Assembly (NCBI GenBank): GCA_030278955.1
Contig: JAOANR010000014.1
Span: 28,781,453-28,845,452 of the forward strand
Source: Hygrophila difformis
Taxonomy: Eukaryota > Streptophyta > Magnoliopsida > Lamiales > Acanthaceae
DNA length: 64,000 nucleotides
Direction of reading: 5' to 3'
Position numbers and translations under genes: made by a program
The notes under the pieces: generated by a model
Databases searched by the model: none
What the model was told of the DNA's origin: nothing
Seen by the model: only the letters and a program-made list of their open reading frames with translations
In this document: positions 1 to 64,000 of the stretch, in pieces
How the letters are laid out: each line of letters starts with the position of its first letter
Numbering within the stretch: position 1 is the stretch's first letter

Positions 1-108
1 ATTTATTGTGTTAAATTATTTTCTTCTTCTAGGAGATATTTCAACCTTGATTTGATTAAGAAATAAATTTTATTCCTTTGGACGCCGATAAAAATCCCGG
101 GTATTACA
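1..108 (-). repeat. 3' LTR of the gag-only element (partial)
   Basis: This is the U3 start of the LTR in reverse orientation. It ends in TATTACA, so in element sense the LTR starts TGTAATACCCGGG. It is identical by eye to 5020-5127. The rest of the LTR lies left of the window. Confidence 0.9.
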
Positions 109-147
109 GTCTACCCCCCTTAAGAATCAACTTCGTCCCCGAAGTTG
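109..147 (-). promoter_or_regulatory. polypurine tract 2 and its hairpin (plus-strand primer actually used)
   Basis: In element sense a hairpin CAACTTCG-GGGA-CGAAGTTG (128-147) is followed by the purine tract CTTAAGGGGGGTAGAC (109-124), directly abutting the LTR start TGTAATACCC. A polypurine tract primes plus-strand DNA synthesis and so sets the left edge of the LTR. Its abutment with the LTR shows that this tract was used for this insertion. Confidence 0.8.
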
Positions 148-408
148 GGTGTTAGTTTCTCGCGAGCTTGGAACTAAGGTACTTTCTATTTTGTGCTATT
201 GTTTGAATGCGTGATTGTATCATTATGTGTTGTTGTTCTTGATGTTGTTTGTATTATTTTATTATATCGTTCGACTGAACTCAGAATTGAAATTTCCAAG
301 TTGCCTACGTACCCTGTGAAGGGATCAAGCCATGACGTAGTTCAAAACAGTTTGAATTTGTTTATTTGAAATACAAAATATTCGGACTAGAATATTCGGG
401 TCGTTACA

Positions 409-449
409 TCCCCCCCCCCCTTAAGATTACAGTTATGTCCCCATAACTG
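409..449 (-). promoter_or_regulatory. polypurine tract 1 and its hairpin (unused duplicate)
   Basis: In element sense a hairpin CAGTTATG-GGGA-CATAACTG (430-449) precedes a run CTTAAG plus about ten G (409-425), followed by TGTAACGACCC. It has the same layout as the tract at 109-147. In elements A and C this position is the true LTR boundary. Here the 300 bp between the two tracts (109-408) has become internal non-coding sequence resembling the U3 start of element C. Confidence 0.75.
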
Positions 450-544
450 CCTATGTATTATTCGCACACAGGTTCGGGTATCGTTGCCTATGATCCTTCC
501 TCATTGAGCTGGCAAGTCAGCTTGATCGATGTCGTTCAATCGTC

Positions 545-1603
545 CTATGGCTCTTCTGGTTGAGGGTTTACCAAATCTAGCCTCTTCTCAATCCTCTCCT
601 CACGAACATTGCATTCTCTAATCATGTGGTCGTCCCCACCACATCTATAACAAGTCCCGCGCCTTGGGCATTCGCGCACCAGGTGGGCTTGGTGGCACTG
701 CGGGCAACGTGGTATGACTGTATGATGTATGCCGTTTCTCCCATAATTGAAACCTTTATTCTTATTCTCCTTAAAATTGCCATTGCTAATGTTTTGATTC
801 TTTTTCTCAAACTTTTGCGAGTCCTTGCTCGACTCACCATTTTCTTTACGCTTCAGTTGCTGGACTCGATCAATTGCTACAGCTCGATCGTAAACCGTCT
901 GCAGGTTTGTGAATTGTCCTACTGCAAGTATCTCCCGGATACTAAGATTCAGACCCATCTCGAATTTCTGAGCCTTGTCAGATTCAGTTGGTACTATCCT
1001 TGTAGCAAATCGCCCCAATTCCTTGAATTTGGTGTAGTACTCTTGTACTGTTTGTGCTCCTTGTCTGAGGTTGATGAATTCCTCGTACTTTGCGGTCTTG
1101 GTGCTCAGTGGGTAGAATCTTTCTCTCAAGGCTTCCTTAAGTCCTTCCCAGGTGTAGGATTCTTCATCTTCCTCTGAATTCGTTTGAAGGTTTCGCCACC
1201 ACTCATCGGCTTCGCCTCCTAAGTAGTAGGTCGCTACACGTATCTTCTCCTCATCGGGGTATTTGATAGCGTCCAAGAGTTTGTCAAAGGTACGGATCCA
1301 ACCTTCCAACTTGGCCGGATCCTCTTGCCCGTCATAATGGGGTGGGTTGTAGGGGTTTACCAATGCCAAGTAGTTGACTCGGGCTACTGGCGGAGGTATT
1401 GCCGCTTGTGCCCTATGCACCTCGGCATTTCCTAATGCTACGAGCACTTCTTCTACCGTCCTCAAACGTTCATCCATGTTGTTGGGAATAGGAGGCGCTC
1501 GATCTCCTACGTTCGGAGGAATCTCATTGTTGTTAGGTGCGTTCGGGAGGTCAGTGTCAGTGCCGTTTGGGCTTACCTTCCTCAGTTTTCTTCTAGGTGC
1601 CAT
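545..1603 (-). CDS. gag: Gag polyprotein of the gag-only element, intact
   Basis: 352 residues encoding the structural Gag that assembles retrotransposon particles and binds RNA. The N-terminal third is Pro/Asn-rich. Residues about 85-250 form the retrotransposon Gag core, including EWW after LGGEAD and the RERFYP motif. Two zinc knuckles lie near the C-terminus: CPQCHQAHLVREC (short, CX2CX3HX4C) and CYRCGGDDHMIREC (CX2CX4HX4C). The start MAPR sits at the same place as the conserved Gag start of elements A and D (MAPRGR, MAQRGR). The reading frame has no break. The protein ends soon after the second knuckle, without fusion to protease, unlike the Gag-Pol of the other gypsy elements here. It is diverged from the Gag of A, C and D, so it is a distinct family. 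Confidence 0.92.
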   Translation of the reverse strand: MAPRRKLRKVSPNGTDTDLPNAPNNNEIPPNVGDRAPPIPNNMDERLRTVEEVLVALGNAEVHRAQAAIPPPVARVNYLALVNPYNPPHYDGQEDPAKLEGWIRTFDKLLDAIKYPDEEKIRVATYYLGGEADEWWRNLQTNSEEDEESYTWEGLKEALRERFYPLSTKTAKYEEFINLRQGAQTVQEYYTKFKELGRFATRIVPTESDKAQKFEMGLNLSIREILAVGQFTNLQTVYDRAVAIDRVQQLKRKENGESSKDSQKFEKKNQNISNGNFKENKNKGFNYGRNGIHHTVIPRCPQCHQAHLVRECPRRGTCYRCGGDDHMIRECNVREERIEKRLDLVNPQPEEP

Positions 1604-2175
1604 TTTCTGTTATAAAAGCACGCGAAGATGAGTTTCTAAGTGACCAAGATCTAGGACTAAGGCAAAGTTAGTCTTTAGCAAGCGCTCCTAAGTCAAGGTC
1701 ATGTCGAATACTAATTTAAGAGTGTTTTCATAGAGTAGCTGATTCACATAAGGAAGAGTTAGTGCAATTATGTGTGTATGTCCATGCAATCCCCCCAATA
1801 AAATTTAATTTAGGCATGCATTTTTTTTTCTACCCATGGGTTTTTAAAAAAAAATAAGTTTATTCCATGGATAGATTTTTAAAGAGTAAGGTAAAAAGGT
1901 TTGGGCCACTATATTGGGCCAAAAGAAATAAATTATTTGGCCTTAAGTAAAAACAAGGGTATTGGGCCAAAATAATTGGGCTTAACATTATAATTAAATA
2001 TTGGGCCAAAATAATTAATCTTTGGAATTAAAATATTACACTATAGGAAAAAAAATCTTGGGCTCAACCCTTTGGGCTAAAAATAATACTAGTAGTTAAA
2101 TAATAAAACTAAAAATAATACTAAGTTTTAAAATAATGGTTTAAAAATAATAATAGTAGCTTTAAAATTTTCCGG
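1604..2175 (-). other. 5' leader between primer-binding site and gag, non-coding
   Basis: AT-rich sequence with repeated TTGGGCC/AATAAT-like words. I see no counterpart of the small pre-gag ORF present in elements A, C and D, so this element either lost it or never had it. Confidence 0.6.
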
Positions 2176-2187
2176 GCTCTGATACCA
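2176..2187 (-). promoter_or_regulatory. primer-binding site for initiator Met tRNA
   Basis: In element sense TGGTATCAGAGC, complementary to the 3' end of plant initiator methionine tRNA, three bases after the LTR end. It primes minus-strand DNA synthesis. Confidence 0.9.
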
Positions 2188-2866
2188 CTCTGTAACACCC
2201 CGGATCTGATAACCCAGGCCGAGGTGTCACCGCCGCACCTCCCTAGCAAGACACGGTTTCTCCGAGCTTGCTAAAGAGTTGCAAGGCTATAAGTGTTGGG
2301 AAAAAAAAGTTTTAAAAGCAAGTCCGGAAATACATATATTTAAAAATAATAATCATCCATACACGCAGCGGAAATATAAGTTGTGCAGCGGAAATAAAGT
2401 ATAAGGGCCGACATGGCCAAAACACGGGTTATACAGGCCCGTTCATACTATAGTCTAATGCAAATTTAAAATAAAGAGTTCCCAAAAATTCCCATGCATG
2501 TACGTGTTCAGTATAATCCATATGCTCTGTAGGAAAAAGAAGGAAATGGTTTGGATCAGCAAAACGTGCTGAGTAAGTTAACACCTAGCATGATTTAGGG
2601 GTTTCAAAGCCTTTAATTAAATTTAACAAAACATGCTTGTAGGTAATACACAATTTGAATTAATCATCCGCTAATAATTAAATGGCATAATTTAAAATAA
2701 GGATTTCCACGTGATCATAATTCGACTTACATGGTAAAATAATTTGCAAGGCATAATTTAAACAAAGAAATATTCAAGTCTCTTAATTCTCTCATGATTT
2801 CAGGATTTGGTATTTCAAGGATTTCACTCTTTCACTTTTGTTCAATATGATTTTATATGATTTGAT

Positions 2867-3212
2867 CTTGGGGAAACAAACCCGCAAGAATTTAAACGCA
2901 TCCTAGGGAATTGAACCCGTAGGAATTAACACACGTCCTGGGGAATCGAACCCGCAGGAAAACAAACGATCGTCCTTGGGGAATCGAACCCGCAAGAACT
3001 CAAGTACATCCTAGGGAATTGAACCCATAGGAATCAACACACATCCTGGGGAATCGAACCCGCAGGAAAACAAACGATCGCCCTTGGGGAATCGAACCCG
3101 CAAGAACTCAAATACATCCTAGGGAATTGAACCCATAGGAATCAACACACATCCTGGGGAATCGAACCCGCAGGAAATCACACAATCGCCCTTGGGGAAT
3201 CAAACCCGCAAG
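2867..3212. repeat. higher-order tandem repeat of ~36-bp hairpin monomers
   Basis: About ten monomers built around GGGAATCGAACCC. They occur in three classes in a fixed order, giving an exact 108-bp higher-order period: monomers of the same class start at 2937, 3045 and 3153. Each monomer has matching ends: CCTG...CAGG, CTTG...CAAG or CCTA...TAGG. The ends differ between classes but stay complementary. Confidence 0.9.
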
Positions 3213-4082
3213 GTAATAGCACATTTCACAAATTTCACAAGTTTCTCAAAATATAACTTTACACAAGTCGCTGTCTTACTCCGTAATTATTTAAAATTTC
3301 ATTTTAAGTCCGAAAACTCTAAAATTTCACCAGTAACTCGAAAACGCGGAGACGAACAAGTTTCATGTTTTAAGTTTCTCGATCCGGGTTAAGGAAACAA
3401 GCCAAAAATCAAGTCTTTCACCAAAGTAGCATGCTGTCAGGTTTCAGATTTTGACAAAGCTTCAAAACTCGACAATTTGACACATCAAATGGACTCCAAA
3501 AATTCTGAAATTTTATATGCACATACTAGACATGATTTTCTACAACTTTCATTTAGATTGTGAAGATCAATTCGGGCTAGAAAATATAGGAACATGCTCA
3601 TCAAGTTCGGACCATTGCACTGTCAGATTTCAAAAAGGGTTTTAAATCACAGTTTATGTTCGGATCGATTTGGGGTAGCAAACGTTGATGAAAATCGATG
3701 AAATTTTTACACAACATAGTTTAATGTGTTAGGATCAAAAGTCTAGTTTTGCGTTTTTTGGTTTGAACTCTTGAAGTAGGGGTTTTGGCCCGATTTCAAA
3801 TTTGTTACAGTTTCGTGTTCGACTTTTAGGGCAGGTTGGTTGGAGGCCATTTTCGGGTACCAAAACACAACGAAAAATTATGAAAATTTTACACGAACTA
3901 GATCTATGTCTTAGGAACATTTTTCATGTTTTGAGTTTTTCCGTTTGAGCAGTTTTAAGTGTTCGAAAAATTCGCACCAAAACGCTGCGCTGGGGGTTTT
4001 TCGTGTTGACAGATTTTTGAGTTTCTAAATCTCTATGTTTGGTTGCATTTTAAGTCACCCAAAACCAAGTAAGCATTAACTT

Positions 4083-4266
4083 ACAGTGGGGATGATATCT
4101 AGGAGGTCACGGGGTCGTCCGGAATCCACGGGATGTCACGAACGAATCTCCTCAAGTCGATTCTTCTTCCTTTGGCTCCGATTTGTGTTTTTGAGAATAA
4201 AAAAACCATAAGTTAGAATCTAAATCCGACGAAAACTATGAAATGAAGTTCAAGACTTCACCTTAC
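4083..4266 (-). promoter_or_regulatory. candidate spliced leader: two 5' splice-site-like sequences
   Basis: On the minus strand GTG|GTAAGGTG (GT at plus 4265-4266) and CACT|GTAAGTTAA (GT at plus 4083-4084) flank a segment containing GATTCGTTCGTGAC. The A, D and F LTRs show the same arrangement and C keeps the first site. This is inferred from sequence only. Confidence 0.5.
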
Positions 4267-5777
4267 CACTATCTAGGGTCTGAATACTTCCTATCCACGT
4301 CCTCCTTTCTCCGGTTTGTTCGTCGGAAAGTGATCGGAAGGCAAGAACACAAGAGAATATGGGGTTTTCGGTTTGAGAGAAGTTTGAGAGTTTAGAGGTG
4401 GTTTGGAGGCTATAAAAATTCGAAAATTAGGGTTAGGGAGCAGCCTAATATCGTCCCAATATCATTCCATAGCCCGGGATTGAGTTTCCAAAGTCGGGGG
4501 TCGAAAATATGGCAAGAAAATCATCGGGACGCGTTGTTGCCGAATTCTGGGGGTGTCACGCGCCCTTGGCGCGCACCTAGGCTAAAGACCGCGCGGCCAG
4601 CGCGCGGCCTCCGCCTGGACCTCGGTCCGGGCGGGTCCGTGCGATCCGACCGGGCCTTTTCTCCTCTCCTTCGGACTTCTGTGCTCCTACGTTTTCGGGC
4701 TCGATTTTTCAGGTCATTCTCGGATTATAAATTCTTAACTTCAATTTATTCTGACTTAAATTGATTTCATGTTCGAAATCTTAAGTCCGTCGGTTTCGGA
4801 TTTGTCGGCTTCTAATTCGCGTCTTTTGGCTCCCGTGCAATAATTTATCTAATTAACTTATTTCCGACTTCACGGGTTCTTGGAATTAAAATTCTTTTCT
4901 TACTTGAATTTAGTTCCAATTCTTTTGACTCGATTTCATGGAATGTCTTCGGGCTTCCTTTCCCTCCTTTATTCCATTTTGAATTTTTGAATCTATCGGC
5001 GTTTCATTTCCGAGCAATAATTTATTGTGTTAAATTATTTTCTTCTTCTAGGAGATATTTCAACCTTGATTTGATTAAGAAATAAATTTTATTCCTTTGG
5101 ACGCCGATAAAAATCCCGGGTATTACAGATTATGTAGTCGAACTTGTTGTGCGTTTTTCTATCTCTTGTGGTCAAAAATAATCTTTGGTAAAAACATAAA
5201 AGTTGTAGATAAATGTCTTAAGAATATGCCTGTAAAATTTCGTGAACTTTCCTTAACATTTGAATCTTCAAATTGACCCAAACAGCTTGTGTTTTTGGAA
5301 AGAAAATCTTGACAGATTTTATCCAAACTTGATGAACGAAACTGATTTAATCCGTAAGGAATTAACATAATTTACCTATAATAAAACTTGTTTATTTTGA
5401 TGTGTTCTAAGTGCCTGTAAAATTTCATAAATCTTGGAGTTCATTTGCTAGGTCGAAAATGAGATTTAAAAACAGTGCGCCGTTACCGGTAAACTAACAG
5501 ATTTTGAGTTTTGAAAAGATTGTGAAATTCGACTTGTTTCCTTAAAACATGAAAGTTGTTCGTAAAAGTGTTTTTGAGCTATTGAGTAAAATTTCAGAAA
5601 TTTGACTTTGAAATGAATTTTTAAATTAAAAAGGCGTAACCTGTGATGAATTGGATTTTTCGAACTTGAGAAAACTCGAACTGTGAAATGCGGTATCGAA
5701 TCTTTTTGTACGACAAAACTTGAACTTTCGAAAAATCCCGTTCACTAGGCTGAGCCGATCTTCATACAATTATCTTT

Positions 5778-6133
5778 GAGACTGCCTCGTTAGTGGTCTC
5801 CCTACTATCTGAGATTGCCTCGTTAGTGATCTACTTACTAAGCCAAAACGGCAATTGTGCACATGACCTGCCAAAACGGCAGTCGATATACACGCCTGTC
5901 AAATTGACAGTAGATACACACGGCTTGCCAAAATGGCAATCGATACACACGACTTGCCAAAATGGCAATCGATACACACGGCTTGCCAAAATGGCAATCG
6001 ATACACACGGCTTGCCGGAATGGCAATCGAGATACATGGCTAGCCAAAACGGCAGTCAATACTGATATGGCTGCGGCCGCCGGTTCACCGGCTAACTGAT
6101 TTTGACTATTGAGATTGCCTCGTTAGTGATCTC
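5778..6133 (+). repeat. three scattered hairpins with core TGCCTCGTTAGTG
   Basis: GAGAC-TGCCTCGTTAGTG-GTCTC at 5778-5800, GAGAT-core-ATCT at about 5811-5832, and GAGAT-core-ATCTC at 6111-6133. In element sense these are the same hairpins as the arrays in the A LTRs, which links the two LTR families. Confidence 0.8.
5868..6057. repeat. 29-bp tandem repeat, each unit an inverted repeat
   Basis: About seven units of roughly 29 bp. Each contains a short palindrome with a small A-rich loop: CTGCC-AAAAC-GGCAG, CTGTCA-AAT-TGACAG, then several TTGCCA-AAA-TGGCAA. The stems differ between units but remain paired. The C and D LTRs carry only one such palindrome (about 13848-13860 and 49812-49825). Confidence 0.85.
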
Positions 6134-6986
6134 CCTTGTGTGGTGTCCTCTTCTTAGTTATCGAGATAAAACTTTAAAAGACTTGTGGACGTATTTAATT
6201 AAGTTGTATTTACTTATCACGCTTTTAAATTTTGCTTTTTAATTGTGTCATTAAATTATGTATTCTAGCCTCGTATAATTAATTTTGCTTTTCCGCTGCA
6301 AGTTAAATTATGAATTTTTAATATTTTAATTGAGCCTGAGTAAAAGTATAATTTTTAAATTAATTAAATAATTTGAAAAACCCCTTTATTGTTACGTTAG
6401 GGATTAACTTACTCAGTATTTTATATACTGATAAAACCATTGTTTATATTTCTATTACAGTGTACGGAGCATGATCATGCATCGAGGGATCACTTGGGAC
6501 ATTTAGTTATTTATTTTACATGACTTGCATACGGACTTGGTAACCCGAGTTTTGGCCATGTCGGCCATATCTTTAAATTTCCACTGCAATTTCCACATTT
6601 GAGCCATCGCATGGCGAGTGGGTTACACGCGGCCCGTTTTAGTGTGGTATTGGTCAAATTGGCCCTAAATTAGGCCCGAATGCCTATTGGTAGCCTAATT
6701 TCATAATTCAATCTTTAGTGGCTCAAAAGTGAATTTCCTGCCTATTGATGGCCTAAAAAATTATTTATCTCTATTATTATTTTAAGCAATTCCGGACTTG
6801 TTTTTTTAAAAGATTTTCCAATACCCATAGCCTTGCATCTCTTTAGCAAGCTCGGAGAATCCGTGTCTTGCTAGACAGGTGTGGCGGTGGCATCCCGGCC
6901 TGGGTTATCAAATCCGGAGTGTTACAGAAACCGCATGGATAGCGTGCACCCCCTGCACCTGCGCTTTTGGGTTTCACGTTTTGGGC

Positions 6987-6994
6987 TATAAATA
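6987..6994 (+). promoter_or_regulatory. TATA-box-like TATAAATA
   Basis: TATAAATA in the context gggcTATAAATAgctcg, about 60 bp after the end of LTR B, followed by a pyrimidine-rich leader-like stretch. No convincing coding exon follows. Confidence 0.35.
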
Positions 6995-8830
6995 GCTCGT
7001 TTCTAAGCTGATTTGGGAGTTCCACCTGTCAAAACGTCCAGAATTTTGTCACGTTTCTAAATATCTTTTTCTCCATATCTTTTCATTCATCACCTGGATG
7101 CACAAATCTTGCTAAAATCTTGGGATATCGCGCAAATCTTCTGGCTGATTCATATCTTCTGCAAACCGATATATAAATAACACGACTACAAGCCAATTGA
7201 AGAGTTCCCAATCATTCAATAATTTCAGAAAATCTCCTCCAACTCTCATATCTTCCCATCCATCATCCAGGCAAAGAGAAGAGCAAGTCGAAGGCAATCC
7301 AGTGGAGATCTACACCGAACTTTCTTCACCAGTTGTATCACAGACTTTAACACCACCATTTTCCCTAAAGGTACAACGGAAGCAAAGTGCCGGAACAACG
7401 GGCTAGTGCTACCGCCACGTATTTCGGGCTGTCTGAAATCTAAGGCTATCATATATACTTGCATAAAATCAGAGTTGAATGTATATGCTAACTACTTTCC
7501 GGACAAGCTAGCATATAATTCGCACAGAAGCTTATAATACTGTAAAAGTATAAAATAAGCTTAATAAAATTGTTTGGTTGTATAACAAAAATGGAGGAAC
7601 ACATTCCTTAATGAGCTCAACGATAATAATGGAATAAATCCATGAAAGTTTTAATTTAAAAGAGGTTGTCTACCTCGTATTTCAAAAATATGGTTAAGCG
7701 CGAAATGCATTATTTAAAACAGTAGAGCCCAGTATTTGTAAATGGGATAAGACCCAAATATTTGTTCATGCTTGATAAATAATTTTCTATGCCAAGTAAA
7801 ATATTTTTATCCCAAAGGGGATTTAAAATATACATTTTTCTTGAACAATACCCCAAACTGCGCACGTGCAAAAGATGCTCTATCGAACCTTGCAGATCTC
7901 AAAACTTGAAACAAAATGGTTAAAAGTGTAGAGTCAGTGAAAACAATCGGTGAGTAAGTAGACGTTTACTCCCGAAGAATGTAGGGTTACAGAAATAATT
8001 TGAAAACAACAGTTATGGTAATGGTATGCTAAAACGAGAATTAATTTACGCACAGACAAAATCCATATAAATCTAAACCCGGGAAAGATAATATGACACT
8101 ATGCGTTACCAAGAAATAAATTTCTCAGCAATCAGAATGTGCAGGTTACCCGCTGTAGGGCCCAAATCTCACATACGTTCAAGGGTTGTGGTGGAGGTAC
8201 GCACATGGAATCAGGTAGGTGGTATCATGCCAACGTCCCCATGTAGCTTTGGACTGCTTAAAACCGGTGGTCTAAAGCCCCGGGTAGCTTTGAACTGCTT
8301 ACAACCGGTAGAGGTGATCCGACCCTGTACACAGATCCACCCCGTAACAGTAGGATCCTCAAAAACAAGGATTTATTGCAGAAATTAAATAAGCACAGTA
8401 AAATGACATACCAATATTCCAGAAAGCAGTAGGGAGCTATAAGCATAACTTTAAAAGTAATAAAGCAATTTTTAATTTATGCTTAAGCTAAAATAATTTT
8501 GGATTACTCCAAAAATTAAAAATCTACTTACAGTCACCGGAGATGGAATAGATACAACACATGCACAGGCAAGGACATCTATTCTTTTACGGCTACCTGA
8601 CTAAAAAAAATTTTAATATTAGCTTAGTATGCTGTAATAGTATTTTAGCAGAATTAATAACTAAAATTTTCCAACTTAGTAAAACTTACCAGAATACTCT
8701 CACGGACTAGCTATCTATACTAGATCTTACTGAGCTCCAAAATTCCTCTGTAACAGGCGGCAAAAAGAAAAAAACGAATTTAAGGGTGAGAGGAAGAAAA
8801 TGGCGTGTGAAATGGGAAGGAGGAGGGCGG

Positions 8831-8840
8831 TTTTATAGCC
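8831..8840 (-). promoter_or_regulatory. TATA-box-like GGCTATAAAA on the minus strand
   Basis: On the minus strand GGCTATAAAA is followed by a C/T-rich leader (CCTCCTCCTTCCC) and, near 8690, a donor-like CTGGTAAGTTTTAC. This resembles a promoter, first exon and donor, but no protein can be assigned. Confidence 0.35.
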
Positions 8841-9711
8841 ATCTTCGGCCGAATAAAAACAAGGAGTATACACATTTCCAGCTTTTCCCCTGATTCCCGC
8901 TGTACCATTTCCTCTTTCTTCATCTGTGGGCATTAAATTTCCCCTGCATACCTAGTTAAATCTCCCTCTGTTTGGAAATTTTCTTGTCTACTTCCTCTTT
9001 TTCTCTTCCCTTCACAGCTCTTCTTTCTTTTGGTCCCCAAAGCTACGTCCTCCATTGTTTGAACCGGGGCTTGCTGGCGACAAGGGAGCGGGAGGTCGGA
9101 GCCAGCGGCGCACGGGGGTGGCAACGGCTCGACGGCGGCAGTGGCCTTGTCTCGGCACCCTCACCTCCTTCTTCCCTTATTCTTCTTATTTATTTATATT
9201 TTTATGTTGTTTTGGATCTGAGGAAAAATAGAGAGGGGATTTATGGTGGTGTAATGACGGTAAGAGAGGTGGCGTCGATTTACAGGGAGGAAGAGAAAGA
9301 GATGGAGGCGACGGGATTCGTGTTGGTGATGGCGCAGGGGCGTCACGCCGTGATGGGGATGCCGACAGCAAGTGTTCGGTCTCAGAAAAGGGAAAGACAG
9401 GCCGGAGTTGGGGAAGAGAATGGCGGCCGCGGTGGTGAGTATGCGGTGGCTGCCGCTGGTGGCAATTTGGGGCAGTGGCACAGTGGTGGTGCCGCGCAGC
9501 AGTGGATTTGGGGAAAACATAAGGGAGCGGTGGTGTTGCCGGTGGGCCGCCGGCGGCGGCTGATGACATTAGGGTTAGCGTTAGGTTTTGTGTAATGGGT
9601 TGGGCGTTTAGTGTGGACTGGGCTTAATTGGTTGGGCTCAATTAATTTTTTTTTTTGTTCCCCTAATTTTCTTATTGGATCTCCTAATAAATTGGAACAA
9701 TGTCATGCCTT

Positions 9712-11017
9712 GTAACACCCCGGTTTTGGTAACCCAGGCCGGCATGCCACCGCCACACATCCTTAGCGAGACACGACTTTTTCGAGCTTGCTAAAGAGAT
9801 GTAAGGCTAAGATATTACAGAAAACAAATTTAAAACAAGCCCACATATATAAATAGGTAGTAAAACTATCATAAGGGTTATTTAAATTGCAGCAGAATGT
9901 AAATCGGGCCAACATGGCCAAAAAATCGGATTGACAGGTCCGAAATGCAAGTCATATAAAAACGATAAATTATTGTTCCCAAAATCCCAATGCATGCTCA
10001 TGATCATGCGTACTCGTCATACTCTGAAAAAAAAAAGGAAATGCACAGTTTTATCAGTATATAAAAACTAAGCTAACTCCTTACATACAAATAATGGGTT
10101 TAAAAGCATTAAATTATTTAAAAATCATGCACAACTCTGACAGCCTAAATTGACTAAATAAGTAATAATTTAATTGCATAATAAAAGCATGGACATGAAT
10201 TTAAAAAGCGTAAATATAAATAACATTTCATTTCGTTTATATTTAGTAAATATAATTTGACTAAATACGGCCGAAGTCGTATCCTCCATACCTATTACCA
10301 CTCCGGAGCGTCAGGAAACCCATACGGATACTCCCGAGAGTGTAGGCGCTATCTCTCGCTGTTTGGCACAATATCTCATAAAGGGGTCACCATCGTCTTT
10401 ATAGGGACGAAGTGAATAGTTAAGAGGGCACCCTGCAGAGCACTCACCCCTAAATAGTTTTTAATCAAGTCATAACGGGATTTTGAAAATCTTGTTTTTA
10501 TTCTTCAAAGGAACTTTCGTTCGTTTGTCTAGAAAAGTCCAATTTCACAAAGTAGGATTTGTATATCATCACAGTCCGCGCCTTTCTCGTTTAAAAATTC
10601 GTTATAAGGCCAAACAAGTTGAAAATTACACCGTAGCTCAAAAACATCCTAACGAACAATTTTCATGTTTTAAGTTTTTCAAAATAAGGTGAAGAAACAA
10701 GTCAAAAATTAAGATTTCTACCAAAACCCTATGCTGTCAGGATTTCTACCAAAAATTCTGGAATTTTACCGGCTAAATCTTGACTCAATTATCTACAACT
10801 TTTATTTGCAAAGAAAAGTCTAACTTGAATCGGATCAATTAAGAAAACACCGATCAATTCGAAAACCAAATCTGTCAGCTTTTTAAGAGTTCGACAAAAC
10901 GCAGAGTAGTCCGGTTTAATTTCGGAGGTTCAAATCTCGATGAAAATTTAAGAAATTTACAGGCGGGTCCTAGACGTCATTATCTACAGTTTCCGTTCAC
11001 ATTACGAAGTTCAAATC
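9712..11017 (-). repeat. fragment of a minus-strand Ty3/gypsy LTR (E), interrupted by element C
   Basis: Starts TGTAACACCCCGG, the reverse of an LTR 3' end, with no primer-binding site to its left, so it is a solo or 3' LTR. It shares the CTCTGCAGGGTGCC and ACTCTCGGGAGT blocks of the C and D LTRs in inverted orientation. It stops abruptly at 11017 where element C begins. The remainder should lie beyond the window's right end. Confidence 0.75.
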
Positions 11018-11230
11018 TGTAACGACCCAACTACTTGTATCATAATCAAAGAAAAACAAATTCAAATTGTTTTGAACTACGTGATGGCTTGATCCCTTCA
11101 CGGGGTACGTAGGCAACTTGGAACTTTCAATTTTGAGTTCAGTCATACTATAAAAATAGAAATGACATGATATGATATAAGAAATAAAAATGGAATGACC
11201 CTAGTTCCTAGCTCGCGAGAAGCTAACACA

Positions 11231-11269
11231 CAACTTCGAGGACGAAGTTGATTTTTAAGGAGGGTAGAC
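11231..11269 (+). promoter_or_regulatory. second hairpin and polypurine-like tract inside the C LTR
   Basis: CAACTTCG-AGGA-CGAAGTTG (11231-11250) then TTAAGGAGGGTAGAC (11255-11269) and TGTAATACCC. In C it lies within U3 and was not the boundary used. Confidence 0.7.
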
Positions 11270-11842
11270 TGTAATACCCGCGAAATTAGTCGTATTATTA
11301 TCGCTTAAATAAGAAATGGAATTAAATTCAAGTACGAAAAGAATTTAAATTCCGAGAGCCCGTGAAGTCGGAAATAATTTAATTAAATAAATTATTGCAC
11401 GGGAGCGAGTAATCGACGAATTCAAACTCGACGAATTTAAGATATCGATCACGAAATTAATTCGAGTCGAAATAAATTTAAGTTAAGAATTATATCCGAG
11501 AACGACCCGTTAAATCGAGCCCGAAAACGTAGAAGGATAGAAGTCCGAAAGAGAGGAGAAAAGACCCGACGGATCGCACGACCCGGTCCGGACCGCAATC
11601 CAGACCGATGTCGCGCGGTCTCCGCGCGATCTCCGCGCGGTCGCGCGCCATGACCGCGCCACCACGACGGCAGCTGCACCTTGACGCGTTTTCGAGATTT
11701 TGTTGCCTTATTTTCGACCTCCGACTATTGAAATAGAATCCCAGTCGAGGGAAAGGTGTTAAGGTCTAGTAATGGCTGATCTTCCACCATATTTTCAGAT
11801 CATTATACACCATTATCCCCTTCTACCATCCTTTGTTCTCTC

Positions 11843-12687
11843 TGTTAGGGATATTTTTAGTATTGTGAAGATGTTCGTCATTTTGGCCGTTGTTGCAACA
11901 TCGTGTCAACAACGCTTTATTATCTTCACTGGAAAAAGCACAGGATAGTACAGTGACGTGGCATTTCCCCTAGCAGGCCTTAGAAGGTTTTAGATGGGCC
12001 TTAAACCCATATAAATACCTGTCTTCGTCCTTGAGGGTGTATGAGAGTTTGTAGCCGCAATCACAATATACTTTACAGAGAATTAACAGCATCAAGAGCT
12101 GTGATTATGGCGGATTGAGAGCTGCTGAAGAAACCCCCTGGTTTACGTTGTTTGCAGAAGGCACCAACAACCATCATGCTGCTGGTATATCTTTACCTGT
12201 TGTGTCTTCTACATTCTTTATGGGGTAATTGGGATTGTGTTTAGGCATTTCTTAGATTATTGATTTGTAAACACAATCCGTGTGTATTGTAGGTGTCTTA
12301 GCACCATTGAGCTTAATTTGATTGATTAGCTAGGTTCCTCAAACACCACCTTAATACCTGCCGGTGAATTGCTTGCATTTGGGTAGATAGTTGATGCTCC
12401 CTTGTGTTCTTCTAGTCTATTTGGGTAGATAGGAGAGTTCATTGGAATGTAAGGGTATGTAAGGTGTGGTTGACTCTTGTTCAATCGGTTTGGTGGAGAT
12501 CTAGTGGAATCCCTGGCTTGGAGCCCCCAGATGTAGATCAGTGGATCGAACTAGGTGATCAAATTCCTTGTGTTCTTATTTTATTCCGCACTATGTTTTT
12601 ATGTTTGCCTCTGGTTGTGGTTTGCAGGTTGTTGAGACATCCTCAAACAACTCTTACAGGGTTTACGTATTCTGATTGGGCCTGTCA
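11843..12687 (+). mobile_element. solo LTR of the SIRE-type copia family (same family as G)
   Basis: 845 bp beginning TGTTAGGGATATTT and ending CCTGTCA, homologous along its length to the LTRs of element G (843 bp). It is flanked by the 5-bp target-site duplication CTCTC (11838-11842 and 12688-12692). The equivalent site in the C 3' LTR, near 63935-63950, is uninterrupted. A solo LTR is what remains after recombination between the two LTRs of a full element. Confidence 0.93.
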
Positions 12688-13943
12688 CTCTCTTTGCTCC
12701 CCAAACCCGAAAACACCAAGTTCTTGCTTTCCGACCATATTCCGGCAACCAAATCCGACCAAGGAGGTGTGTAGATCAAGGATTCCAGCTTTTAGATTGT
12801 TGGTAAGGTGTAGTTTAGGTTTCTTCATCGTTTTAAATCATAACTTTCGTTCTAACTTACGGATTTTTTTTGCATGCGATTATGTTCGTGGCCAATGAAG
12901 AAGGAGATCGTGTTGCGTAGATCCGTTCGTGGCAATTGTAGACGCTTCGATCGACCCTAGGACGTTCAAAAACTCAAACCAAGGAAGTCAATACCATTCA
13001 TATCAATATGGGTGGCTTAGGGACATCCGAAACGTTGGATCTAAAACAAAACATTAAAATCGAACCTAAAAACCCCAATCTGCGCATTTTCTGATATCCG
13101 ACCACAACTCCTACTTCGAGTGTTCAAACTGGAAAATTCAAAACTAAGATTTTAATCCTCATATCTTAAGATACGTTGTGTAAAAATTTCAGAGATTTTC
13201 ATCGAGTTTTGATACCCCAAATCGTGTCGGACATTTTCTGTGATTTTAAGAATTTTCGAAAAACTGATAGTGCACTTAATCAAACTTGATGAGCATGTTT
13301 CGATCACTTCCGATCCAAACTAATCTTTGTGATGTAAACAAAAGTTGTAGTTAATCTTGTCTAATATGTGTCCACAAAATTTCAGCATTTTTAGAGTTTG
13401 TTTGATAAGTCGAAAAACCCGATTTTGAAGCTGTGACAAACTGAATTTTTGACGGTCCATTCTCCGTGCATAAAACGTTAAATTCGACTTGCTTCCTCAC
13501 TTTATTTCGAAAAACTCAAAACATGAAAGTTGTTCGTTAGGGTGTTTTTGATACACTGCGAAAGTTTCAGATCAATCGCCTTTAAATTGAATTTTTACAC
13601 TAAAAAGGCGTAAACTGTGGCAACTAATGTTTTTAAACTTTTGAGATTTGAAATTTCTAAACAAACGATCGAAACCCTCCATATATGATAAAGCTATATT
13701 TTCGAAAATCCTGTTACACTAAGTTGAAATGATATCGGCTACATAGGTAGGGGGTGAGTGCTCTGCAGGGTGCCCATCTAGCCTTTCCTCTGCGTGCCTA
13801 TAATGAACGAGAGAAGCTTAAATGAAAAAAAAAAAAAAAAAACTGTGCCAAAATGGCAATGTATTTTGGGCCTACACTCTCGGGAGTATCCGTATGGGTT
13901 TCCCAAGCTCCGAAGTGGTACTGGGTATGGCGGATAGGCTGCG

Positions 13944-14003
13944 GCCGCCGGATCACCGGCTAAATGAAAATTACGAAACGGCTGCGGTCGCCGGATCACC
14001 GAC
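13944..14003 (+). repeat. pair of GC hairpins with compensatory stem change
   Basis: GCCG-CCGGATCAC-CGGC at 13944-13960 and GTCG-CCGGATCAC-CGAC at 13987-14003. One stem pair changes from C-G to T-A between the two copies. Related hairpins occur in LTR B (near 6079) and in the D LTRs (near 40990 and 58870-58935) with variable loops. Confidence 0.75.
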
Positions 14004-14049
14004 TAAATAAGATATTGTTGAGATTGTGGCGTAATGGGAAAATTAAAAA

Positions 14050-16846
14050 TGTAACACCCCGGATTTGATAACCCAGGACGGAATGTCACCGCCACATCTC
14101 CCTAGCAAGACACGGCTTCCCGAGCTCACTAAGGAAATGCAAGGCTTGTGGGTATGGAAAAGATTTAAAACATTTCAAGATTTAGTCCGGAAATTTATAA
14201 CACTTAATTTAAAATACGATAGTAGTAATCATCATGCGCGAAAAATTAATAGAGTAAATGCAGCGGAAAGTAAATCACGGCCAACATGGCCAAATCCTCG
14301 GGTTTAACAGACCCGGTAAAAACAGTACGATGCAGAATTTAAAATGTCCGTAATGATTTCCCCCAAGTGCATATGCAATGCTTCACTCGACATACTCTGT
14401 AAAAGAAAAATGACAACGGTTTATCAGTATAAAAATATACCGAGTAAGTTAATCCCTAACTAACAATTTAAGGGGTCCCATGAGTTCAAATCCAAAGATT
14501 TTTACCTTTTCATGCATTCATTTAAAACCCATATTTTATTCGCAGCGGAAAAACATGATTAATTTATCAAGGACGAAAATGCATAATTTTAGAAGACTAA
14601 ATTTTTAAAGGCAGAATTTAAAGGCATAACTTAATGATGATATTTAAATGCGTAATTTAAAAATATGGTAAATCGGATTTAAGCGTAATTAACACTCACA
14701 CCAGTCTTTTATAATTTATCCCGCAAACTAAGAAGAGGTACACCATACCGGGAGATCACTAACGAGGCAATCTCAACATAGGACCACTAACGAGGCAGTC
14801 CACAACAATGGGAGACCACTAACGAGGCAGTCTCAAAAGATAGTAGGACCACTAACGAGGCGATCCAAAACACAGCGCACGAGATCACTAACGAGGCAAT
14901 CTCAGATAATAAGAAGACCACTAACAAGGCAGTCTCAAAGATAATGATTAGCATGAAGATCGGCTCAGCCTAGTGCACGGGATTTTTCGAAAGTTCGTAT
15001 TTCAAGTGATCAAAAGGTTCGATATCGCGTTTCATAGTTCGAGTTTTCTCTAGTTCGAAAAATCCGGTTTGACGCAGTTTGCGCCTTCCTTGATAAAAAA
15101 TTCGTTTTCGCACCAAAAATTCTGAAATTTACACAGTAGCTCAAAAACACACACACAAACAACTTTCATGTTTTAAGTTTTTGGAAATAAGGTTTCGAAG
15201 TGAGTCAAAATTTGAGTTCTTTACAAAAGATAATTTCTGTCTCAAAAACTGATTTCGTCACAGGTTCGTGCGACACCGATTAAAAATTCAATTCAAAGCC
15301 AATTGATCCGAAATTTTTACAGAAGATACAAAACACATTAAGGAACAACTTTCATCTTTTAAGAAATTTGAAATAATGAATTTTAGGTGTTCAAAAATCG
15401 ACCACAACACGCTGTACACGCGCGGACTAAAAAGGTAGTTTTAATCAGTTCTGAATTCGGCCGTTTTGACATATCATGAACTCCAAAATCCACGAAATTT
15501 ATATGCATAATCTAGACACATTTATCTACAACTTTTGTTTAGAAATGCAAAGTTAAATCATTCTAAAAACGGATGAAAAACGTGCATCAAGTCGAGTAAT
15601 GAAATCTGAAAACGGTTTCAAACGTTCGGTTTGTCACAGAAAGTTTACGGCGAGATTTGCGATAGCAAATCTTAATGTCAATGACTGAAATTTGGTCACA
15701 AGATAGATTAAAGTCTTAGAAACAAAGTTTATGTTGAAAAGTGTTCGGTTTGAATTCCCGAAGGTCGAGTTTTAGGCGAGTTTTTGAACTTGGACGAAAA
15801 TAGGGTTTTCGAAAAGCGGTTTTCGTTACGGGTGTAGATCTCGAGTTTTAAACAACAATAAACCACAAAAATTTGTGAGTAAGGTCTTAACTTACTTAGT
15901 TAGAGAATAGGGTCGCTGGATTGGGTTTCCGGACGTCCTAGGGTCACGACGAACGGCCAACTTCTCCGATAGCTTTTTGTTCGTTTTCCGACGTGAAATC
16001 GTAGTAAGGAAAAAGTGTTAGAATCCGAGTTTTGGAGACTTATGGACGGATGGAACACTATATTAAGACTTACCAAGGTTCTATGAGGCAGTGGCTCAGT
16101 CCCGTTTGCCTCGTCGTCGCCGGAATGTTCGCCGGAAAGTTTCATCGGGAGAGTTTGGCTTGGAGAGGAAGTTTGTGAGTATTGTGGGGATTGGTTTATG
16201 TGGGATTAGGGCTTTTGAGGCTCCCCAGCCGCCCTTAAGCCTTCCTTAAGGCTGGAATTCGGTTTCCCTCGAAGGGAATTGTAATTTAGGCAAGAAAATC
16301 ACCCCCGAATGGAAAGATTACACCTTCAGCTCTTCTGGCGCGGAGGTGGCGCGCACCCATGCCTATGGCCGCGCGGAGCATGTGTGCCAGGCCTGGCGTC
16401 GCGACGCCTTCGTCCGCGCGGTGGCCGCGCGGCGGCGCGCGGCGGGCGCGGGCCGGACCGGCCGGTTCGGCGGTTCGCGCGTTCCGTCGGGTCTTTCCTT
16501 GCTTTCCTCTATCGGTTTCTACCCCCTATGTGTTAGCTCGACTCCTCGGGTCGTCTCCGGTTCGGAATCTTTACCTTAAGCTTGTTACAAGTTCGGCTTA
16601 TCGCTCGTAACATTTCCGTGTCCTAATTAGTATAGTCTAACTTGGTTCCAACTCCTCCTATCGTCCTTGTGATCGATCTTGTGATTTATTTCGTGATTTA
16701 TTTTGTGATTTATTTCGTGATTTATTTTGTGATTTATTTCGTTACTGAACTTAGAAATTAGTTCCAAGCTGCCTACGTACCCTGTGAAGGGATCAAGTCA
16801 TGACGTAGTTCAAAACAATTTGAATTTGTTTTTCTCGGGTGTTACA
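14050..16846 (-). repeat. LTR1 of tandem A (3' LTR of A1)
   Basis: 2797 bp, TGTAACA...TGTTACA. By eye it is closer to LTR2 than to LTR3. It carries the hairpin array (14752-14936), two splice-donor-like sites (plus 16072-16073 and 15894-15895, minus sense), a short leader ORF starting MKLSGEH, a GC-rich block (16340-16480) and a 12-bp repeat GTGATTTATTTY (about 16680-16740). Confidence 0.92.
14752..14936. repeat. covarying hairpin array in LTR1
   Basis: Six units with the core CACTAACGAGGCA between complementary arms: GAGAT/ATCTC, GGAC/GTCC, GAGAC/GTCTC, GGA/TCC (weaker), GAGAT/ATCTC, AGAC/GTCT. The spacing is about 30-35 bp. Confidence 0.9.
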
Positions 16847-16887
16847 TCCTCCCCCCCTTAAGAATACAGTTATGTCCCCATAACTGT
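16847..16887 (-). promoter_or_regulatory. A1 polypurine tract and hairpin overlapping the pol stop
   Basis: In element sense hairpin AGTTATG-GGGA-CATAACT (within 16866-16887) then CTTAAGGGGGGGAGGA (16847-16862) directly before the LTR start TGTAACACCCG. The hairpin overlaps the last codons of pol. No second tract is present in this family. Confidence 0.85.
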
Positions 16888-18198
16888 GGCCGGTTCATCT
16901 TGGAAGAGGGTAGGGTAACGTTGTTTCATGTCGGCCTCCAACTCCCACGTTGCCGTCTCCGTCTCGTGGTTGGACCAAAGGACCTTGACCATTCTCACGG
17001 TCTTATTCCTCGTTACTCTCTCCTTTGTGTCAAGTATTCGCACCGGAACTTCCTCATAACTTAGGTCATCCTCAAATTCAACTTCTTCCGGTTGGAGTAC
17101 ATGGGTCGGATCGTGCACATACTTCTTCAATTGGGAGACGTGGAATACGTCGTGAACACGAGCAAACTGTGGTGGCAACGCTAGCCGATATGCGAGACTT
17201 CCCACTCTTTCCAGGATTTCATACGGCCCTATGTACCGTGGGCTCAGTTTCCCTCGCTTGCCGAAGCGCATCACACCCTTCATTGGTGATACCTTTAGCA
17301 TGACTTTATCGCCGACCTGAAATTCCAAGTCTTTTCGTCTCACGTCCGCGTAACTCTTTTGCCGGTCCTGAGCGGCTTTCATCTTTCCTTGGATAATCTT
17401 GATTTGTTGAGCCATGTCCTCCACAAGTTGTGGTCCCACTACTACTGCCTTGTCGTTCTCTTCCCAGCTTAATGGGCTTCGGCACCTACGTCCATACAGT
17501 GCCTCGAAGGGTGCCATGCCGATACTGGCATGGTAACTGTTGTTGTAGGAAAACTCTATCAAGGGTAGATGACTCTCCCAATTCCCCTTAAATTCTAGCA
17601 CACATGCCCGCAGCATGTCCTCCAGTGTTTGGATTGTTCGCTCTGTCTGCCCGTCCGTCATGGGATGGAACGCGGTACTCATCTTTATTTGCGTACCGAG
17701 AGCTTCCTGCAGTTTGGTCCAGAACTGAGAGACAAATCTACTGTCTCTATCTGAGATAATGTCGTGTGGTACTCAATGCCGGCGTACCACATTGTCGACA
17801 TACGCTCTTGCCAATTGGTCCATCGACCAAGTATCCTTCATTGGGACAAATATGGCGGTTTTTGTCAATCTATCCACGATCACCCAGATTTTATTCATCC
17901 CCTTCGGTGAGCGTGGTAACCCCGAAACAAAATCCATTGAGATGCTATCCCATTTCCAGCTTGGGATCTCTAATGGTTGCATTAGTCCTAGGGGTTTGTG
18001 TCGTACTGCCTTGATCTTCTGGCAGGTGAAGCATCTTGCCACAAACTCGGCTACCTCTCTCTTCATGTTCGGCCACCAGTAGTTCTTCTTCAAGTCCTTG
18101 TATAGCTTGTCCCCTCCGGGGTGAACCGAGTAAGGGGTGTAATGCCCTCCTCCATCACCCTTTTCTTCAGATCCGCGGATTCCCGTGGTATGCACCAC
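16870..18198 (-). pseudogene. pol: A1 integrase and chromodomain, broken
   Basis: C-terminal part of Gag-Pol. Integrase inserts the cDNA into the genome. Visible are the CFTC half of the zinc-binding region, SMDFVSGLP (first catalytic Asp), [18 protein letters not shown] (catalytic Glu), the GPYEI (GPY/F) motif, and a C-terminal chromodomain ([16 protein letters not shown]) that in this group targets heterochromatin. An in-frame TGA at 17773-17775 splits the integrase core. The upstream join to RNase H is lost by a one-base frameshift near 18135. Both lesions are shared with A2. Confidence 0.88.
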
Positions 18199-19259
18199 CT
18201 CCCCTTGAAGCGGATACTTCCATCCTCATGAATTTTGAAATCCATTGCCTTTCCTTCGGAAATGCCTCTCCTGATTTCTTTCAACTTCTCGTCACCCGGT
18301 TGGGCGAGCCGTATCTCGTCGAATATTGTCGGTCCCACTACCATCGCAGTGACGACCTCGGTTACCGTGCCAGGATGTACCAGCTCTAGACTCAATTTCG
18401 CCAAGTCCTTGTACAATTCGGATGGTATCACAAGTGGGTCCGCGACATGTTGAGTTTTTCGATTCAAGGCGTCGGCCACGACGTTGGCCTTCCCTCCGTG
18501 ATACGCGATCTCCAAGTCATAGTCCTTAATCAGTTCTAACCATCTCCTCTGCCTCAAATTCAGCTCTTTTTGCGTGAATATATACTTGAGGCTCTTATGG
18601 TCGGTGAACATTCGGCACCTCCGCCCATAGAGATAGTGTCTCCAAATCTTTAAGGCGAACAAGACCGCGGCCAACTCCAGGTCGTGCGTCGGGTAGTTTT
18701 CCTCATGTGGTTTTAGTTGGCGAGATGCGTATGCTATAACCTTTTGATCTTGCATTAGCACACATCCTAGTCCCTCCTTCGAGGCGTCACTGTACACCTC
18801 GAAGTCTCCATCCTCTGATGGTAATGTCAGTACTGGCGCCGTGGTAAGTCTTTTCTTCAGTTCCTGGAATGCGGCTTCACACTCGCTGGTCCAGTCATAC
18901 TTCGTCCCTTTCTTCAACAATTGAGTCAACGGGCGGGCAATTTTCGAGAAATCCTTTACAAATCGCCTATAGTATCCCGCCAATCCAAGAAAGCTCCTTA
19001 TCTCCGTTGGATTCTTCGGCGGCACCCACTCGGTCACTGCCGAGATCTTTGCTGGGTCTACTGCCACTCCGTTGGCGGATACTATATGCCCGAGAAATGC
19101 CACTTCCTTTAACCAGAAGTCGCACTTGGACAGTTTACCATACAGTTGGTTTGCTCGTAAGATCCGTAGCACTCTGTGTAAGTGCTCGGAATGTTCCTCT
19201 TCACCTTTCGAGTAGATCAAGATGTCATCTATGAACACCACCACGCATTGATCTAACAA
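18090..19259 (-). pseudogene. pol: A1 reverse transcriptase C-terminus and RNase H
   Basis: Begins just after a TGA stop (19263-19265) and contains the reverse-transcriptase active site [11 protein letters not shown], the thumb region ([17 protein letters not shown]), and RNase H with DASKEGLG (Asp), LELAAV (Glu) and TDHKSLKYI (Asp). It then runs toward the integrase zinc region before shifting frame near 18135 and ending at 18090. It is followed in the other frame by the integrase segment ending at 16870. Confidence 0.9.
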
Positions 19260-19262
19260 TTC

Positions 19263-20093
19263 TCAAAGTACGTTATTCACGAGATTCATGAACATGGCTG
19301 GGGCGTTTGTTAGCCCAAAAGATAGCACCGTGAACTCGTAGTGTCCATAGCGAGTCATGAACACCGTCTTTGGGATGTCCTTTTCAGCGATCCTCAATGG
19401 ATGATATCCCGAGCATAAGTCGATCTTTGAGAATACCGTAGCTCCCTTTAGCTGATCGAACAAATCTTCGATCCGGGGCAACGGGTACTTGTTTTTGACG
19501 GTAACTTGATTGAGTCCTCTATAGTCGATGCATAGTCGTAACCCTCCGTCCTTCTTTTTGACGAACAAGACCGGTGCTCCCCATGGGAACGTGCTCGGTC
19601 TGATGTATCCCTTCTCTAGCAACTCCTCGAGTTGCTCCTTTAGTTCCTTCATTTCCATTGGCGCCATGCGATAAGGAGCCTTCGAAACGGGCTCCGTCCC
19701 CGGGATGAGGTCTATTGTGAATTCAATGTCTCTCTTGGGTGGCATACCGGGAACGTCTTCAGGGAACACATCTGGGTATTCCCTCACCACTGGGATGTCA
19801 TCGATCTTGACTCCCTCAGCTTCCAGGTTGTGAATGTAGCATGCGTATAACGCGTAACCCTTCCGCACTAAGCTGCATATCTTGAGGGCGTTGACTATTT
19901 TGTTAGACTTCTTAGGGGGTTGGGAGTAGAAGATAACTTTCCTCCCCCTATTCTTTGATAGTGTGATCTTTTGCTTTTGGCATTCAATCACGGCCTTATA
20001 ACGGGTTAGCCAATCCATCCCTAGTATGACGTCGAAGTCTCTGACGTCGAATTCTACCAAGTTTGCGAAAAATTCTACGTTTTTTATTACCAC
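19263..20093 (-). pseudogene. pol: A1 protease C-terminus and reverse transcriptase N-terminus
   Basis: Contains [11 protein letters not shown] from the retroviral-type aspartic protease, the linker [16 protein letters not shown], and reverse-transcriptase blocks [29 protein letters not shown] and VFSKIDL. It ends in a TGA immediately upstream of the FIDD active-site block. The same TGA is present in A2, whereas D has an Arg codon there. It is separated from the upstream Gag/protease frame by a one-base loss near 20133 found only in A1. Confidence 0.9.
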
Positions 20094-21235
20094 AGGTATT
20101 CTGTTATAATGCTTAGAGCAGGTATTACTTCTCCCGAAGGCAGTTGGATTCCTAAGCTAATCATTACGCACTTAGGTAGATCTAGTTCAGCTACAACCCT
20201 CGAAGATAATATGGAGCAACTGGCTCCGGAATCAAATAAAACTCTAAGCGGAGTACTTAGGACATGAAAGGTACCTGCCACCACATCACCCTGCGCAGGT
20301 ATGTCAGCCTGGTTGATCACGTTCAACCTTCCCATCGGCCTCCCCTGATTGGCCGGCTGGTTCTGATTCGGATTTGCGTTCTGTTGCTGGTTTGGAGGGC
20401 GCTGGTTCGGGTTCGGAGGGGGCCGATACCCTTGATTGTTGCCGTTCCTGACTCCTTGATTGAACGGCTCATTGGGTCCAATGACCAAATCTTCTCTCTT
20501 TGTGATATTCTCGAGCCGGGTTCGACATTCCTCCCTCATGTGACCCATGCGGCCGCACCGGAAACATTCGCCCACCTGAGGAAATCTCCTCACCAGGTGC
20601 AGCCTGCCGCACCTCGGACAGGGTGGCACTCGCCCTCCTTGGTTGAAATTCCGACCATTGTTGTTCTGAACATTCCCGTTCGGCCCTCGCCGAAAGTTGT
20701 CCCCACCAGCAGTATTGCCCGTCCTATTGTCCCGGTTTCTCTTGTCTGGTCCCTGTACCCCTCGGCTAGATTCTCCTGCAGTCTTTCTCTTTAGCTGTTG
20801 TACTCGTGCGACTGCCACCGCACGGTCGTAGACAGCTTGTAAGTCTTGGTAGTTAACTCCGGTGATCACCTCCCGAATCGACAAATTCAACCCCATTTTG
20901 AATTTCTGCGCCTTCTCCCCGTCTGTGCGTACCATCCGAGGCACAAATCTCACCAGTTCCTTAAATCGAGCATAGTATTCTTGAACGGTTTTCTCCCCTT
21001 GTTTCAGGGATGAGAACTCTTCGTACAGTGCTGCCTTAGTACTCATTGGGTAGAAGCGCTCCCGGAGTAACTCCATGAACTCGTTCCACGAGTACGGTTC
21101 GTCGTCTTCGCCAAGTTTCCCCTGAGTAGCTTGCCACCATTCGTTGGCCTCGCCACCCAGATAGTACGAGGCCACGTGAACCTTCTCCCCTTCCGGGCAT
21201 CTCACCGCATTCAGTAATTTGTCGAAAGTCCTCAA
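20087..21235 (-). pseudogene. gag: A1 Gag C-terminal part and protease N-terminus
   Basis: Carries the Gag core ([21 protein letters not shown]), two knuckles (CPRCGRLHLVRRF, with the final Cys replaced by Phe, and an intact [14 protein letters not shown]), an Asn/Pro/Gln-rich linker, and the protease active site [10 protein letters not shown]. The upstream break is a stop at about 21270; the downstream break is a one-base frameshift near 20133. Confidence 0.9.
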
Positions 21236-21271
21236 CCATTCCTCAAGCTTAGATGGATCCTCCTCCCCTAC

Positions 21272-21568
21272 TTAGTAGGGAGGTCGGTAGGGGTTTACCG
21301 AAGCCAGGTAATTGATCCTTGCTTCCGGCGGGGGTGCCGCGGCAGCTCCGCCCTGGTTAACGTAAGCATTGCCCAGTGCGATGAGTAGTTCCTCCATGTT
21401 CCTCATTCGCCCTTCCGCAGGGTTGGGCATCGGGCCCGTTGGGTTTGGCGCCTCAACGTTAGGTGATTGCTCATTGGGTTGTCCTGGTGTGTCGTGGGTG
21501 TTGGGGGTGGCAGGGAAGGTCATTCCTCGTCCTCTAGGTGCCATCCTGTTATCACCATACGAGCTCAA
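21272..21568 (-). pseudogene. gag: A1 Gag N-terminus
   Basis: About 98 residues up to YRPPY, cut by TAA where A2 has a Tyr codon. The likely true start is the ninth codon (MAPRGRG, at 21544), which matches the Gag starts of the gag-only element and D. The protein continues in the same frame after the stop. Confidence 0.85.
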
Positions 21569-21969
21569 GTAGGTTTAGAGTTCTGGGGATTTGATGGAGT
21601 GTTGGGAGAAAATGCTTTGCTAGATTGAGCGATGCCTACTAATAGTTGGTTAAGATTTGCATCTATTCGTTCAATCATTTATGTTAAGGGTGTAAAGTTT
21701 GAAGCGTCGAGACCCTGAGTTTTAGGATTTAGGGTTTTAGGTACTTTGCCGATTTGTCGTGCGTATGTTGCTTGTTTGTTGTTGTCTCGTTCCATTGGTT
21801 TGTTGAGTTTCAATGAAATAAAACTTGAAGATTGCGCATAGAATAGATGCTTGTGAACTTTATTGTTTAGTAGGGAACTTTAATCGGTACAAACGATAGG
21901 AATCAAAATGCTAAGGATAGTTCGGGAAAATAGAAAAGGAGAACAATAGGAATAATGTATCAAAAATCT

Positions 21970-22291
21970 CTAATCCTGAGGAGGATAGGTGGTCGGGTCC
22001 TCCATGGGGTCATCCTCATCACTCGATTCCTCGATGGTGCCCGTGCCAAGGGGCCCATGGAACACTGGGCTGGCTGGCCAACTGGGCCCAGCAGCAGGAG
22101 CAGGATCAACGATAGCAACTGGAGTTTGGACGGCTGCAGGGACAGCGACAGGATCAATAACGGGGCTAGCTACAGGAGGAGTTCCCGGGTTGAGAGGGGC
22201 AGGTGGAAGCAGATCATCCTTCAGTTGATGCAGTTGATGTCCCAAGACCCCTCATTAGTAGGTTGATCATGTTCACGTTTGGGGCGGCCAT
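21970..22291 (-). pseudogene. A1 pre-gag accessory ORF, shortened
   Basis: Starts at 22291 with MAAPNVNM, like the MAEPNANM start in D, but soon reaches a stop. The C-terminal half is open in another frame from 22245, with a Pro/Ala-rich part and the tail IEESSDEDDPMED shared with C and D. The coiled-coil middle present in C and D is missing. The function is unknown. Confidence 0.6.
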
Positions 22292-22635
22292 CTATTGTTA
22301 ACAAGGTAGGTTAAGGTTAGAATATGTTTTAGGCAAGATTAGTTATGCACGAATTTAAATCTATATGCAACATGCAAGTGCAAGTCCCCCTTTTCCCCAT
22401 TTAAAAATGCAATCTATCCATTTATTTAAAATAAATCTACTTCATGGATAAGAATAATAGTTGGGCCTCTATAGTGGGCCAAAAATCTAATATTTCTTTT
22501 GGCTAAGATTTTGGGTTATGTAAAAACAAGCGTTGGGCTAAAATAATACTAGTAGTCAAATAATTTAAAAATAATATTTGGGTTTTAAAAATAATGGTTT
22601 AAAATAAAAGTAGTAGCTTTAAAAAAAATTTCCGG

Positions 22636-22647
22636 GCTCTGATACCA
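22636..22647 (-). promoter_or_regulatory. A1 primer-binding site
   Basis: TGGTATCAGAGC in element sense, three bases after the LTR2 end. Complementary to initiator Met tRNA. Confidence 0.9.
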
Positions 22648-22650
22648 ACT

Positions 22651-25448
22651 TGTAACACCCCGGATTTGATAACCCAGGGCGGGATGTCACCGCCACATCT
22701 CCCTAGCAAGACACGGCTTCCCGAGCTCACTAAGGAAATGCAAGGCTTGTGGGTATGGAAAAGATTTAAAACATTTCAAGATTTAGTCCGGAAATTTATA
22801 ATACTGAATTTAAAATATGATAGTAGTAATCATCATGCGCGAAAAATTAATAGAGTAAATGCAGTGGAAAGTAAATCACGGCCAACATGGCCAAATCCTC
22901 GGGTTTAACAGACCCGGTAAAAACAGTACGATGCAGAATTTAAAATGTCCGTAATGATTTCCCCCAAGTGCATATGCAATGCTTCACTCGACATACTCTG
23001 TAAAAGAAAAATGACAACGGTTTATCAGTATAAAAATATACCGAGTAAGTTAATCCCTAACTAACAATTTAAGGGGTCCCATGAGTTCAAATCCAAAGAT
23101 TTTTACCTTTTCATGCATTCATTTAAAACCCATATTTTATTCGCAGCGGAAAAACATGATTAATTTATCAAGGACGAAAATGCATAATTTTAGAAGACTA
23201 AATTTTTAAAGGCGGAATTTAAAGGCATAACTTAATGATGAAATTTAAATGCGTAATTTAAAAACATGATAAATCGGATTTAAGCGTAACTAACACTCAC
23301 ACCAGTCTTTTATAATTTATCCCGCAAACTAAGAAGAGGTACACTATACCGGGAGATCACTAACGAGGCAATCTCAACATAGGACCACTAACGAGGCAGT
23401 CCACAACAATGGGAGACCACTAACGAGGCAGTCTCAAAAGATAGTAGGACCACTAACGAGGCGATCCAAAACACAGCGCACGAGATCACTAACGAGGCAA
23501 TCTCAGATAATAAGAAGACCACTAACAAGGCAGTCTCAAAGATAATGATTAGCATGAAGATCGGCTCAGCCTAGTGCACGGGATTTTTCGAAAGTTCGTA
23601 TTTCAAGTGATCAAAAGGTTCGATATCGCGTTTCATAGTTCGAGTTTTCTCTAGTTCGAAAAATCCGGTTTGACGCAGTTTGCGCCTTCCTTGATTAAAA
23701 ATTCGTTTTCGCACCAAAAATTCTGAAATTTACACAGTAGCTCAAAAACACACACACGAACAACTTTCATGTTTTAAGTTTTTGGAAATAAGGTTTCGAA
23801 GTGAGTCAAAATTTGAGTTCTTTACAAAAGATAATTTCTGTCTCAAAAACTGATTTCGTCACAGGTTCGTGCGACACCGATTAAAAATTCAATTCAAAGC
23901 CAATTGATCCGAAATTTTTACAGAAGATACAAAACACATTAAGGAACAACTTTCATCTTTTAAGAAATTTGAAATAATGAATTTTAGGTGTTCAAAAATC
24001 GACCACAACACGCTGTACACGCGCGGACTAAAAAGGTAGTTTTAATCAGTTCTGAATTCGGCCGTTTTGACATATCATGAACTCCAAAATCCACGAAATT
24101 TATATGCATAATCTAGACACATTTATCTACAACTTTTGTTTAGAAATGCAAAGTTAAATCATTCTAAAAACGGATGAAAAACGTGCATCAAGTCGAGTAA
24201 TGAAATCTGAAAACGGTTTCAAACGTTCGGTTTGTCACAGAAAGTTTACGGCGAGATTTGCGATAGCAAATCTTAATGTCAATGACTGAAATTTGGTCAC
24301 AAGATAGATTAAAGTCTTAGAAACAAAGTTTATGTTGAAAAGTGTTCGGTTTGAATTCCCGAAGGTCGAGTTTTAGGCGAGTTTTTGAAATTGAACGAAA
24401 ATAGGGTTTTCGAAAAGCGGTTTTCGTTACGGGTGTAGATCTCGAGTTTTAAACAACAATAAACCACAAAAATTTGTGAGTAAGGTCTTAACTTACTTAG
24501 TTAGAGAATAGGGTCGCTGGATTGGGTTTCCGGACGTCCTAGGGTCACGACGAACGACCAACTTCTCCGATAGCTTTTTGTTCGTTTTCCGACGTGAAAT
24601 CGTAGTAAGGAAAAAGTGTTAGAATCCGAGTTTTGGAGACTTATGGACGGATGGAACACTATATTAAGACTTACCAAGGTTCTATGAGGCAGTGGCTCAG
24701 TCCCGTTTGCCTCGTCGTCGCCGGAATGTTCGCCGGAAAGTTTCATCGGGAGAGTTTGGCTTGGAGAGGAAGTTTGTGAGTATTGTGGGGATTGGTTTCT
24801 GTGGGATTAGGGCTTTTGAGGCTCCCCAGCCGCCCTTAAGCCTTCCTTAAGGCTGGAATTCGGTTTCCCTCGAAGGGAATTGTAATTTAGGCAAGAAAAT
24901 CACCCCCGAATGGAAAGATTACACCTTCAGCTCTTCTGGCGCGGAGGTGGCGCGAACCCATGCCTATGGCCGCGCGGAGCATGCGTGCCAGGCCTGGCGT
25001 CGCGACGCCTTCGTCCGCGCGGTGGCCGCGCGGCGGCGCGCGGCGGGCGCGGGCCGGACCGGCCGGTTCGGCGGTTCGCGCGTTCCGTCGGGTCTTTCCT
25101 TTCTTTCCTCTATCGGTTTTCTACCCCCTACGTGTTAGCTCGACTCCTCGGGTCGTCTCCGGTTCGGAATCTTTACCTTAAGCTTGTTACGAGTTCGGCT
25201 TATCGCTCGTAACATTTCCGTGTCCTAATTAGTATAGTCTAACTTGGTTCCAACTCCTCCTATCGTCCTTGTGATCGATCTTGTGATTTATTTCGTGATT
25301 TATTTTGTGATTTATTTCGTGATTTATTTTGTGATTTATTTCGTTACTGAACTTAGAAATTAGTTCCAAGCTGCCTACGTACCCTGTGAAGGGATCAAGT
25401 CATGACGTAGTTCAAAACAATTTGAATTTGTTTTTCTCGGGTGTTACA
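22651..25448 (-). repeat. LTR2 of tandem A, shared between A1 (5') and A2 (3')
   Basis: 2798 bp, TGTAACA...TGTTACA, with a primer-binding site on one side and a polypurine tract on the other, so it serves both internal regions. It is almost identical by eye to LTR1. Confidence 0.92.
23353..23537. repeat. covarying hairpin array in LTR2
   Basis: Same six-unit array with core CACTAACGAGGCA as at 14752. Confidence 0.9.
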
Positions 25449-25489
25449 TCCTCCCCCCCTTAAGAATACAGTTATGTCCCCATAACTGT
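25449..25489 (-). promoter_or_regulatory. A2 polypurine tract and hairpin
   Basis: Same layout as 16847-16887: purine tract at 25449-25464, hairpin at 25468-25489 overlapping the pol stop. Confidence 0.85.
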
Positions 25490-26164
25490 GGCCGGTTCAT
25501 CTTGGAAGAGGGTAGGGTAACGTTGTTTCATGTCGGCCTCCAACTCCCACGTTGCCGTCTCCGTCTCGTGGTTGGACCAAAGGACCTTGACCATTCTCAC
25601 GGTCTTGTTCCTCGTTACTCTCTCCTTTGTGTCAAGTATTCGCACCGGAACTTCCTCATAACTTAGGTCATCCTCAAATTCAACTTCTTCCGGTTGGACT
25701 ACATGGGTCGGATCGTGCACATACTTCTTCAATTGGGAGACGTGGAATACGTCGTGAACACGAGCAAACTGTGGTGGCAACGCTAGCCGATATGCGAGAC
25801 TTCCCACTCTTTCCAGGATTTCATACGGCCCTATGTACCGTGGGCTCAGTTTCCCTCGCTTGCCGAAGCGCATCACACCCTTCATTGGTGATACATTTAG
25901 CATGACTTTATCGCCGACCTGAAATTCCAAGTCTTTTCGTCTCACGTCCGCGTAACTCTTTTGCCGGTCCTGAGCGGCTTTCATCTTTCCTTGGATAATC
26001 TTGATTTGTTGAGCCATGTCCTCCACAAGTTGTGGTCCCACTACTACTGCCTTGTCGTTCTCTTCCCAGCTTAATGGGCTTCGGCACCTACGTCCATACA
26101 GTGCCTCGAAGGGTGCCATGCCGATACTGGCATGGTAACTGTTGTTGTAGGAAAACTCTATCAA
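25472..26164 (-). pseudogene. pol: A2 integrase C-terminus and chromodomain
   Basis: Contains [19 protein letters not shown], the GPY/F motif and the C-terminal chromodomain ([16 protein letters not shown]), ending TTVMGT. It is cut off from the integrase core by a one-base loss near 26184 that A1 lacks. Confidence 0.88.
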
Positions 26165-26373
26165 GGGTAGATGACTCTCCCAATCCCCTTAAATTCTAGC
26201 ACACATGCCCGCAGCATGTCCTCCAGTGTTTGGATTGTTCGCTCTGTCTGCCCGTCCGTCATGGGATGGAACGCGGTACTCATCTTAATTTGCGTACCGA
26301 GAGCTTCCTGCAGTTTGGTCCAGAACTGAGAGACAAATCTACTGTCTCTATCTGAGATAATGTCGTGTGGTAC

Positions 26374-26799
26374 TCAATGCCGGCGTACCACATTGTCGAC
26401 ATACGCTCTTGCCAATTGGTCCATCGACCAAGTATCCTTCATTGGGACAAATATGGCGGTTTTTGTCAATCTATCCACGATCACCCAGATTTTATTCATC
26501 CCCTTCGGTGAGCGTGGTAACCCCGAAACAAAATCCATTGAGATGCTATCCCATTTCCAGCTTGGGATCTCTAATGGTTGCATTAGTCCTAGGGGTTTGT
26601 GTCGTACTGCCTTGATCTTCTGGCAGGTGAAGCATCTTGCCACAAACTCGGCTACCTCTCTCTTCATGTTCGGCCACCAGTAGTTCTTCTTCAAGTCCTT
26701 GTATAGCTTGTCCCCTCCGGGGTGAACCGAGTAAGGGGTGTAATGCCCTCCTCCATCACCCTTTTCTTCAGATCCGCGGATTCCCGTGGTATGCACCAC
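26374..26799 (-). pseudogene. pol: A2 integrase N-terminal half
   Basis: Zinc-region [13 protein letters not shown] (catalytic Asp) and [16 protein letters not shown]. It ends in the same TGA as A1, just before the [13 protein letters not shown] block. It overlaps the previous frame because of the frameshift near 26736 shared with A1. Confidence 0.88.
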
Positions 26800-27860
26800 C
26801 TCCCCTTGAAGCGGATACTTCCATCCTCATGAATTTTGAAATCCATTGCCTTTCCTTCGGAAATGCCTCTCCTGATTTCTTTCAACTTCTCGTCACCCGG
26901 TTGGGCGAGCCGTATCTCGTCGAATATTGTCGGTCCCACTACCATCGCAGTGACGACCTCGGTTACCGTGCCAGGATGTACCAGCTCTAGACTCAATTTC
27001 GCCAAGTCCTTGTACAATTCGGATGGTATCACAAGTGGGTCCGCGACATGTTGAGTTTTTCGATTCAAGGCGTCGGCCACGACGTTGGCCTTCCCTCCGT
27101 GATACGCGATCTCCAAGTCATAGTCCTTAATCAGTTCTAACCATCTCCTATGCCTCAAATTCAGCTCTTTTTGCGTGAATATATACTTGAGGCTCTTATG
27201 GTCGGTGAACATTCGGCACCTCCGCCCATAGAGATAGTGTCTCCAAATCTTTAAGGCGAACAAGACCGCGGCCAACTCCAGGTCGTGCGTCGGGTAGTTT
27301 TCCTCATGTGGTTTTAGTTGGCGAGATGCGTATGCTATAACCTTTTGATCTTGCATTAGCACGCATCCTAGTCCCTCCTTCGAGGCGTCACTGTACACCT
27401 CGAAGTCTCCATCCTCTGATGGTAATGTCAGTACTGGCGCCGTGGTAAGTCTTTTCTTCAGTTCCTGGAATGCGGCTTCACACTCGCTGGTCCAGTCATA
27501 CTTCGTCCCTTTCTTCAACAATTGAGTCAACGGGCGGGCAATTTTCGAGAAATCCTTTACAAATCGCCTATAGTATCCCGCCAATCCAAGAAAGCTCCTT
27601 ATCTCCGTTGGATTCTTCGGCGGCACCCACTCGGTCACTGCCGAGATCTTTGCTGGGTCTACTGCCACTCCGTTGGCGGATACTATATGCCCGAGAAATG
27701 CCACTTCCTTTAACCAGAAGTCGCACTTGGACAGTTTACCATACAGTTGGTTTGCTCGTAAGATCCCTAGCACTCTGTGTAAGTGCTCGGAATGTTCCTC
27801 TTCACCTTTCGAGTAGATCAAGATGTCATCTATGAACACCACCACGCATTGATCTAACAA
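26691..27860 (-). pseudogene. pol: A2 reverse transcriptase C-terminus and RNase H
   Basis: Same segment as A1 18090-19259, with [10 protein letters not shown], the RNase H residues ([19 protein letters not shown]) and the same terminal frameshift. It follows the shared TGA at 27864-27866. Confidence 0.9.
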
Positions 27861-27863
27861 TTC

Positions 27864-30170
27864 TCAAAGTACGTTATTCATGAGATTCATGAACATGGCT
27901 GGGGCGTTTGTTAGCCCAAAAGATAGCACCGTGAACTCGTAGTGTCCATAGCGAGTCATGAACACCGTCTTTGGGATGTCCTTTTCAGCGATCCTCAATG
28001 GATGATATCCCGAGCATAAGTCGATCTTTGAGAATACCGTAGCTCCCTTTAGCTGATCGAACAAATCTTCGATCCGGGGCAACGGGTACTTGTTTTTGAC
28101 GGTAACTTGATTGAGTCCTCTATAGTCGATGCATAGTCGTAACCCTCCGTCCTTCTTTTTGACGAACAAGACCGGTGCTCCCCATGGGAACGTGCTCGGC
28201 CTGATGTATCCCTTCTCTAGCAACTCCTCGAGTTGCTCCTTTAGTTCCTTCATTTCCATTGGCGCCATGCGATAAGGAGCCTTCGAAACGGGCTCCGTCC
28301 CCGGGATGAGGTCTATTGTGAATTCAATGTCTCTCTTGGGTGGCATACCGGGAACGTCTTCAGGGAACACATCTGGGTATTCCCTCACCACTGGGATGTC
28401 ATCGATCTTGACTCCCTCAGCTTCCAGGTTGTGAATGTAGCATGCGTATAGCGCGTAACCCTTCCGCACTAAGCTGCATATCTTGAGGGCGTTGACTATT
28501 TTGTTAGACTTCTTAGGGGGTTGGGAGTAGAAGATAACTTTCCTCCCCCTATTCTTTGATAGTGTGATCTTTTGCTTTTGGCATTCAATCACGGCCTTAT
28601 AACGGGTTAGCCAATCCATCCCTAGTATGACGTCGAAGTCTCTGACGTCGAATTCTACCAAGTTTGCGAAAAATTCTACGTTTTTGATTACCACAGGTAT
28701 TCCGTTATAATGCTTAGAGCAGGCTATTACTTCTCCCGAAGGCAGTTGGATTCCTAAGCTAATCATTACGCACTTAGGTAGATCTAGTTCAGCTACAACC
28801 CTCGAAGATAATATGGAGCAACTGGCTCCGGAATCAAATAAAACTCTAAGCGGAGTACTTAGGACATGAAAGGTACCTGCCACCACATCACCCTGCGCAG
28901 GTATGTCAGCCTGGTTGATCACGTTCAACCTTCCCATCGGCCTCCTCTGATTGGCCGGCTGGTTCTGATTCGGATTTGCGTTCTGTTGCTGGTTTGGAGG
29001 GCGCTGGTTCGGGTTCGGAGGGGGCCGATACCCTTGATTGTTGCCGTTCCTGACTCCTTGATTGAACGGCTCATTGGGTCCAATGACCAAATCTTCTCTC
29101 TTTGTGATATTCTCGAGCCGGGTTCGACATTCCTCCCTCATGTGACCCATGCGGCCGCACCGGAAACATTCGCCCACCTGAGGAAATCTCCTCACCAGGT
29201 GCGGCCTGCCGCACCTCGGACAGGGTGGCACTCGCCCTCCTTGGTTGAAATTCCGACCATTGTTGTTCTGAACATTCCCGTTCGGCCCTCGCCGAAAGTT
29301 GTCCCCACCAGCAGTATTGCCCGTCCTATTGTCCCGGTTTCTCTTGTCTGGTCCCTGTACCCCTCGGCTAGATTCTCCTGCAGTCTTTCTCTTTAGCTGT
29401 TGTACTCGTGCGACTGCCAGCGCACGGTCGTAGACAGCTTGTAAGTCTTGGTAGTTAACTCCGGTGATCACCTCCCGAATCGACAAATTCAACCCCATTT
29501 TGAATTTCTGCGCCTTCTCCCCGTCTGTGCGTACCATCCGAGGCACAAATCTCACCAGTTCCTTAAATCGAGCATAGTATTCTTGAACGGTTTTCTCCCC
29601 TTGTTTCAGGGATGAGAACTCTTCGTACAGTGCTGCCTTAGTACTCATTGGGTAGAAGCGCTCCCGGAGTAACTCCATGAACTCGTTCCACGAGTACGGT
29701 TCGTCGTCTTCGTCAAGTTTCCCCTGAGTAGCTTGCCACCATTCGTTGGCCTTGCCACCCAGATAGTACGAGGCCACGTGAACCTTCTCCCCTTCCGGGC
29801 ATCTCACCGCATTCAGTAATTTGTCGAAAGTCCTCAACCATTCCTCAAGCTTAGATGGATCCTCCTCCCCTACATAGTAGGGAGGTCGGTAGGGGTTTAC
29901 CGAAGCCAGGTAATTGATCCTTGCTTCCGGCGGGGGTGCCGCGGCAGCTCCGCCCTGGTTAACGTAAGCATTGCCCAGTGCGATCAGTAGTTCCTCCATG
30001 TTCCTCATTCGCCCTTCCGCAGGGTTGGGCATCGGGCCCGTTGGGTTTGGCGCCTCAACGTTAGGTGCTTGCTCATTGGGTTGTCCTGGTGTGTCGTGGG
30101 TGTTGGGGGTGGCAGGGAAGGTCATTCCTCGTCCTCTAGGTGCCATCCTGTTATCACCATACGAGCTCAA
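27864..30170 (-). pseudogene. gag-pol: A2 Gag-protease-reverse transcriptase, open for 768 codons, then stopped by TGA
   Basis: The longest gypsy frame in the window shows that Gag and Pol are one continuous frame in this family. Order: Gag core ([17 protein letters not shown]), knuckles [13 protein letters not shown] (final Cys lost) and [14 protein letters not shown], linker, protease [10 protein letters not shown] and DVILGMDWL, then reverse transcriptase up to NNVL. It ends at a TGA directly before the FIDD active-site block, so no active reverse transcriptase can be made without readthrough. The likely start is codon 9 (30146, MAPRGRG). Confidence 0.92.
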
Positions 30171-30571
30171 GTAGGTTTAGAGTTCTGGGGATTTGATGGA
30201 GTGTTGGGAGAAAATGCTTTGCTAGATTGAGCGATGCCTACTAATAGTTGGTTAAGATTTGCATCTATTCGTTCAATCATTTATGTTAAGGGTGTAAAGT
30301 TTGAAGCGTCGAGACCCTGAGTTTTAGGATTTAGGGTTTTAGGTACTTTGCCGATTTGTCGTGCGTATGTTGCTTGTTTGTTGTTGTCTCGTTCAATTGG
30401 TTTGTTGAGTTTCAATGAAATAAAACTTGAAGATTGCGCATAGAATAGATGCTTGTGAACTTTATTGTTTAGTAGGGAACTTTAATCGGTACAAACGATA
30501 GGAATCAAAATGCTAAGGATAGTTCGGGAAAATAGAAAAGGAGAACAATAGGAATAATGTATCAAAAATCT

Positions 30572-30893
30572 CTAATCCTGAGGAGGATAGGTGGTCGGGT
30601 CCTCCATGGGGTCATCCTCATCACTCGATTCCTCGATGGTGCCCGTGCCAAGGGGCCCATGGAACACTGGGCTGGCTGGCCAACTGGGCCCAGCAGCAGG
30701 AGCAGGATCAACGATAGCAACTGGAGTTTGGACGGCTGCAGGGACAGCGACAGGATCAATAACGGGGCTAGCTACAGGAGGAGTTCCCGGGTTGAGAGGG
30801 GCAGGTGGAAGCAGATCATCCTTCAGTTGATGCAGTTGATGTCCCAAGACCCCTCATTAGTAGGTTGATCATGTTCACGTTTGGGGCGGCCAT
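30572..30893 (-). pseudogene. A2 pre-gag accessory ORF, shortened
   Basis: Same structure as A1 21970-22291: a start at 30893 that soon stops, and an open C-terminal half with the SSDEDD tail. Confidence 0.6.
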
Positions 30894-31237
30894 CTATTGT
30901 TAAAAAGGTAGGTTAAGGTTAGAATATGTTTTAGGCAAGATTAGTTATGCACGAATTTAAATCTATATGCAACATGCAAGTGCAAGTCCCCCTTTTCCCC
31001 ATTTAAAAATGCAATCTATCCATTTATTTAAAATAAATCTACTTCATGGATAAGAATAATAGTTGGGCCTCTATAGTGGGCCAAAAATCTAATATTTCTT
31101 TTGGCTAAGATTTTGGGTTATGTAAAAACAAGCGTTGGGCTAAAATAATACTAGTAGTCAAATAATTTAAAAATAATATTTGGGTTTTAAAAATAATGGT
31201 TTAAAATAATAGTAGTAGCTTTAAAAAAAATTTCCGG

Positions 31238-31249
31238 GCTCTGATACCA
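31238..31249 (-). promoter_or_regulatory. A2 primer-binding site
   Basis: TGGTATCAGAGC in element sense, three bases after the LTR3 end. Confidence 0.9.
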
Positions 31250-31252
31250 ACT

Positions 31253-34047
31253 TGTAACACCCCGGATTTGATAACCCAGGGCGGGATGTCACCGCCACAT
31301 CTCCCTAGCAAGACACGGCTTCCCGAGCTCACTAAGGAAATGCAAGGCTTGTGGGTATGGAAAAGATTTAAAACATTTCAAGATTTAGTCCGGAAATTTA
31401 TAATACTGAATTTAAAATATGATAGTAGTAATCATCATGCGCGAAAAATTAATAGAGTAAATGCAGTGGAAAGTAAATCACGGCCAACATGGCCAAATCC
31501 TCGGGTTTAACAGACCCGGTAAAAACAGTACGATGCAGAATTTAAAATGTCCGTAATGATTTCCCCCAAGTGCATATGCAATGCTTCACTCGACATACTC
31601 TGTAAAAGAAAAATGACAACGGTTTATCAGTATAAAAATATACCGAGTAAGTTAATCCCTAACTAACAATTTAAGGGGTCCCATGAGTTCAAATCCAAAG
31701 ATTTTTACCTTTTCATGCATTCATTTAAAACCCATATTTTATTCGCAGCGGAAAAACATGATTAATTTATCAAGGACGAAAATGCATAATTTTAGAAGAC
31801 TAAATTTTTAAAGGCGGAATTTAAAGGCATAACTTAATGATGAAATTTAAATGCGTAATTTAAAAACATGATAAATCGGATTTAAGCGTAACTAACACTC
31901 ACACCAGTCTTTTATAATTTATCCCGCAAACTAAGAAGAGGTACACCATACCGGGAGATCACTAACGAGGCAATCTCAACATAGGACCACTAACGAGGCA
32001 GTCCACAACAATGGGAGACCACTAACGAGGCAGTCTCAAAAGATAGTAGCACCACTAACGAGGCGATCCAAAACACAGCGCGCGAGATCACTAACGAGGC
32101 AATCTCAGATAATAAGGAGACCACTAACAAGGCAGTCTCAAAGATAATGATTAGCATGAAGATCGGCTCAGCCTAGTGCACGGAATTTTTCGAAAGTTCG
32201 TATTTCAAGTGATCAAAAGGTTCGATATCGCGTTTCATAGTTCGAGTTTTCTCTAGTTCGAAAAATCCGGTTTGACGCAGTTTGCGCCTTCCTTGATTAA
32301 AAATTCGTTTTCGCACCAAAAAATCTGAAATTTACCCAGTAGCTCAAAAACATACACACGAACAACTTTCATGTTTTAAGTTTTTGGAAATAAGGTTTCG
32401 AAGTGAGTCAAAATTTGAGTTCTTTACAAAAGATAATTTCTGTCTCAAAAACTGATTTCGTCACAGGTTCGTGCGACACCGATTAAAAATTCAATTCAAA
32501 GCCAATTGATCCGAAATTTTTACAGAAGATACAAAACACATTAAGGAACAACTTTCATGTTTTAAGAAATTGGAAATAATGAATTTTAGGTGTTCAAAAA
32601 TCGACCACAACACGCTGTACACGCGCGGACTAAAAAGGTAGTTTTAATCAGTTCTGAATTCGGCCGTTTTGACATAACAAATGAACTCCAAAATCCACGA
32701 AATTTTATATGCATAATCTAGACATATTTATCTACAACTTTTGTTTAGAAATGCAAAGTTAAATCATTCTAAAAACGGGTGAAAAACGTGCATCAAGTCG
32801 AGTAATGAAATCTAACAACGGTTTCAAACGTTCGGTTTGTCACAGAAAGTTTACGGCAAGATTTGGGATAGCAAATCTTAATGTCAATGGCTGAAATTTG
32901 GACACAAGATAGAATAAAGTCTTAGGATCAAAGTTTATGTTGAAAAGTTTTCGGTTTGAATTCCCGAAGGTCGAGTTTTTGGCGAGTTTTTGAAATTGGA
33001 CGAAAATAGGGTTTTCGAAAAGCGGTTTTCGTTACGGGTATAGATCTCGAGTTTTAAACAACAATAAACCATAAAAATTTGTGAGTAAGGTCTTAACTTA
33101 CTTAGTTAGAGAATAGAGTCGCTGGATTGGGTTTCCGGACGTCCTAGGGTCACGACGAACGGCCAACTTCTCCGATCGCTTTTTGTTCGTTTTCCGACGT
33201 GAAATCGTAGTAAGGAAAAAGTGTTAGAATCCGAGTTTTGGAGACTTATGGACGGATGGAACACTATATTAAGACTTACCAAGGTTCTATGAGGCAGTGG
33301 CTCAGTCCCGTTTGCCTCGTCGTCGCCGGAATGTTTGCCGGAAAGTTTCGTCGGGAGAGTTTGGCTTGGAGAGGAAGTTTGTGAGTATTGTGGGGATTGG
33401 TTTCTGTGGGATTAGGGCTTTTGAGGCTCCCCAGCCGCCCTTAAGCCTTCCTTAAGGCTGGAATTCGGTTTCCCTCGAAGGGAATTGTAATTTAGGCAAG
33501 AAAATCACCCCCGAATGGAAAGATTACACCTTCAGCTCCTCTGGCGCGGAGGTGGCGCGCACCCACGCCTATGGCCGCGCGGAGCACGCGTGCCAGGCCT
33601 GGCGTCGCGACGCCTTCGTCCGCGCGGTGGCCGAGCGGTGGGCGCGGGCCGGCCGGACCGGCTGGTTCGGCGGTTTGCGCGTTCCGTCGGGTCTTTCCTT
33701 GCTTTCCTCTATCGGTTTTCTACCCCCTATGTGTTAGCTCGACTCCTCGGGTCGTCTCCGGTTCGGAATCTTTACCTTAAGCTTGTTACGAGTTCGGCTT
33801 ATCGCTCGTAACATTTCTGTGTCCTAATTAGTCTAGTCTAACTTGGTTCCAACTCCTCCTATCGTCCTTGTGATCGATCTTGTGATTTATTTCGTGATTT
33901 ATTTTGTGATTTATTTCGTAATTTATTTTGTGATTTATTTCGTGACTGAACTTAGAAATTAGTTCCAAGCTGCCTACGTACCCTGTGAAGGGATCAAGTC
34001 ATGACGTAGTTCAAAACAATTTGAATTTGTTTTTCTCGGGTGTTACA
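31253..34047 (-). repeat. LTR3 of tandem A (5' LTR of the unit)
   Basis: 2795 bp. It is more diverged than LTR1 and LTR2 are from each other, with several substitutions and a shorter GC-rich block (33550-33680). It is followed by the AAAAA target-site copy. Confidence 0.92.
31955..32139. repeat. covarying hairpin array in LTR3
   Basis: Same array. The last unit reads GAGAC...GTCTC, extending the stem compared with LTR1 and LTR2. Confidence 0.9.
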
Positions 34048-34662
34048 AAAAAACTTAGATTTTTATTTATTTATTTATGTCATTATTTATGCATTTAAAT
34101 TATGTTTTAAATTCATGCCTATGCTTAAGCTATTATTTATAAATTTGAATGTGTCTTTAAATTATGCGAATTAAATTCTTACTTTTAAATTGGCAAATAA
34201 AATGTTCTTATATGCATGACTAGAAGTACGATTTTATTTATTAAAATTGAACCCCTTTATTGCTATGTGAGGGTTGATTTACTCAGTATTTTATATACTG
34301 ATAAAACTGTTGTTTTTCTTTTCTTTTTAGAGTATGGCGATAATGCATAAGCATGTGCATTTGAGGGACTCTTTTTGGAACATTATTTTTATCGTTTTAT
34401 ATGACATGCATATCGGGCCTGTTTAACCCGAGTTTTGGCCATGTCGGCCGTATTTTAATTTCCGCTGCAAATTATTATTATTATCATGTGTAGATGACGT
34501 TACATTATTATTATTTTAAATATTTCCGGACGTATTTTTAAAACTCTTTTCAAATACCCATAGCCTTGCATCTCTTTAGCAATCTCGAAGAAGTCGTGTC
34601 TTGCTAGGGAGGTGTGACGGTGGCATCCCGGCCTGAGTTATCAAAACCGGGGTGTTACAAGT

Positions 34663-34674
34663 TGGTATCAGAGA
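34663..34674 (+). promoter_or_regulatory. primer-binding site of element C (last base changed)
   Basis: TGGTATCAGAGA, three bases after the LTR end at 34659. The final base differs from TGGTATCAGAGC. Confidence 0.85.
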
Positions 34675-34739
34675 CCGAAATTTTTCTTTTAAATATTATT
34701 ATTGGCCCAATATAGAGGCCCAAAATTTTTTAACTATTA

Positions 34740-34997
34740 CTCCCTCCGTCCCAGGTAAGACGTCTTGTTTGAATTTTTGACACTGTTCATTGTTCAACTT
34801 TGACTCAATATTATTATAAGTATATATTTGAAAAAAATAGTCGAGTTCGGTGTTTTTAGATTCGTCTAATCGTAAAGTTTTAGAATATATATTTTACATA
34901 ATTTTTACGTATATATATTTTGAGTTATTCACGATTAAAAAAGTGCATTGGATTGTATGCAAAAGTGAAACAGGACATCTTAGTTGGGACAGAGGGT
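34740..34997. mobile_element. Stowaway-like MITE in the leader of element C
   Basis: 258 bp with terminal inverted repeats CTCCCTCCGTCCCA and TGGGACAGAGGGT, extended further inward (TAAGAYGTC, TTGTTT). It is flanked by TA dinucleotides (34738-34739 and 34998-34999). It is AT-rich with no coding capacity, as expected for a Tc1/mariner-derived MITE. Confidence 0.9.
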
Positions 34998-35222
34998 TAT
35001 TTTTAAATTTTTAAAGTATTATTTCCATGGTTTAAATTTTTATTTTAAAACCCATGGGAAATTATATATATATAAATTATCTTGACAAGTCTAGATAAAT
35101 GCATAAATTATTTTTCGGGGGAATTGCATTTGCATAAGCGTATTTGCATGCGTATTTAAAATCTTGTATCTTCTAACCTATTCCTAGATATATTCTAACC
35201 AAACCTATTTCGTCTACACTAG

Positions 35223-35722
35223 ATGGCCGAACCAAGCGTAAACATGGTCAATCTCATGATGAAAATAATTAATGACTACCTCGAATCACAACAACATGTC
35301 AACTACTTCAAGTCTCGAGTACAGCAGCTAGAGACTAACATGGCCCATTTCAGACACCTTAGGGAGGCGGATCACCACCACTCTAACCAACTCCAAACTC
35401 AACTGACCGCACTTCGCGATAAGAACGATGACTTAGAAGAGAAAGTAGGGAACTTGGAGAATGAGCTGATTAACCTGACTGATGACTTGTTCCCACGGGC
35501 CCCTTTTAGCCCGTGAACTCCTCCTGCAGCTGACCCCGTCGCTGATCCTGCCGCTGTCCCTGCCGCCGTTCCTCTTCCTGTTGCCTCCGCTGATCCTGCT
35601 CCGCTGCTAGGCCCAATTGGCCAGCAAGCCCAGTGTTCCATGGACCCCTTGGCATGGGCACTATTGAGGTTTCAAGTGATGAGGACGACCCCATGGAGGA
35701 TCCGGCGACCTACGCTCCCTAG
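35223..35722 (+). pseudogene. pre-gag accessory ORF of element C
   Basis: The first 97 codons are open: MAEPSVNMVNLMMK, then heptad-like Leu/Ile spacing (LETNMAH, LTALRDKNDDLEEKVGNLE) suggesting a coiled coil. A TGA at 35514-35516 and a later frameshift precede the tail GTIEVSSDEDDPMED. The same protein layout is seen in D (41965-42387) and shortened in A. It lies between primer-binding site and gag, in the same orientation, and has no recognised family. Confidence 0.7.
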
Positions 35723-35866
35723 ACTTAGGGATCTTTTGTCGCATTATTCCTATTATTTCCATTCCTATTTTCCGAACTATTCCTAGCATTGCGATTCCTA
35801 TAGCTTGTATCGAATAATGTTTTTCTATTAAGCAATAAAATACAAGCATTTATATTATACACTACT

Positions 35867-37577
35867 TGTAACACCCCAGATTTGATAACCCAGGCCGAGA
35901 TACCACCGCCACACCTCCCTAGCAAGACACGGATTCTCCGAGCTTGCTAAAGAGATGCAAGGCTATGGGTATTGCAAAGAGTTTTAAAACAAGTCCGGAA
36001 TTTATTTAAAAATAATAAAGTCTCATCCACACATAATAATAATACTAGTATATCGCAGCGGAAATAATGTAAATGGGGCCGACATGGCCAAAACTCGGGT
36101 TATACAGGCCCGATATGCAAGTATCACAAAAACGACAAATTCAATGTTTAAAAAAAATTCTTTCCCCCAAATGTACATGCTCAGGCATTTTCTTCATACT
36201 CTGAAAAAAAAAAGGAAAAACAACAATTTCATCTGTATTATAAAATACTCCTACTGAGTAAGTCGATCCTAACATAGGAATAAAGAGGTTTAATTAAATA
36301 ATTAAATTTCTACTCCTAGGCATGTATACAAAACATTCCATTTACCAATTTAAAAATTAATCATTTAATTGGATACTTGAACATGCATTTAAAATTCATA
36401 AATAATAATTTAACATGTTATAAAATTTAAGACATAATATTAAAATGCATAATTTAAAGACAAGAATAAATAAATAAATATATAAAAGAATTAAGTCTTT
36501 TATTTATCCCCCGTTACGTCACCAACTCAATATTTTAGTGTAGTCGGTCGTCTGGCGGCCGCAGCCGTTTTGTAAGTTTCGAAATATGAGTTCGTTAGGA
36601 TCAAAAGTCTAGTTTTGAGTTTCTCGGATTGGACTTTCGAAATATGAGTTTTAAACGGAATTCAGAAATTGCGCGAGTAGGGGTTTTTAGGTTCGATTTT
36701 TACGTTTCGTTACAAAGTGACTAAATCGGACGCCCCTAAGCCACCCGTATTGATATGAAAGGTATCAACTTACTGTAATAGAGTGTTTGGTCATCCTAGG
36801 GTTGCCCGGCTCGTCCAAAATCACCACGAACGGATCTCCTCGACTTAAAGCCTCCAACTTTGGCCACGAATTCAAATCGAAAGGAGAAATCCGATGTTAG
36901 ATCGAGTTTTCGGGTTCGAAAACTTAAATGAAAACCTATGAATGACTTACCGCAATCTGGAGCACTAAATATCTTTTATCCCGCGCTGCCTCCGTCAATT
37001 TTCGTCGCCGGAAAGTGATCGGAAAGTTCGAAGTTGGTGATTTCGGGTGTTGGATGAACTTGGGAGAAATTGGAGAGTGTTTAGGGCTGCTAGGGTTTGG
37101 GAGTTCAAAATAATGAGTCTCAAGACCCCTAGAGCCGACCATATACACCTTCCCCCCTTCGGAATTGAGTTTCCAAAGTCGGGGTCGAAAATATGGTAAG
37201 AAAATCGCTGAGATCGCTCTTGGGCAGCTGTCTGCTGCTGTCCCGCGGGGTTGGCGCGCTGCCTTCAGAAACACCGCGCGGATACCGCGTGGCTAACGCC
37301 TGGACTTCCAGGCGGGTCGTGCGATCCGTCGAGCCTTTCCTCCTCTCTTTCGGATTTCTATCCCTCTATGTTCTCGGATTCCGATTTTCCGGGTCATTCT
37401 CGGATTACGATTCCCATCCTAAATTTATTCCGACTTAAATTGATTTCACATTTGAAATCTTAAGTCCGTCGGTTTTGACTTCCGTGCATTTCCGACTTTA
37501 CGGGTTCTCGGAAACAAGACCTCTTTTCTCATCGGATTAAATTCTATTTTTATATCCTAAAAATTACGGGTATTACA
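35867..37577 (-). mobile_element. solo Ty3/gypsy LTR (F)
   Basis: 1711 bp, TGTAACACCCC...TATTACA on the plus strand, with TSD CTACT (35862-35866 and 37578-37582). In element sense it starts TGTAATACCCG, the same start type as D. It has splice-donor-like sites (plus 36949-36950 and 36772-36773, minus sense) and a GC-rich block (37205-37330). It is shorter than the other gypsy LTRs, and the hairpin region is reduced. Confidence 0.92.
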
Positions 37578-37951
37578 CTACTTCCATTATTTTAAATACC
37601 CCATGTATATTTAAAATCCCTTTCTACATTCAAGTACCTGGTGGGGTTCAATCAAACAAAGATACAAGGTATCTAATAAATTAAATAAATAATATATAAT
37701 AAATAGTTGACAACCAAACAAAGATAACCTAAACCCTGAAAGCCCAAACCCCAAATCCGAAAAATAAACGCCACATTATTCAATAACCACTAAACAACTT
37801 CAAACTTCAATACTTCAATATTTATATTCTTGGCGTAAAAATCCAAACTCTAAACAATTCCTATTAAAAACCATTCAATTTAATAAATTATTTATTTTCC
37901 AATACTCTATCAATCTCTAGAAATCTAATCGCCTTACGATTGTAACATAAT

Positions 37952-39035
37952 AGCACCAAGAGGACGACCGAGAAACCCACCCATCCCACCCAATGCCAAC
38001 GATGCATCAAGGCAGCCAAATGAACCTGCGCCAAACGCCAATGCACCACCAAGCGGGCCCATTGCCCAACAATATGGATGGGCGATTAAGGAATGTTGAG
38101 GAACTGTTGGTCATGATGGGCAACGCACACATTAACCAGGGCCAAGCTGCGGCGGTACCTCCGCCTGAAGCCCGAATCAACTACTTGGCGATAGTAAACC
38201 CCTACCATCCGCCACACTATAATGGTGAGGAGAACCCCGCCAAGTTAGAAGAATGGATAAGAACTTTCGATAAGTTGCTGAATGCTATGAAGTGCCCAGA
38301 GGGAGAAAAGGTGCACGTAGCCTCATACTACTTGGGAGGCGAGGCCGACGACTGGTGGCAGACCACCCAAGGAAAACTAGGCGCCAAGGATGAACCCTAT
38401 TCTTGGCATAAAGTTATGGAGCTGCTCAGGGATCGATTCTATCCCATGAGCACAAAGGCCGCGATGTACGAGGAGTTCCTGTCCCTAAAGCAAGGGGAAA
38501 AGACGGTTCAGGAGTATTATACTCGCTTCAAGGAGTTGGTGCAATTTGCACCAAGGATTGTGCCTACTGATGGGGAGAAGGCACAAAAGTTCGAGATGGG
38601 ATTGAACTTGTCCATCAGGGAGGTGATTACTGGCGTCCATTATCCGGACCTGCAGGCTGTGTATGATCGTACTGTAGCAGCCGCACGAGTGCAACAATTG
38701 AAAAGGAAGGTTGTCGGAGAGTCTAGCCGTGGTCCCCATGGACCCGACAAAAGGAATAGGGATAATAGAACCGGGAACAATTCAGGAGGGAAGGAGTCCC
38801 GAATAGACCTTTCCAGACCAAGAACAGGGGAGATGGTGGAGGATTCATTAATAGGGGAGACCATGTACCACCGTGCCCAAGGTCCGGCAGACCTCACTTG
38901 ACGAGGGGATGCCCTAAACAAGGCAAATGCTACCGGTGTGGTCGACTTGGCCATCAAAGGAACGAGTGTCGGACTCGACTGGAAAACATTACTAAGAGGG
39001 AAAATCTAGTCACTGGAACCAGCCCGCCGTATAAC
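37952..39035 (+). pseudogene. gag: element C Gag, first part, interrupted by D
   Basis: The conserved start is ATA instead of ATG at 37952. A frameshift follows, and the main open frame runs 37993-38901 with RINYLAIVNPYHPPHY, LGGEADDWW and [13 protein letters not shown] deletion and frame change near 38790 break the zinc-knuckle region. The sequence is cut at TATAAC, where element D is inserted, and resumes at 59490/59495. Confidence 0.88.
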
Positions 39036-41692
39036 TGTAATACCCGTAATTTTTATAATAAGAAATAGAATTAAATCCGAAGAGCAAAGGGATTTTGATT
39101 CCAAGAACCCTTGAAGTCGGAAATGCACGGGAGTCAAAAGATGACGAATTTGAAGCCGACAAATCCAAACTCGTTGGATTTAAGATTTCAAATATGAAAT
39201 CAAATTAAGTCGATAGGAATCATAGTCCGGGAATGGCCCAAAAAATCGAGCCCAAAGACGTACAAGGATAGAAACCCAAAAGAGAGGAGAAAAAGCCCGA
39301 CGGATCGCACGGCCCAGCCCACGACGCAACCCTGCCGAGAGCCGTGCGGTCTGGAGGGAAAACGCGCCGCGGCCGTGCCGTTACATAGAAGGCGACCAAC
39401 TTGCGGATTCCGACGATTTCTTACCTTATTTTTGACCCCCTATTTTGGTAACTGGATCACCACCTTAAGGGAAGGATTGTGGACAGATTTGAGGTTATCT
39501 TAACACCCTCTTCCAGTCTCACAAACCCTAGAGCAAGCCCCAACACCCATATTCTCTCCAAACTTCTCCAAATCAGAAAACACCAAGTTCTTGCTTCCTG
39601 ACGATTTTCCGCCGACCAAAACCGACCAAGGAAGTGTGTAGATCAAGGATTTCAGGCTTCAGATTGTTGGTAAGGTGTAGAATAGGTTTCTTTATCGTTC
39701 AAAGACCATAACTTTCGTTCTAACTTACGGATTATTACATGCGATTACATTCGTGGCCAATAAAGAAGGAGAACGTGTTGCGTAGATCCGTTCGTGGCAA
39801 TTTTGGACGCTTCGATCGACCCTACGACTTTCAAGAACTCACCTACTGTAAGTCAATACCTTTCATATCAATATGGGTGGCTTAGGGACGTCCGAAATGT
39901 TGGTTTTAAAACGAAATGTTAAAATCGAACCTAAAAACCCACCTTTGCGCATTTTCTGAAATCCTACGAAAACTCGTATTTCGAGAATCCAAAACGAAAA
40001 ACTCCGAACTAGAGATTTGTTCCTCACATCTTAGTCTAAGTTGTGTCAAATATTCACGCATTTTCATCAAGTTTTGATACCCCAAAACGCGTTAAACACT
40101 TTCTGAGTTGCATGACTTTTTCGAAAAACTTGACAGCATGCCTAGTCAAACTTGATGTGCATTTTTCTATCACTTTCGGTCAAAACTGATCTTTAGTGTA
40201 AACATAAAAGTTGTAGATAATTGTCTCAATATTTAGCCTGTAAAATTTCGTGCATTTGCATTAAAGTTTGTATAGTCAAAACTCATGTTGAACAAACTGT
40301 GTTTTTGAAGAAAAAGTTGACAGATTTTGAATTCGAACTTGGTGAATTAATCTGATTTAATTCGAAATGATTTTTGGTAAAATGCCTCTAATAAAACCTG
40401 TTTATTTTTGTATCGTGTAAGTGCATGTAAAATTTCATGAATTTTGGAGTTCATTTGCTAAGTCAAAAAACTGTTTAAAAAGGGTTGCGCTATTTCTGAA
40501 ATTATGACAGATTTTGTCTTTCGAAAAGATTGTAAAATTTCTCCTGTTTTCTCACCTAATTTCGGAAAACTTAAAATATAAAAGTTGTTCGTTAGGGCAT
40601 TTTTGATACACTGTGAAAATTTCAGATCAATCGCCTTTGAATTGAATTTTTAAACTAAAAAGGCATAAACAGTGACAGCGAATGTTTTTCAAACTTGTGA
40701 GATTTGAAGTTTCTAAACAAACGATCGAAACCCTCGTTATATGATAAAGCTATATTTTTGAAATCCCATTACACTAAGTTGAAACGATATTGGTTACGTA
40801 GGTAGGGGATGAGTGCTCTGCAGGGTGCCCCTCTAGCCTTTCCTCTGCGTGCCTATAATAGACGAGAGAAGCTTAAGTGAAATTTTTTTTGCCAAAACGG
40901 CATTGTATTTTGGGCCTACACGCTCGGGAGTATCCGTATGGATTTTCCGAGGCTTCGGAGTGGTACTGGGTATGGCGGATAGGCTGCGGCCGCCGGACTA
41001 CCGGCTAAATGAAAAAAATTACTAAATTGGCTGCGGCCGTCGGCTAAATAAAATATTGTTGAGATCGTGGCGTAACGGGAAAAATTAAAAGACTTAGATT
41101 TTATTTATTTATTTATGTCAATATTCATACATTAAATTATGTTTTAACTACATGCCCATGTTTAATTTATTATTCATGAATTTAAATGTGTCTTTAAATT
41201 ATGCAAATTAAATTCTTACTTTTAAATTAGCAAATAAAATGTTTTTACATGCATGACTAAAGCATGATTTTATTTATTAAAATTAAACCCGTTTATTGTT
41301 ATGTTAGGATTGATTTACTCAGTATTTTATATACTGATAAGACTATTGCTTTCCTTTTCTTTTCAGAGTATGGCGATAATGCATAAGCATGTGCATTTGG
41401 GGGGACTCTTTTGGAACTTTATTTTGTCGTTTTATGAGACATGCATATCGGGCCTGTATAACCCGAATTTTGGTCGTGTCGGCCCTATTTTAATTTCCAC
41501 TGCGATTTATTTTTTCTATCATGTGCGAATGACATCATATTATTATTTGAAATAATTCCGGACTTGTTTTTAAAACTCTTTTCAAATACCCATAGCCTTG
41601 CATCTCTTTAGCAAGCTCGGAGAATTCGTGTCTTGCTAGGGAGGTGTGGCGGAGGCATCCTGGCCTGGGTTACCAAAAACCGGAGTGTTACA
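39036..41692 (+). repeat. 5' LTR of element D
   Basis: 2657 bp, TGTAATACCCG...GGAGTGTTACA. Splice-donor-like sites at 39670-39671 (TTG|GTAAGGTG) and 39848-39849 (ACT|GTAAGTCAA) flank GATCCGTTCGTGG. The hairpin module is at about 40895-41040. Confidence 0.92.
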
Positions 41693-41695
41693 AGT

Positions 41696-41707
41696 TGGTA
41701 TCAGAGC
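41696..41707 (+). promoter_or_regulatory. primer-binding site of element D
   Basis: TGGTATCAGAGC, three bases after the LTR. Confidence 0.92.
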
Positions 41708-41964
41708 CTGGAATATTTTTAAAGCTACAACTATTATTTTTAAACTATAATTATTTTTAAACTAATATTATTTTTAAACCATTATTTTAAACTATCGTTT
41801 TTTAGCCCAATATTTTAGCTCAAAATTTTAAAACTCATGGATAAATAAATTCATAAATTTTTATTGGGGGATTGCATATGCATATTACATGCAGATTTCA
41901 ATTCATTTATATCCTAACCTTGTTTGAAATATGTTCTAACTCTAACCTCCCTTGTAGACACTAG

Positions 41965-42387
41965 ATGGCCGAACCAAACGCGAATATGGTGAACCTTATG
42001 ATGAAATTGACGAACGCTTTTCTCGAATCTCAATAACATATAAATTATTTCAAAATGCGAGTTGGACAACTTGAAGCTAACATGGCCCATCTGGGACACC
42101 ATCATGACATAAATCAACTCAAGGCCCAAGTCACTGAACTCCAAGCCCGAGTGACTGAGCTCCAAGACAAGAATGAGGAACTAGAGGCCCAATTTGAACA
42201 CTTGGGATGGGAACTGACCAACCAAATCGATGACATATTCCCTCATAATCCCGAGCCCAAACCCGATGCTGCTGAACCCGTTTGGCCAGCAAGCCTAGTT
42301 TTCCATGGACCATTGGGCCAAGGCCCAATCGATATCTCGAGCGACGAAGACGACCCTATTGAGGATGCGCCTACTTATTCGCTCTAG
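41965..42387 (+). pseudogene. pre-gag accessory ORF of element D, one in-frame stop
   Basis: A 140-codon frame starting MAEPNANMVNLMMK with a single TAA at 42034-42036 in place of a Gln codon. The rest is open from 42055: a coiled-coil-like section (LKAQVTELQARVTELQDK, LEAQFEHL), then Pro-rich sequence and the acidic tail IDISSDEDDPIED. The hydrophobic-acidic tail resembles a SUMO-interacting motif; that is inference. No family is recognised. Confidence 0.75.
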
Positions 42388-42940
42388 GCTTAGAGATTTA
42401 TTGATACATTATTACTACTAGTTCTATTCCTTTCAAACCATTATTAGTATTGCTATCCTTATTCGGTTGCTTTTACCCAAATAAAGATTTCTATGGAGCA
42501 ATAAAATTTCAAGCATTTATAATATAAATTACACAAGTATATTTAAATTACCCTTTACATTTTATTAAATTATTCCTCCAATATATTGTTAAGACCCAAC
42601 CAAACAAAGAATACGAGGTATTTACTAAAATGAATAAATAAATAAATATTATATAAACGAGGGTATCCTAAACCCTAAACCCTTAAACCCTGAAACCCTG
42701 AACCCTTGACCCTAAATTCGAAAAAGAAACATTGAACAGGAATCCGCCTGTTCATAAAAAAAAATCGTCTTCTTTAAAACCTAGCATAAGCCTACGCCAA
42801 GAGGATTGATACACAAACTCCGACGAGTGAATGAGCAACTCCAAAACAACTCTTGTTAACACAATTCTTATTCAATAAATCATTCTATAAACCCTTTACC
42901 ACATTCTTATAAAGATCTAATCTCTTGTGCATGTAACAGA
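42388..42940 (+). other. spacer between pre-gag ORF and gag
   Basis: AT-rich and non-coding, with CCCTAAACCCTAAACCC and degenerate copies at about 42668-42712 (telomere-repeat/telo-box-like). Related AAACCCTAA words occur in the same spacer of A1 and A2. Confidence 0.6.
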
Positions 42941-43353
42941 ATGGCACAGAGAGGGAGACCGCGTAACCAGGCCACTCCTGCCAACGCTAATGAGACACCA
43001 AGACAACCCGACATACCGCTACCAAATGAGCGCGTACACGTGCAGGAAGAGCTTGCAGCCCCGATGCCTAATATGGACGGCCGACTAAGGAACATAGAAG
43101 AGCTGTTAGTCGCCTTAGGCAATGCACACGTAAATCAAGGCCAGGCTGTAGTGGTACCTCCGCCGGAAGAACGCATAATCTACATAGCCATGGTAAACCC
43201 GTATAACCCGCCGCATTACACCGGAGAAGAGGATCCGGCTAAGCTTGAGGACTGGATCCGAACATTCGACAAGCTACTGAATGCAGTGAGATGCCCGGGC
43301 GGAGAGAAGGTGCACGTGGCATCGTACTATCTCGGAGGGGAAGCGGATGAATG
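42941..43353 (+). pseudogene. gag: element D Gag N-terminus
   Basis: Starts MAQRGRP, includes EEDPAKLEDWIRTFDKLL and YYLGGEADE. It ends in TGA where a conserved Trp of the WW pair is expected. A frameshift follows within 40 bases. Confidence 0.88.
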
Positions 43354-44364
43354 ATGGCGCACCACCCTAGAAGGTTGAATGAGGGAGACGAACCCTACTC
43401 GTGGAATGAATTCATGAAACTACTCAGGGATCGCTTTTACCCCCTCAACACTAAGTCTGCAATGTATGAGGAGTTCCTGTCCCTAAAGCAAGGGGAAAAG
43501 ACGGTTCAGGAGTATTATACTCGCTTCAAGGAGTTGGTGCGATATGCACCAAGGATTCTGCCTACTGATGGGGAGAGGGCACAAAAGTTCGAGATGGGAT
43601 TGAAGTTGTCCATCAGGGAGGTGATTACTGGCGTCCATTATCCAGACCTGCAGTCTGTATATGATCGTGCCGTAGCAGTCGCACGAGTGCAACAATTGAA
43701 AAGGAAGGTTGTCGGAGAATCTAGTAGTGGTCCCCAAGGACCCGACAAAAGGAATAGGGATAACAGGACCGGGAACAATCCAGGAGGGAACAACTTTCGG
43801 GGAGTCCCGAAAGGACCTTTTCAGACTAACAACAGGGGAAATGATGGAGGATTCTTTAATAGGGGAGACCGTATACCACCGTGCCCAAGGTGCGACAGAC
43901 CTCACTTGACGAGGGGATGCCCTCAACAAGGCGCATGCGACCGGTGTGGTCGACTTGGCCATCAAAGGAACGAGTGTCGTACTCGACTGGAAAACATTAC
44001 TAAGAGGAAAGATATGATCACTGGACCAAACTTTCCGTATAACCAAGGAGGTCGATATGGTAACAATCATGGATATCGACCCCCTAAGAACCAGAACCAG
44101 CTCCCACCAAACCAAAACCAGAACCAGTGCCCACCAAACCAGAACCAAAATCCGCGCCCGCAGAACCAGAACCAAAATCCGAACCCTAATCATAACCAGC
44201 AGGCCAATCATGGGAGGCCCATGGGGAGGTTGAATGTGATGAACCAGGCTGACATGCCTGAACAGGGCGACGTGATGGCAGGTACATTTCACGTTTTAAG
44301 CGTACCTCTTAAAGTTCTGTTTGACTCAGGAGCAAGTTGTTCTATTAATCATCTAGAGTCGTAA
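43351..44364 (+). pseudogene. gag: element D Gag C-terminus with zinc knuckles and protease start
   Basis: Contains LRDRFYPLNTKS, knuckles CPRCDRPHLTRGC and CDRCGRLGHQRNEC (both with all ligands, unlike A), a long Asn/Gln/Pro-rich linker, and the protease motif [10 protein letters not shown] frameshift just after the active site ends the frame. Confidence 0.9.
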
Positions 44365-44390
44365 CTGAACTAGATCTACCTAAGTGCGAG

Positions 44391-44600
44391 ATGATTGGCT
44401 TAGGAATTCAACTACCTTCTGGGGAAGTAGTATCATGCTCTAAGCGCTATAACGGAATTCCTGTAGTAATCAAGAATGTAGAATTCTTCGCGAACTTGGT
44501 AGAGTTTAACCTAAGGGACTTTGAAGTTATATTGGGTATGGATTGGTTGACCCGGTATAAAGCAGTGATCGAATGCCAAAAACAGAAGATCACTCTGTGA
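44391..44600 (+). pseudogene. pol: element D protease, C-terminal part
   Basis: [20 protein letters not shown] through [16 protein letters not shown]. Stopped by TGA at 44598-44600. The next 270 bp (44601-44874) are reverse-transcriptase linker sequence with further small deletions. Confidence 0.85.
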
Positions 44601-44874
44601 AAGAGTAGGGGGAAAAGAGTTATCTTTTACTCCCAACCCCCTAAGAAGAGCAACAAGATTGTTAATGCTCTCAAGTTGTGTAACCTAATGCGTGCTAAAT
44701 CCACAACCTTGAGGCGGAAGAGGACAAGGTTGACAATATCCCGGTGGTAAGAGAATACCCGGATGTGTTTCCCGAAGACATTCCTGGTATGCCACCAGAG
44801 AGAGATCTTGAATTCACCATAGATCTCATTCCGGGAACGGAACCTGTTTCGAAGGCTCCTTACCGCATGGTCCA

Positions 44875-45093
44875 TTGGAGATGAAAAAGCTGAAGGAGCA
44901 GCTCGAGGAACTGTTGGAGAAGGGATACATAAGACCAAGTACGTCTCCGTGGGGAGCACCGGTCTTATTTGTTAAGAAGAATGGAGGACTACGACTGTGC
45001 ATCGACTATAGAGGACTTAACCAAGTCACAATCAAAAACAAATACCCGTTACCCCGAATTGAGGACTTCTTTGACCAATTGAAGGGAGCTTAA
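44875..45093 (+). pseudogene. pol: element D reverse transcriptase, N-terminal part
   Basis: [30 protein letters not shown] and [15 protein letters not shown], ending in TAA (45091-45093). The frame continues directly after the stop. Confidence 0.88.
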
Positions 45094-47190
45094 GTGTTCT
45101 CAAAGATCGATTTGCGATCTGGTTATCACCAGTTGAGGATTGCCGAGAAGGATATTACAAAAACAGCATTCCGAACTCGTTATGGACACTACGAGTTCAC
45201 GGTGTTGTCGTTTGGACTAACCAACACCACAGCGATGTTCATGAACCTCATGAACAATGTATTTCGAGAATTATTAGATCAGTGCGTAGTAGTGTTCATA
45301 GATGACATCCTGATCTACTCGAAAAGCAAGGAGGAACATTCCGAGCACTTGCACCAAGTGCCAGGGATCTTGCGCCAACATCAATTGTATGGCAAGCTGT
45401 CAAAATGCGACTTTTGGTTGAGGGAAGTAGCATTTCTTGGACATATAGTATCCGTCGATGGAGTTTCAGTGGACCCGGCGAAAATTTCGGCAGTAACAGA
45501 GTGGGTATCGCCGACGAGTCCAACAACAATAAGAAGTTTTCTGGGACTAACTGGATACTACAGGCGATTTGTGAAAGATTTCTCGAAAATCGCACGTCCT
45601 TTGACCCAGCTATTGAAGAAGGGAGTGAAGTACGAATGGACTAGTGAATGCGAGACTGCATTTCAAGAATTAAAGAAATGCCTCACAACTGCACCCGTGT
45701 TGGTGTTACCATCTGAGAATGGTGATTTCGAGGTTTACAGCGACGCTTCGAAGGAAGGTCTAGGATATGTTTTAATGCAAGATTCGAGGGTCATTGCATA
45801 CGTATCGCGTCAATTGAAACCTCATGAAGCGGATTACCCGACACATGACTTGGAGTTGGCGGCAGTCGTGTTTGCTCTAAACATCTGCAGACACTCTCTC
45901 TCTGGGCGAAAGTGTCGGATGTTCACTGACCACAAGAGCACCAAGTACATATTAACTCAAAAGGAGTTGAATCTGAGGCAACGAATGTGGTTGGAACTGA
46001 TCAAGGATTATGATCTAGAGATTTCCTACCATGAAGGAAAGGCCAACGTGATAGCCGACGCCTTGTGTCGGAAGACCCAACACGTGGCGAATTCACTTGT
46101 GATACCGCCCGAGTTGTATAGGGACTTGGCGAGGATGAGCTTGGAACTTGTGCACTCCGGCACAGTGAACGAAGTGGTCAACGCGATGGTAGTAGAGTCC
46201 ACCATAATTGATGAAATAAGACTCGCCCAACTAGGCGATGAGGAGATGGAAAGGATCAAAAAGAGCATTGCCGAGGGTACGACAATAGGATTTGCTATCC
46301 ACGAGGATGGAAGCATTCGATTCAAGGGACGATGGTGCGTGCCTCAGAGGTGCGGTGAGTTGAAGCAAAGATTGATGGAAGAAGGCCATAGTACCCCACA
46401 TTCGATTCATGCCGAGGGTGATAAGCTCTATAAGGACCTGAAGAAAAATTATTGGTGGTCAAACATGAAGAGAGAGGTAGCCGAGTTTGTGGCGAGATGC
46501 CTCACATGTCAAAGGGTCAAAGCCGTGCGTCGAAAACCCCTAGGTTTAATGCAGCCATTGGAAATCCCAAGTTGGAAATGGGATAGTATATCAATGGATT
46601 TTGTTTCGGGGTTACCACGATTACCAAAGGGAATGAATAAGATTTGGGTGATCGTTGATAGATTAACGAAGACGGCCATATTCATTCCAATGAAGGACAC
46701 ATGGACCATGGACCAATTAGCAAGGGCTTATATTGATAGTGTGGTGCGACGACATGGAGTACCACATGACATTATCTCCGATAGAGACAGTAGGTTTGTC
46801 TCTCACTTTTGGACTACGCTGCAAGAAGCTCTCGGTACGCAAATTAAGATGAGTACCGCATTCCACCCGATGACGGATGGACAGACGGAGAGAACGATCC
46901 AAACATTGGAGGACATGCTGAGAGCGTGTGTCCTAGAGTTTAGGGGTAGTTGGGAAAATCATTTACCCTTAATTGAATTTTCCTACAACAATAGCTACCA
47001 TGCTAGCATTGGCATGGCACCGTTCGAGGCACTGTATGGACGAAAGTGCCGAAGTCCGCTAAGTTGGGAAGAGAATGATAGGGCAGTGGTAGTAGGACCA
47101 CAACTTGTTGAGGATATGGCTCAACAAATTAAGATCATTCAAGGGAAGATGAAAGTGCACAAGACCGACAGAAGTGTTATGCTGACGTGA
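45094..47190 (+). pseudogene. pol: element D reverse transcriptase-RNase H-integrase, 698 open codons
   Basis: Order: [16 protein letters not shown], active site [10 protein letters not shown], RNase H ([22 protein letters not shown]), integrase zinc region (HSIH ... CLTC), catalytic [16 protein letters not shown] and [11 protein letters not shown]. This is the best-preserved Pol core in the window: the A stops before FIDD and inside integrase are absent. It ends by frameshift near 47150. Confidence 0.92.
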
Positions 47191-47666
47191 GATGGAAAGA
47201 TTTAGAATTTCAAGTTGGGGATAAGTTTATGCTAAATGTATCACCAATGAAGGGGGTGATGTGTTTTGGAAAGCGAGGAAAGTTAAGCCCTCGATATATA
47301 GGACCTTATGAGATTCTAGAGAGAGTCGGAAACCTAGCGTATCGACTAGCACTACCGCCACCACTGGCTCGAGTGCATAATGTGTTCCACGTATCCCAAT
47401 TGAAGAAGTATGTGCACGACCCAACACATGTACTTCAACCGGAAGGAATTGAACTGGATGATGACTTGAGCTACGAGGAAATTCCGGTACGAATACTTGA
47501 TGTTAAGGAGAGAGTAACAAGAAATAAGACCGTAAGGATGGTTAAGGTTCTTTGGTCGAACCATGAAAATGAAACGGCAACATGGAAGTTAGAAGCAGAC
47601 ATAAGGGAGCGTTACCCGACCCATTTCCAACACGATGCAACTACAGTTATGGGGACATTACTGTAA
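47187..47666 (+). pseudogene. pol: element D integrase C-terminus and chromodomain
   Basis: [31 protein letters not shown] (GPY/F), [14 protein letters not shown], then the chromodomain [16 protein letters not shown]. The stop TAA seen in A and C is TTA here, extending the frame by two codons across the hairpin. Confidence 0.88.
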
Positions 47667-47681
47667 TCTGGGGGGGTAGGA
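47643..47681 (+). promoter_or_regulatory. element D hairpin and polypurine tract 1 (not used)
   Basis: Hairpin AGTTATG-GGGA-CATTACT (one mismatch) then CTGGGGGGGTAGGA (47668-47681) and TGTAACGACCC. In D the following 272 bp are internal, not LTR. Confidence 0.75.
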
Positions 47682-47914
47682 TGTAACGACCCGAATATTT
47701 AGTATCCCCAAATAAACAAATTCAAATTGTTTTGAACTACGTAATGACTTGATCCCTTCACAGGGTACGTACGCAACTTGGAAATTTCAATTCTGGGTTT
47801 AGTCAAAATAATAACAAACAACAACACACAATAATACAATCACACAATCAAACAATAACACAATATCACAATATAGAAATGACCCTAGTTCCGAGCTCGC
47901 GAGAAGCTAAAGCG

Positions 47915-47953
47915 CAACTTCGAGGGCAAAGTTGATTCTTACGGAGGGTAGAT
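47915..47953 (+). promoter_or_regulatory. element D hairpin and polypurine tract 2 (used)
   Basis: CAACTTCG-AGGG-CAAAGTTG (47915-47934) then TTACGGAGGGTAGAT (47939-47953), abutting the LTR start TGTAATACCCG that the 5' LTR and TSD confirm. Confidence 0.8.
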
Positions 47954-49892
47954 TGTAATACCCGTAATTTTTATAATAAGAAACAGAATTAAATCCGAAG
48001 AGCAAAGGGATTTTGATTCCAAGAACCCGTGAAGTCGGGAATGCACGGGAGTCAAAAGACGACGAATTCGAAGCCGAAAAATCCAAACTCGTTGGATTTA
48101 AGATTTCAAACATGAAATCAAATTAAGTCGAAATAAATTTAAGATAGGAATCGTAGTCCGAGAATGACCCGAAAAATCGAGCCCGAAAACGTAGGAGGAT
48201 AGAAACCTGAAAGAGATGAGAAAAGGCCCGACGGATCGCATGGCCCGGCCCACGCGGCAACCCTGCCGAGAGCCGCACGGTCTGGAGGGAAAACGTGCCG
48301 CACCGTTACACGAAAGGCGATCAACTTGCGGATTTCGACGACTTCTTACCTTATTTTCGCCCCCCGACTTTGGTAACTCGATCACCACCTTAAGGGAAGG
48401 ATTGTGGACGGATTTGAGGTTATCTTAACACCCTCTTCCAGTCTCACAAACCCTAGAGCAACCCCCAACACCCATATTCTCTCCAAACTTCTCCAAACCC
48501 GAAAACACCAAGTTCTTGCTTCCCGACGATTTTCCGGCGACCAAATCCGACCAAGGAAGTGTGTAGATCAAGGATTTCAGGCTTTGGATTGTTCGTAAGG
48601 TGTAGATTAGGTTTCCTTATCATTCAAAGACCATAACTTTCGTTCTAACTTACGGATTTTCGCATGCGATTACGTTCGTGGCCAATAAAGAAGGAGAACG
48701 TGTTTTGTAGATCCGTTCGTGGCAATTTTGGACGCTTCGATCAACCCTACGACGTTCAAGAACTCACCTACTGTAAGTCAATACCTTTCATATCAATATG
48801 GGTGGCTTAGGGACGTCCGAAACGTTGGTTTTAAAACGAAACTTTAAAATCGAACCTAAAAACCCACCTTTACGCATTTTCTGAAATCCTACGAAAACTC
48901 GTATTTCAAGAATCGGAAATGAAAAACTCCGAACTAGAGATTTGTTCCTAACATCTTAGTCTAGTTTGTGTCAAATATTCACGCATTTTCATCAAGTTTT
49001 GATACCCCAAAACGCGTCGAACACTTTTTGAGTTGCATGACTTTTTCGAAAAACTTGACAGCATGCCTAGTCAAACTTGATGTGCATTTTTCTATCACTT
49101 TCGTACAAAACTAATCTTTTGGTGTAAACATAAAAGTTGTAGATAATTGTCTCAAGATTATGCCTGTAACATTTTGTGCATTTTCATTAAGTTTTGAATA
49201 GTCAAAACGCGTTTTGAACAGACTGTGTTTTTGAAGAAAAAGTTGACAGATTTTGAATTCGAACTTGGTGAATTAATCTGATTTAATTCGAATGATTTTG
49301 GGTAAAATGTCTCTAATATAACTTGTTTATTTTGGTGTCGTGTAAGTGCCTGTAAAATTTCATGAATTTTGGAGTTCATTTGCTAAGTTAAAAATCTGTT
49401 TAAAAAGCGTTGCGCTATTTCTAAAATTATGACAGATTTTGTCTTTCGAAAAGATTGTAAAATTTCTCCTGTTTCCTCACCTAATTTCTAAAAACATAAA
49501 ACACGAAAGTTGTTCTTTAGGGCATTTTTGATACACTGTGAAAATTCAGATCAATCCGTTTGAATTGAATGTTTAAACTAAAAATGCGTAAACAGTGACA
49601 ACGAATGTTTTTAAACTTGTGAGATTTGAAGTTTCTAAACAAACGATCGAAACCCTCGTTATATGATAAAGCTATATTTTTGAAATCCTGTTACACTAAG
49701 TTGAAACGATATTGGTTACATAGGTAGGGGATGAGTGCTCTGCAGGGTGCCCCTCTAGCCTTTCCTCTGCGTGCCTATAATGGACGAGAGAAGCTTAAGT
49801 GAAATTTTTTTTGCCAAAACGGCATTGTATTTTGGGCCTACACTCTCGGGAGTATCCGTATGGGTTTCCCGAGGCTCCGGAGTGGTACTGGG

Positions 49893-50735
49893 AGTTAGGG
49901 ATATTTCTTGTATTGTGAAGATGTTCGTTATATTTGCCGCTGTTGCATCATCATGCCAACAACGCTCTTTTCTCTTCACTGGAAAAAGCACAGAATAGTA
50001 CAGTGATGTGGCATTTCCCCTAGCAGGCCTTAGAGGGCTTTAGATGGGTCTTAAAACCCATATAAATACATGTCTTCGTCCTTGAGGGATTGTGTGTGTT
50101 TACAGCCGCAATCACAGCTCCTTTTACAGAGTATTAACAGATTCCAAGCTGTGTTTATGGTGGATTGAGAGCTGAAGCAGAAACCCCCTGGTTTTCGTTG
50201 TTTGCAGAAGGCACCAACAACCATCCTGCTCCTGGTATATCTTTAGCTGTTGAGTCTTCTACATTTTCATGGGGTAATTGGGATTGTGTTTAGGCATTTC
50301 TGAGTTTATTGTTTTGTAAACACAATCCGTGAGTATTGTAGGTGTTTTAGCACCATTGAGCTTAACTTGTTTGATTAGCTAGATTCCTCAAACACCATCT
50401 TAATACCTGCCGGTGAATTGCTTCCATTTGGGTAGATAGTTGATGCTCCCATGTGTTCTTCTAGTCTATTTGGGTAGATAGGAGAGTTCATTGGAATGTA
50501 AGGGTATGTAAGGTGTGGTTGACTCTTGTTCAATCGGTTTGGTGGAGATCTAGTGAATCCCTGGCTTGGAGCCCCCAGATGTAGATCAGTGGATCGAACT
50601 GGGTGACCAAATTCCTTGTGTTCTTATTTTATTCCGCACTCTGTTTGTGTTTGCCTCTGGTTGTGGTTTGCAGGTTGTTGAGACATCGCTCAAACAACGC
50701 TTACAGGGTTTTACGTATTCTGATTGGGCCTGTCA
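49893..50735 (+). repeat. 5' LTR of copia G
   Basis: AGTTAGGG (first T changed to A) ... CCTGTCA. Followed by the primer-binding site after two bases. Confidence 0.95.
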
Positions 50736-50737
50736 AT

Positions 50738-50749
50738 TGGTATCAGAGC
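50738..50749 (+). promoter_or_regulatory. primer-binding site of copia G
   Basis: TGGTATCAGAGC, complementary to initiator Met tRNA. Confidence 0.93.
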
Positions 50750-50782
50750 AGGGCTCTAACGTTTAGCTGAGTCCGGTCCAAT

Positions 50783-53005
50783 ATGAATAGAGAAGGTGGC
50801 TCTGTCTCGAGACCTCCTCTGTTTGATGGTTCGAATTATCCATTCTGGAAGAATCGAATGAGGATATTTCTTAAGCATACTGGTGTAGATGTCTGGAATG
50901 CTGTTCTAACACCCTGGGAACAACCTATGAAAGAGGTCCGCACGCCTGCTACTGAAACCTCTGCTACCATTACTACTTTTGTCCCTGCTACTCAAGAAGA
51001 AATGTCAGCTGCTCAGAAGAACAAGGAACAAGGGAACAACACTGCTTTGAATTGTCTATTCAATTCTGTGGATGAATCACAATATCACATCATTTCAAAC
51101 TGTGAGACAGCTCATGAAGCCTGGACTGCTTTGGAAGCAGCCTATGAAGGATCTGCTGATGAACAAGCCTTGAAGCTTCAGAGAATTGAATCTGCCTTTG
51201 ACAGTATTCGGATGCAGGAGGATGAAAATATTGCTGCTTATCATGCTCGGTTCAAGAAGTTAGTCAATGAAGCTCAGTCTTTTGGTTTGAAGTATGATGA
51301 TGCAAAGCCGGTTCGGAAGATGCTGAGGACGGTTACTCGTAGGTATCAATCGAAGGTGTCCACTCTTGAAGAACTTGAGAAGACCAAAACCTTTACTCTT
51401 GAAGCATTGGTTGGTTCACTTCAGACTTTTGAGATGAACTACTTGGAAGAAGAGCCTACACGTAATCTAGCTTTCAAAGTTGAAGATGAGATTCAGTGCA
51501 TTGACAATGAAGAAAAGGCTTACCTAACCAAGAAATTGGCAAGGATATTACAGGACAAGAGAGCCAAGAAGCTGAACTACAAGAAAGATGATAAAGGACG
51601 TTATCAGCGAGGTGTTTCATCATCCCGTGAACAACCTTCCAAGCACAAGTCAGACAATTCCTATGATAAGAAGAAGGGTTATAAGAAGATGGATTTACCT
51701 GATACATTCAAGAATTTAAAGTGCTATGATTGTGAAGGTGTTGGCCATAAAGCCTCTGAATGCCCTACTGCTAAGAGAACGGTTGGAAAAGCTCTTCAAG
51801 CTACCTTAAGTGATGGTGAGGTCAGTTGTACTTCCAAGGAGGAGGGAGATGACAGCGAAGATGAGGAGATGATAGCCTTTACTGTGAAAGACGTTGTTCT
51901 AACAACCGATGACACTCTGTCCAAACATTTGTCTGATACAGAGTCTCATGAATCTGACAGTGAAGCTAGTCAATATGATTATGATGAACTTCTTGCAGGA
52001 TTTGAATTGGTGAAAGAGGATCATGCGATTGCTGTTGCAGAGAATAAGAAGTTGCTTGATCAGAAGGGAGATCTACTGGTTCTTATTGACGAGAAGGATG
52101 CTGAAATCAATGGTCTCAAGGAATCTCTGGCCACTGTATCTACTGAGAGAGATACTCTATTGGAGGAAAACGCTGCATTGCTTGCCAAGACCCAGAAGAT
52201 AGATAACATGGTTAAAGGCAAAGACAAGCTGGATGAGATCATTAATCAAGGGAAATCGCCATCCAATAGAGAAGGTATTGGGTACAAGCGCAATTCTAGA
52301 CCTAAGAAGAAATCTGCACCTACTTTTGTGCGTGCAAGTACCCTTGAGACCAGCTCATCCAAAGCACCTGAGAAAGTTGATTGTCCAGAGTCCCCCAAGA
52401 AGAGCAAAGGCTGCCCTTATTGTAAATTCCAAGGTCATCCTGTTCAACTCTGTCAAAGACTTACCCAAGATCTTCTTGGTGGTCGCCCGGTTGTTTGGCC
52501 ATCGCTGGAACTACTGAAGCAGGTCAAACTCACTATGATGTGGATTCCCAAATCCAAGATAGTACCTAAGGTGTGCCTAGTTGTACTTTCTGCTCAGAAA
52601 GGACCTAATGATGGTAAGTGGTACTTTGACAGTGGTTGCTCTCGACATATGACTGGTAAAAAGGTTTTTCTCATTGAATATGTGGAATCTGATTGTGGGG
52701 AAGTACTCTATGGAAATGGAGCTCGTAGCAAAATCTGTGGATATGGGAAAGCAAAAGGTGCAAACATGGGTTTCCTAACTACTGTGTACTATGTTGCTGA
52801 TCTATCTACTAATCTTATCTCCATAAGTCAACTATGTGATGAGAAATTCTTTGTTGGTTTCACTGATGAGGATTGCATGGTTATTGATCCTGCTTACAAT
52901 TGTGTCATTAAAGGAGTGCGATCATCTAACAATTTCTATGTCTTAAAGCCTGCTGTGGAATCAGTCTTTTTGTCACAGGTTGAAACTGCAAAGTTGTGGC
53001 ATTAA
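50783..53005 (+). pseudogene. gag: copia G Gag and protease, ended by one in-frame TAA
   Basis: 740 codons. The N-terminal Gag core (FDGSNYPFWKNRMRIFL, through about residue 220) is followed by zinc knuckle CYDCEGVGHKASEC, an acidic Ser/Asp region, a predicted coiled coil (about 415-480), a second knuckle CPYCKFQGHPVQLC, and the protease motif WYFDSGCSRHMTG with NLISISQLCDE. The TAA at 53003-53005 falls in the first residues of the integrase zinc region (KLWH). The frame continues after it, so this is one Gag-Pol frame with a single nonsense change, or a leaky stop. The long Gag with a coiled coil fits the SIRE lineage. Confidence 0.92.
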
Positions 53006-53017
53006 AGGTGTGGGCAT

Positions 53018-55738
53018 ATGAATTACAAATCTCTTATTCAACTTAGCAAGTCTGGCGTTGTTCGAGGGTTGCCCAAACTACAGAGCAAAGCCAAGGTAGT
53101 CTGTGGTGCTTGTGCTAAGGGTAAACAAATTCACTCCTCTCACAAAGTAGTGGATACCATTCAGACCACAAGGTGCCTTGAGTTGTTGCACATGGACTTG
53201 ATGGGACCAACAAAAGTTCCAAGCCTAGGTGGTAAGAGGTACATCTTTGTATGCGTTGATGATTTCTCTCGTTATACTTGGGTTGATTTCTTAAAGTCCA
53301 AAGATGAGGCTGTTTCAGTGTTCTCTAAGCTATCTTTAAAGATCATGGCTGAAAAGGATCTCAAGATAGGGCGTATCCGATCTGATCATGGGAAAGAGTT
53401 TGAAAATCAGTTGTTCACACAACTCTGCAACAACCTTGGTATTGCTCATGAATATTCAGCCCCCCACACTCCACAACAGAATGGTGTGGTTGAGCGTAAG
53501 AATCGTACTCTACAAGAGATGGCTCGTTCTCTCCTCCATGCTAGTAAACTTGGGAAACGTTTTTGGGCTGAAGCTGTTAATATCTCATGCTGCATCATTA
53601 ATCGAGTGTACATGCGACCTCAGACAACCACTACTCCTTATGAAATTTGGAGAGGGAAGACTCCTAACATTTCTCACCTTCATGTCTTTAGAAGTATGTG
53701 CTATGCTTTGAAGGATCGAACTATTGTCAAAAAGTTTGATTCCAAATCTGATGAAGCTATTTTCTTGGGATATTCAGTGGATTCAAGAGCCTACCGTGTC
53801 CACTTGAAGAGAACTTCAAAGGTTATTGAGACTATTAATGTTGTCTTTGATGATGCTAATCTCTCTGCAGGCTCTGTCTCTCCTCATGATGATGATGATG
53901 ATCCTATTCGGATTATCCCTCATGTTTCCTCCAGTGCAACTCCTGAAGTAGTGCCTCCCTCAGATCCTATTGACGTTTCTGATACTGAAGAAGGTGATCC
54001 GGTTGTTGATACAACTGGTGAACAACCATCAGCTCCAGATTCTCCCAAGAGGAGAGGTCCAAAACGTGGTCCACGAGCACCTAAATATCACTCTAATGAT
54101 GATATTATTGGCGATCCCTCTGGTCCTAGACAGACTCGAGCTCATCAACTTAACATTTCTGAACTAGCAAATATGTGCTTTCACATTATGCATTGTTTTG
54201 TTTCATCTATTGAACCTAAGAATGCTAATGAGGCTTTACAAGATGAGTTTTGGATAGCTGCGATGCAGGATGAATTGCTACAATTCAAACGCAATGATGT
54301 TTGGGAGTTGATGGAACAACCAACTGGAGTGAATGTCATTGGCACTAAATGGGTCTTTCAGAACAAGACTGATGAACATGGAAAGATCATTCGCAATAAG
54401 GCCCGCTTGGTTGCACAAGGTTTCACTCAGATTGAAGGCCTGGATTATGATGAGACATTCGCACCTGTTTCTTGCATCGAGGCTGTAAGGTTATTACTTG
54501 CTATTTCTTGCTCTCTTGGTTTTAAACTGTATCAAATGGACATCAAAACCGCATTTCTGAATGGCTACATCAAGGAAGACATCTATGTGTCTCAGCCCAT
54601 TGGTATTGAATGCCCTGATCATCCTGATTATGTTTATAAGGTTAAGCGTGCTCTTTATGGTCTAAAGCAGGCTCCTCGTGCCTGGTATGAATGTTTATCT
54701 ACATATCTTTTGGACAAAGGCTATGTGCGTGGTAATGTTGATAAGACGTTGTTCGTACAACGCACTAACAACCATTTGTTGGTAGCACAGATTTACGTGG
54801 ATGATATTGTTTTTGGCTCCACTTCAGATGATCTTCGAGATGCTTGTGTACACTCTATGCAGACTGAATTTGAGATGAGTAGGATGGGTGAGCTTACATT
54901 CTTCTTGGGACTGCAGATTAAGCAAACCTCCGATGGAATTTTTCTTAATCAAGAGAAGTATGTTGGCACCATGCTTCAGAAATTCAAAATGGAGGATTGC
55001 AAGATTGCCAGATCACCCCTTGGTCAGCATGACAAGATTACCAAAGATGAATCTGGGGTTTCTGTTAATCAAAAAATGTATCGCATCATTATTGGCAGTC
55101 TCTTGTATCTCATTGCTAGTCGTCCGGATATCTCCTTTAGTGTTGGTGTGTGCACTCGATATCAGTCCGATCCTAAAGAATCTCACCTTCGTGCTGTAAA
55201 ACGGATTCTTCGATATCTTAAAGGCACTTCCGGCCTTGGTCTCTGGTATTCTAAACGTTCCTCTCTTGAGTTAATTGGTTATACAGACTCTGACTGGGCT
55301 GGTTGTTCCGACGACCGCAAATCTACCACTGGTGGTTGTTTCTATCTTGGACAGAACTTAGTCAGCTGGTATTCTCATAAACAAAATGTTGTTGCGTTGT
55401 CTACTGCGGAAGCTGAATATATCGCTGCTGCTCATTGTTGTACCCAGCTGATTTGGATGCGTCAAATGCTTCTGGATTATGGTATATCCTTGGATGATTT
55501 TCTTATTCACTGTGACAACACCAGTGCCATAAATATCTCCAGGAATCCAGTACAACACAATCAGAGTAAACACATTGACATCAGGTTCCATTTCATTCGC
55601 AATTTGGTAGAGGATGGTCTGTGCAAAATTCAGCATCTCTCGTCGTTGGAACAACTCGCAGACATCCTTACGAAGAGTTTGGAGACTTCTCGGTTTAAAT
55701 CTTTGAGGCGCAGTTTGGTCCTCTGCTTTTCTCACTAA
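53018..55738 (+). CDS. pol: copia G integrase-reverse transcriptase-RNase H
   Basis: 906 codons in the same frame as the upstream Gag-protease. Integrase: CGACAKGK zinc ligands, HMDLMGP (Asp), RSDHGKEFEN (Asp), QQNGVVERKNRTLQEMAR (Glu). Reverse transcriptase: GTKWVFQNKTDEHGK, ARLVAQGF, QMDIKTAFLNG and the YVDDIVFGS active site. RNase H: TDSDWAGCSDDRKSTTGG, STAEAEYIAA, HCDNTSAI and KHIDIRFHFIR. All catalytic residues are visible, with no internal stop. Residue patterns fit SIRE/Maximus. Expression would need passage through the TAA at 53003. Confidence 0.95.
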   Translation: MNYKSLIQLSKSGVVRGLPKLQSKAKVVCGACAKGKQIHSSHKVVDTIQTTRCLELLHMDLMGPTKVPSLGGKRYIFVCVDDFSRYTWVDFLKSKDEAVSVFSKLSLKIMAEKDLKIGRIRSDHGKEFENQLFTQLCNNLGIAHEYSAPHTPQQNGVVERKNRTLQEMARSLLHASKLGKRFWAEAVNISCCIINRVYMRPQTTTTPYEIWRGKTPNISHLHVFRSMCYALKDRTIVKKFDSKSDEAIFLGYSVDSRAYRVHLKRTSKVIETINVVFDDANLSAGSVSPHDDDDDPIRIIPHVSSSATPEVVPPSDPIDVSDTEEGDPVVDTTGEQPSAPDSPKRRGPKRGPRAPKYHSNDDIIGDPSGPRQTRAHQLNISELANMCFHIMHCFVSSIEPKNANEALQDEFWIAAMQDELLQFKRNDVWELMEQPTGVNVIGTKWVFQNKTDEHGKIIRNKARLVAQGFTQIEGLDYDETFAPVSCIEAVRLLLAISCSLGFKLYQMDIKTAFLNGYIKEDIYVSQPIGIECPDHPDYVYKVKRALYGLKQAPRAWYECLSTYLLDKGYVRGNVDKTLFVQRTNNHLLVAQIYVDDIVFGSTSDDLRDACVHSMQTEFEMSRMGELTFFLGLQIKQTSDGIFLNQEKYVGTMLQKFKMEDCKIARSPLGQHDKITKDESGVSVNQKMYRIIIGSLLYLIASRPDISFSVGVCTRYQSDPKESHLRAVKRILRYLKGTSGLGLWYSKRSSLELIGYTDSDWAGCSDDRKSTTGGCFYLGQNLVSWYSHKQNVVALSTAEAEYIAAAHCCTQLIWMRQMLLDYGISLDDFLIHCDNTSAINISRNPVQHNQSKHIDIRFHFIRNLVEDGLCKIQHLSSLEQLADILTKSLETSRFKSLRRSLVLCFSH

Positions 55739-55869
55739 TGGGCTTTGTGTCGGGTGGGCCACTGCATTAGTTGGTTTTCTATAATTTTTGGCCCAGGCCC
55801 AGCCCCAGGGGGAGCTGTTTTTTCTTAAAAAACTGCTTGAGACGGTTGCCCGTTTACTCTCCACTTTCG

Positions 55870-55893
55870 CACGTCTCTTCTCTCTCTCCCCAG
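55870..55893 (+). promoter_or_regulatory. strong 3' splice-site-like tract before the third ORF
   Basis: A pyrimidine tract ending TCTCTCTCCCCAG at 55893, sixty bases upstream of the ATG at 55953. It could be the acceptor of a spliced subgenomic RNA. No transcript evidence is available. Confidence 0.5.
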
Positions 55894-55952
55894 TCGAACT
55901 CTGCAAGTTTCTCCCGAAAATTCCCCAATTCAAAATTCGAATTCCTCTTGCA

Positions 55953-57626
55953 ATGGCGTCCCCGTCTAGCTCCAACATTAATCCTGATGAGGTCGTGGAT
56001 GCTCAGCCGCTCGCAGTTGATGATTCACTGTATTGCGCTCGGCTTGCCGCTGTTCAGTCGCCTGGCGATGACACATTTGAGGATGCGCGCGAAGACATTG
56101 ATGCTGCTGTGGATGATTACTTTGTTGCTGACCCCGACGACGCGAACATGGAGGTCCATCCTGATGTTGAGAAGGGTTCTAACCCTCCGCCTACTTCGGA
56201 CAATGTTGAGGCATCATCGGTTGGCGCAGATCCAAAAGCGGATGTTCCGACAACAGCAAACCCTAGCTCGGGTGCTGGAAGTCCGACATCCCCTCCGGTC
56301 CCTGCCCCCGGTGCGTCTTCGTCCGCCCCTGTTCCTCTTGGCGCTAGTTCACCTCTCTCGCCTTCGGCTGTCGCTACTGGTGATGGTTTGCTAATGTTGG
56401 ACCCTGAGACCAATGCTCCCCTTCACTCGGGTACTGCTCAGCAAGTCCCTTTTGGTGGGTCTCCAACTGAGGATGTTCCGATGACCCAGGAACAACCATC
56501 CAGCATTGATCCTGATGATATTCCCCTGGATGATCTTCGGAGAAAGGTTCATGAGAAAGGGAAGCGCAAGGCTGTTCCCACTACGCCCAAACAACCTGTG
56601 AAGAAAAAGTCTAAGAAGGCTGCTCCTAAGAAAAAGTCTACCCCCGTTCTCAAGGAGTCTGACACCCACTCTCCTCTATACTTCTATGCTGATGGAGAAA
56701 GGTATGCTTTGGAAACCTTGAACTCTCGTGGTTTCATATCTGAGGAATGCTATGTGCACCCGTATTATGATCAGATTGGGTTTTCTGAGTATTTAGAGAA
56801 GAAGCATCTTTCTGTTTGGGCCACTACTCTTAAGCGCTATTCTCCTAATGTTGTTCGTGAATTTTATGCCAACTTGCATCCTGATATCCTTGATCCTGTC
56901 TCCCCTTGGTACTGTAAGATTTATCTTCGCGGTGAACTGATTGATCTTACACCCTCTGTTTCCAATGAGTTGTTGGAACTTCCTACCAACACTGATATGA
57001 ACAATCTATTTGATTTGCTTAATGCTGAGCTAGCGACCATAGCCTATACTATCCCTGCCTCTAAGAAATCTGCCATTGGTAGACGTGCTATGAGTCCATC
57101 TGATTTGTCTATGAAATACAACTGCCTTTTTAGGATTGGTGCTTCAAATTTTCTGCCTACTTCCAATGCTAGCCAGCTTAGTTCTCTCATGGGTAAATTT
57201 TTGTATTCCATTGATGAATGTCCTGAGATACTCAACTATGGTTACCTGATCATTAAGCATATGTTGAGGTTCTCTCGTAACAAGATTGAAAAGAACACCC
57301 AATTGCCCAATCCTGCTCTTATCACCTTGTTAGCTCATTCTTGCCATCTGCTTGCACCTGATGAAACCTTCATCAAGGTTAAGAAACATTTGCCTTCTGA
57401 TAAGCTTAAGGGTCTCCACAATGACTTCAAGCTTGGTCCCCAAAAGCTTGGGTCTGCCTTGGTTGACCATATTCGAAGTGAGCTGCAGCAAGTTGAGAAG
57501 GAGCTGGGCATTCTGAATGACAAGCAGATGGGGCTCAAAAGGAAGGTTCGAAAGCTGGTTGCCTTACTTCCTCACTCTTTTGATGATCCAGCTGAGGGGG
57601 AGGATGACTCTGAGGGTACCCCTTGA
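55953..57626 (+). CDS. copia G third ORF, plant-transposon-protein-like, in the env-like position
   Basis: 557 codons from ATG 55953 (MASPSSSN, good context CAATGGC), in a different frame from pol. The frame is open upstream to 55788 but has no ATG there. The N-terminal ~220 residues are Ser/Pro/Asp-rich. A basic patch KKKSKKAAPKKKS (near residue 225) looks like a nuclear localisation signal. The central part has YADGERYALETLNSRGF and VREFYANLHPDI ... WYCKIYLRGELIDL, which I recognise as similar to the 'putative plant transposon protein' domain (PF20167-like). The C-terminus has a short coiled coil (LQQVEKELGILNDKQMGLKRK). I see no signal peptide or membrane segment, so it is not an evident envelope protein. 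SIRE elements often carry an extra ORF here. The function is unknown. Confidence 0.8.
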   Translation: MASPSSSNINPDEVVDAQPLAVDDSLYCARLAAVQSPGDDTFEDAREDIDAAVDDYFVADPDDANMEVHPDVEKGSNPPPTSDNVEASSVGADPKADVPTTANPSSGAGSPTSPPVPAPGASSSAPVPLGASSPLSPSAVATGDGLLMLDPETNAPLHSGTAQQVPFGGSPTEDVPMTQEQPSSIDPDDIPLDDLRRKVHEKGKRKAVPTTPKQPVKKKSKKAAPKKKSTPVLKESDTHSPLYFYADGERYALETLNSRGFISEECYVHPYYDQIGFSEYLEKKHLSVWATTLKRYSPNVVREFYANLHPDILDPVSPWYCKIYLRGELIDLTPSVSNELLELPTNTDMNNLFDLLNAELATIAYTIPASKKSAIGRRAMSPSDLSMKYNCLFRIGASNFLPTSNASQLSSLMGKFLYSIDECPEILNYGYLIIKHMLRFSRNKIEKNTQLPNPALITLLAHSCHLLAPDETFIKVKKHLPSDKLKGLHNDFKLGPQKLGSALVDHIRSELQQVEKELGILNDKQMGLKRKVRKLVALLPHSFDDPAEGEDDSEGTP

Positions 57627-58003
57627 TCTGCCAAGTAAGGGGGAATTCCAGTGAGAAAGGACAGCAGGGCTTGATCATTTTGTTTTACTGATGTTGGAAC
57701 AACTTTTGTTTTTCTGGTTTCAGACCATGGTTATTCTGGTTTTCTGGTCTGTAATTGGTGGATATTTTGGATATTTCTCTGGTCTGTTATTGCTGAATAC
57801 TCTCATGGATATTTCCTGGATATTTGGTATGGGATTATCTTTTATGAATGGATGTTTTGTCTATGCCTGTTCTTCTTCAGCTCATATCGTTTGTGGCATG
57901 ATTATTTGTTGAGATTCTGATGCTCTCTGATCTTATCATGACTCTCTGTGCTTTCTCCACTGTTTTGACTACTTGGCCCGATCATCTCCACAAAGGGGGA
58001 GAT
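57627..58003 (+). other. copia G 3' non-coding region and polypurine tract
   Basis: About 365 bp without a credible gene, ending in AAAGGGGGAGAT (57992-58003) immediately before the 3' LTR. Confidence 0.8.
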
Positions 58004-58846
58004 TGTTAGGGATATTTCTTGTATTGTGAAGATGTTCGTTATATTTGTCGTTGTTGCAACATCATGCCAACAACGCTCTTTTCTCTTCACTGGAAAAAGC
58101 ACAGAATAGTACAGTGACGTGGCATTTCCCCTAGCAGGCCTTAGAGGGCTTTAGATGGGCCTTAAAACCCATATAAATACATGTCTTCGTCCTTGAAGGA
58201 TTGTGTGTGTTTACAGCCGCAATCACAGCTCCTTTTACAGAGTATTAACAGATTCCAAGCTGTGTTTATGGTGGATTGAGAGCTGAAGCAGAAACCCCCT
58301 GGTTTTCGTTGTTTGCGTAAGGCACCAACAACCATCCTGCTACTGGTATATCTTTAGCTGTTGAGTCTTCTACATTTTCATGGGGTAATTGGGATTGTGT
58401 TTAGGCATTTCTGAGTTTATTGTTTTGTAAACACAATCCGTGAGTATTGCAGGTGTTTTAGCACCATTGAGCTTAACTTGTTTGATTAGCTAGATTCCTC
58501 AAACACCATCTTAATACCTGCCGGTGAATTGCTTGCATTTGGGTAGATAGTTGATGCTCCCATGTGTTCTACTTGTCTATTTGGGTAGATAGGAGAGTTC
58601 ATTGGAATGTAAGGGTATGTAAGGTGTGTTTGACTCTTGTTCAATCGGTTTGGTGGAGATCTAGTGAATCCCTGGCTTGGAGCCCCCAGATGTAGATCAG
58701 TGGATCGAACTGGGTGACCAAATTCCTTGTGTTCTTATTTTATTCCGCACTCCGTTTGTGTTTGCCTCTGGTTGTGGTTTGCAGGTTGTTGAGACATCGC
58801 TCAAACAACGCTTACAGGGTTTTACGTATTCTGATTGGTCCTGTCA
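58004..58846 (+). repeat. 3' LTR of copia G
   Basis: TGTTAGGG...CCTGTCA, 843 bp, followed by TSD CTGGG. Confidence 0.95.
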
Positions 58847-59494
58847 CTGGGTATGGCGGATAGGATGCGGCCGCCGGACTACCGGCTAAATGGAAAAAAT
58901 TACTAAATTGGCTGCAGCCGCCGGATCGCCGGCTAAATAAAATTACTCATGCATTAAATTATGTTTTAAATACATTTCCATGTTTAATTTATTATTCATG
59001 AATTTAAACGTGTCTTTAAATTATGCAAATTAAATTCTTACTTTTAAATTAGCAAATAAAATGTTTTTATATGCATGACTAAAACATGATTTTATTTATT
59101 AAAATTAAACCCCTTTATTGTTATGTTAGGATTGATTTACTTAGTATTTTATCCCTTTCTTTTCAGAGTATGGCGATAATGCATAAGCATGTGCATTTGG
59201 GGGGACTCTTTTGGAACATTATTTTGTCGTTTTATGAGACGCATATCAGGCCTGTATAACCCAAGTTTTGGGCGTCTCGGCCCTATTTTAATTTTCGCTG
59301 CGATTTATTATTACTATCATGTGTGAATGACATCATATTATTATTTGTAATAATTCCGAACTTGTTTTTAAAACTCTTTTCAAATACCCATAGCCTTGCA
59401 TCTCTTTAGCAAGCTCGGAGAATTCGTGTCTTGCTAGGGAGGTATGGCGGTGGCGTCCCGGCATGGGTTACCAAAACCGGGGTGTTACAATAAC

Positions 59495-60034
59495 CAAGGA
59501 GGTCGATATGGCAACAATCAAGGATATCGGCCCCCTCAGAACCAGAACCAGCGCCCACCAAATCAAAACCAAAATCAGCGTCCACAGAACCAGAATCAAA
59601 ATCCAAATCAGAATCATAACCAGCAGGCCAATCAAGGGAGGCCCATGGGGAGGTTGAATGTGATCAACCAGGCGGACATACTTGAACAGGGTGATGTGGT
59701 GGCAGGTACGTTCCATGTTTTGAGTACGCCCCTTAAGGTTTTATTTGATTCTGGAGCTAGTTGTTTGATCATATCTTCAAGAGTTATAACTAAACTAGAT
59801 CTACCTAAGTGCGAGATGATTAGGTTAGGAATCCAACTACCTTCTGGGGAAGTAGTATCATGTTCTAAGCGCTATAACGGAATTCTTGTAGTAATCAAGA
59901 ACGTAGAATTCTTCGCGAACTTGGTAGAGTTTAACCTAAGGGACTTTGACGTTATATTGGGTACGGATTGGTTGACCTGGTATAAAACAACGATCGAATG
60001 CCAAAAAACAAAAGATCACTCTGTCAAAGAGTAG
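59495..60034 (+). pseudogene. gag-pol: element C Gag end and protease, resuming after D
   Basis: Asn/Gln/Pro-rich Gag linker, then [11 protein letters not shown] (protease), [13 protein letters not shown] and DFDVILGTDWL. The frame is lost after KTKDHSVKE by frameshift. The Gag part joins in sequence order to 37952-39035. Confidence 0.88.
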
Positions 60035-60112
60035 GGGAAAAGAGTTATCTTTTACTCTCAGCCCCCTAAGAAGACTAACAAGATAGTTAACGCCCTCAAG
60101 TTATGTAGTTTA

Positions 60113-60625
60113 GTGCGTAAGGGCTACGCATTATATGCATGCTACATTCATAACCTTGAGGCGGAAGGAGAAAAGGTGGATAATATTCCGGTGGTAAGAG
60201 AATACCTGGATGTATTTCCAAAAGACGTTCCCAGCATGCCACCTGAGAGAGATCTTGAATTCACCATAGATCTTATTCCCGGAACGGAACGTGTTTCGAA
60301 AGCTCCTTACCGCATGGCGCCATTGGAGATGAAAGAGCTGAAGGAGCAACTCGAGGAACTTTTGGAGAAGGGATACATAAGACCAAGTACGTCTCCGTGG
60401 AGAGCACCGGTCTTATTTGTTAAGAAGAAGGACGGAGGGCTACGGCTATGCATCGATTATAGAGGACTTAACCAAGTAACGATTAAGCACAAATACTCGT
60501 TGCCCCGAATTGAGCACTTATTTGACCAATTGAAGGGAGCTTCAGTGTTCTCGAAGATCGACCTGCAATCTGGTTATCACCAGTTTAGGATTGCCGAGAA
60601 GGATATTCCGAAAATGGCGTTCTGA
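60113..60625 (+). pseudogene. pol: element C reverse transcriptase, N-terminal part
   Basis: [15 protein letters not shown] linker, [45 protein letters not shown]. Ends at TGA where D has an Arg codon. Confidence 0.88.
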
Positions 60626-60652
60626 ACTCGTTATGGACAATACGAGTTCACG

Positions 60653-60835
60653 GTGTTGTCTTTTGGACTAACCAACGTCCCAGCGATGTTCATGAACCTC
60701 ATGAACAATGTATTTCGAGTATTATTAGATCAGTTCGTAGTAGTGTTCATAGATGACATCCTGATCTACTCGAAAAGCAAGGAGGAACATTCCGAGCACT
60801 TGCACCAAGTGTTAGGGATCTTGCGCCAAAATTAA
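60653..60835 (+). pseudogene. pol: element C reverse transcriptase active-site segment
   Basis: [20 protein letters not shown] and [19 protein letters not shown], then TAA in place of a Gln codon. Another TGA follows near 60891. Confidence 0.85.
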
Positions 60836-60943
60836 TTGTATGGCAAGCTGTCAAAATGCGACTTTTGGTTGAGGGAAGTAGCATTTCTTTGACATATAGT
60901 ATCCGCCGATGGAGTTTCAGTAGACCCGGCGAAAATTTCGGCA

Positions 60944-61495
60944 GTGACGGAGTGGGTATCGCCAATGAGTCCAACAGAAATAAGAAGTTTTCTCGGACTA
61001 GCTGGATACTATAGGCAATTGGTGAAGGATTTCTCGAAAATCACACATCCTTTGGCCCATCTATTGAAGAAAGGAGTGAAGTACGAATGGACTAGTGAAT
61101 ACGAGACTGCATTTCAAGAATTAAAGAAACGCCTCACAACTGTGCCAGTGTTGGCGTTACCATCGGAGAATGGAGACTTCGAAGTACACAGTGATGCTTC
61201 GAAGGACGGCTTAGGATGCGTTCTAATGCAAGAACAGAAAGTCATTGCATACGCATCAAGGCAATTAAAACCACACGAAGAGAACTACCCGACACATGAC
61301 TTGGAACTGGCAGCAGTCGTGTTCGCCCTGAAGATATGGGGACATTATATTTATGGGCAGAAGTGTCGAATGTATACCATCCATAAGAGCCTCAAATATA
61401 TATTCACGCAAAAAGAACTGAACTTGAGGCAATGGAGGTGGTTGGAATTGATCAAGGACTATGATCTAGAGATGAAGGAAAGGCCAACGTGGTAG
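60944..61495 (+). pseudogene. pol: element C RNase H
   Basis: [44 protein letters not shown] and [16 protein letters not shown] (the usual TDHKS is TIHKS, so the third acidic residue is lost). A small deletion near 61470 shifts the frame. Confidence 0.85.
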
Positions 61496-61881
61496 CTGAC
61501 GCCTTGAGTCAGGAGACCCAAAACGTGGCAAATTCACTTGTGATACCGCCCAAGTTGTATACGGACTTGGCGAAGTTGAGCTTAAAACTTGTGCATTCCG
61601 GCACAGTGAACGAAGTGGTCAACGCGATGATAGTAGAGTCTACCATAATTGATGAAATAACACTCGCCCAACCGGGCAACGTGACGATGGAAAGGATCAA
61701 AAAGAGCATTGCCGATGGCAAGACAATAGGATTTGCTATTCACGAGGATGGAAGCATTCATTTCAAGGGACGATGGTGCATGCCCCAGAGGTGCGGCGAG
61801 TTGAAGCAAAGATTGATGGAAGAAGGCCATAGTATCCATATTCGGTTCATCCCGGGGTTGATAAACTTTATAAGGACCTGA
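61489..61881 (+). pseudogene. pol: element C RNase H-integrase linker
   Basis: [33 protein letters not shown] and QRLMEEGHS, then a frameshift. The next 264 bp (61882-62145) are the integrase zinc region and first Asp block with stops and a short tandem duplication of TGGATAGTATAACAA near 62020-62050. Confidence 0.83.
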
Positions 61882-62145
61882 AGAAGAATTATTGGTGGCC
61901 AAACATGAAGAGAGAGGTAGCCGAGTTCGTGGCGAGATGCCTCACTTTCCAAAAGGTCAAAGCTGTACGTCAAAAACCCCTAGGTTTAATGCAGCCATTG
62001 GAAATCCCGAGCTGGAAATGGGATAGTATAACAATGGATAGTATAACAATGGATTTTGTTTTGGGGTTACCATGATCACCAAAAAGAATGAATAAGATTT
62101 GCGTGATTGTTGATAGAATGACATAAACGGCAATATTTTATTCCA

Positions 62146-62649
62146 ATGAAGGACACTTGGACAATGGACCAATTAACAAAGGCTTACATCGACAATGTGG
62201 TACGACGACATGGAGAACAACATGACATCATTTCGGATAGAGACAGTAGATTTGTCTCTCACTTTTGGACCAAGCTTCAAGAAGCTCTCGGTACACAGAT
62301 TAAGATGAGTACTGCATTCCACCCGATGACGGATGGACAAACCGAGAGAACGATTCAGACATTAGAAGATATGCTAAGGGCATGCGTGCTAGAGTTTAAA
62401 GGGACTTGGGAAAATCATTTACCACTAATTGAGTTTTCCTACAACAATAGCTACCATGCTAGCATCGGCATGGCACCATTCGAGGCATTGTATGGTCAAA
62501 AGTGTCGAAGCCCGTTGAGTTGGGAAGAGAGCGATAAGACTGTGGTAGTGGGACCACAACTCATGGAAGATATGACCCAACAAATCAAGGTGATTCGAGA
62601 AAGAATGAAAGCCGCCCAAGACCGACAGAAGAGTTATGCCGACGTGTGA
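62146..62649 (+). pseudogene. pol: element C integrase core
   Basis: [35 protein letters not shown] and [20 protein letters not shown]. Ends at TGA within a GACGTGTGACGA context (CGA to TGA). Confidence 0.87.
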
Positions 62650-62685
62650 CGACAAGATCTGGAATTTCAAGTTGGGGATAAGGTT

Positions 62686-63117
62686 ATGCTAAAGGTATCG
62701 CCAATGAAGGGGGTGATGCACTTTGGCAAACGAGGGAAGTTAAGTCCTCGATACATAGGACCGTACGAGATTCTAGAACGACTGGGGAACCTAGCGTATC
62801 GACTAGCATTACCGCAACAAATGGCTCGTGTCCATAATGTATTCCATGTCTCGCAATTAAAGAAGTATGTGCCCGATCCAACGCATGTGCTTCAACCAGA
62901 AGTGATTGAATTGGATGATGACTTGACCTACGAGGAGGTTCCAGTGCAAATACTCGACTTCAAGGAGAGAGTGACAAGGAATAACACCGTAAAAATGGTC
63001 AAGGTTCTTTGGTCTAACGACGAAGCCGAGACAGCAACATGGGAATTGGAGGCAGACATGAGACAATGTTACCCAACCCTTTTCCAAGATGATTCGACCA
63101 CAGTTATGGGGACATAA
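62686..63117 (+). pseudogene. pol: element C integrase C-terminus and chromodomain
   Basis: [13 protein letters not shown] (GPY/F), [14 protein letters not shown] and the chromodomain VKVLWSNDEAETATWE, ending TTVMGT at the conserved stop inside the hairpin. Confidence 0.88.
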
Positions 63118-63140
63118 CTGTAAGCTTAAGGGGGAGAGGA
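63100..63140 (+). promoter_or_regulatory. element C hairpin and polypurine tract 1 (used)
   Basis: Hairpin AGTTATG-GGGA-CATAACT within 63100-63121, then CTTAAGGGGGAGAGGA (63125-63140), directly before TGTAACGACCC at 63141. Confidence 0.85.
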
Positions 63141-64000
63141 TGTAACGACCCAACTACTTGTATCATAATCAAAGAAAAACAAATTTAAATTATTTTGAAC
63201 TACGTGATGGCTTAATCCCTTCACGGGGTACGTAGGCAACTTGGAACTTTCAATTCTGAGTTCAGTCATACTATAAAAATAAAAATGACATGATATGATA
63301 TAAGAAATAAAAACGGAATTACCCTAGTTCCTAGCTCGCGAGAAGCTGACACACAACTTCGAGGACGAAATTGATTTCTAAGGAGGGTAAACTGTAATAC
63401 CCGCGAAATTAGTTGTATTATTATCGCTTAAATAAGAAATGGAATTAAATTCAAGTACGAAAAGAATTTAAATTCCGAGAGCCTGTGAAGTCGGAAATAA
63501 TTTAATTAAATAAATTATTGCATGGGAGCGAGTAATCGGTGAATTCAAACTCGACGAATTTAAGATTTCGATCACGAAATTAATTCGAGTCGAAATAAAT
63601 TTAAGTTAAGAATTATATCCGAGAACGACCCGAAAAATCGAGCCCAAAAACGTAGAAGGATAAAAGTCCGAAAGAGAGGAGAAAAGACCAGACGGATCGC
63701 ACGACCCGGTCCGGACCGCAGTCCAAAACGATGTCGCGCGGTCGCGTGCCATGACCGCGCCACCACGACAGCAGCTGCACCTTGATGTGTTTTCGAGATT
63801 TTGTTACCTTATTTTCGACCCCGACTATGGAAACACGATCCCAGTCGAGGGAAAGGTGTTAAGGTCAAATAATGGCTGATCTTCCACCATATTTTCAGAT
63901 CATTATACACCATTATCCCCTCCTACCATCCTTTGTTCTCTCTTTGCTCCCCAAACCCCAAAAACACCAAGTTCTTGCTTTCCGACCATTTTCCGTCAAC
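63141..64000 (+). repeat. 3' LTR of element C (partial)
   Basis: Matches 11018 onward of the 5' LTR, including the internal second tract (TGTAATACCC at 63393), and passes the solo copia LTR insertion site uninterrupted near 63940. Cut by the window end. Confidence 0.9.

Follow-up and report, generated by a model that had tools for sequence, protein, structure and literature searches.

Five hairpin types with compensatory changes share one slot in related plant retrotransposon LTRs

Beyond BARE and comparable elements, little is known of the way in which plant LTR elements separate RNA for translation from RNA for replication, or of how Gag recognises the latter. In BARE, replication is said to be limited to unspliced transcripts, and spliced RNA must be kept out of it (PMC3735527). 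Plant LTR elements are generally without introns, Ogre and EVADE being named as exceptions (PMC12786077, in the part cited). As far as the cited parts of these accounts go, BARE1 splices within gag, Ogre between ORFs, and EVADE removes its protease domain (PMC3735527, PMC12786077). A different kind of LTR signal is formed by the RM boxes of the Ty1/copia sireviruses: these form CpG islands, are located upstream of the TATA box, have a CGG-CCG core with little or no loop, and are read as DNA sites in the sections cited (PMC2829016).

The window analysed here (the whole stretch of 64,000 nucleotides, from the 915-Mb genome of Hygrophila difformis) is filled with nested LTR retrotransposons. On its minus strand, three near-identical LTRs of 2.8 kb (A1 to A3, Table 1) bracket two 5.8-kb internal regions. 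The ORFs of this A element match Retrotrans_gag, RVP_2, RVT_1, RT_RNaseH and the integrase C-terminal SH3_Tf2-1, i.e. Ty3/gypsy gag-pol domains are present; a chromodomain (Chromo) match, with E 0.00095 and 19.5 bits, was below the curated cut-off of 25.4. TTGGTATCAGAGC comes after the A LTR end, and the element is presumably a Tekay/Del-type chromovirus, judging by the LTR ends, PBS and LTR length. The closest named protein relatives are from plants (Smallanthus, Tanacetum, Ipomoea, Actinidia).

The three A LTRs and two internal regions are in tandem at one insertion site (14050-34047), with internal copies about 99% identical, an arrangement such as unequal recombination between LTRs would leave. 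Nested in a C-type LTR is a Ty1/copia element (49894-58854) that has long ORFs; its ORF at 55788-57626 gave a match to Transposase_32, which Pfam lists as a putative plant transposon protein. Searches of the window with ARAGORN (tRNA) and with Rfam at the gathering threshold gave no hits; IMG/VR returned nothing useful for the hairpin, the LTR end, the RT peptides or the LTR-PBS junction, and the C-type RT ORF matched three plasmid records, all at less than 60% identity.

Table 1. Location of LTRs, hairpins and candidate splice signals in the window
Feature	Position	Strand	Remarks
LTR A1	14050..16846	-	2797 nt
LTR A2	22651..25448	-	2798 nt
LTR A3	31253..34047	-	2795 nt
LTR B	5129..6926	+	same slot as A; 5' part not seen in window
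A-type array, LTR A1	14752..14936	-	six units
A-type array, LTR A2	23353..23537	-	six units
A-type array, LTR A3	31955..32139	-	six units, one stem pair broken
Two A-type units, LTR B	5778..5833 (5778-5800, 5811-5833)	+	
Third A-type unit, LTR B	6111..6133	+	
B-type array, LTR B	5840..6055	+	eight units
C-type hairpin, LTR B	6076..6092	+	
C-type hairpin, LTR C1	40989..41005	+	
Two C-type hairpins, LTR C2	58870-58886, 58917-58933	+	
Two C-type hairpins, LTR C3	13944-13960, 13987-14003	+	second has compensated pair
D-type array	2867..3212	-	ten bulged hairpins
Candidate donor 1 (GT of GTAAGT), LTR A2	24673..24674	-	homologous 16072-16073, 33278-33279; sequence signal only
Candidate donor 2 (GT of GTAAGT), LTR A2	24495..24496	-	homologous 15894-15895, 33100-33101; sequence signal only
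Candidate acceptor AG, LTR A2	22998..22999	-	homologous 14397-14398, 31600-31601; sequence signal only
Hairpin just 5' of branch-site-like CTGAT, LTR A2	23026..23043	-	homologous 14425-14442, 31628-31645
Long LTR-3'-end hairpin	14102-14132, 22703-22733, 31305-31335, 2243-2274, 35919-35950	-	
Long LTR-3'-end hairpin	6843-6874, 34576-34607, 41608-41639, 59406-59437	+	

The A-type hairpin and its variation

The arrays that the preliminary description had placed in the three A LTRs were confirmed in all of them. Each does have six units, but the core said to be common to the six is exact in four and carries one mismatch in two. With up to two mismatches allowed, the core gave 21 matches in the window, against a mean of 0.79 and a maximum of 4 in shuffles. 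Its exact form occurs 21,962 times in the genome, so that natural variants should suffice for a powerful covariation test across the genome.

Read on the element sense strand, a unit is GAGAY-UGC[CUCGUUA]GUG-RUCUC, with an 8-bp stem (five Watson-Crick pairs, then U-G, G-U and C-G) and a 7-nt loop; the two wobbles pair in sense only. The antisense unit was weaker by 2.4-5.4 kcal/mol in 15 unit folds out of 15, one of which (the third unit of A3) lacked the 8-bp stem in sense as well. Folded as a whole, the array reached -54.2 kcal/mol in sense (z -2.70, 2/200 shuffles as good) and at -31.7 kcal/mol in antisense (z -0.56, 61/200 shuffles as good). Only some of the units form their own hairpin in the whole-array fold, the rest pairing with distant units of the same type, which counts against a recognition of the array as RNA. 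When LTR A1 was scanned with 100-nt sliding z-scores, the slot was not among its seven lowest windows. A role as siRNA precursor was rejected as unlikely, since the stems are short (7-8 bp).

The eight distinct A units of the window have standard pairs in 96.7% of 61 pair cells; at two pairs, both partners change. Their covariation score was equalled in 1 of 500 shuffles; unlike the score, the count of doubly changed pairs (two) did not exceed that of the shuffles (mean 1.6), and slid registers of the alignment contained no double change. Two stem positions had been said to change as matched pairs: one is a C-G/U-A exchange, and the other, according to where the gap is put, is a paired A-U gain/loss or an A-U/G-C exchange. 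The longer last stem attributed to the third LTR was not upheld, as the pair concerned is G-C in A3 and, in sense, G-U in A1 and A2, so that the RNA stem is equally long; in A3 a single pair is broken, in the third unit as counted in sense. Twenty further stretches supplied 138 core-like matches, a few of them by chance, and all 41 sources together 196 core-like units (51 distinct, some being chance matches). This larger sample added no double changes, and we judge the statistical support for the A hairpin alone to be modest because it brought only the same few alleles.

Few double changes, and most copies deriving from few alleles, would also fit a mostly neutral origin, in which hairpin repeats grow when replication or reverse transcription slips or switches template, and quasi-palindrome correction brings the arms into agreement without selection. 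The number of units does vary between LTRs (commonly 6 to 8 for A), and the D-type array described below has a 108-nt higher-order repeat. Correction should, however, erase the wobbles of the A stem, whereas among the 196 core-like units G-U is found at pair 6 in 150 and at pair 7 in 185; nor would a neutral process lead one to expect unrelated hairpin types to recur in one slot. We consider this origin somewhat unlikely.

Five hairpin types in one slot

Related LTRs have one slot, located about 320-350 nt upstream of a branch-point/pyrimidine/AG signal, that is occupied by hairpins of five types, A to E. Every type shows one or more compensatory changes; for type C the change rests on a single unit, independent double changes are few per type, and the LTRs share ancestry. 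Loops vary from 3 to 13 nt across types when counted by the Watson-Crick arms. Several earlier statements have to be modified in this light. The A hairpin had been noted twice in LTR B, taken for a different LTR family. It is there, in three units rather than two; in the extra one (5811-5833) an end pair is broken. In the region of the array, LTRs A and B are homologous (82% over 299 columns, 68% over 399). The A array is likewise not a second, unrelated one: the A and B arrays share the slot and interleave, and types are mixed within single LTRs, which makes the A array a module of that slot. The claim of covarying hairpins thus stands in a broader form than originally made.

The B type is represented by 35 units in five arrays, with 14 distinct arm pairs (permutation p 0.028); the score of the eight window units alone was equalled in 10/500 shuffles. 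Its stems are conserved and its loops variable, which is odd if loops were recognised. Type C is GCCG..CGGC with one compensated unit, GTCG..CGAC. The bulged hairpins of type D have the stems CUUG/CAAG, CCUG/CAGG and CCUA/UAGG and mostly UUYRAUU loops; all of 42 cells are paired (100%) and none of 500 shuffles equalled the score, though the ten units follow a three-unit repeat and therefore represent few independent events. Adding four D units from L011, where D units are followed by C units, pair 2 is also found as A-U (100% of 63 cells, 1/500 shuffles). Type E (L046) comprises CUUG-u-GG..CC-CAAG and CUAG-u-GG..CC-CUAG, with 97.2% of 36 cells paired and 26/500 shuffles reaching the score, a count that left out two more E-like repeats per array, which fold differently. 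The E hairpins (L046:4313-4474 and 7912-8044, plus strand) have the bulged-pyrimidine architecture of D with another loop; four outer pairs, one bulge and inner G-C pairs are common to both types. A and B units occur together in LTR B, L014 and L029.

Of 30 LTR ends scanned for covarying pairs in the slot, 2 were too short, and 14 of the remaining 28 slots were flagged, compared with 5 of 560 shuffles. The fair count is 8 of 27, once five slots with AT-rich pairs only and one locus-end artefact (L034 minus 64) are removed; the null was lenient, as shuffles destroy tandem repeats, and the B array known from LTR B escaped detection. Some neighbouring LTR ends, e.g. L047 and L050, had no such array in the slot examined. 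Satellite DNA was rejected as an explanation, the hairpin units being confined to one LTR position.

Conserved stems with variable loops, as in B, resemble a spaced palindrome, and the units could be regulatory repeats acting as DNA, i.e. palindromic sites for transcription or chromatin factors comparable to Sirevirus RM boxes, with the D units resembling the B box of pol III. Several D units do contain GGTTCGATTCC, which we take to be the B-box core. Other D loops deviate from it: the GGTTCGANTCC core is not in all D units, several having TTCAATT, TTTGTTT or TTAGATT loops. Palindrome arrays are also present in Sirevirus LTRs, according to the part of the source cited (PMC2829016). Against such sites, the arms change together, unlike what is expected of a fixed half-site, the A stems need wobbles that pair on one strand only, and the slot is downstream of the likely promoter. 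A function as DNA is, in our opinion, unlikely.

The observations suggest that pairing occurs on sense-strand RNA. One-sided stem transitions, tallied by hand, gave G-U in sense 16 times and A-C five times (A 8:3, B 6:2, D 1:0, E 1:0); the two-sided binomial p of about 0.03 was calculated by hand and post hoc, with fixed wobble alleles left out, and the A events may include at least one duplicate (GAGAT...GTCTC in L045 and L046). This G-U excess, small and post hoc, favours sense RNA. The B array folds alike on both strands (z -4.15 and -3.97), and D units fold nearly as well on either.

An outside case was provided by a scan of genome contigs for the LTR-PBS junction, which returned a single contig, L001, from a Labilibacter assembly. 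It is probably plant contamination, because its protein matches those of the window (62% over 86 aa, 66% over 143 aa, 49% over 356 aa). A looser PBS pattern returned seven contigs, none of which matched four window retroelement proteins in tblastn; only L001 did. The L001 LTR has two tandem hairpins that differ at just four positions in 25 nt, and these four make up two compensated pairs; with two sequences only, 128/500 shuffles reach the score. L001 also contains about 5.6 tandem 19-nt palindromic repeats (L001:701-805), which fold much better in antisense (z -9.5) than in sense (z -3.2). This second array speaks against a general sense-strand rule.

A predicted intron within the LTR

Sequence signals predict a leader intron lying wholly inside the LTR; in A it would measure about 1.5 kb, and the array would be situated towards the 3' end of this intron. 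In the six LTRs compared, candidate donor 1 (GTAAG) is present in all and donor 2 (GTAAGT) in five, 177-182 nt apart. An acceptor-like AG is found about 329-347 nt before the LTR end, after a hairpin, CTGAY and a pyrimidine tract. This signature was met in 20 of 29 LTR ends, in none of 75 control windows and in none of 29 antisense windows; as the LTRs share ancestry, it shows conservation, not use. From the end of the array to the acceptor there are 353 nt in A2, 317 nt in C1 and 340 nt in D. The predicted intron has 30-37% GC, versus 43-54% just upstream and 38-42% downstream, and in the LTRs compared it is not T-richer than the downstream segment. Its length is 573 nt in F, where the signals are still present, versus 1350-1558 nt in the others (C2 and C3 were entered as joined pieces for these figures).

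An array outside the transcribed part of the LTR would have spoken against the preliminary description. The A array lies downstream of the likely promoter, which was placed by eye upstream of donor 1, and between the predicted donors and acceptor, hence within the predicted leader intron, transcription itself being presumed. The hairpins might then control splicing by holding the 3' region of the intron, so that part of the RNA stays unspliced. Their constant distance from the predicted acceptor, which follows them after about 320-350 nt, and another hairpin beside the branch-site-like sequence would agree with this. The acceptor signature, however, is the same in LTRs that differ widely in hairpin type and copy number, and we find such a control quite improbable.

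The hairpin preceding CTGAY (23026-23043 and 2557-2571 on the minus strand, 41320-41336 on the plus strand) shows a compensated change between families: its arms are CAGTAT/ATACTG in C, CGGTAT/ATACTG (one G-U) in A and CAGCA/TGCTG in D. A TATATA before the acceptor was rejected as a TATA box, D and L001 being without it there yet having CTGAY, pyrimidines and AG. Near the LTR 3' end, a long hairpin around TTAGCAAG...CTTGCTAG folds in 10 of the 10 LTR rows examined; its z-score is one of the lowest in F, G, B and C3, and in A, where one arm is TTAGTGAG, pairing is kept through wobbles.

Possible function and comparison with known systems

If the predicted intron is used, splicing would take the array out of the mRNA. 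Full-length genomic RNA would have to retain it, since the LTR cannot be rebuilt from spliced RNA. A structure limited to the intron would therefore mark exactly the RNA usable for reverse transcription. We tentatively propose, as a possibility still short of probable, that the array is a family-specific recognition element on intron-retaining RNA. The most likely reader of its repeated stems and loops would be Gag of the element itself, in packaging or dimerization; an export factor or a splicing repressor would be possible readers too. LTR families would exchange hairpin types in the slot. It is rather doubtful, in addition, that this modular, exchangeable and covarying array in a retained LTR intron amounts to a family-specific genome tag for Gag or an export factor, such that only unspliced RNA is packaged and cassette swaps let related or defective elements share or switch packaging identity. 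A slot of repeated, covarying, family-specific hairpins in a predicted LTR intron is in any case a directly testable candidate. A point against recognition comes from one plant satellite virus, in which proposed packaging hairpins had no discernible role in vivo, according to the part of the source cited (PMC6475782).

The open-access literature, outside which most subscription papers lie, held no description of such arrays or of an LTR intron in this lineage. The packaging and dimerization structures of retroviruses and of yeast Ty1 and Ty3 are similar in that a structured 5' leader of the genomic RNA is the proposed place of recognition; the cited parts of these sources describe no repeated, family-exchanged hairpin array, and recognition is here something that we infer (PMC4974528, PMC5454406). 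The export elements of the mouse, the RTE of IAP and the MTE of musD, likened here by description, are also cis structures and would act on unspliced RNA, but are single structured elements in the part of the account cited (PMC12786077). With BARE1, Ogre and EVADE the present element would have in common more than one RNA form per element, while the cited parts of their accounts describe no intron inside the LTR (PMC3735527, PMC12786077). Of the known systems, the array of palindromic RM boxes in Sirevirus LTRs comes nearest, with its short symmetric and family-specific motifs, about 8-9 per LTR in the elements listed in the part cited (PMC2829016). Lineage and motif differ, and probably also position: the array described here belongs to elements with gypsy-type domains, probably lies downstream of the promoter, has loops of 3-13 nt and shows compensatory changes.
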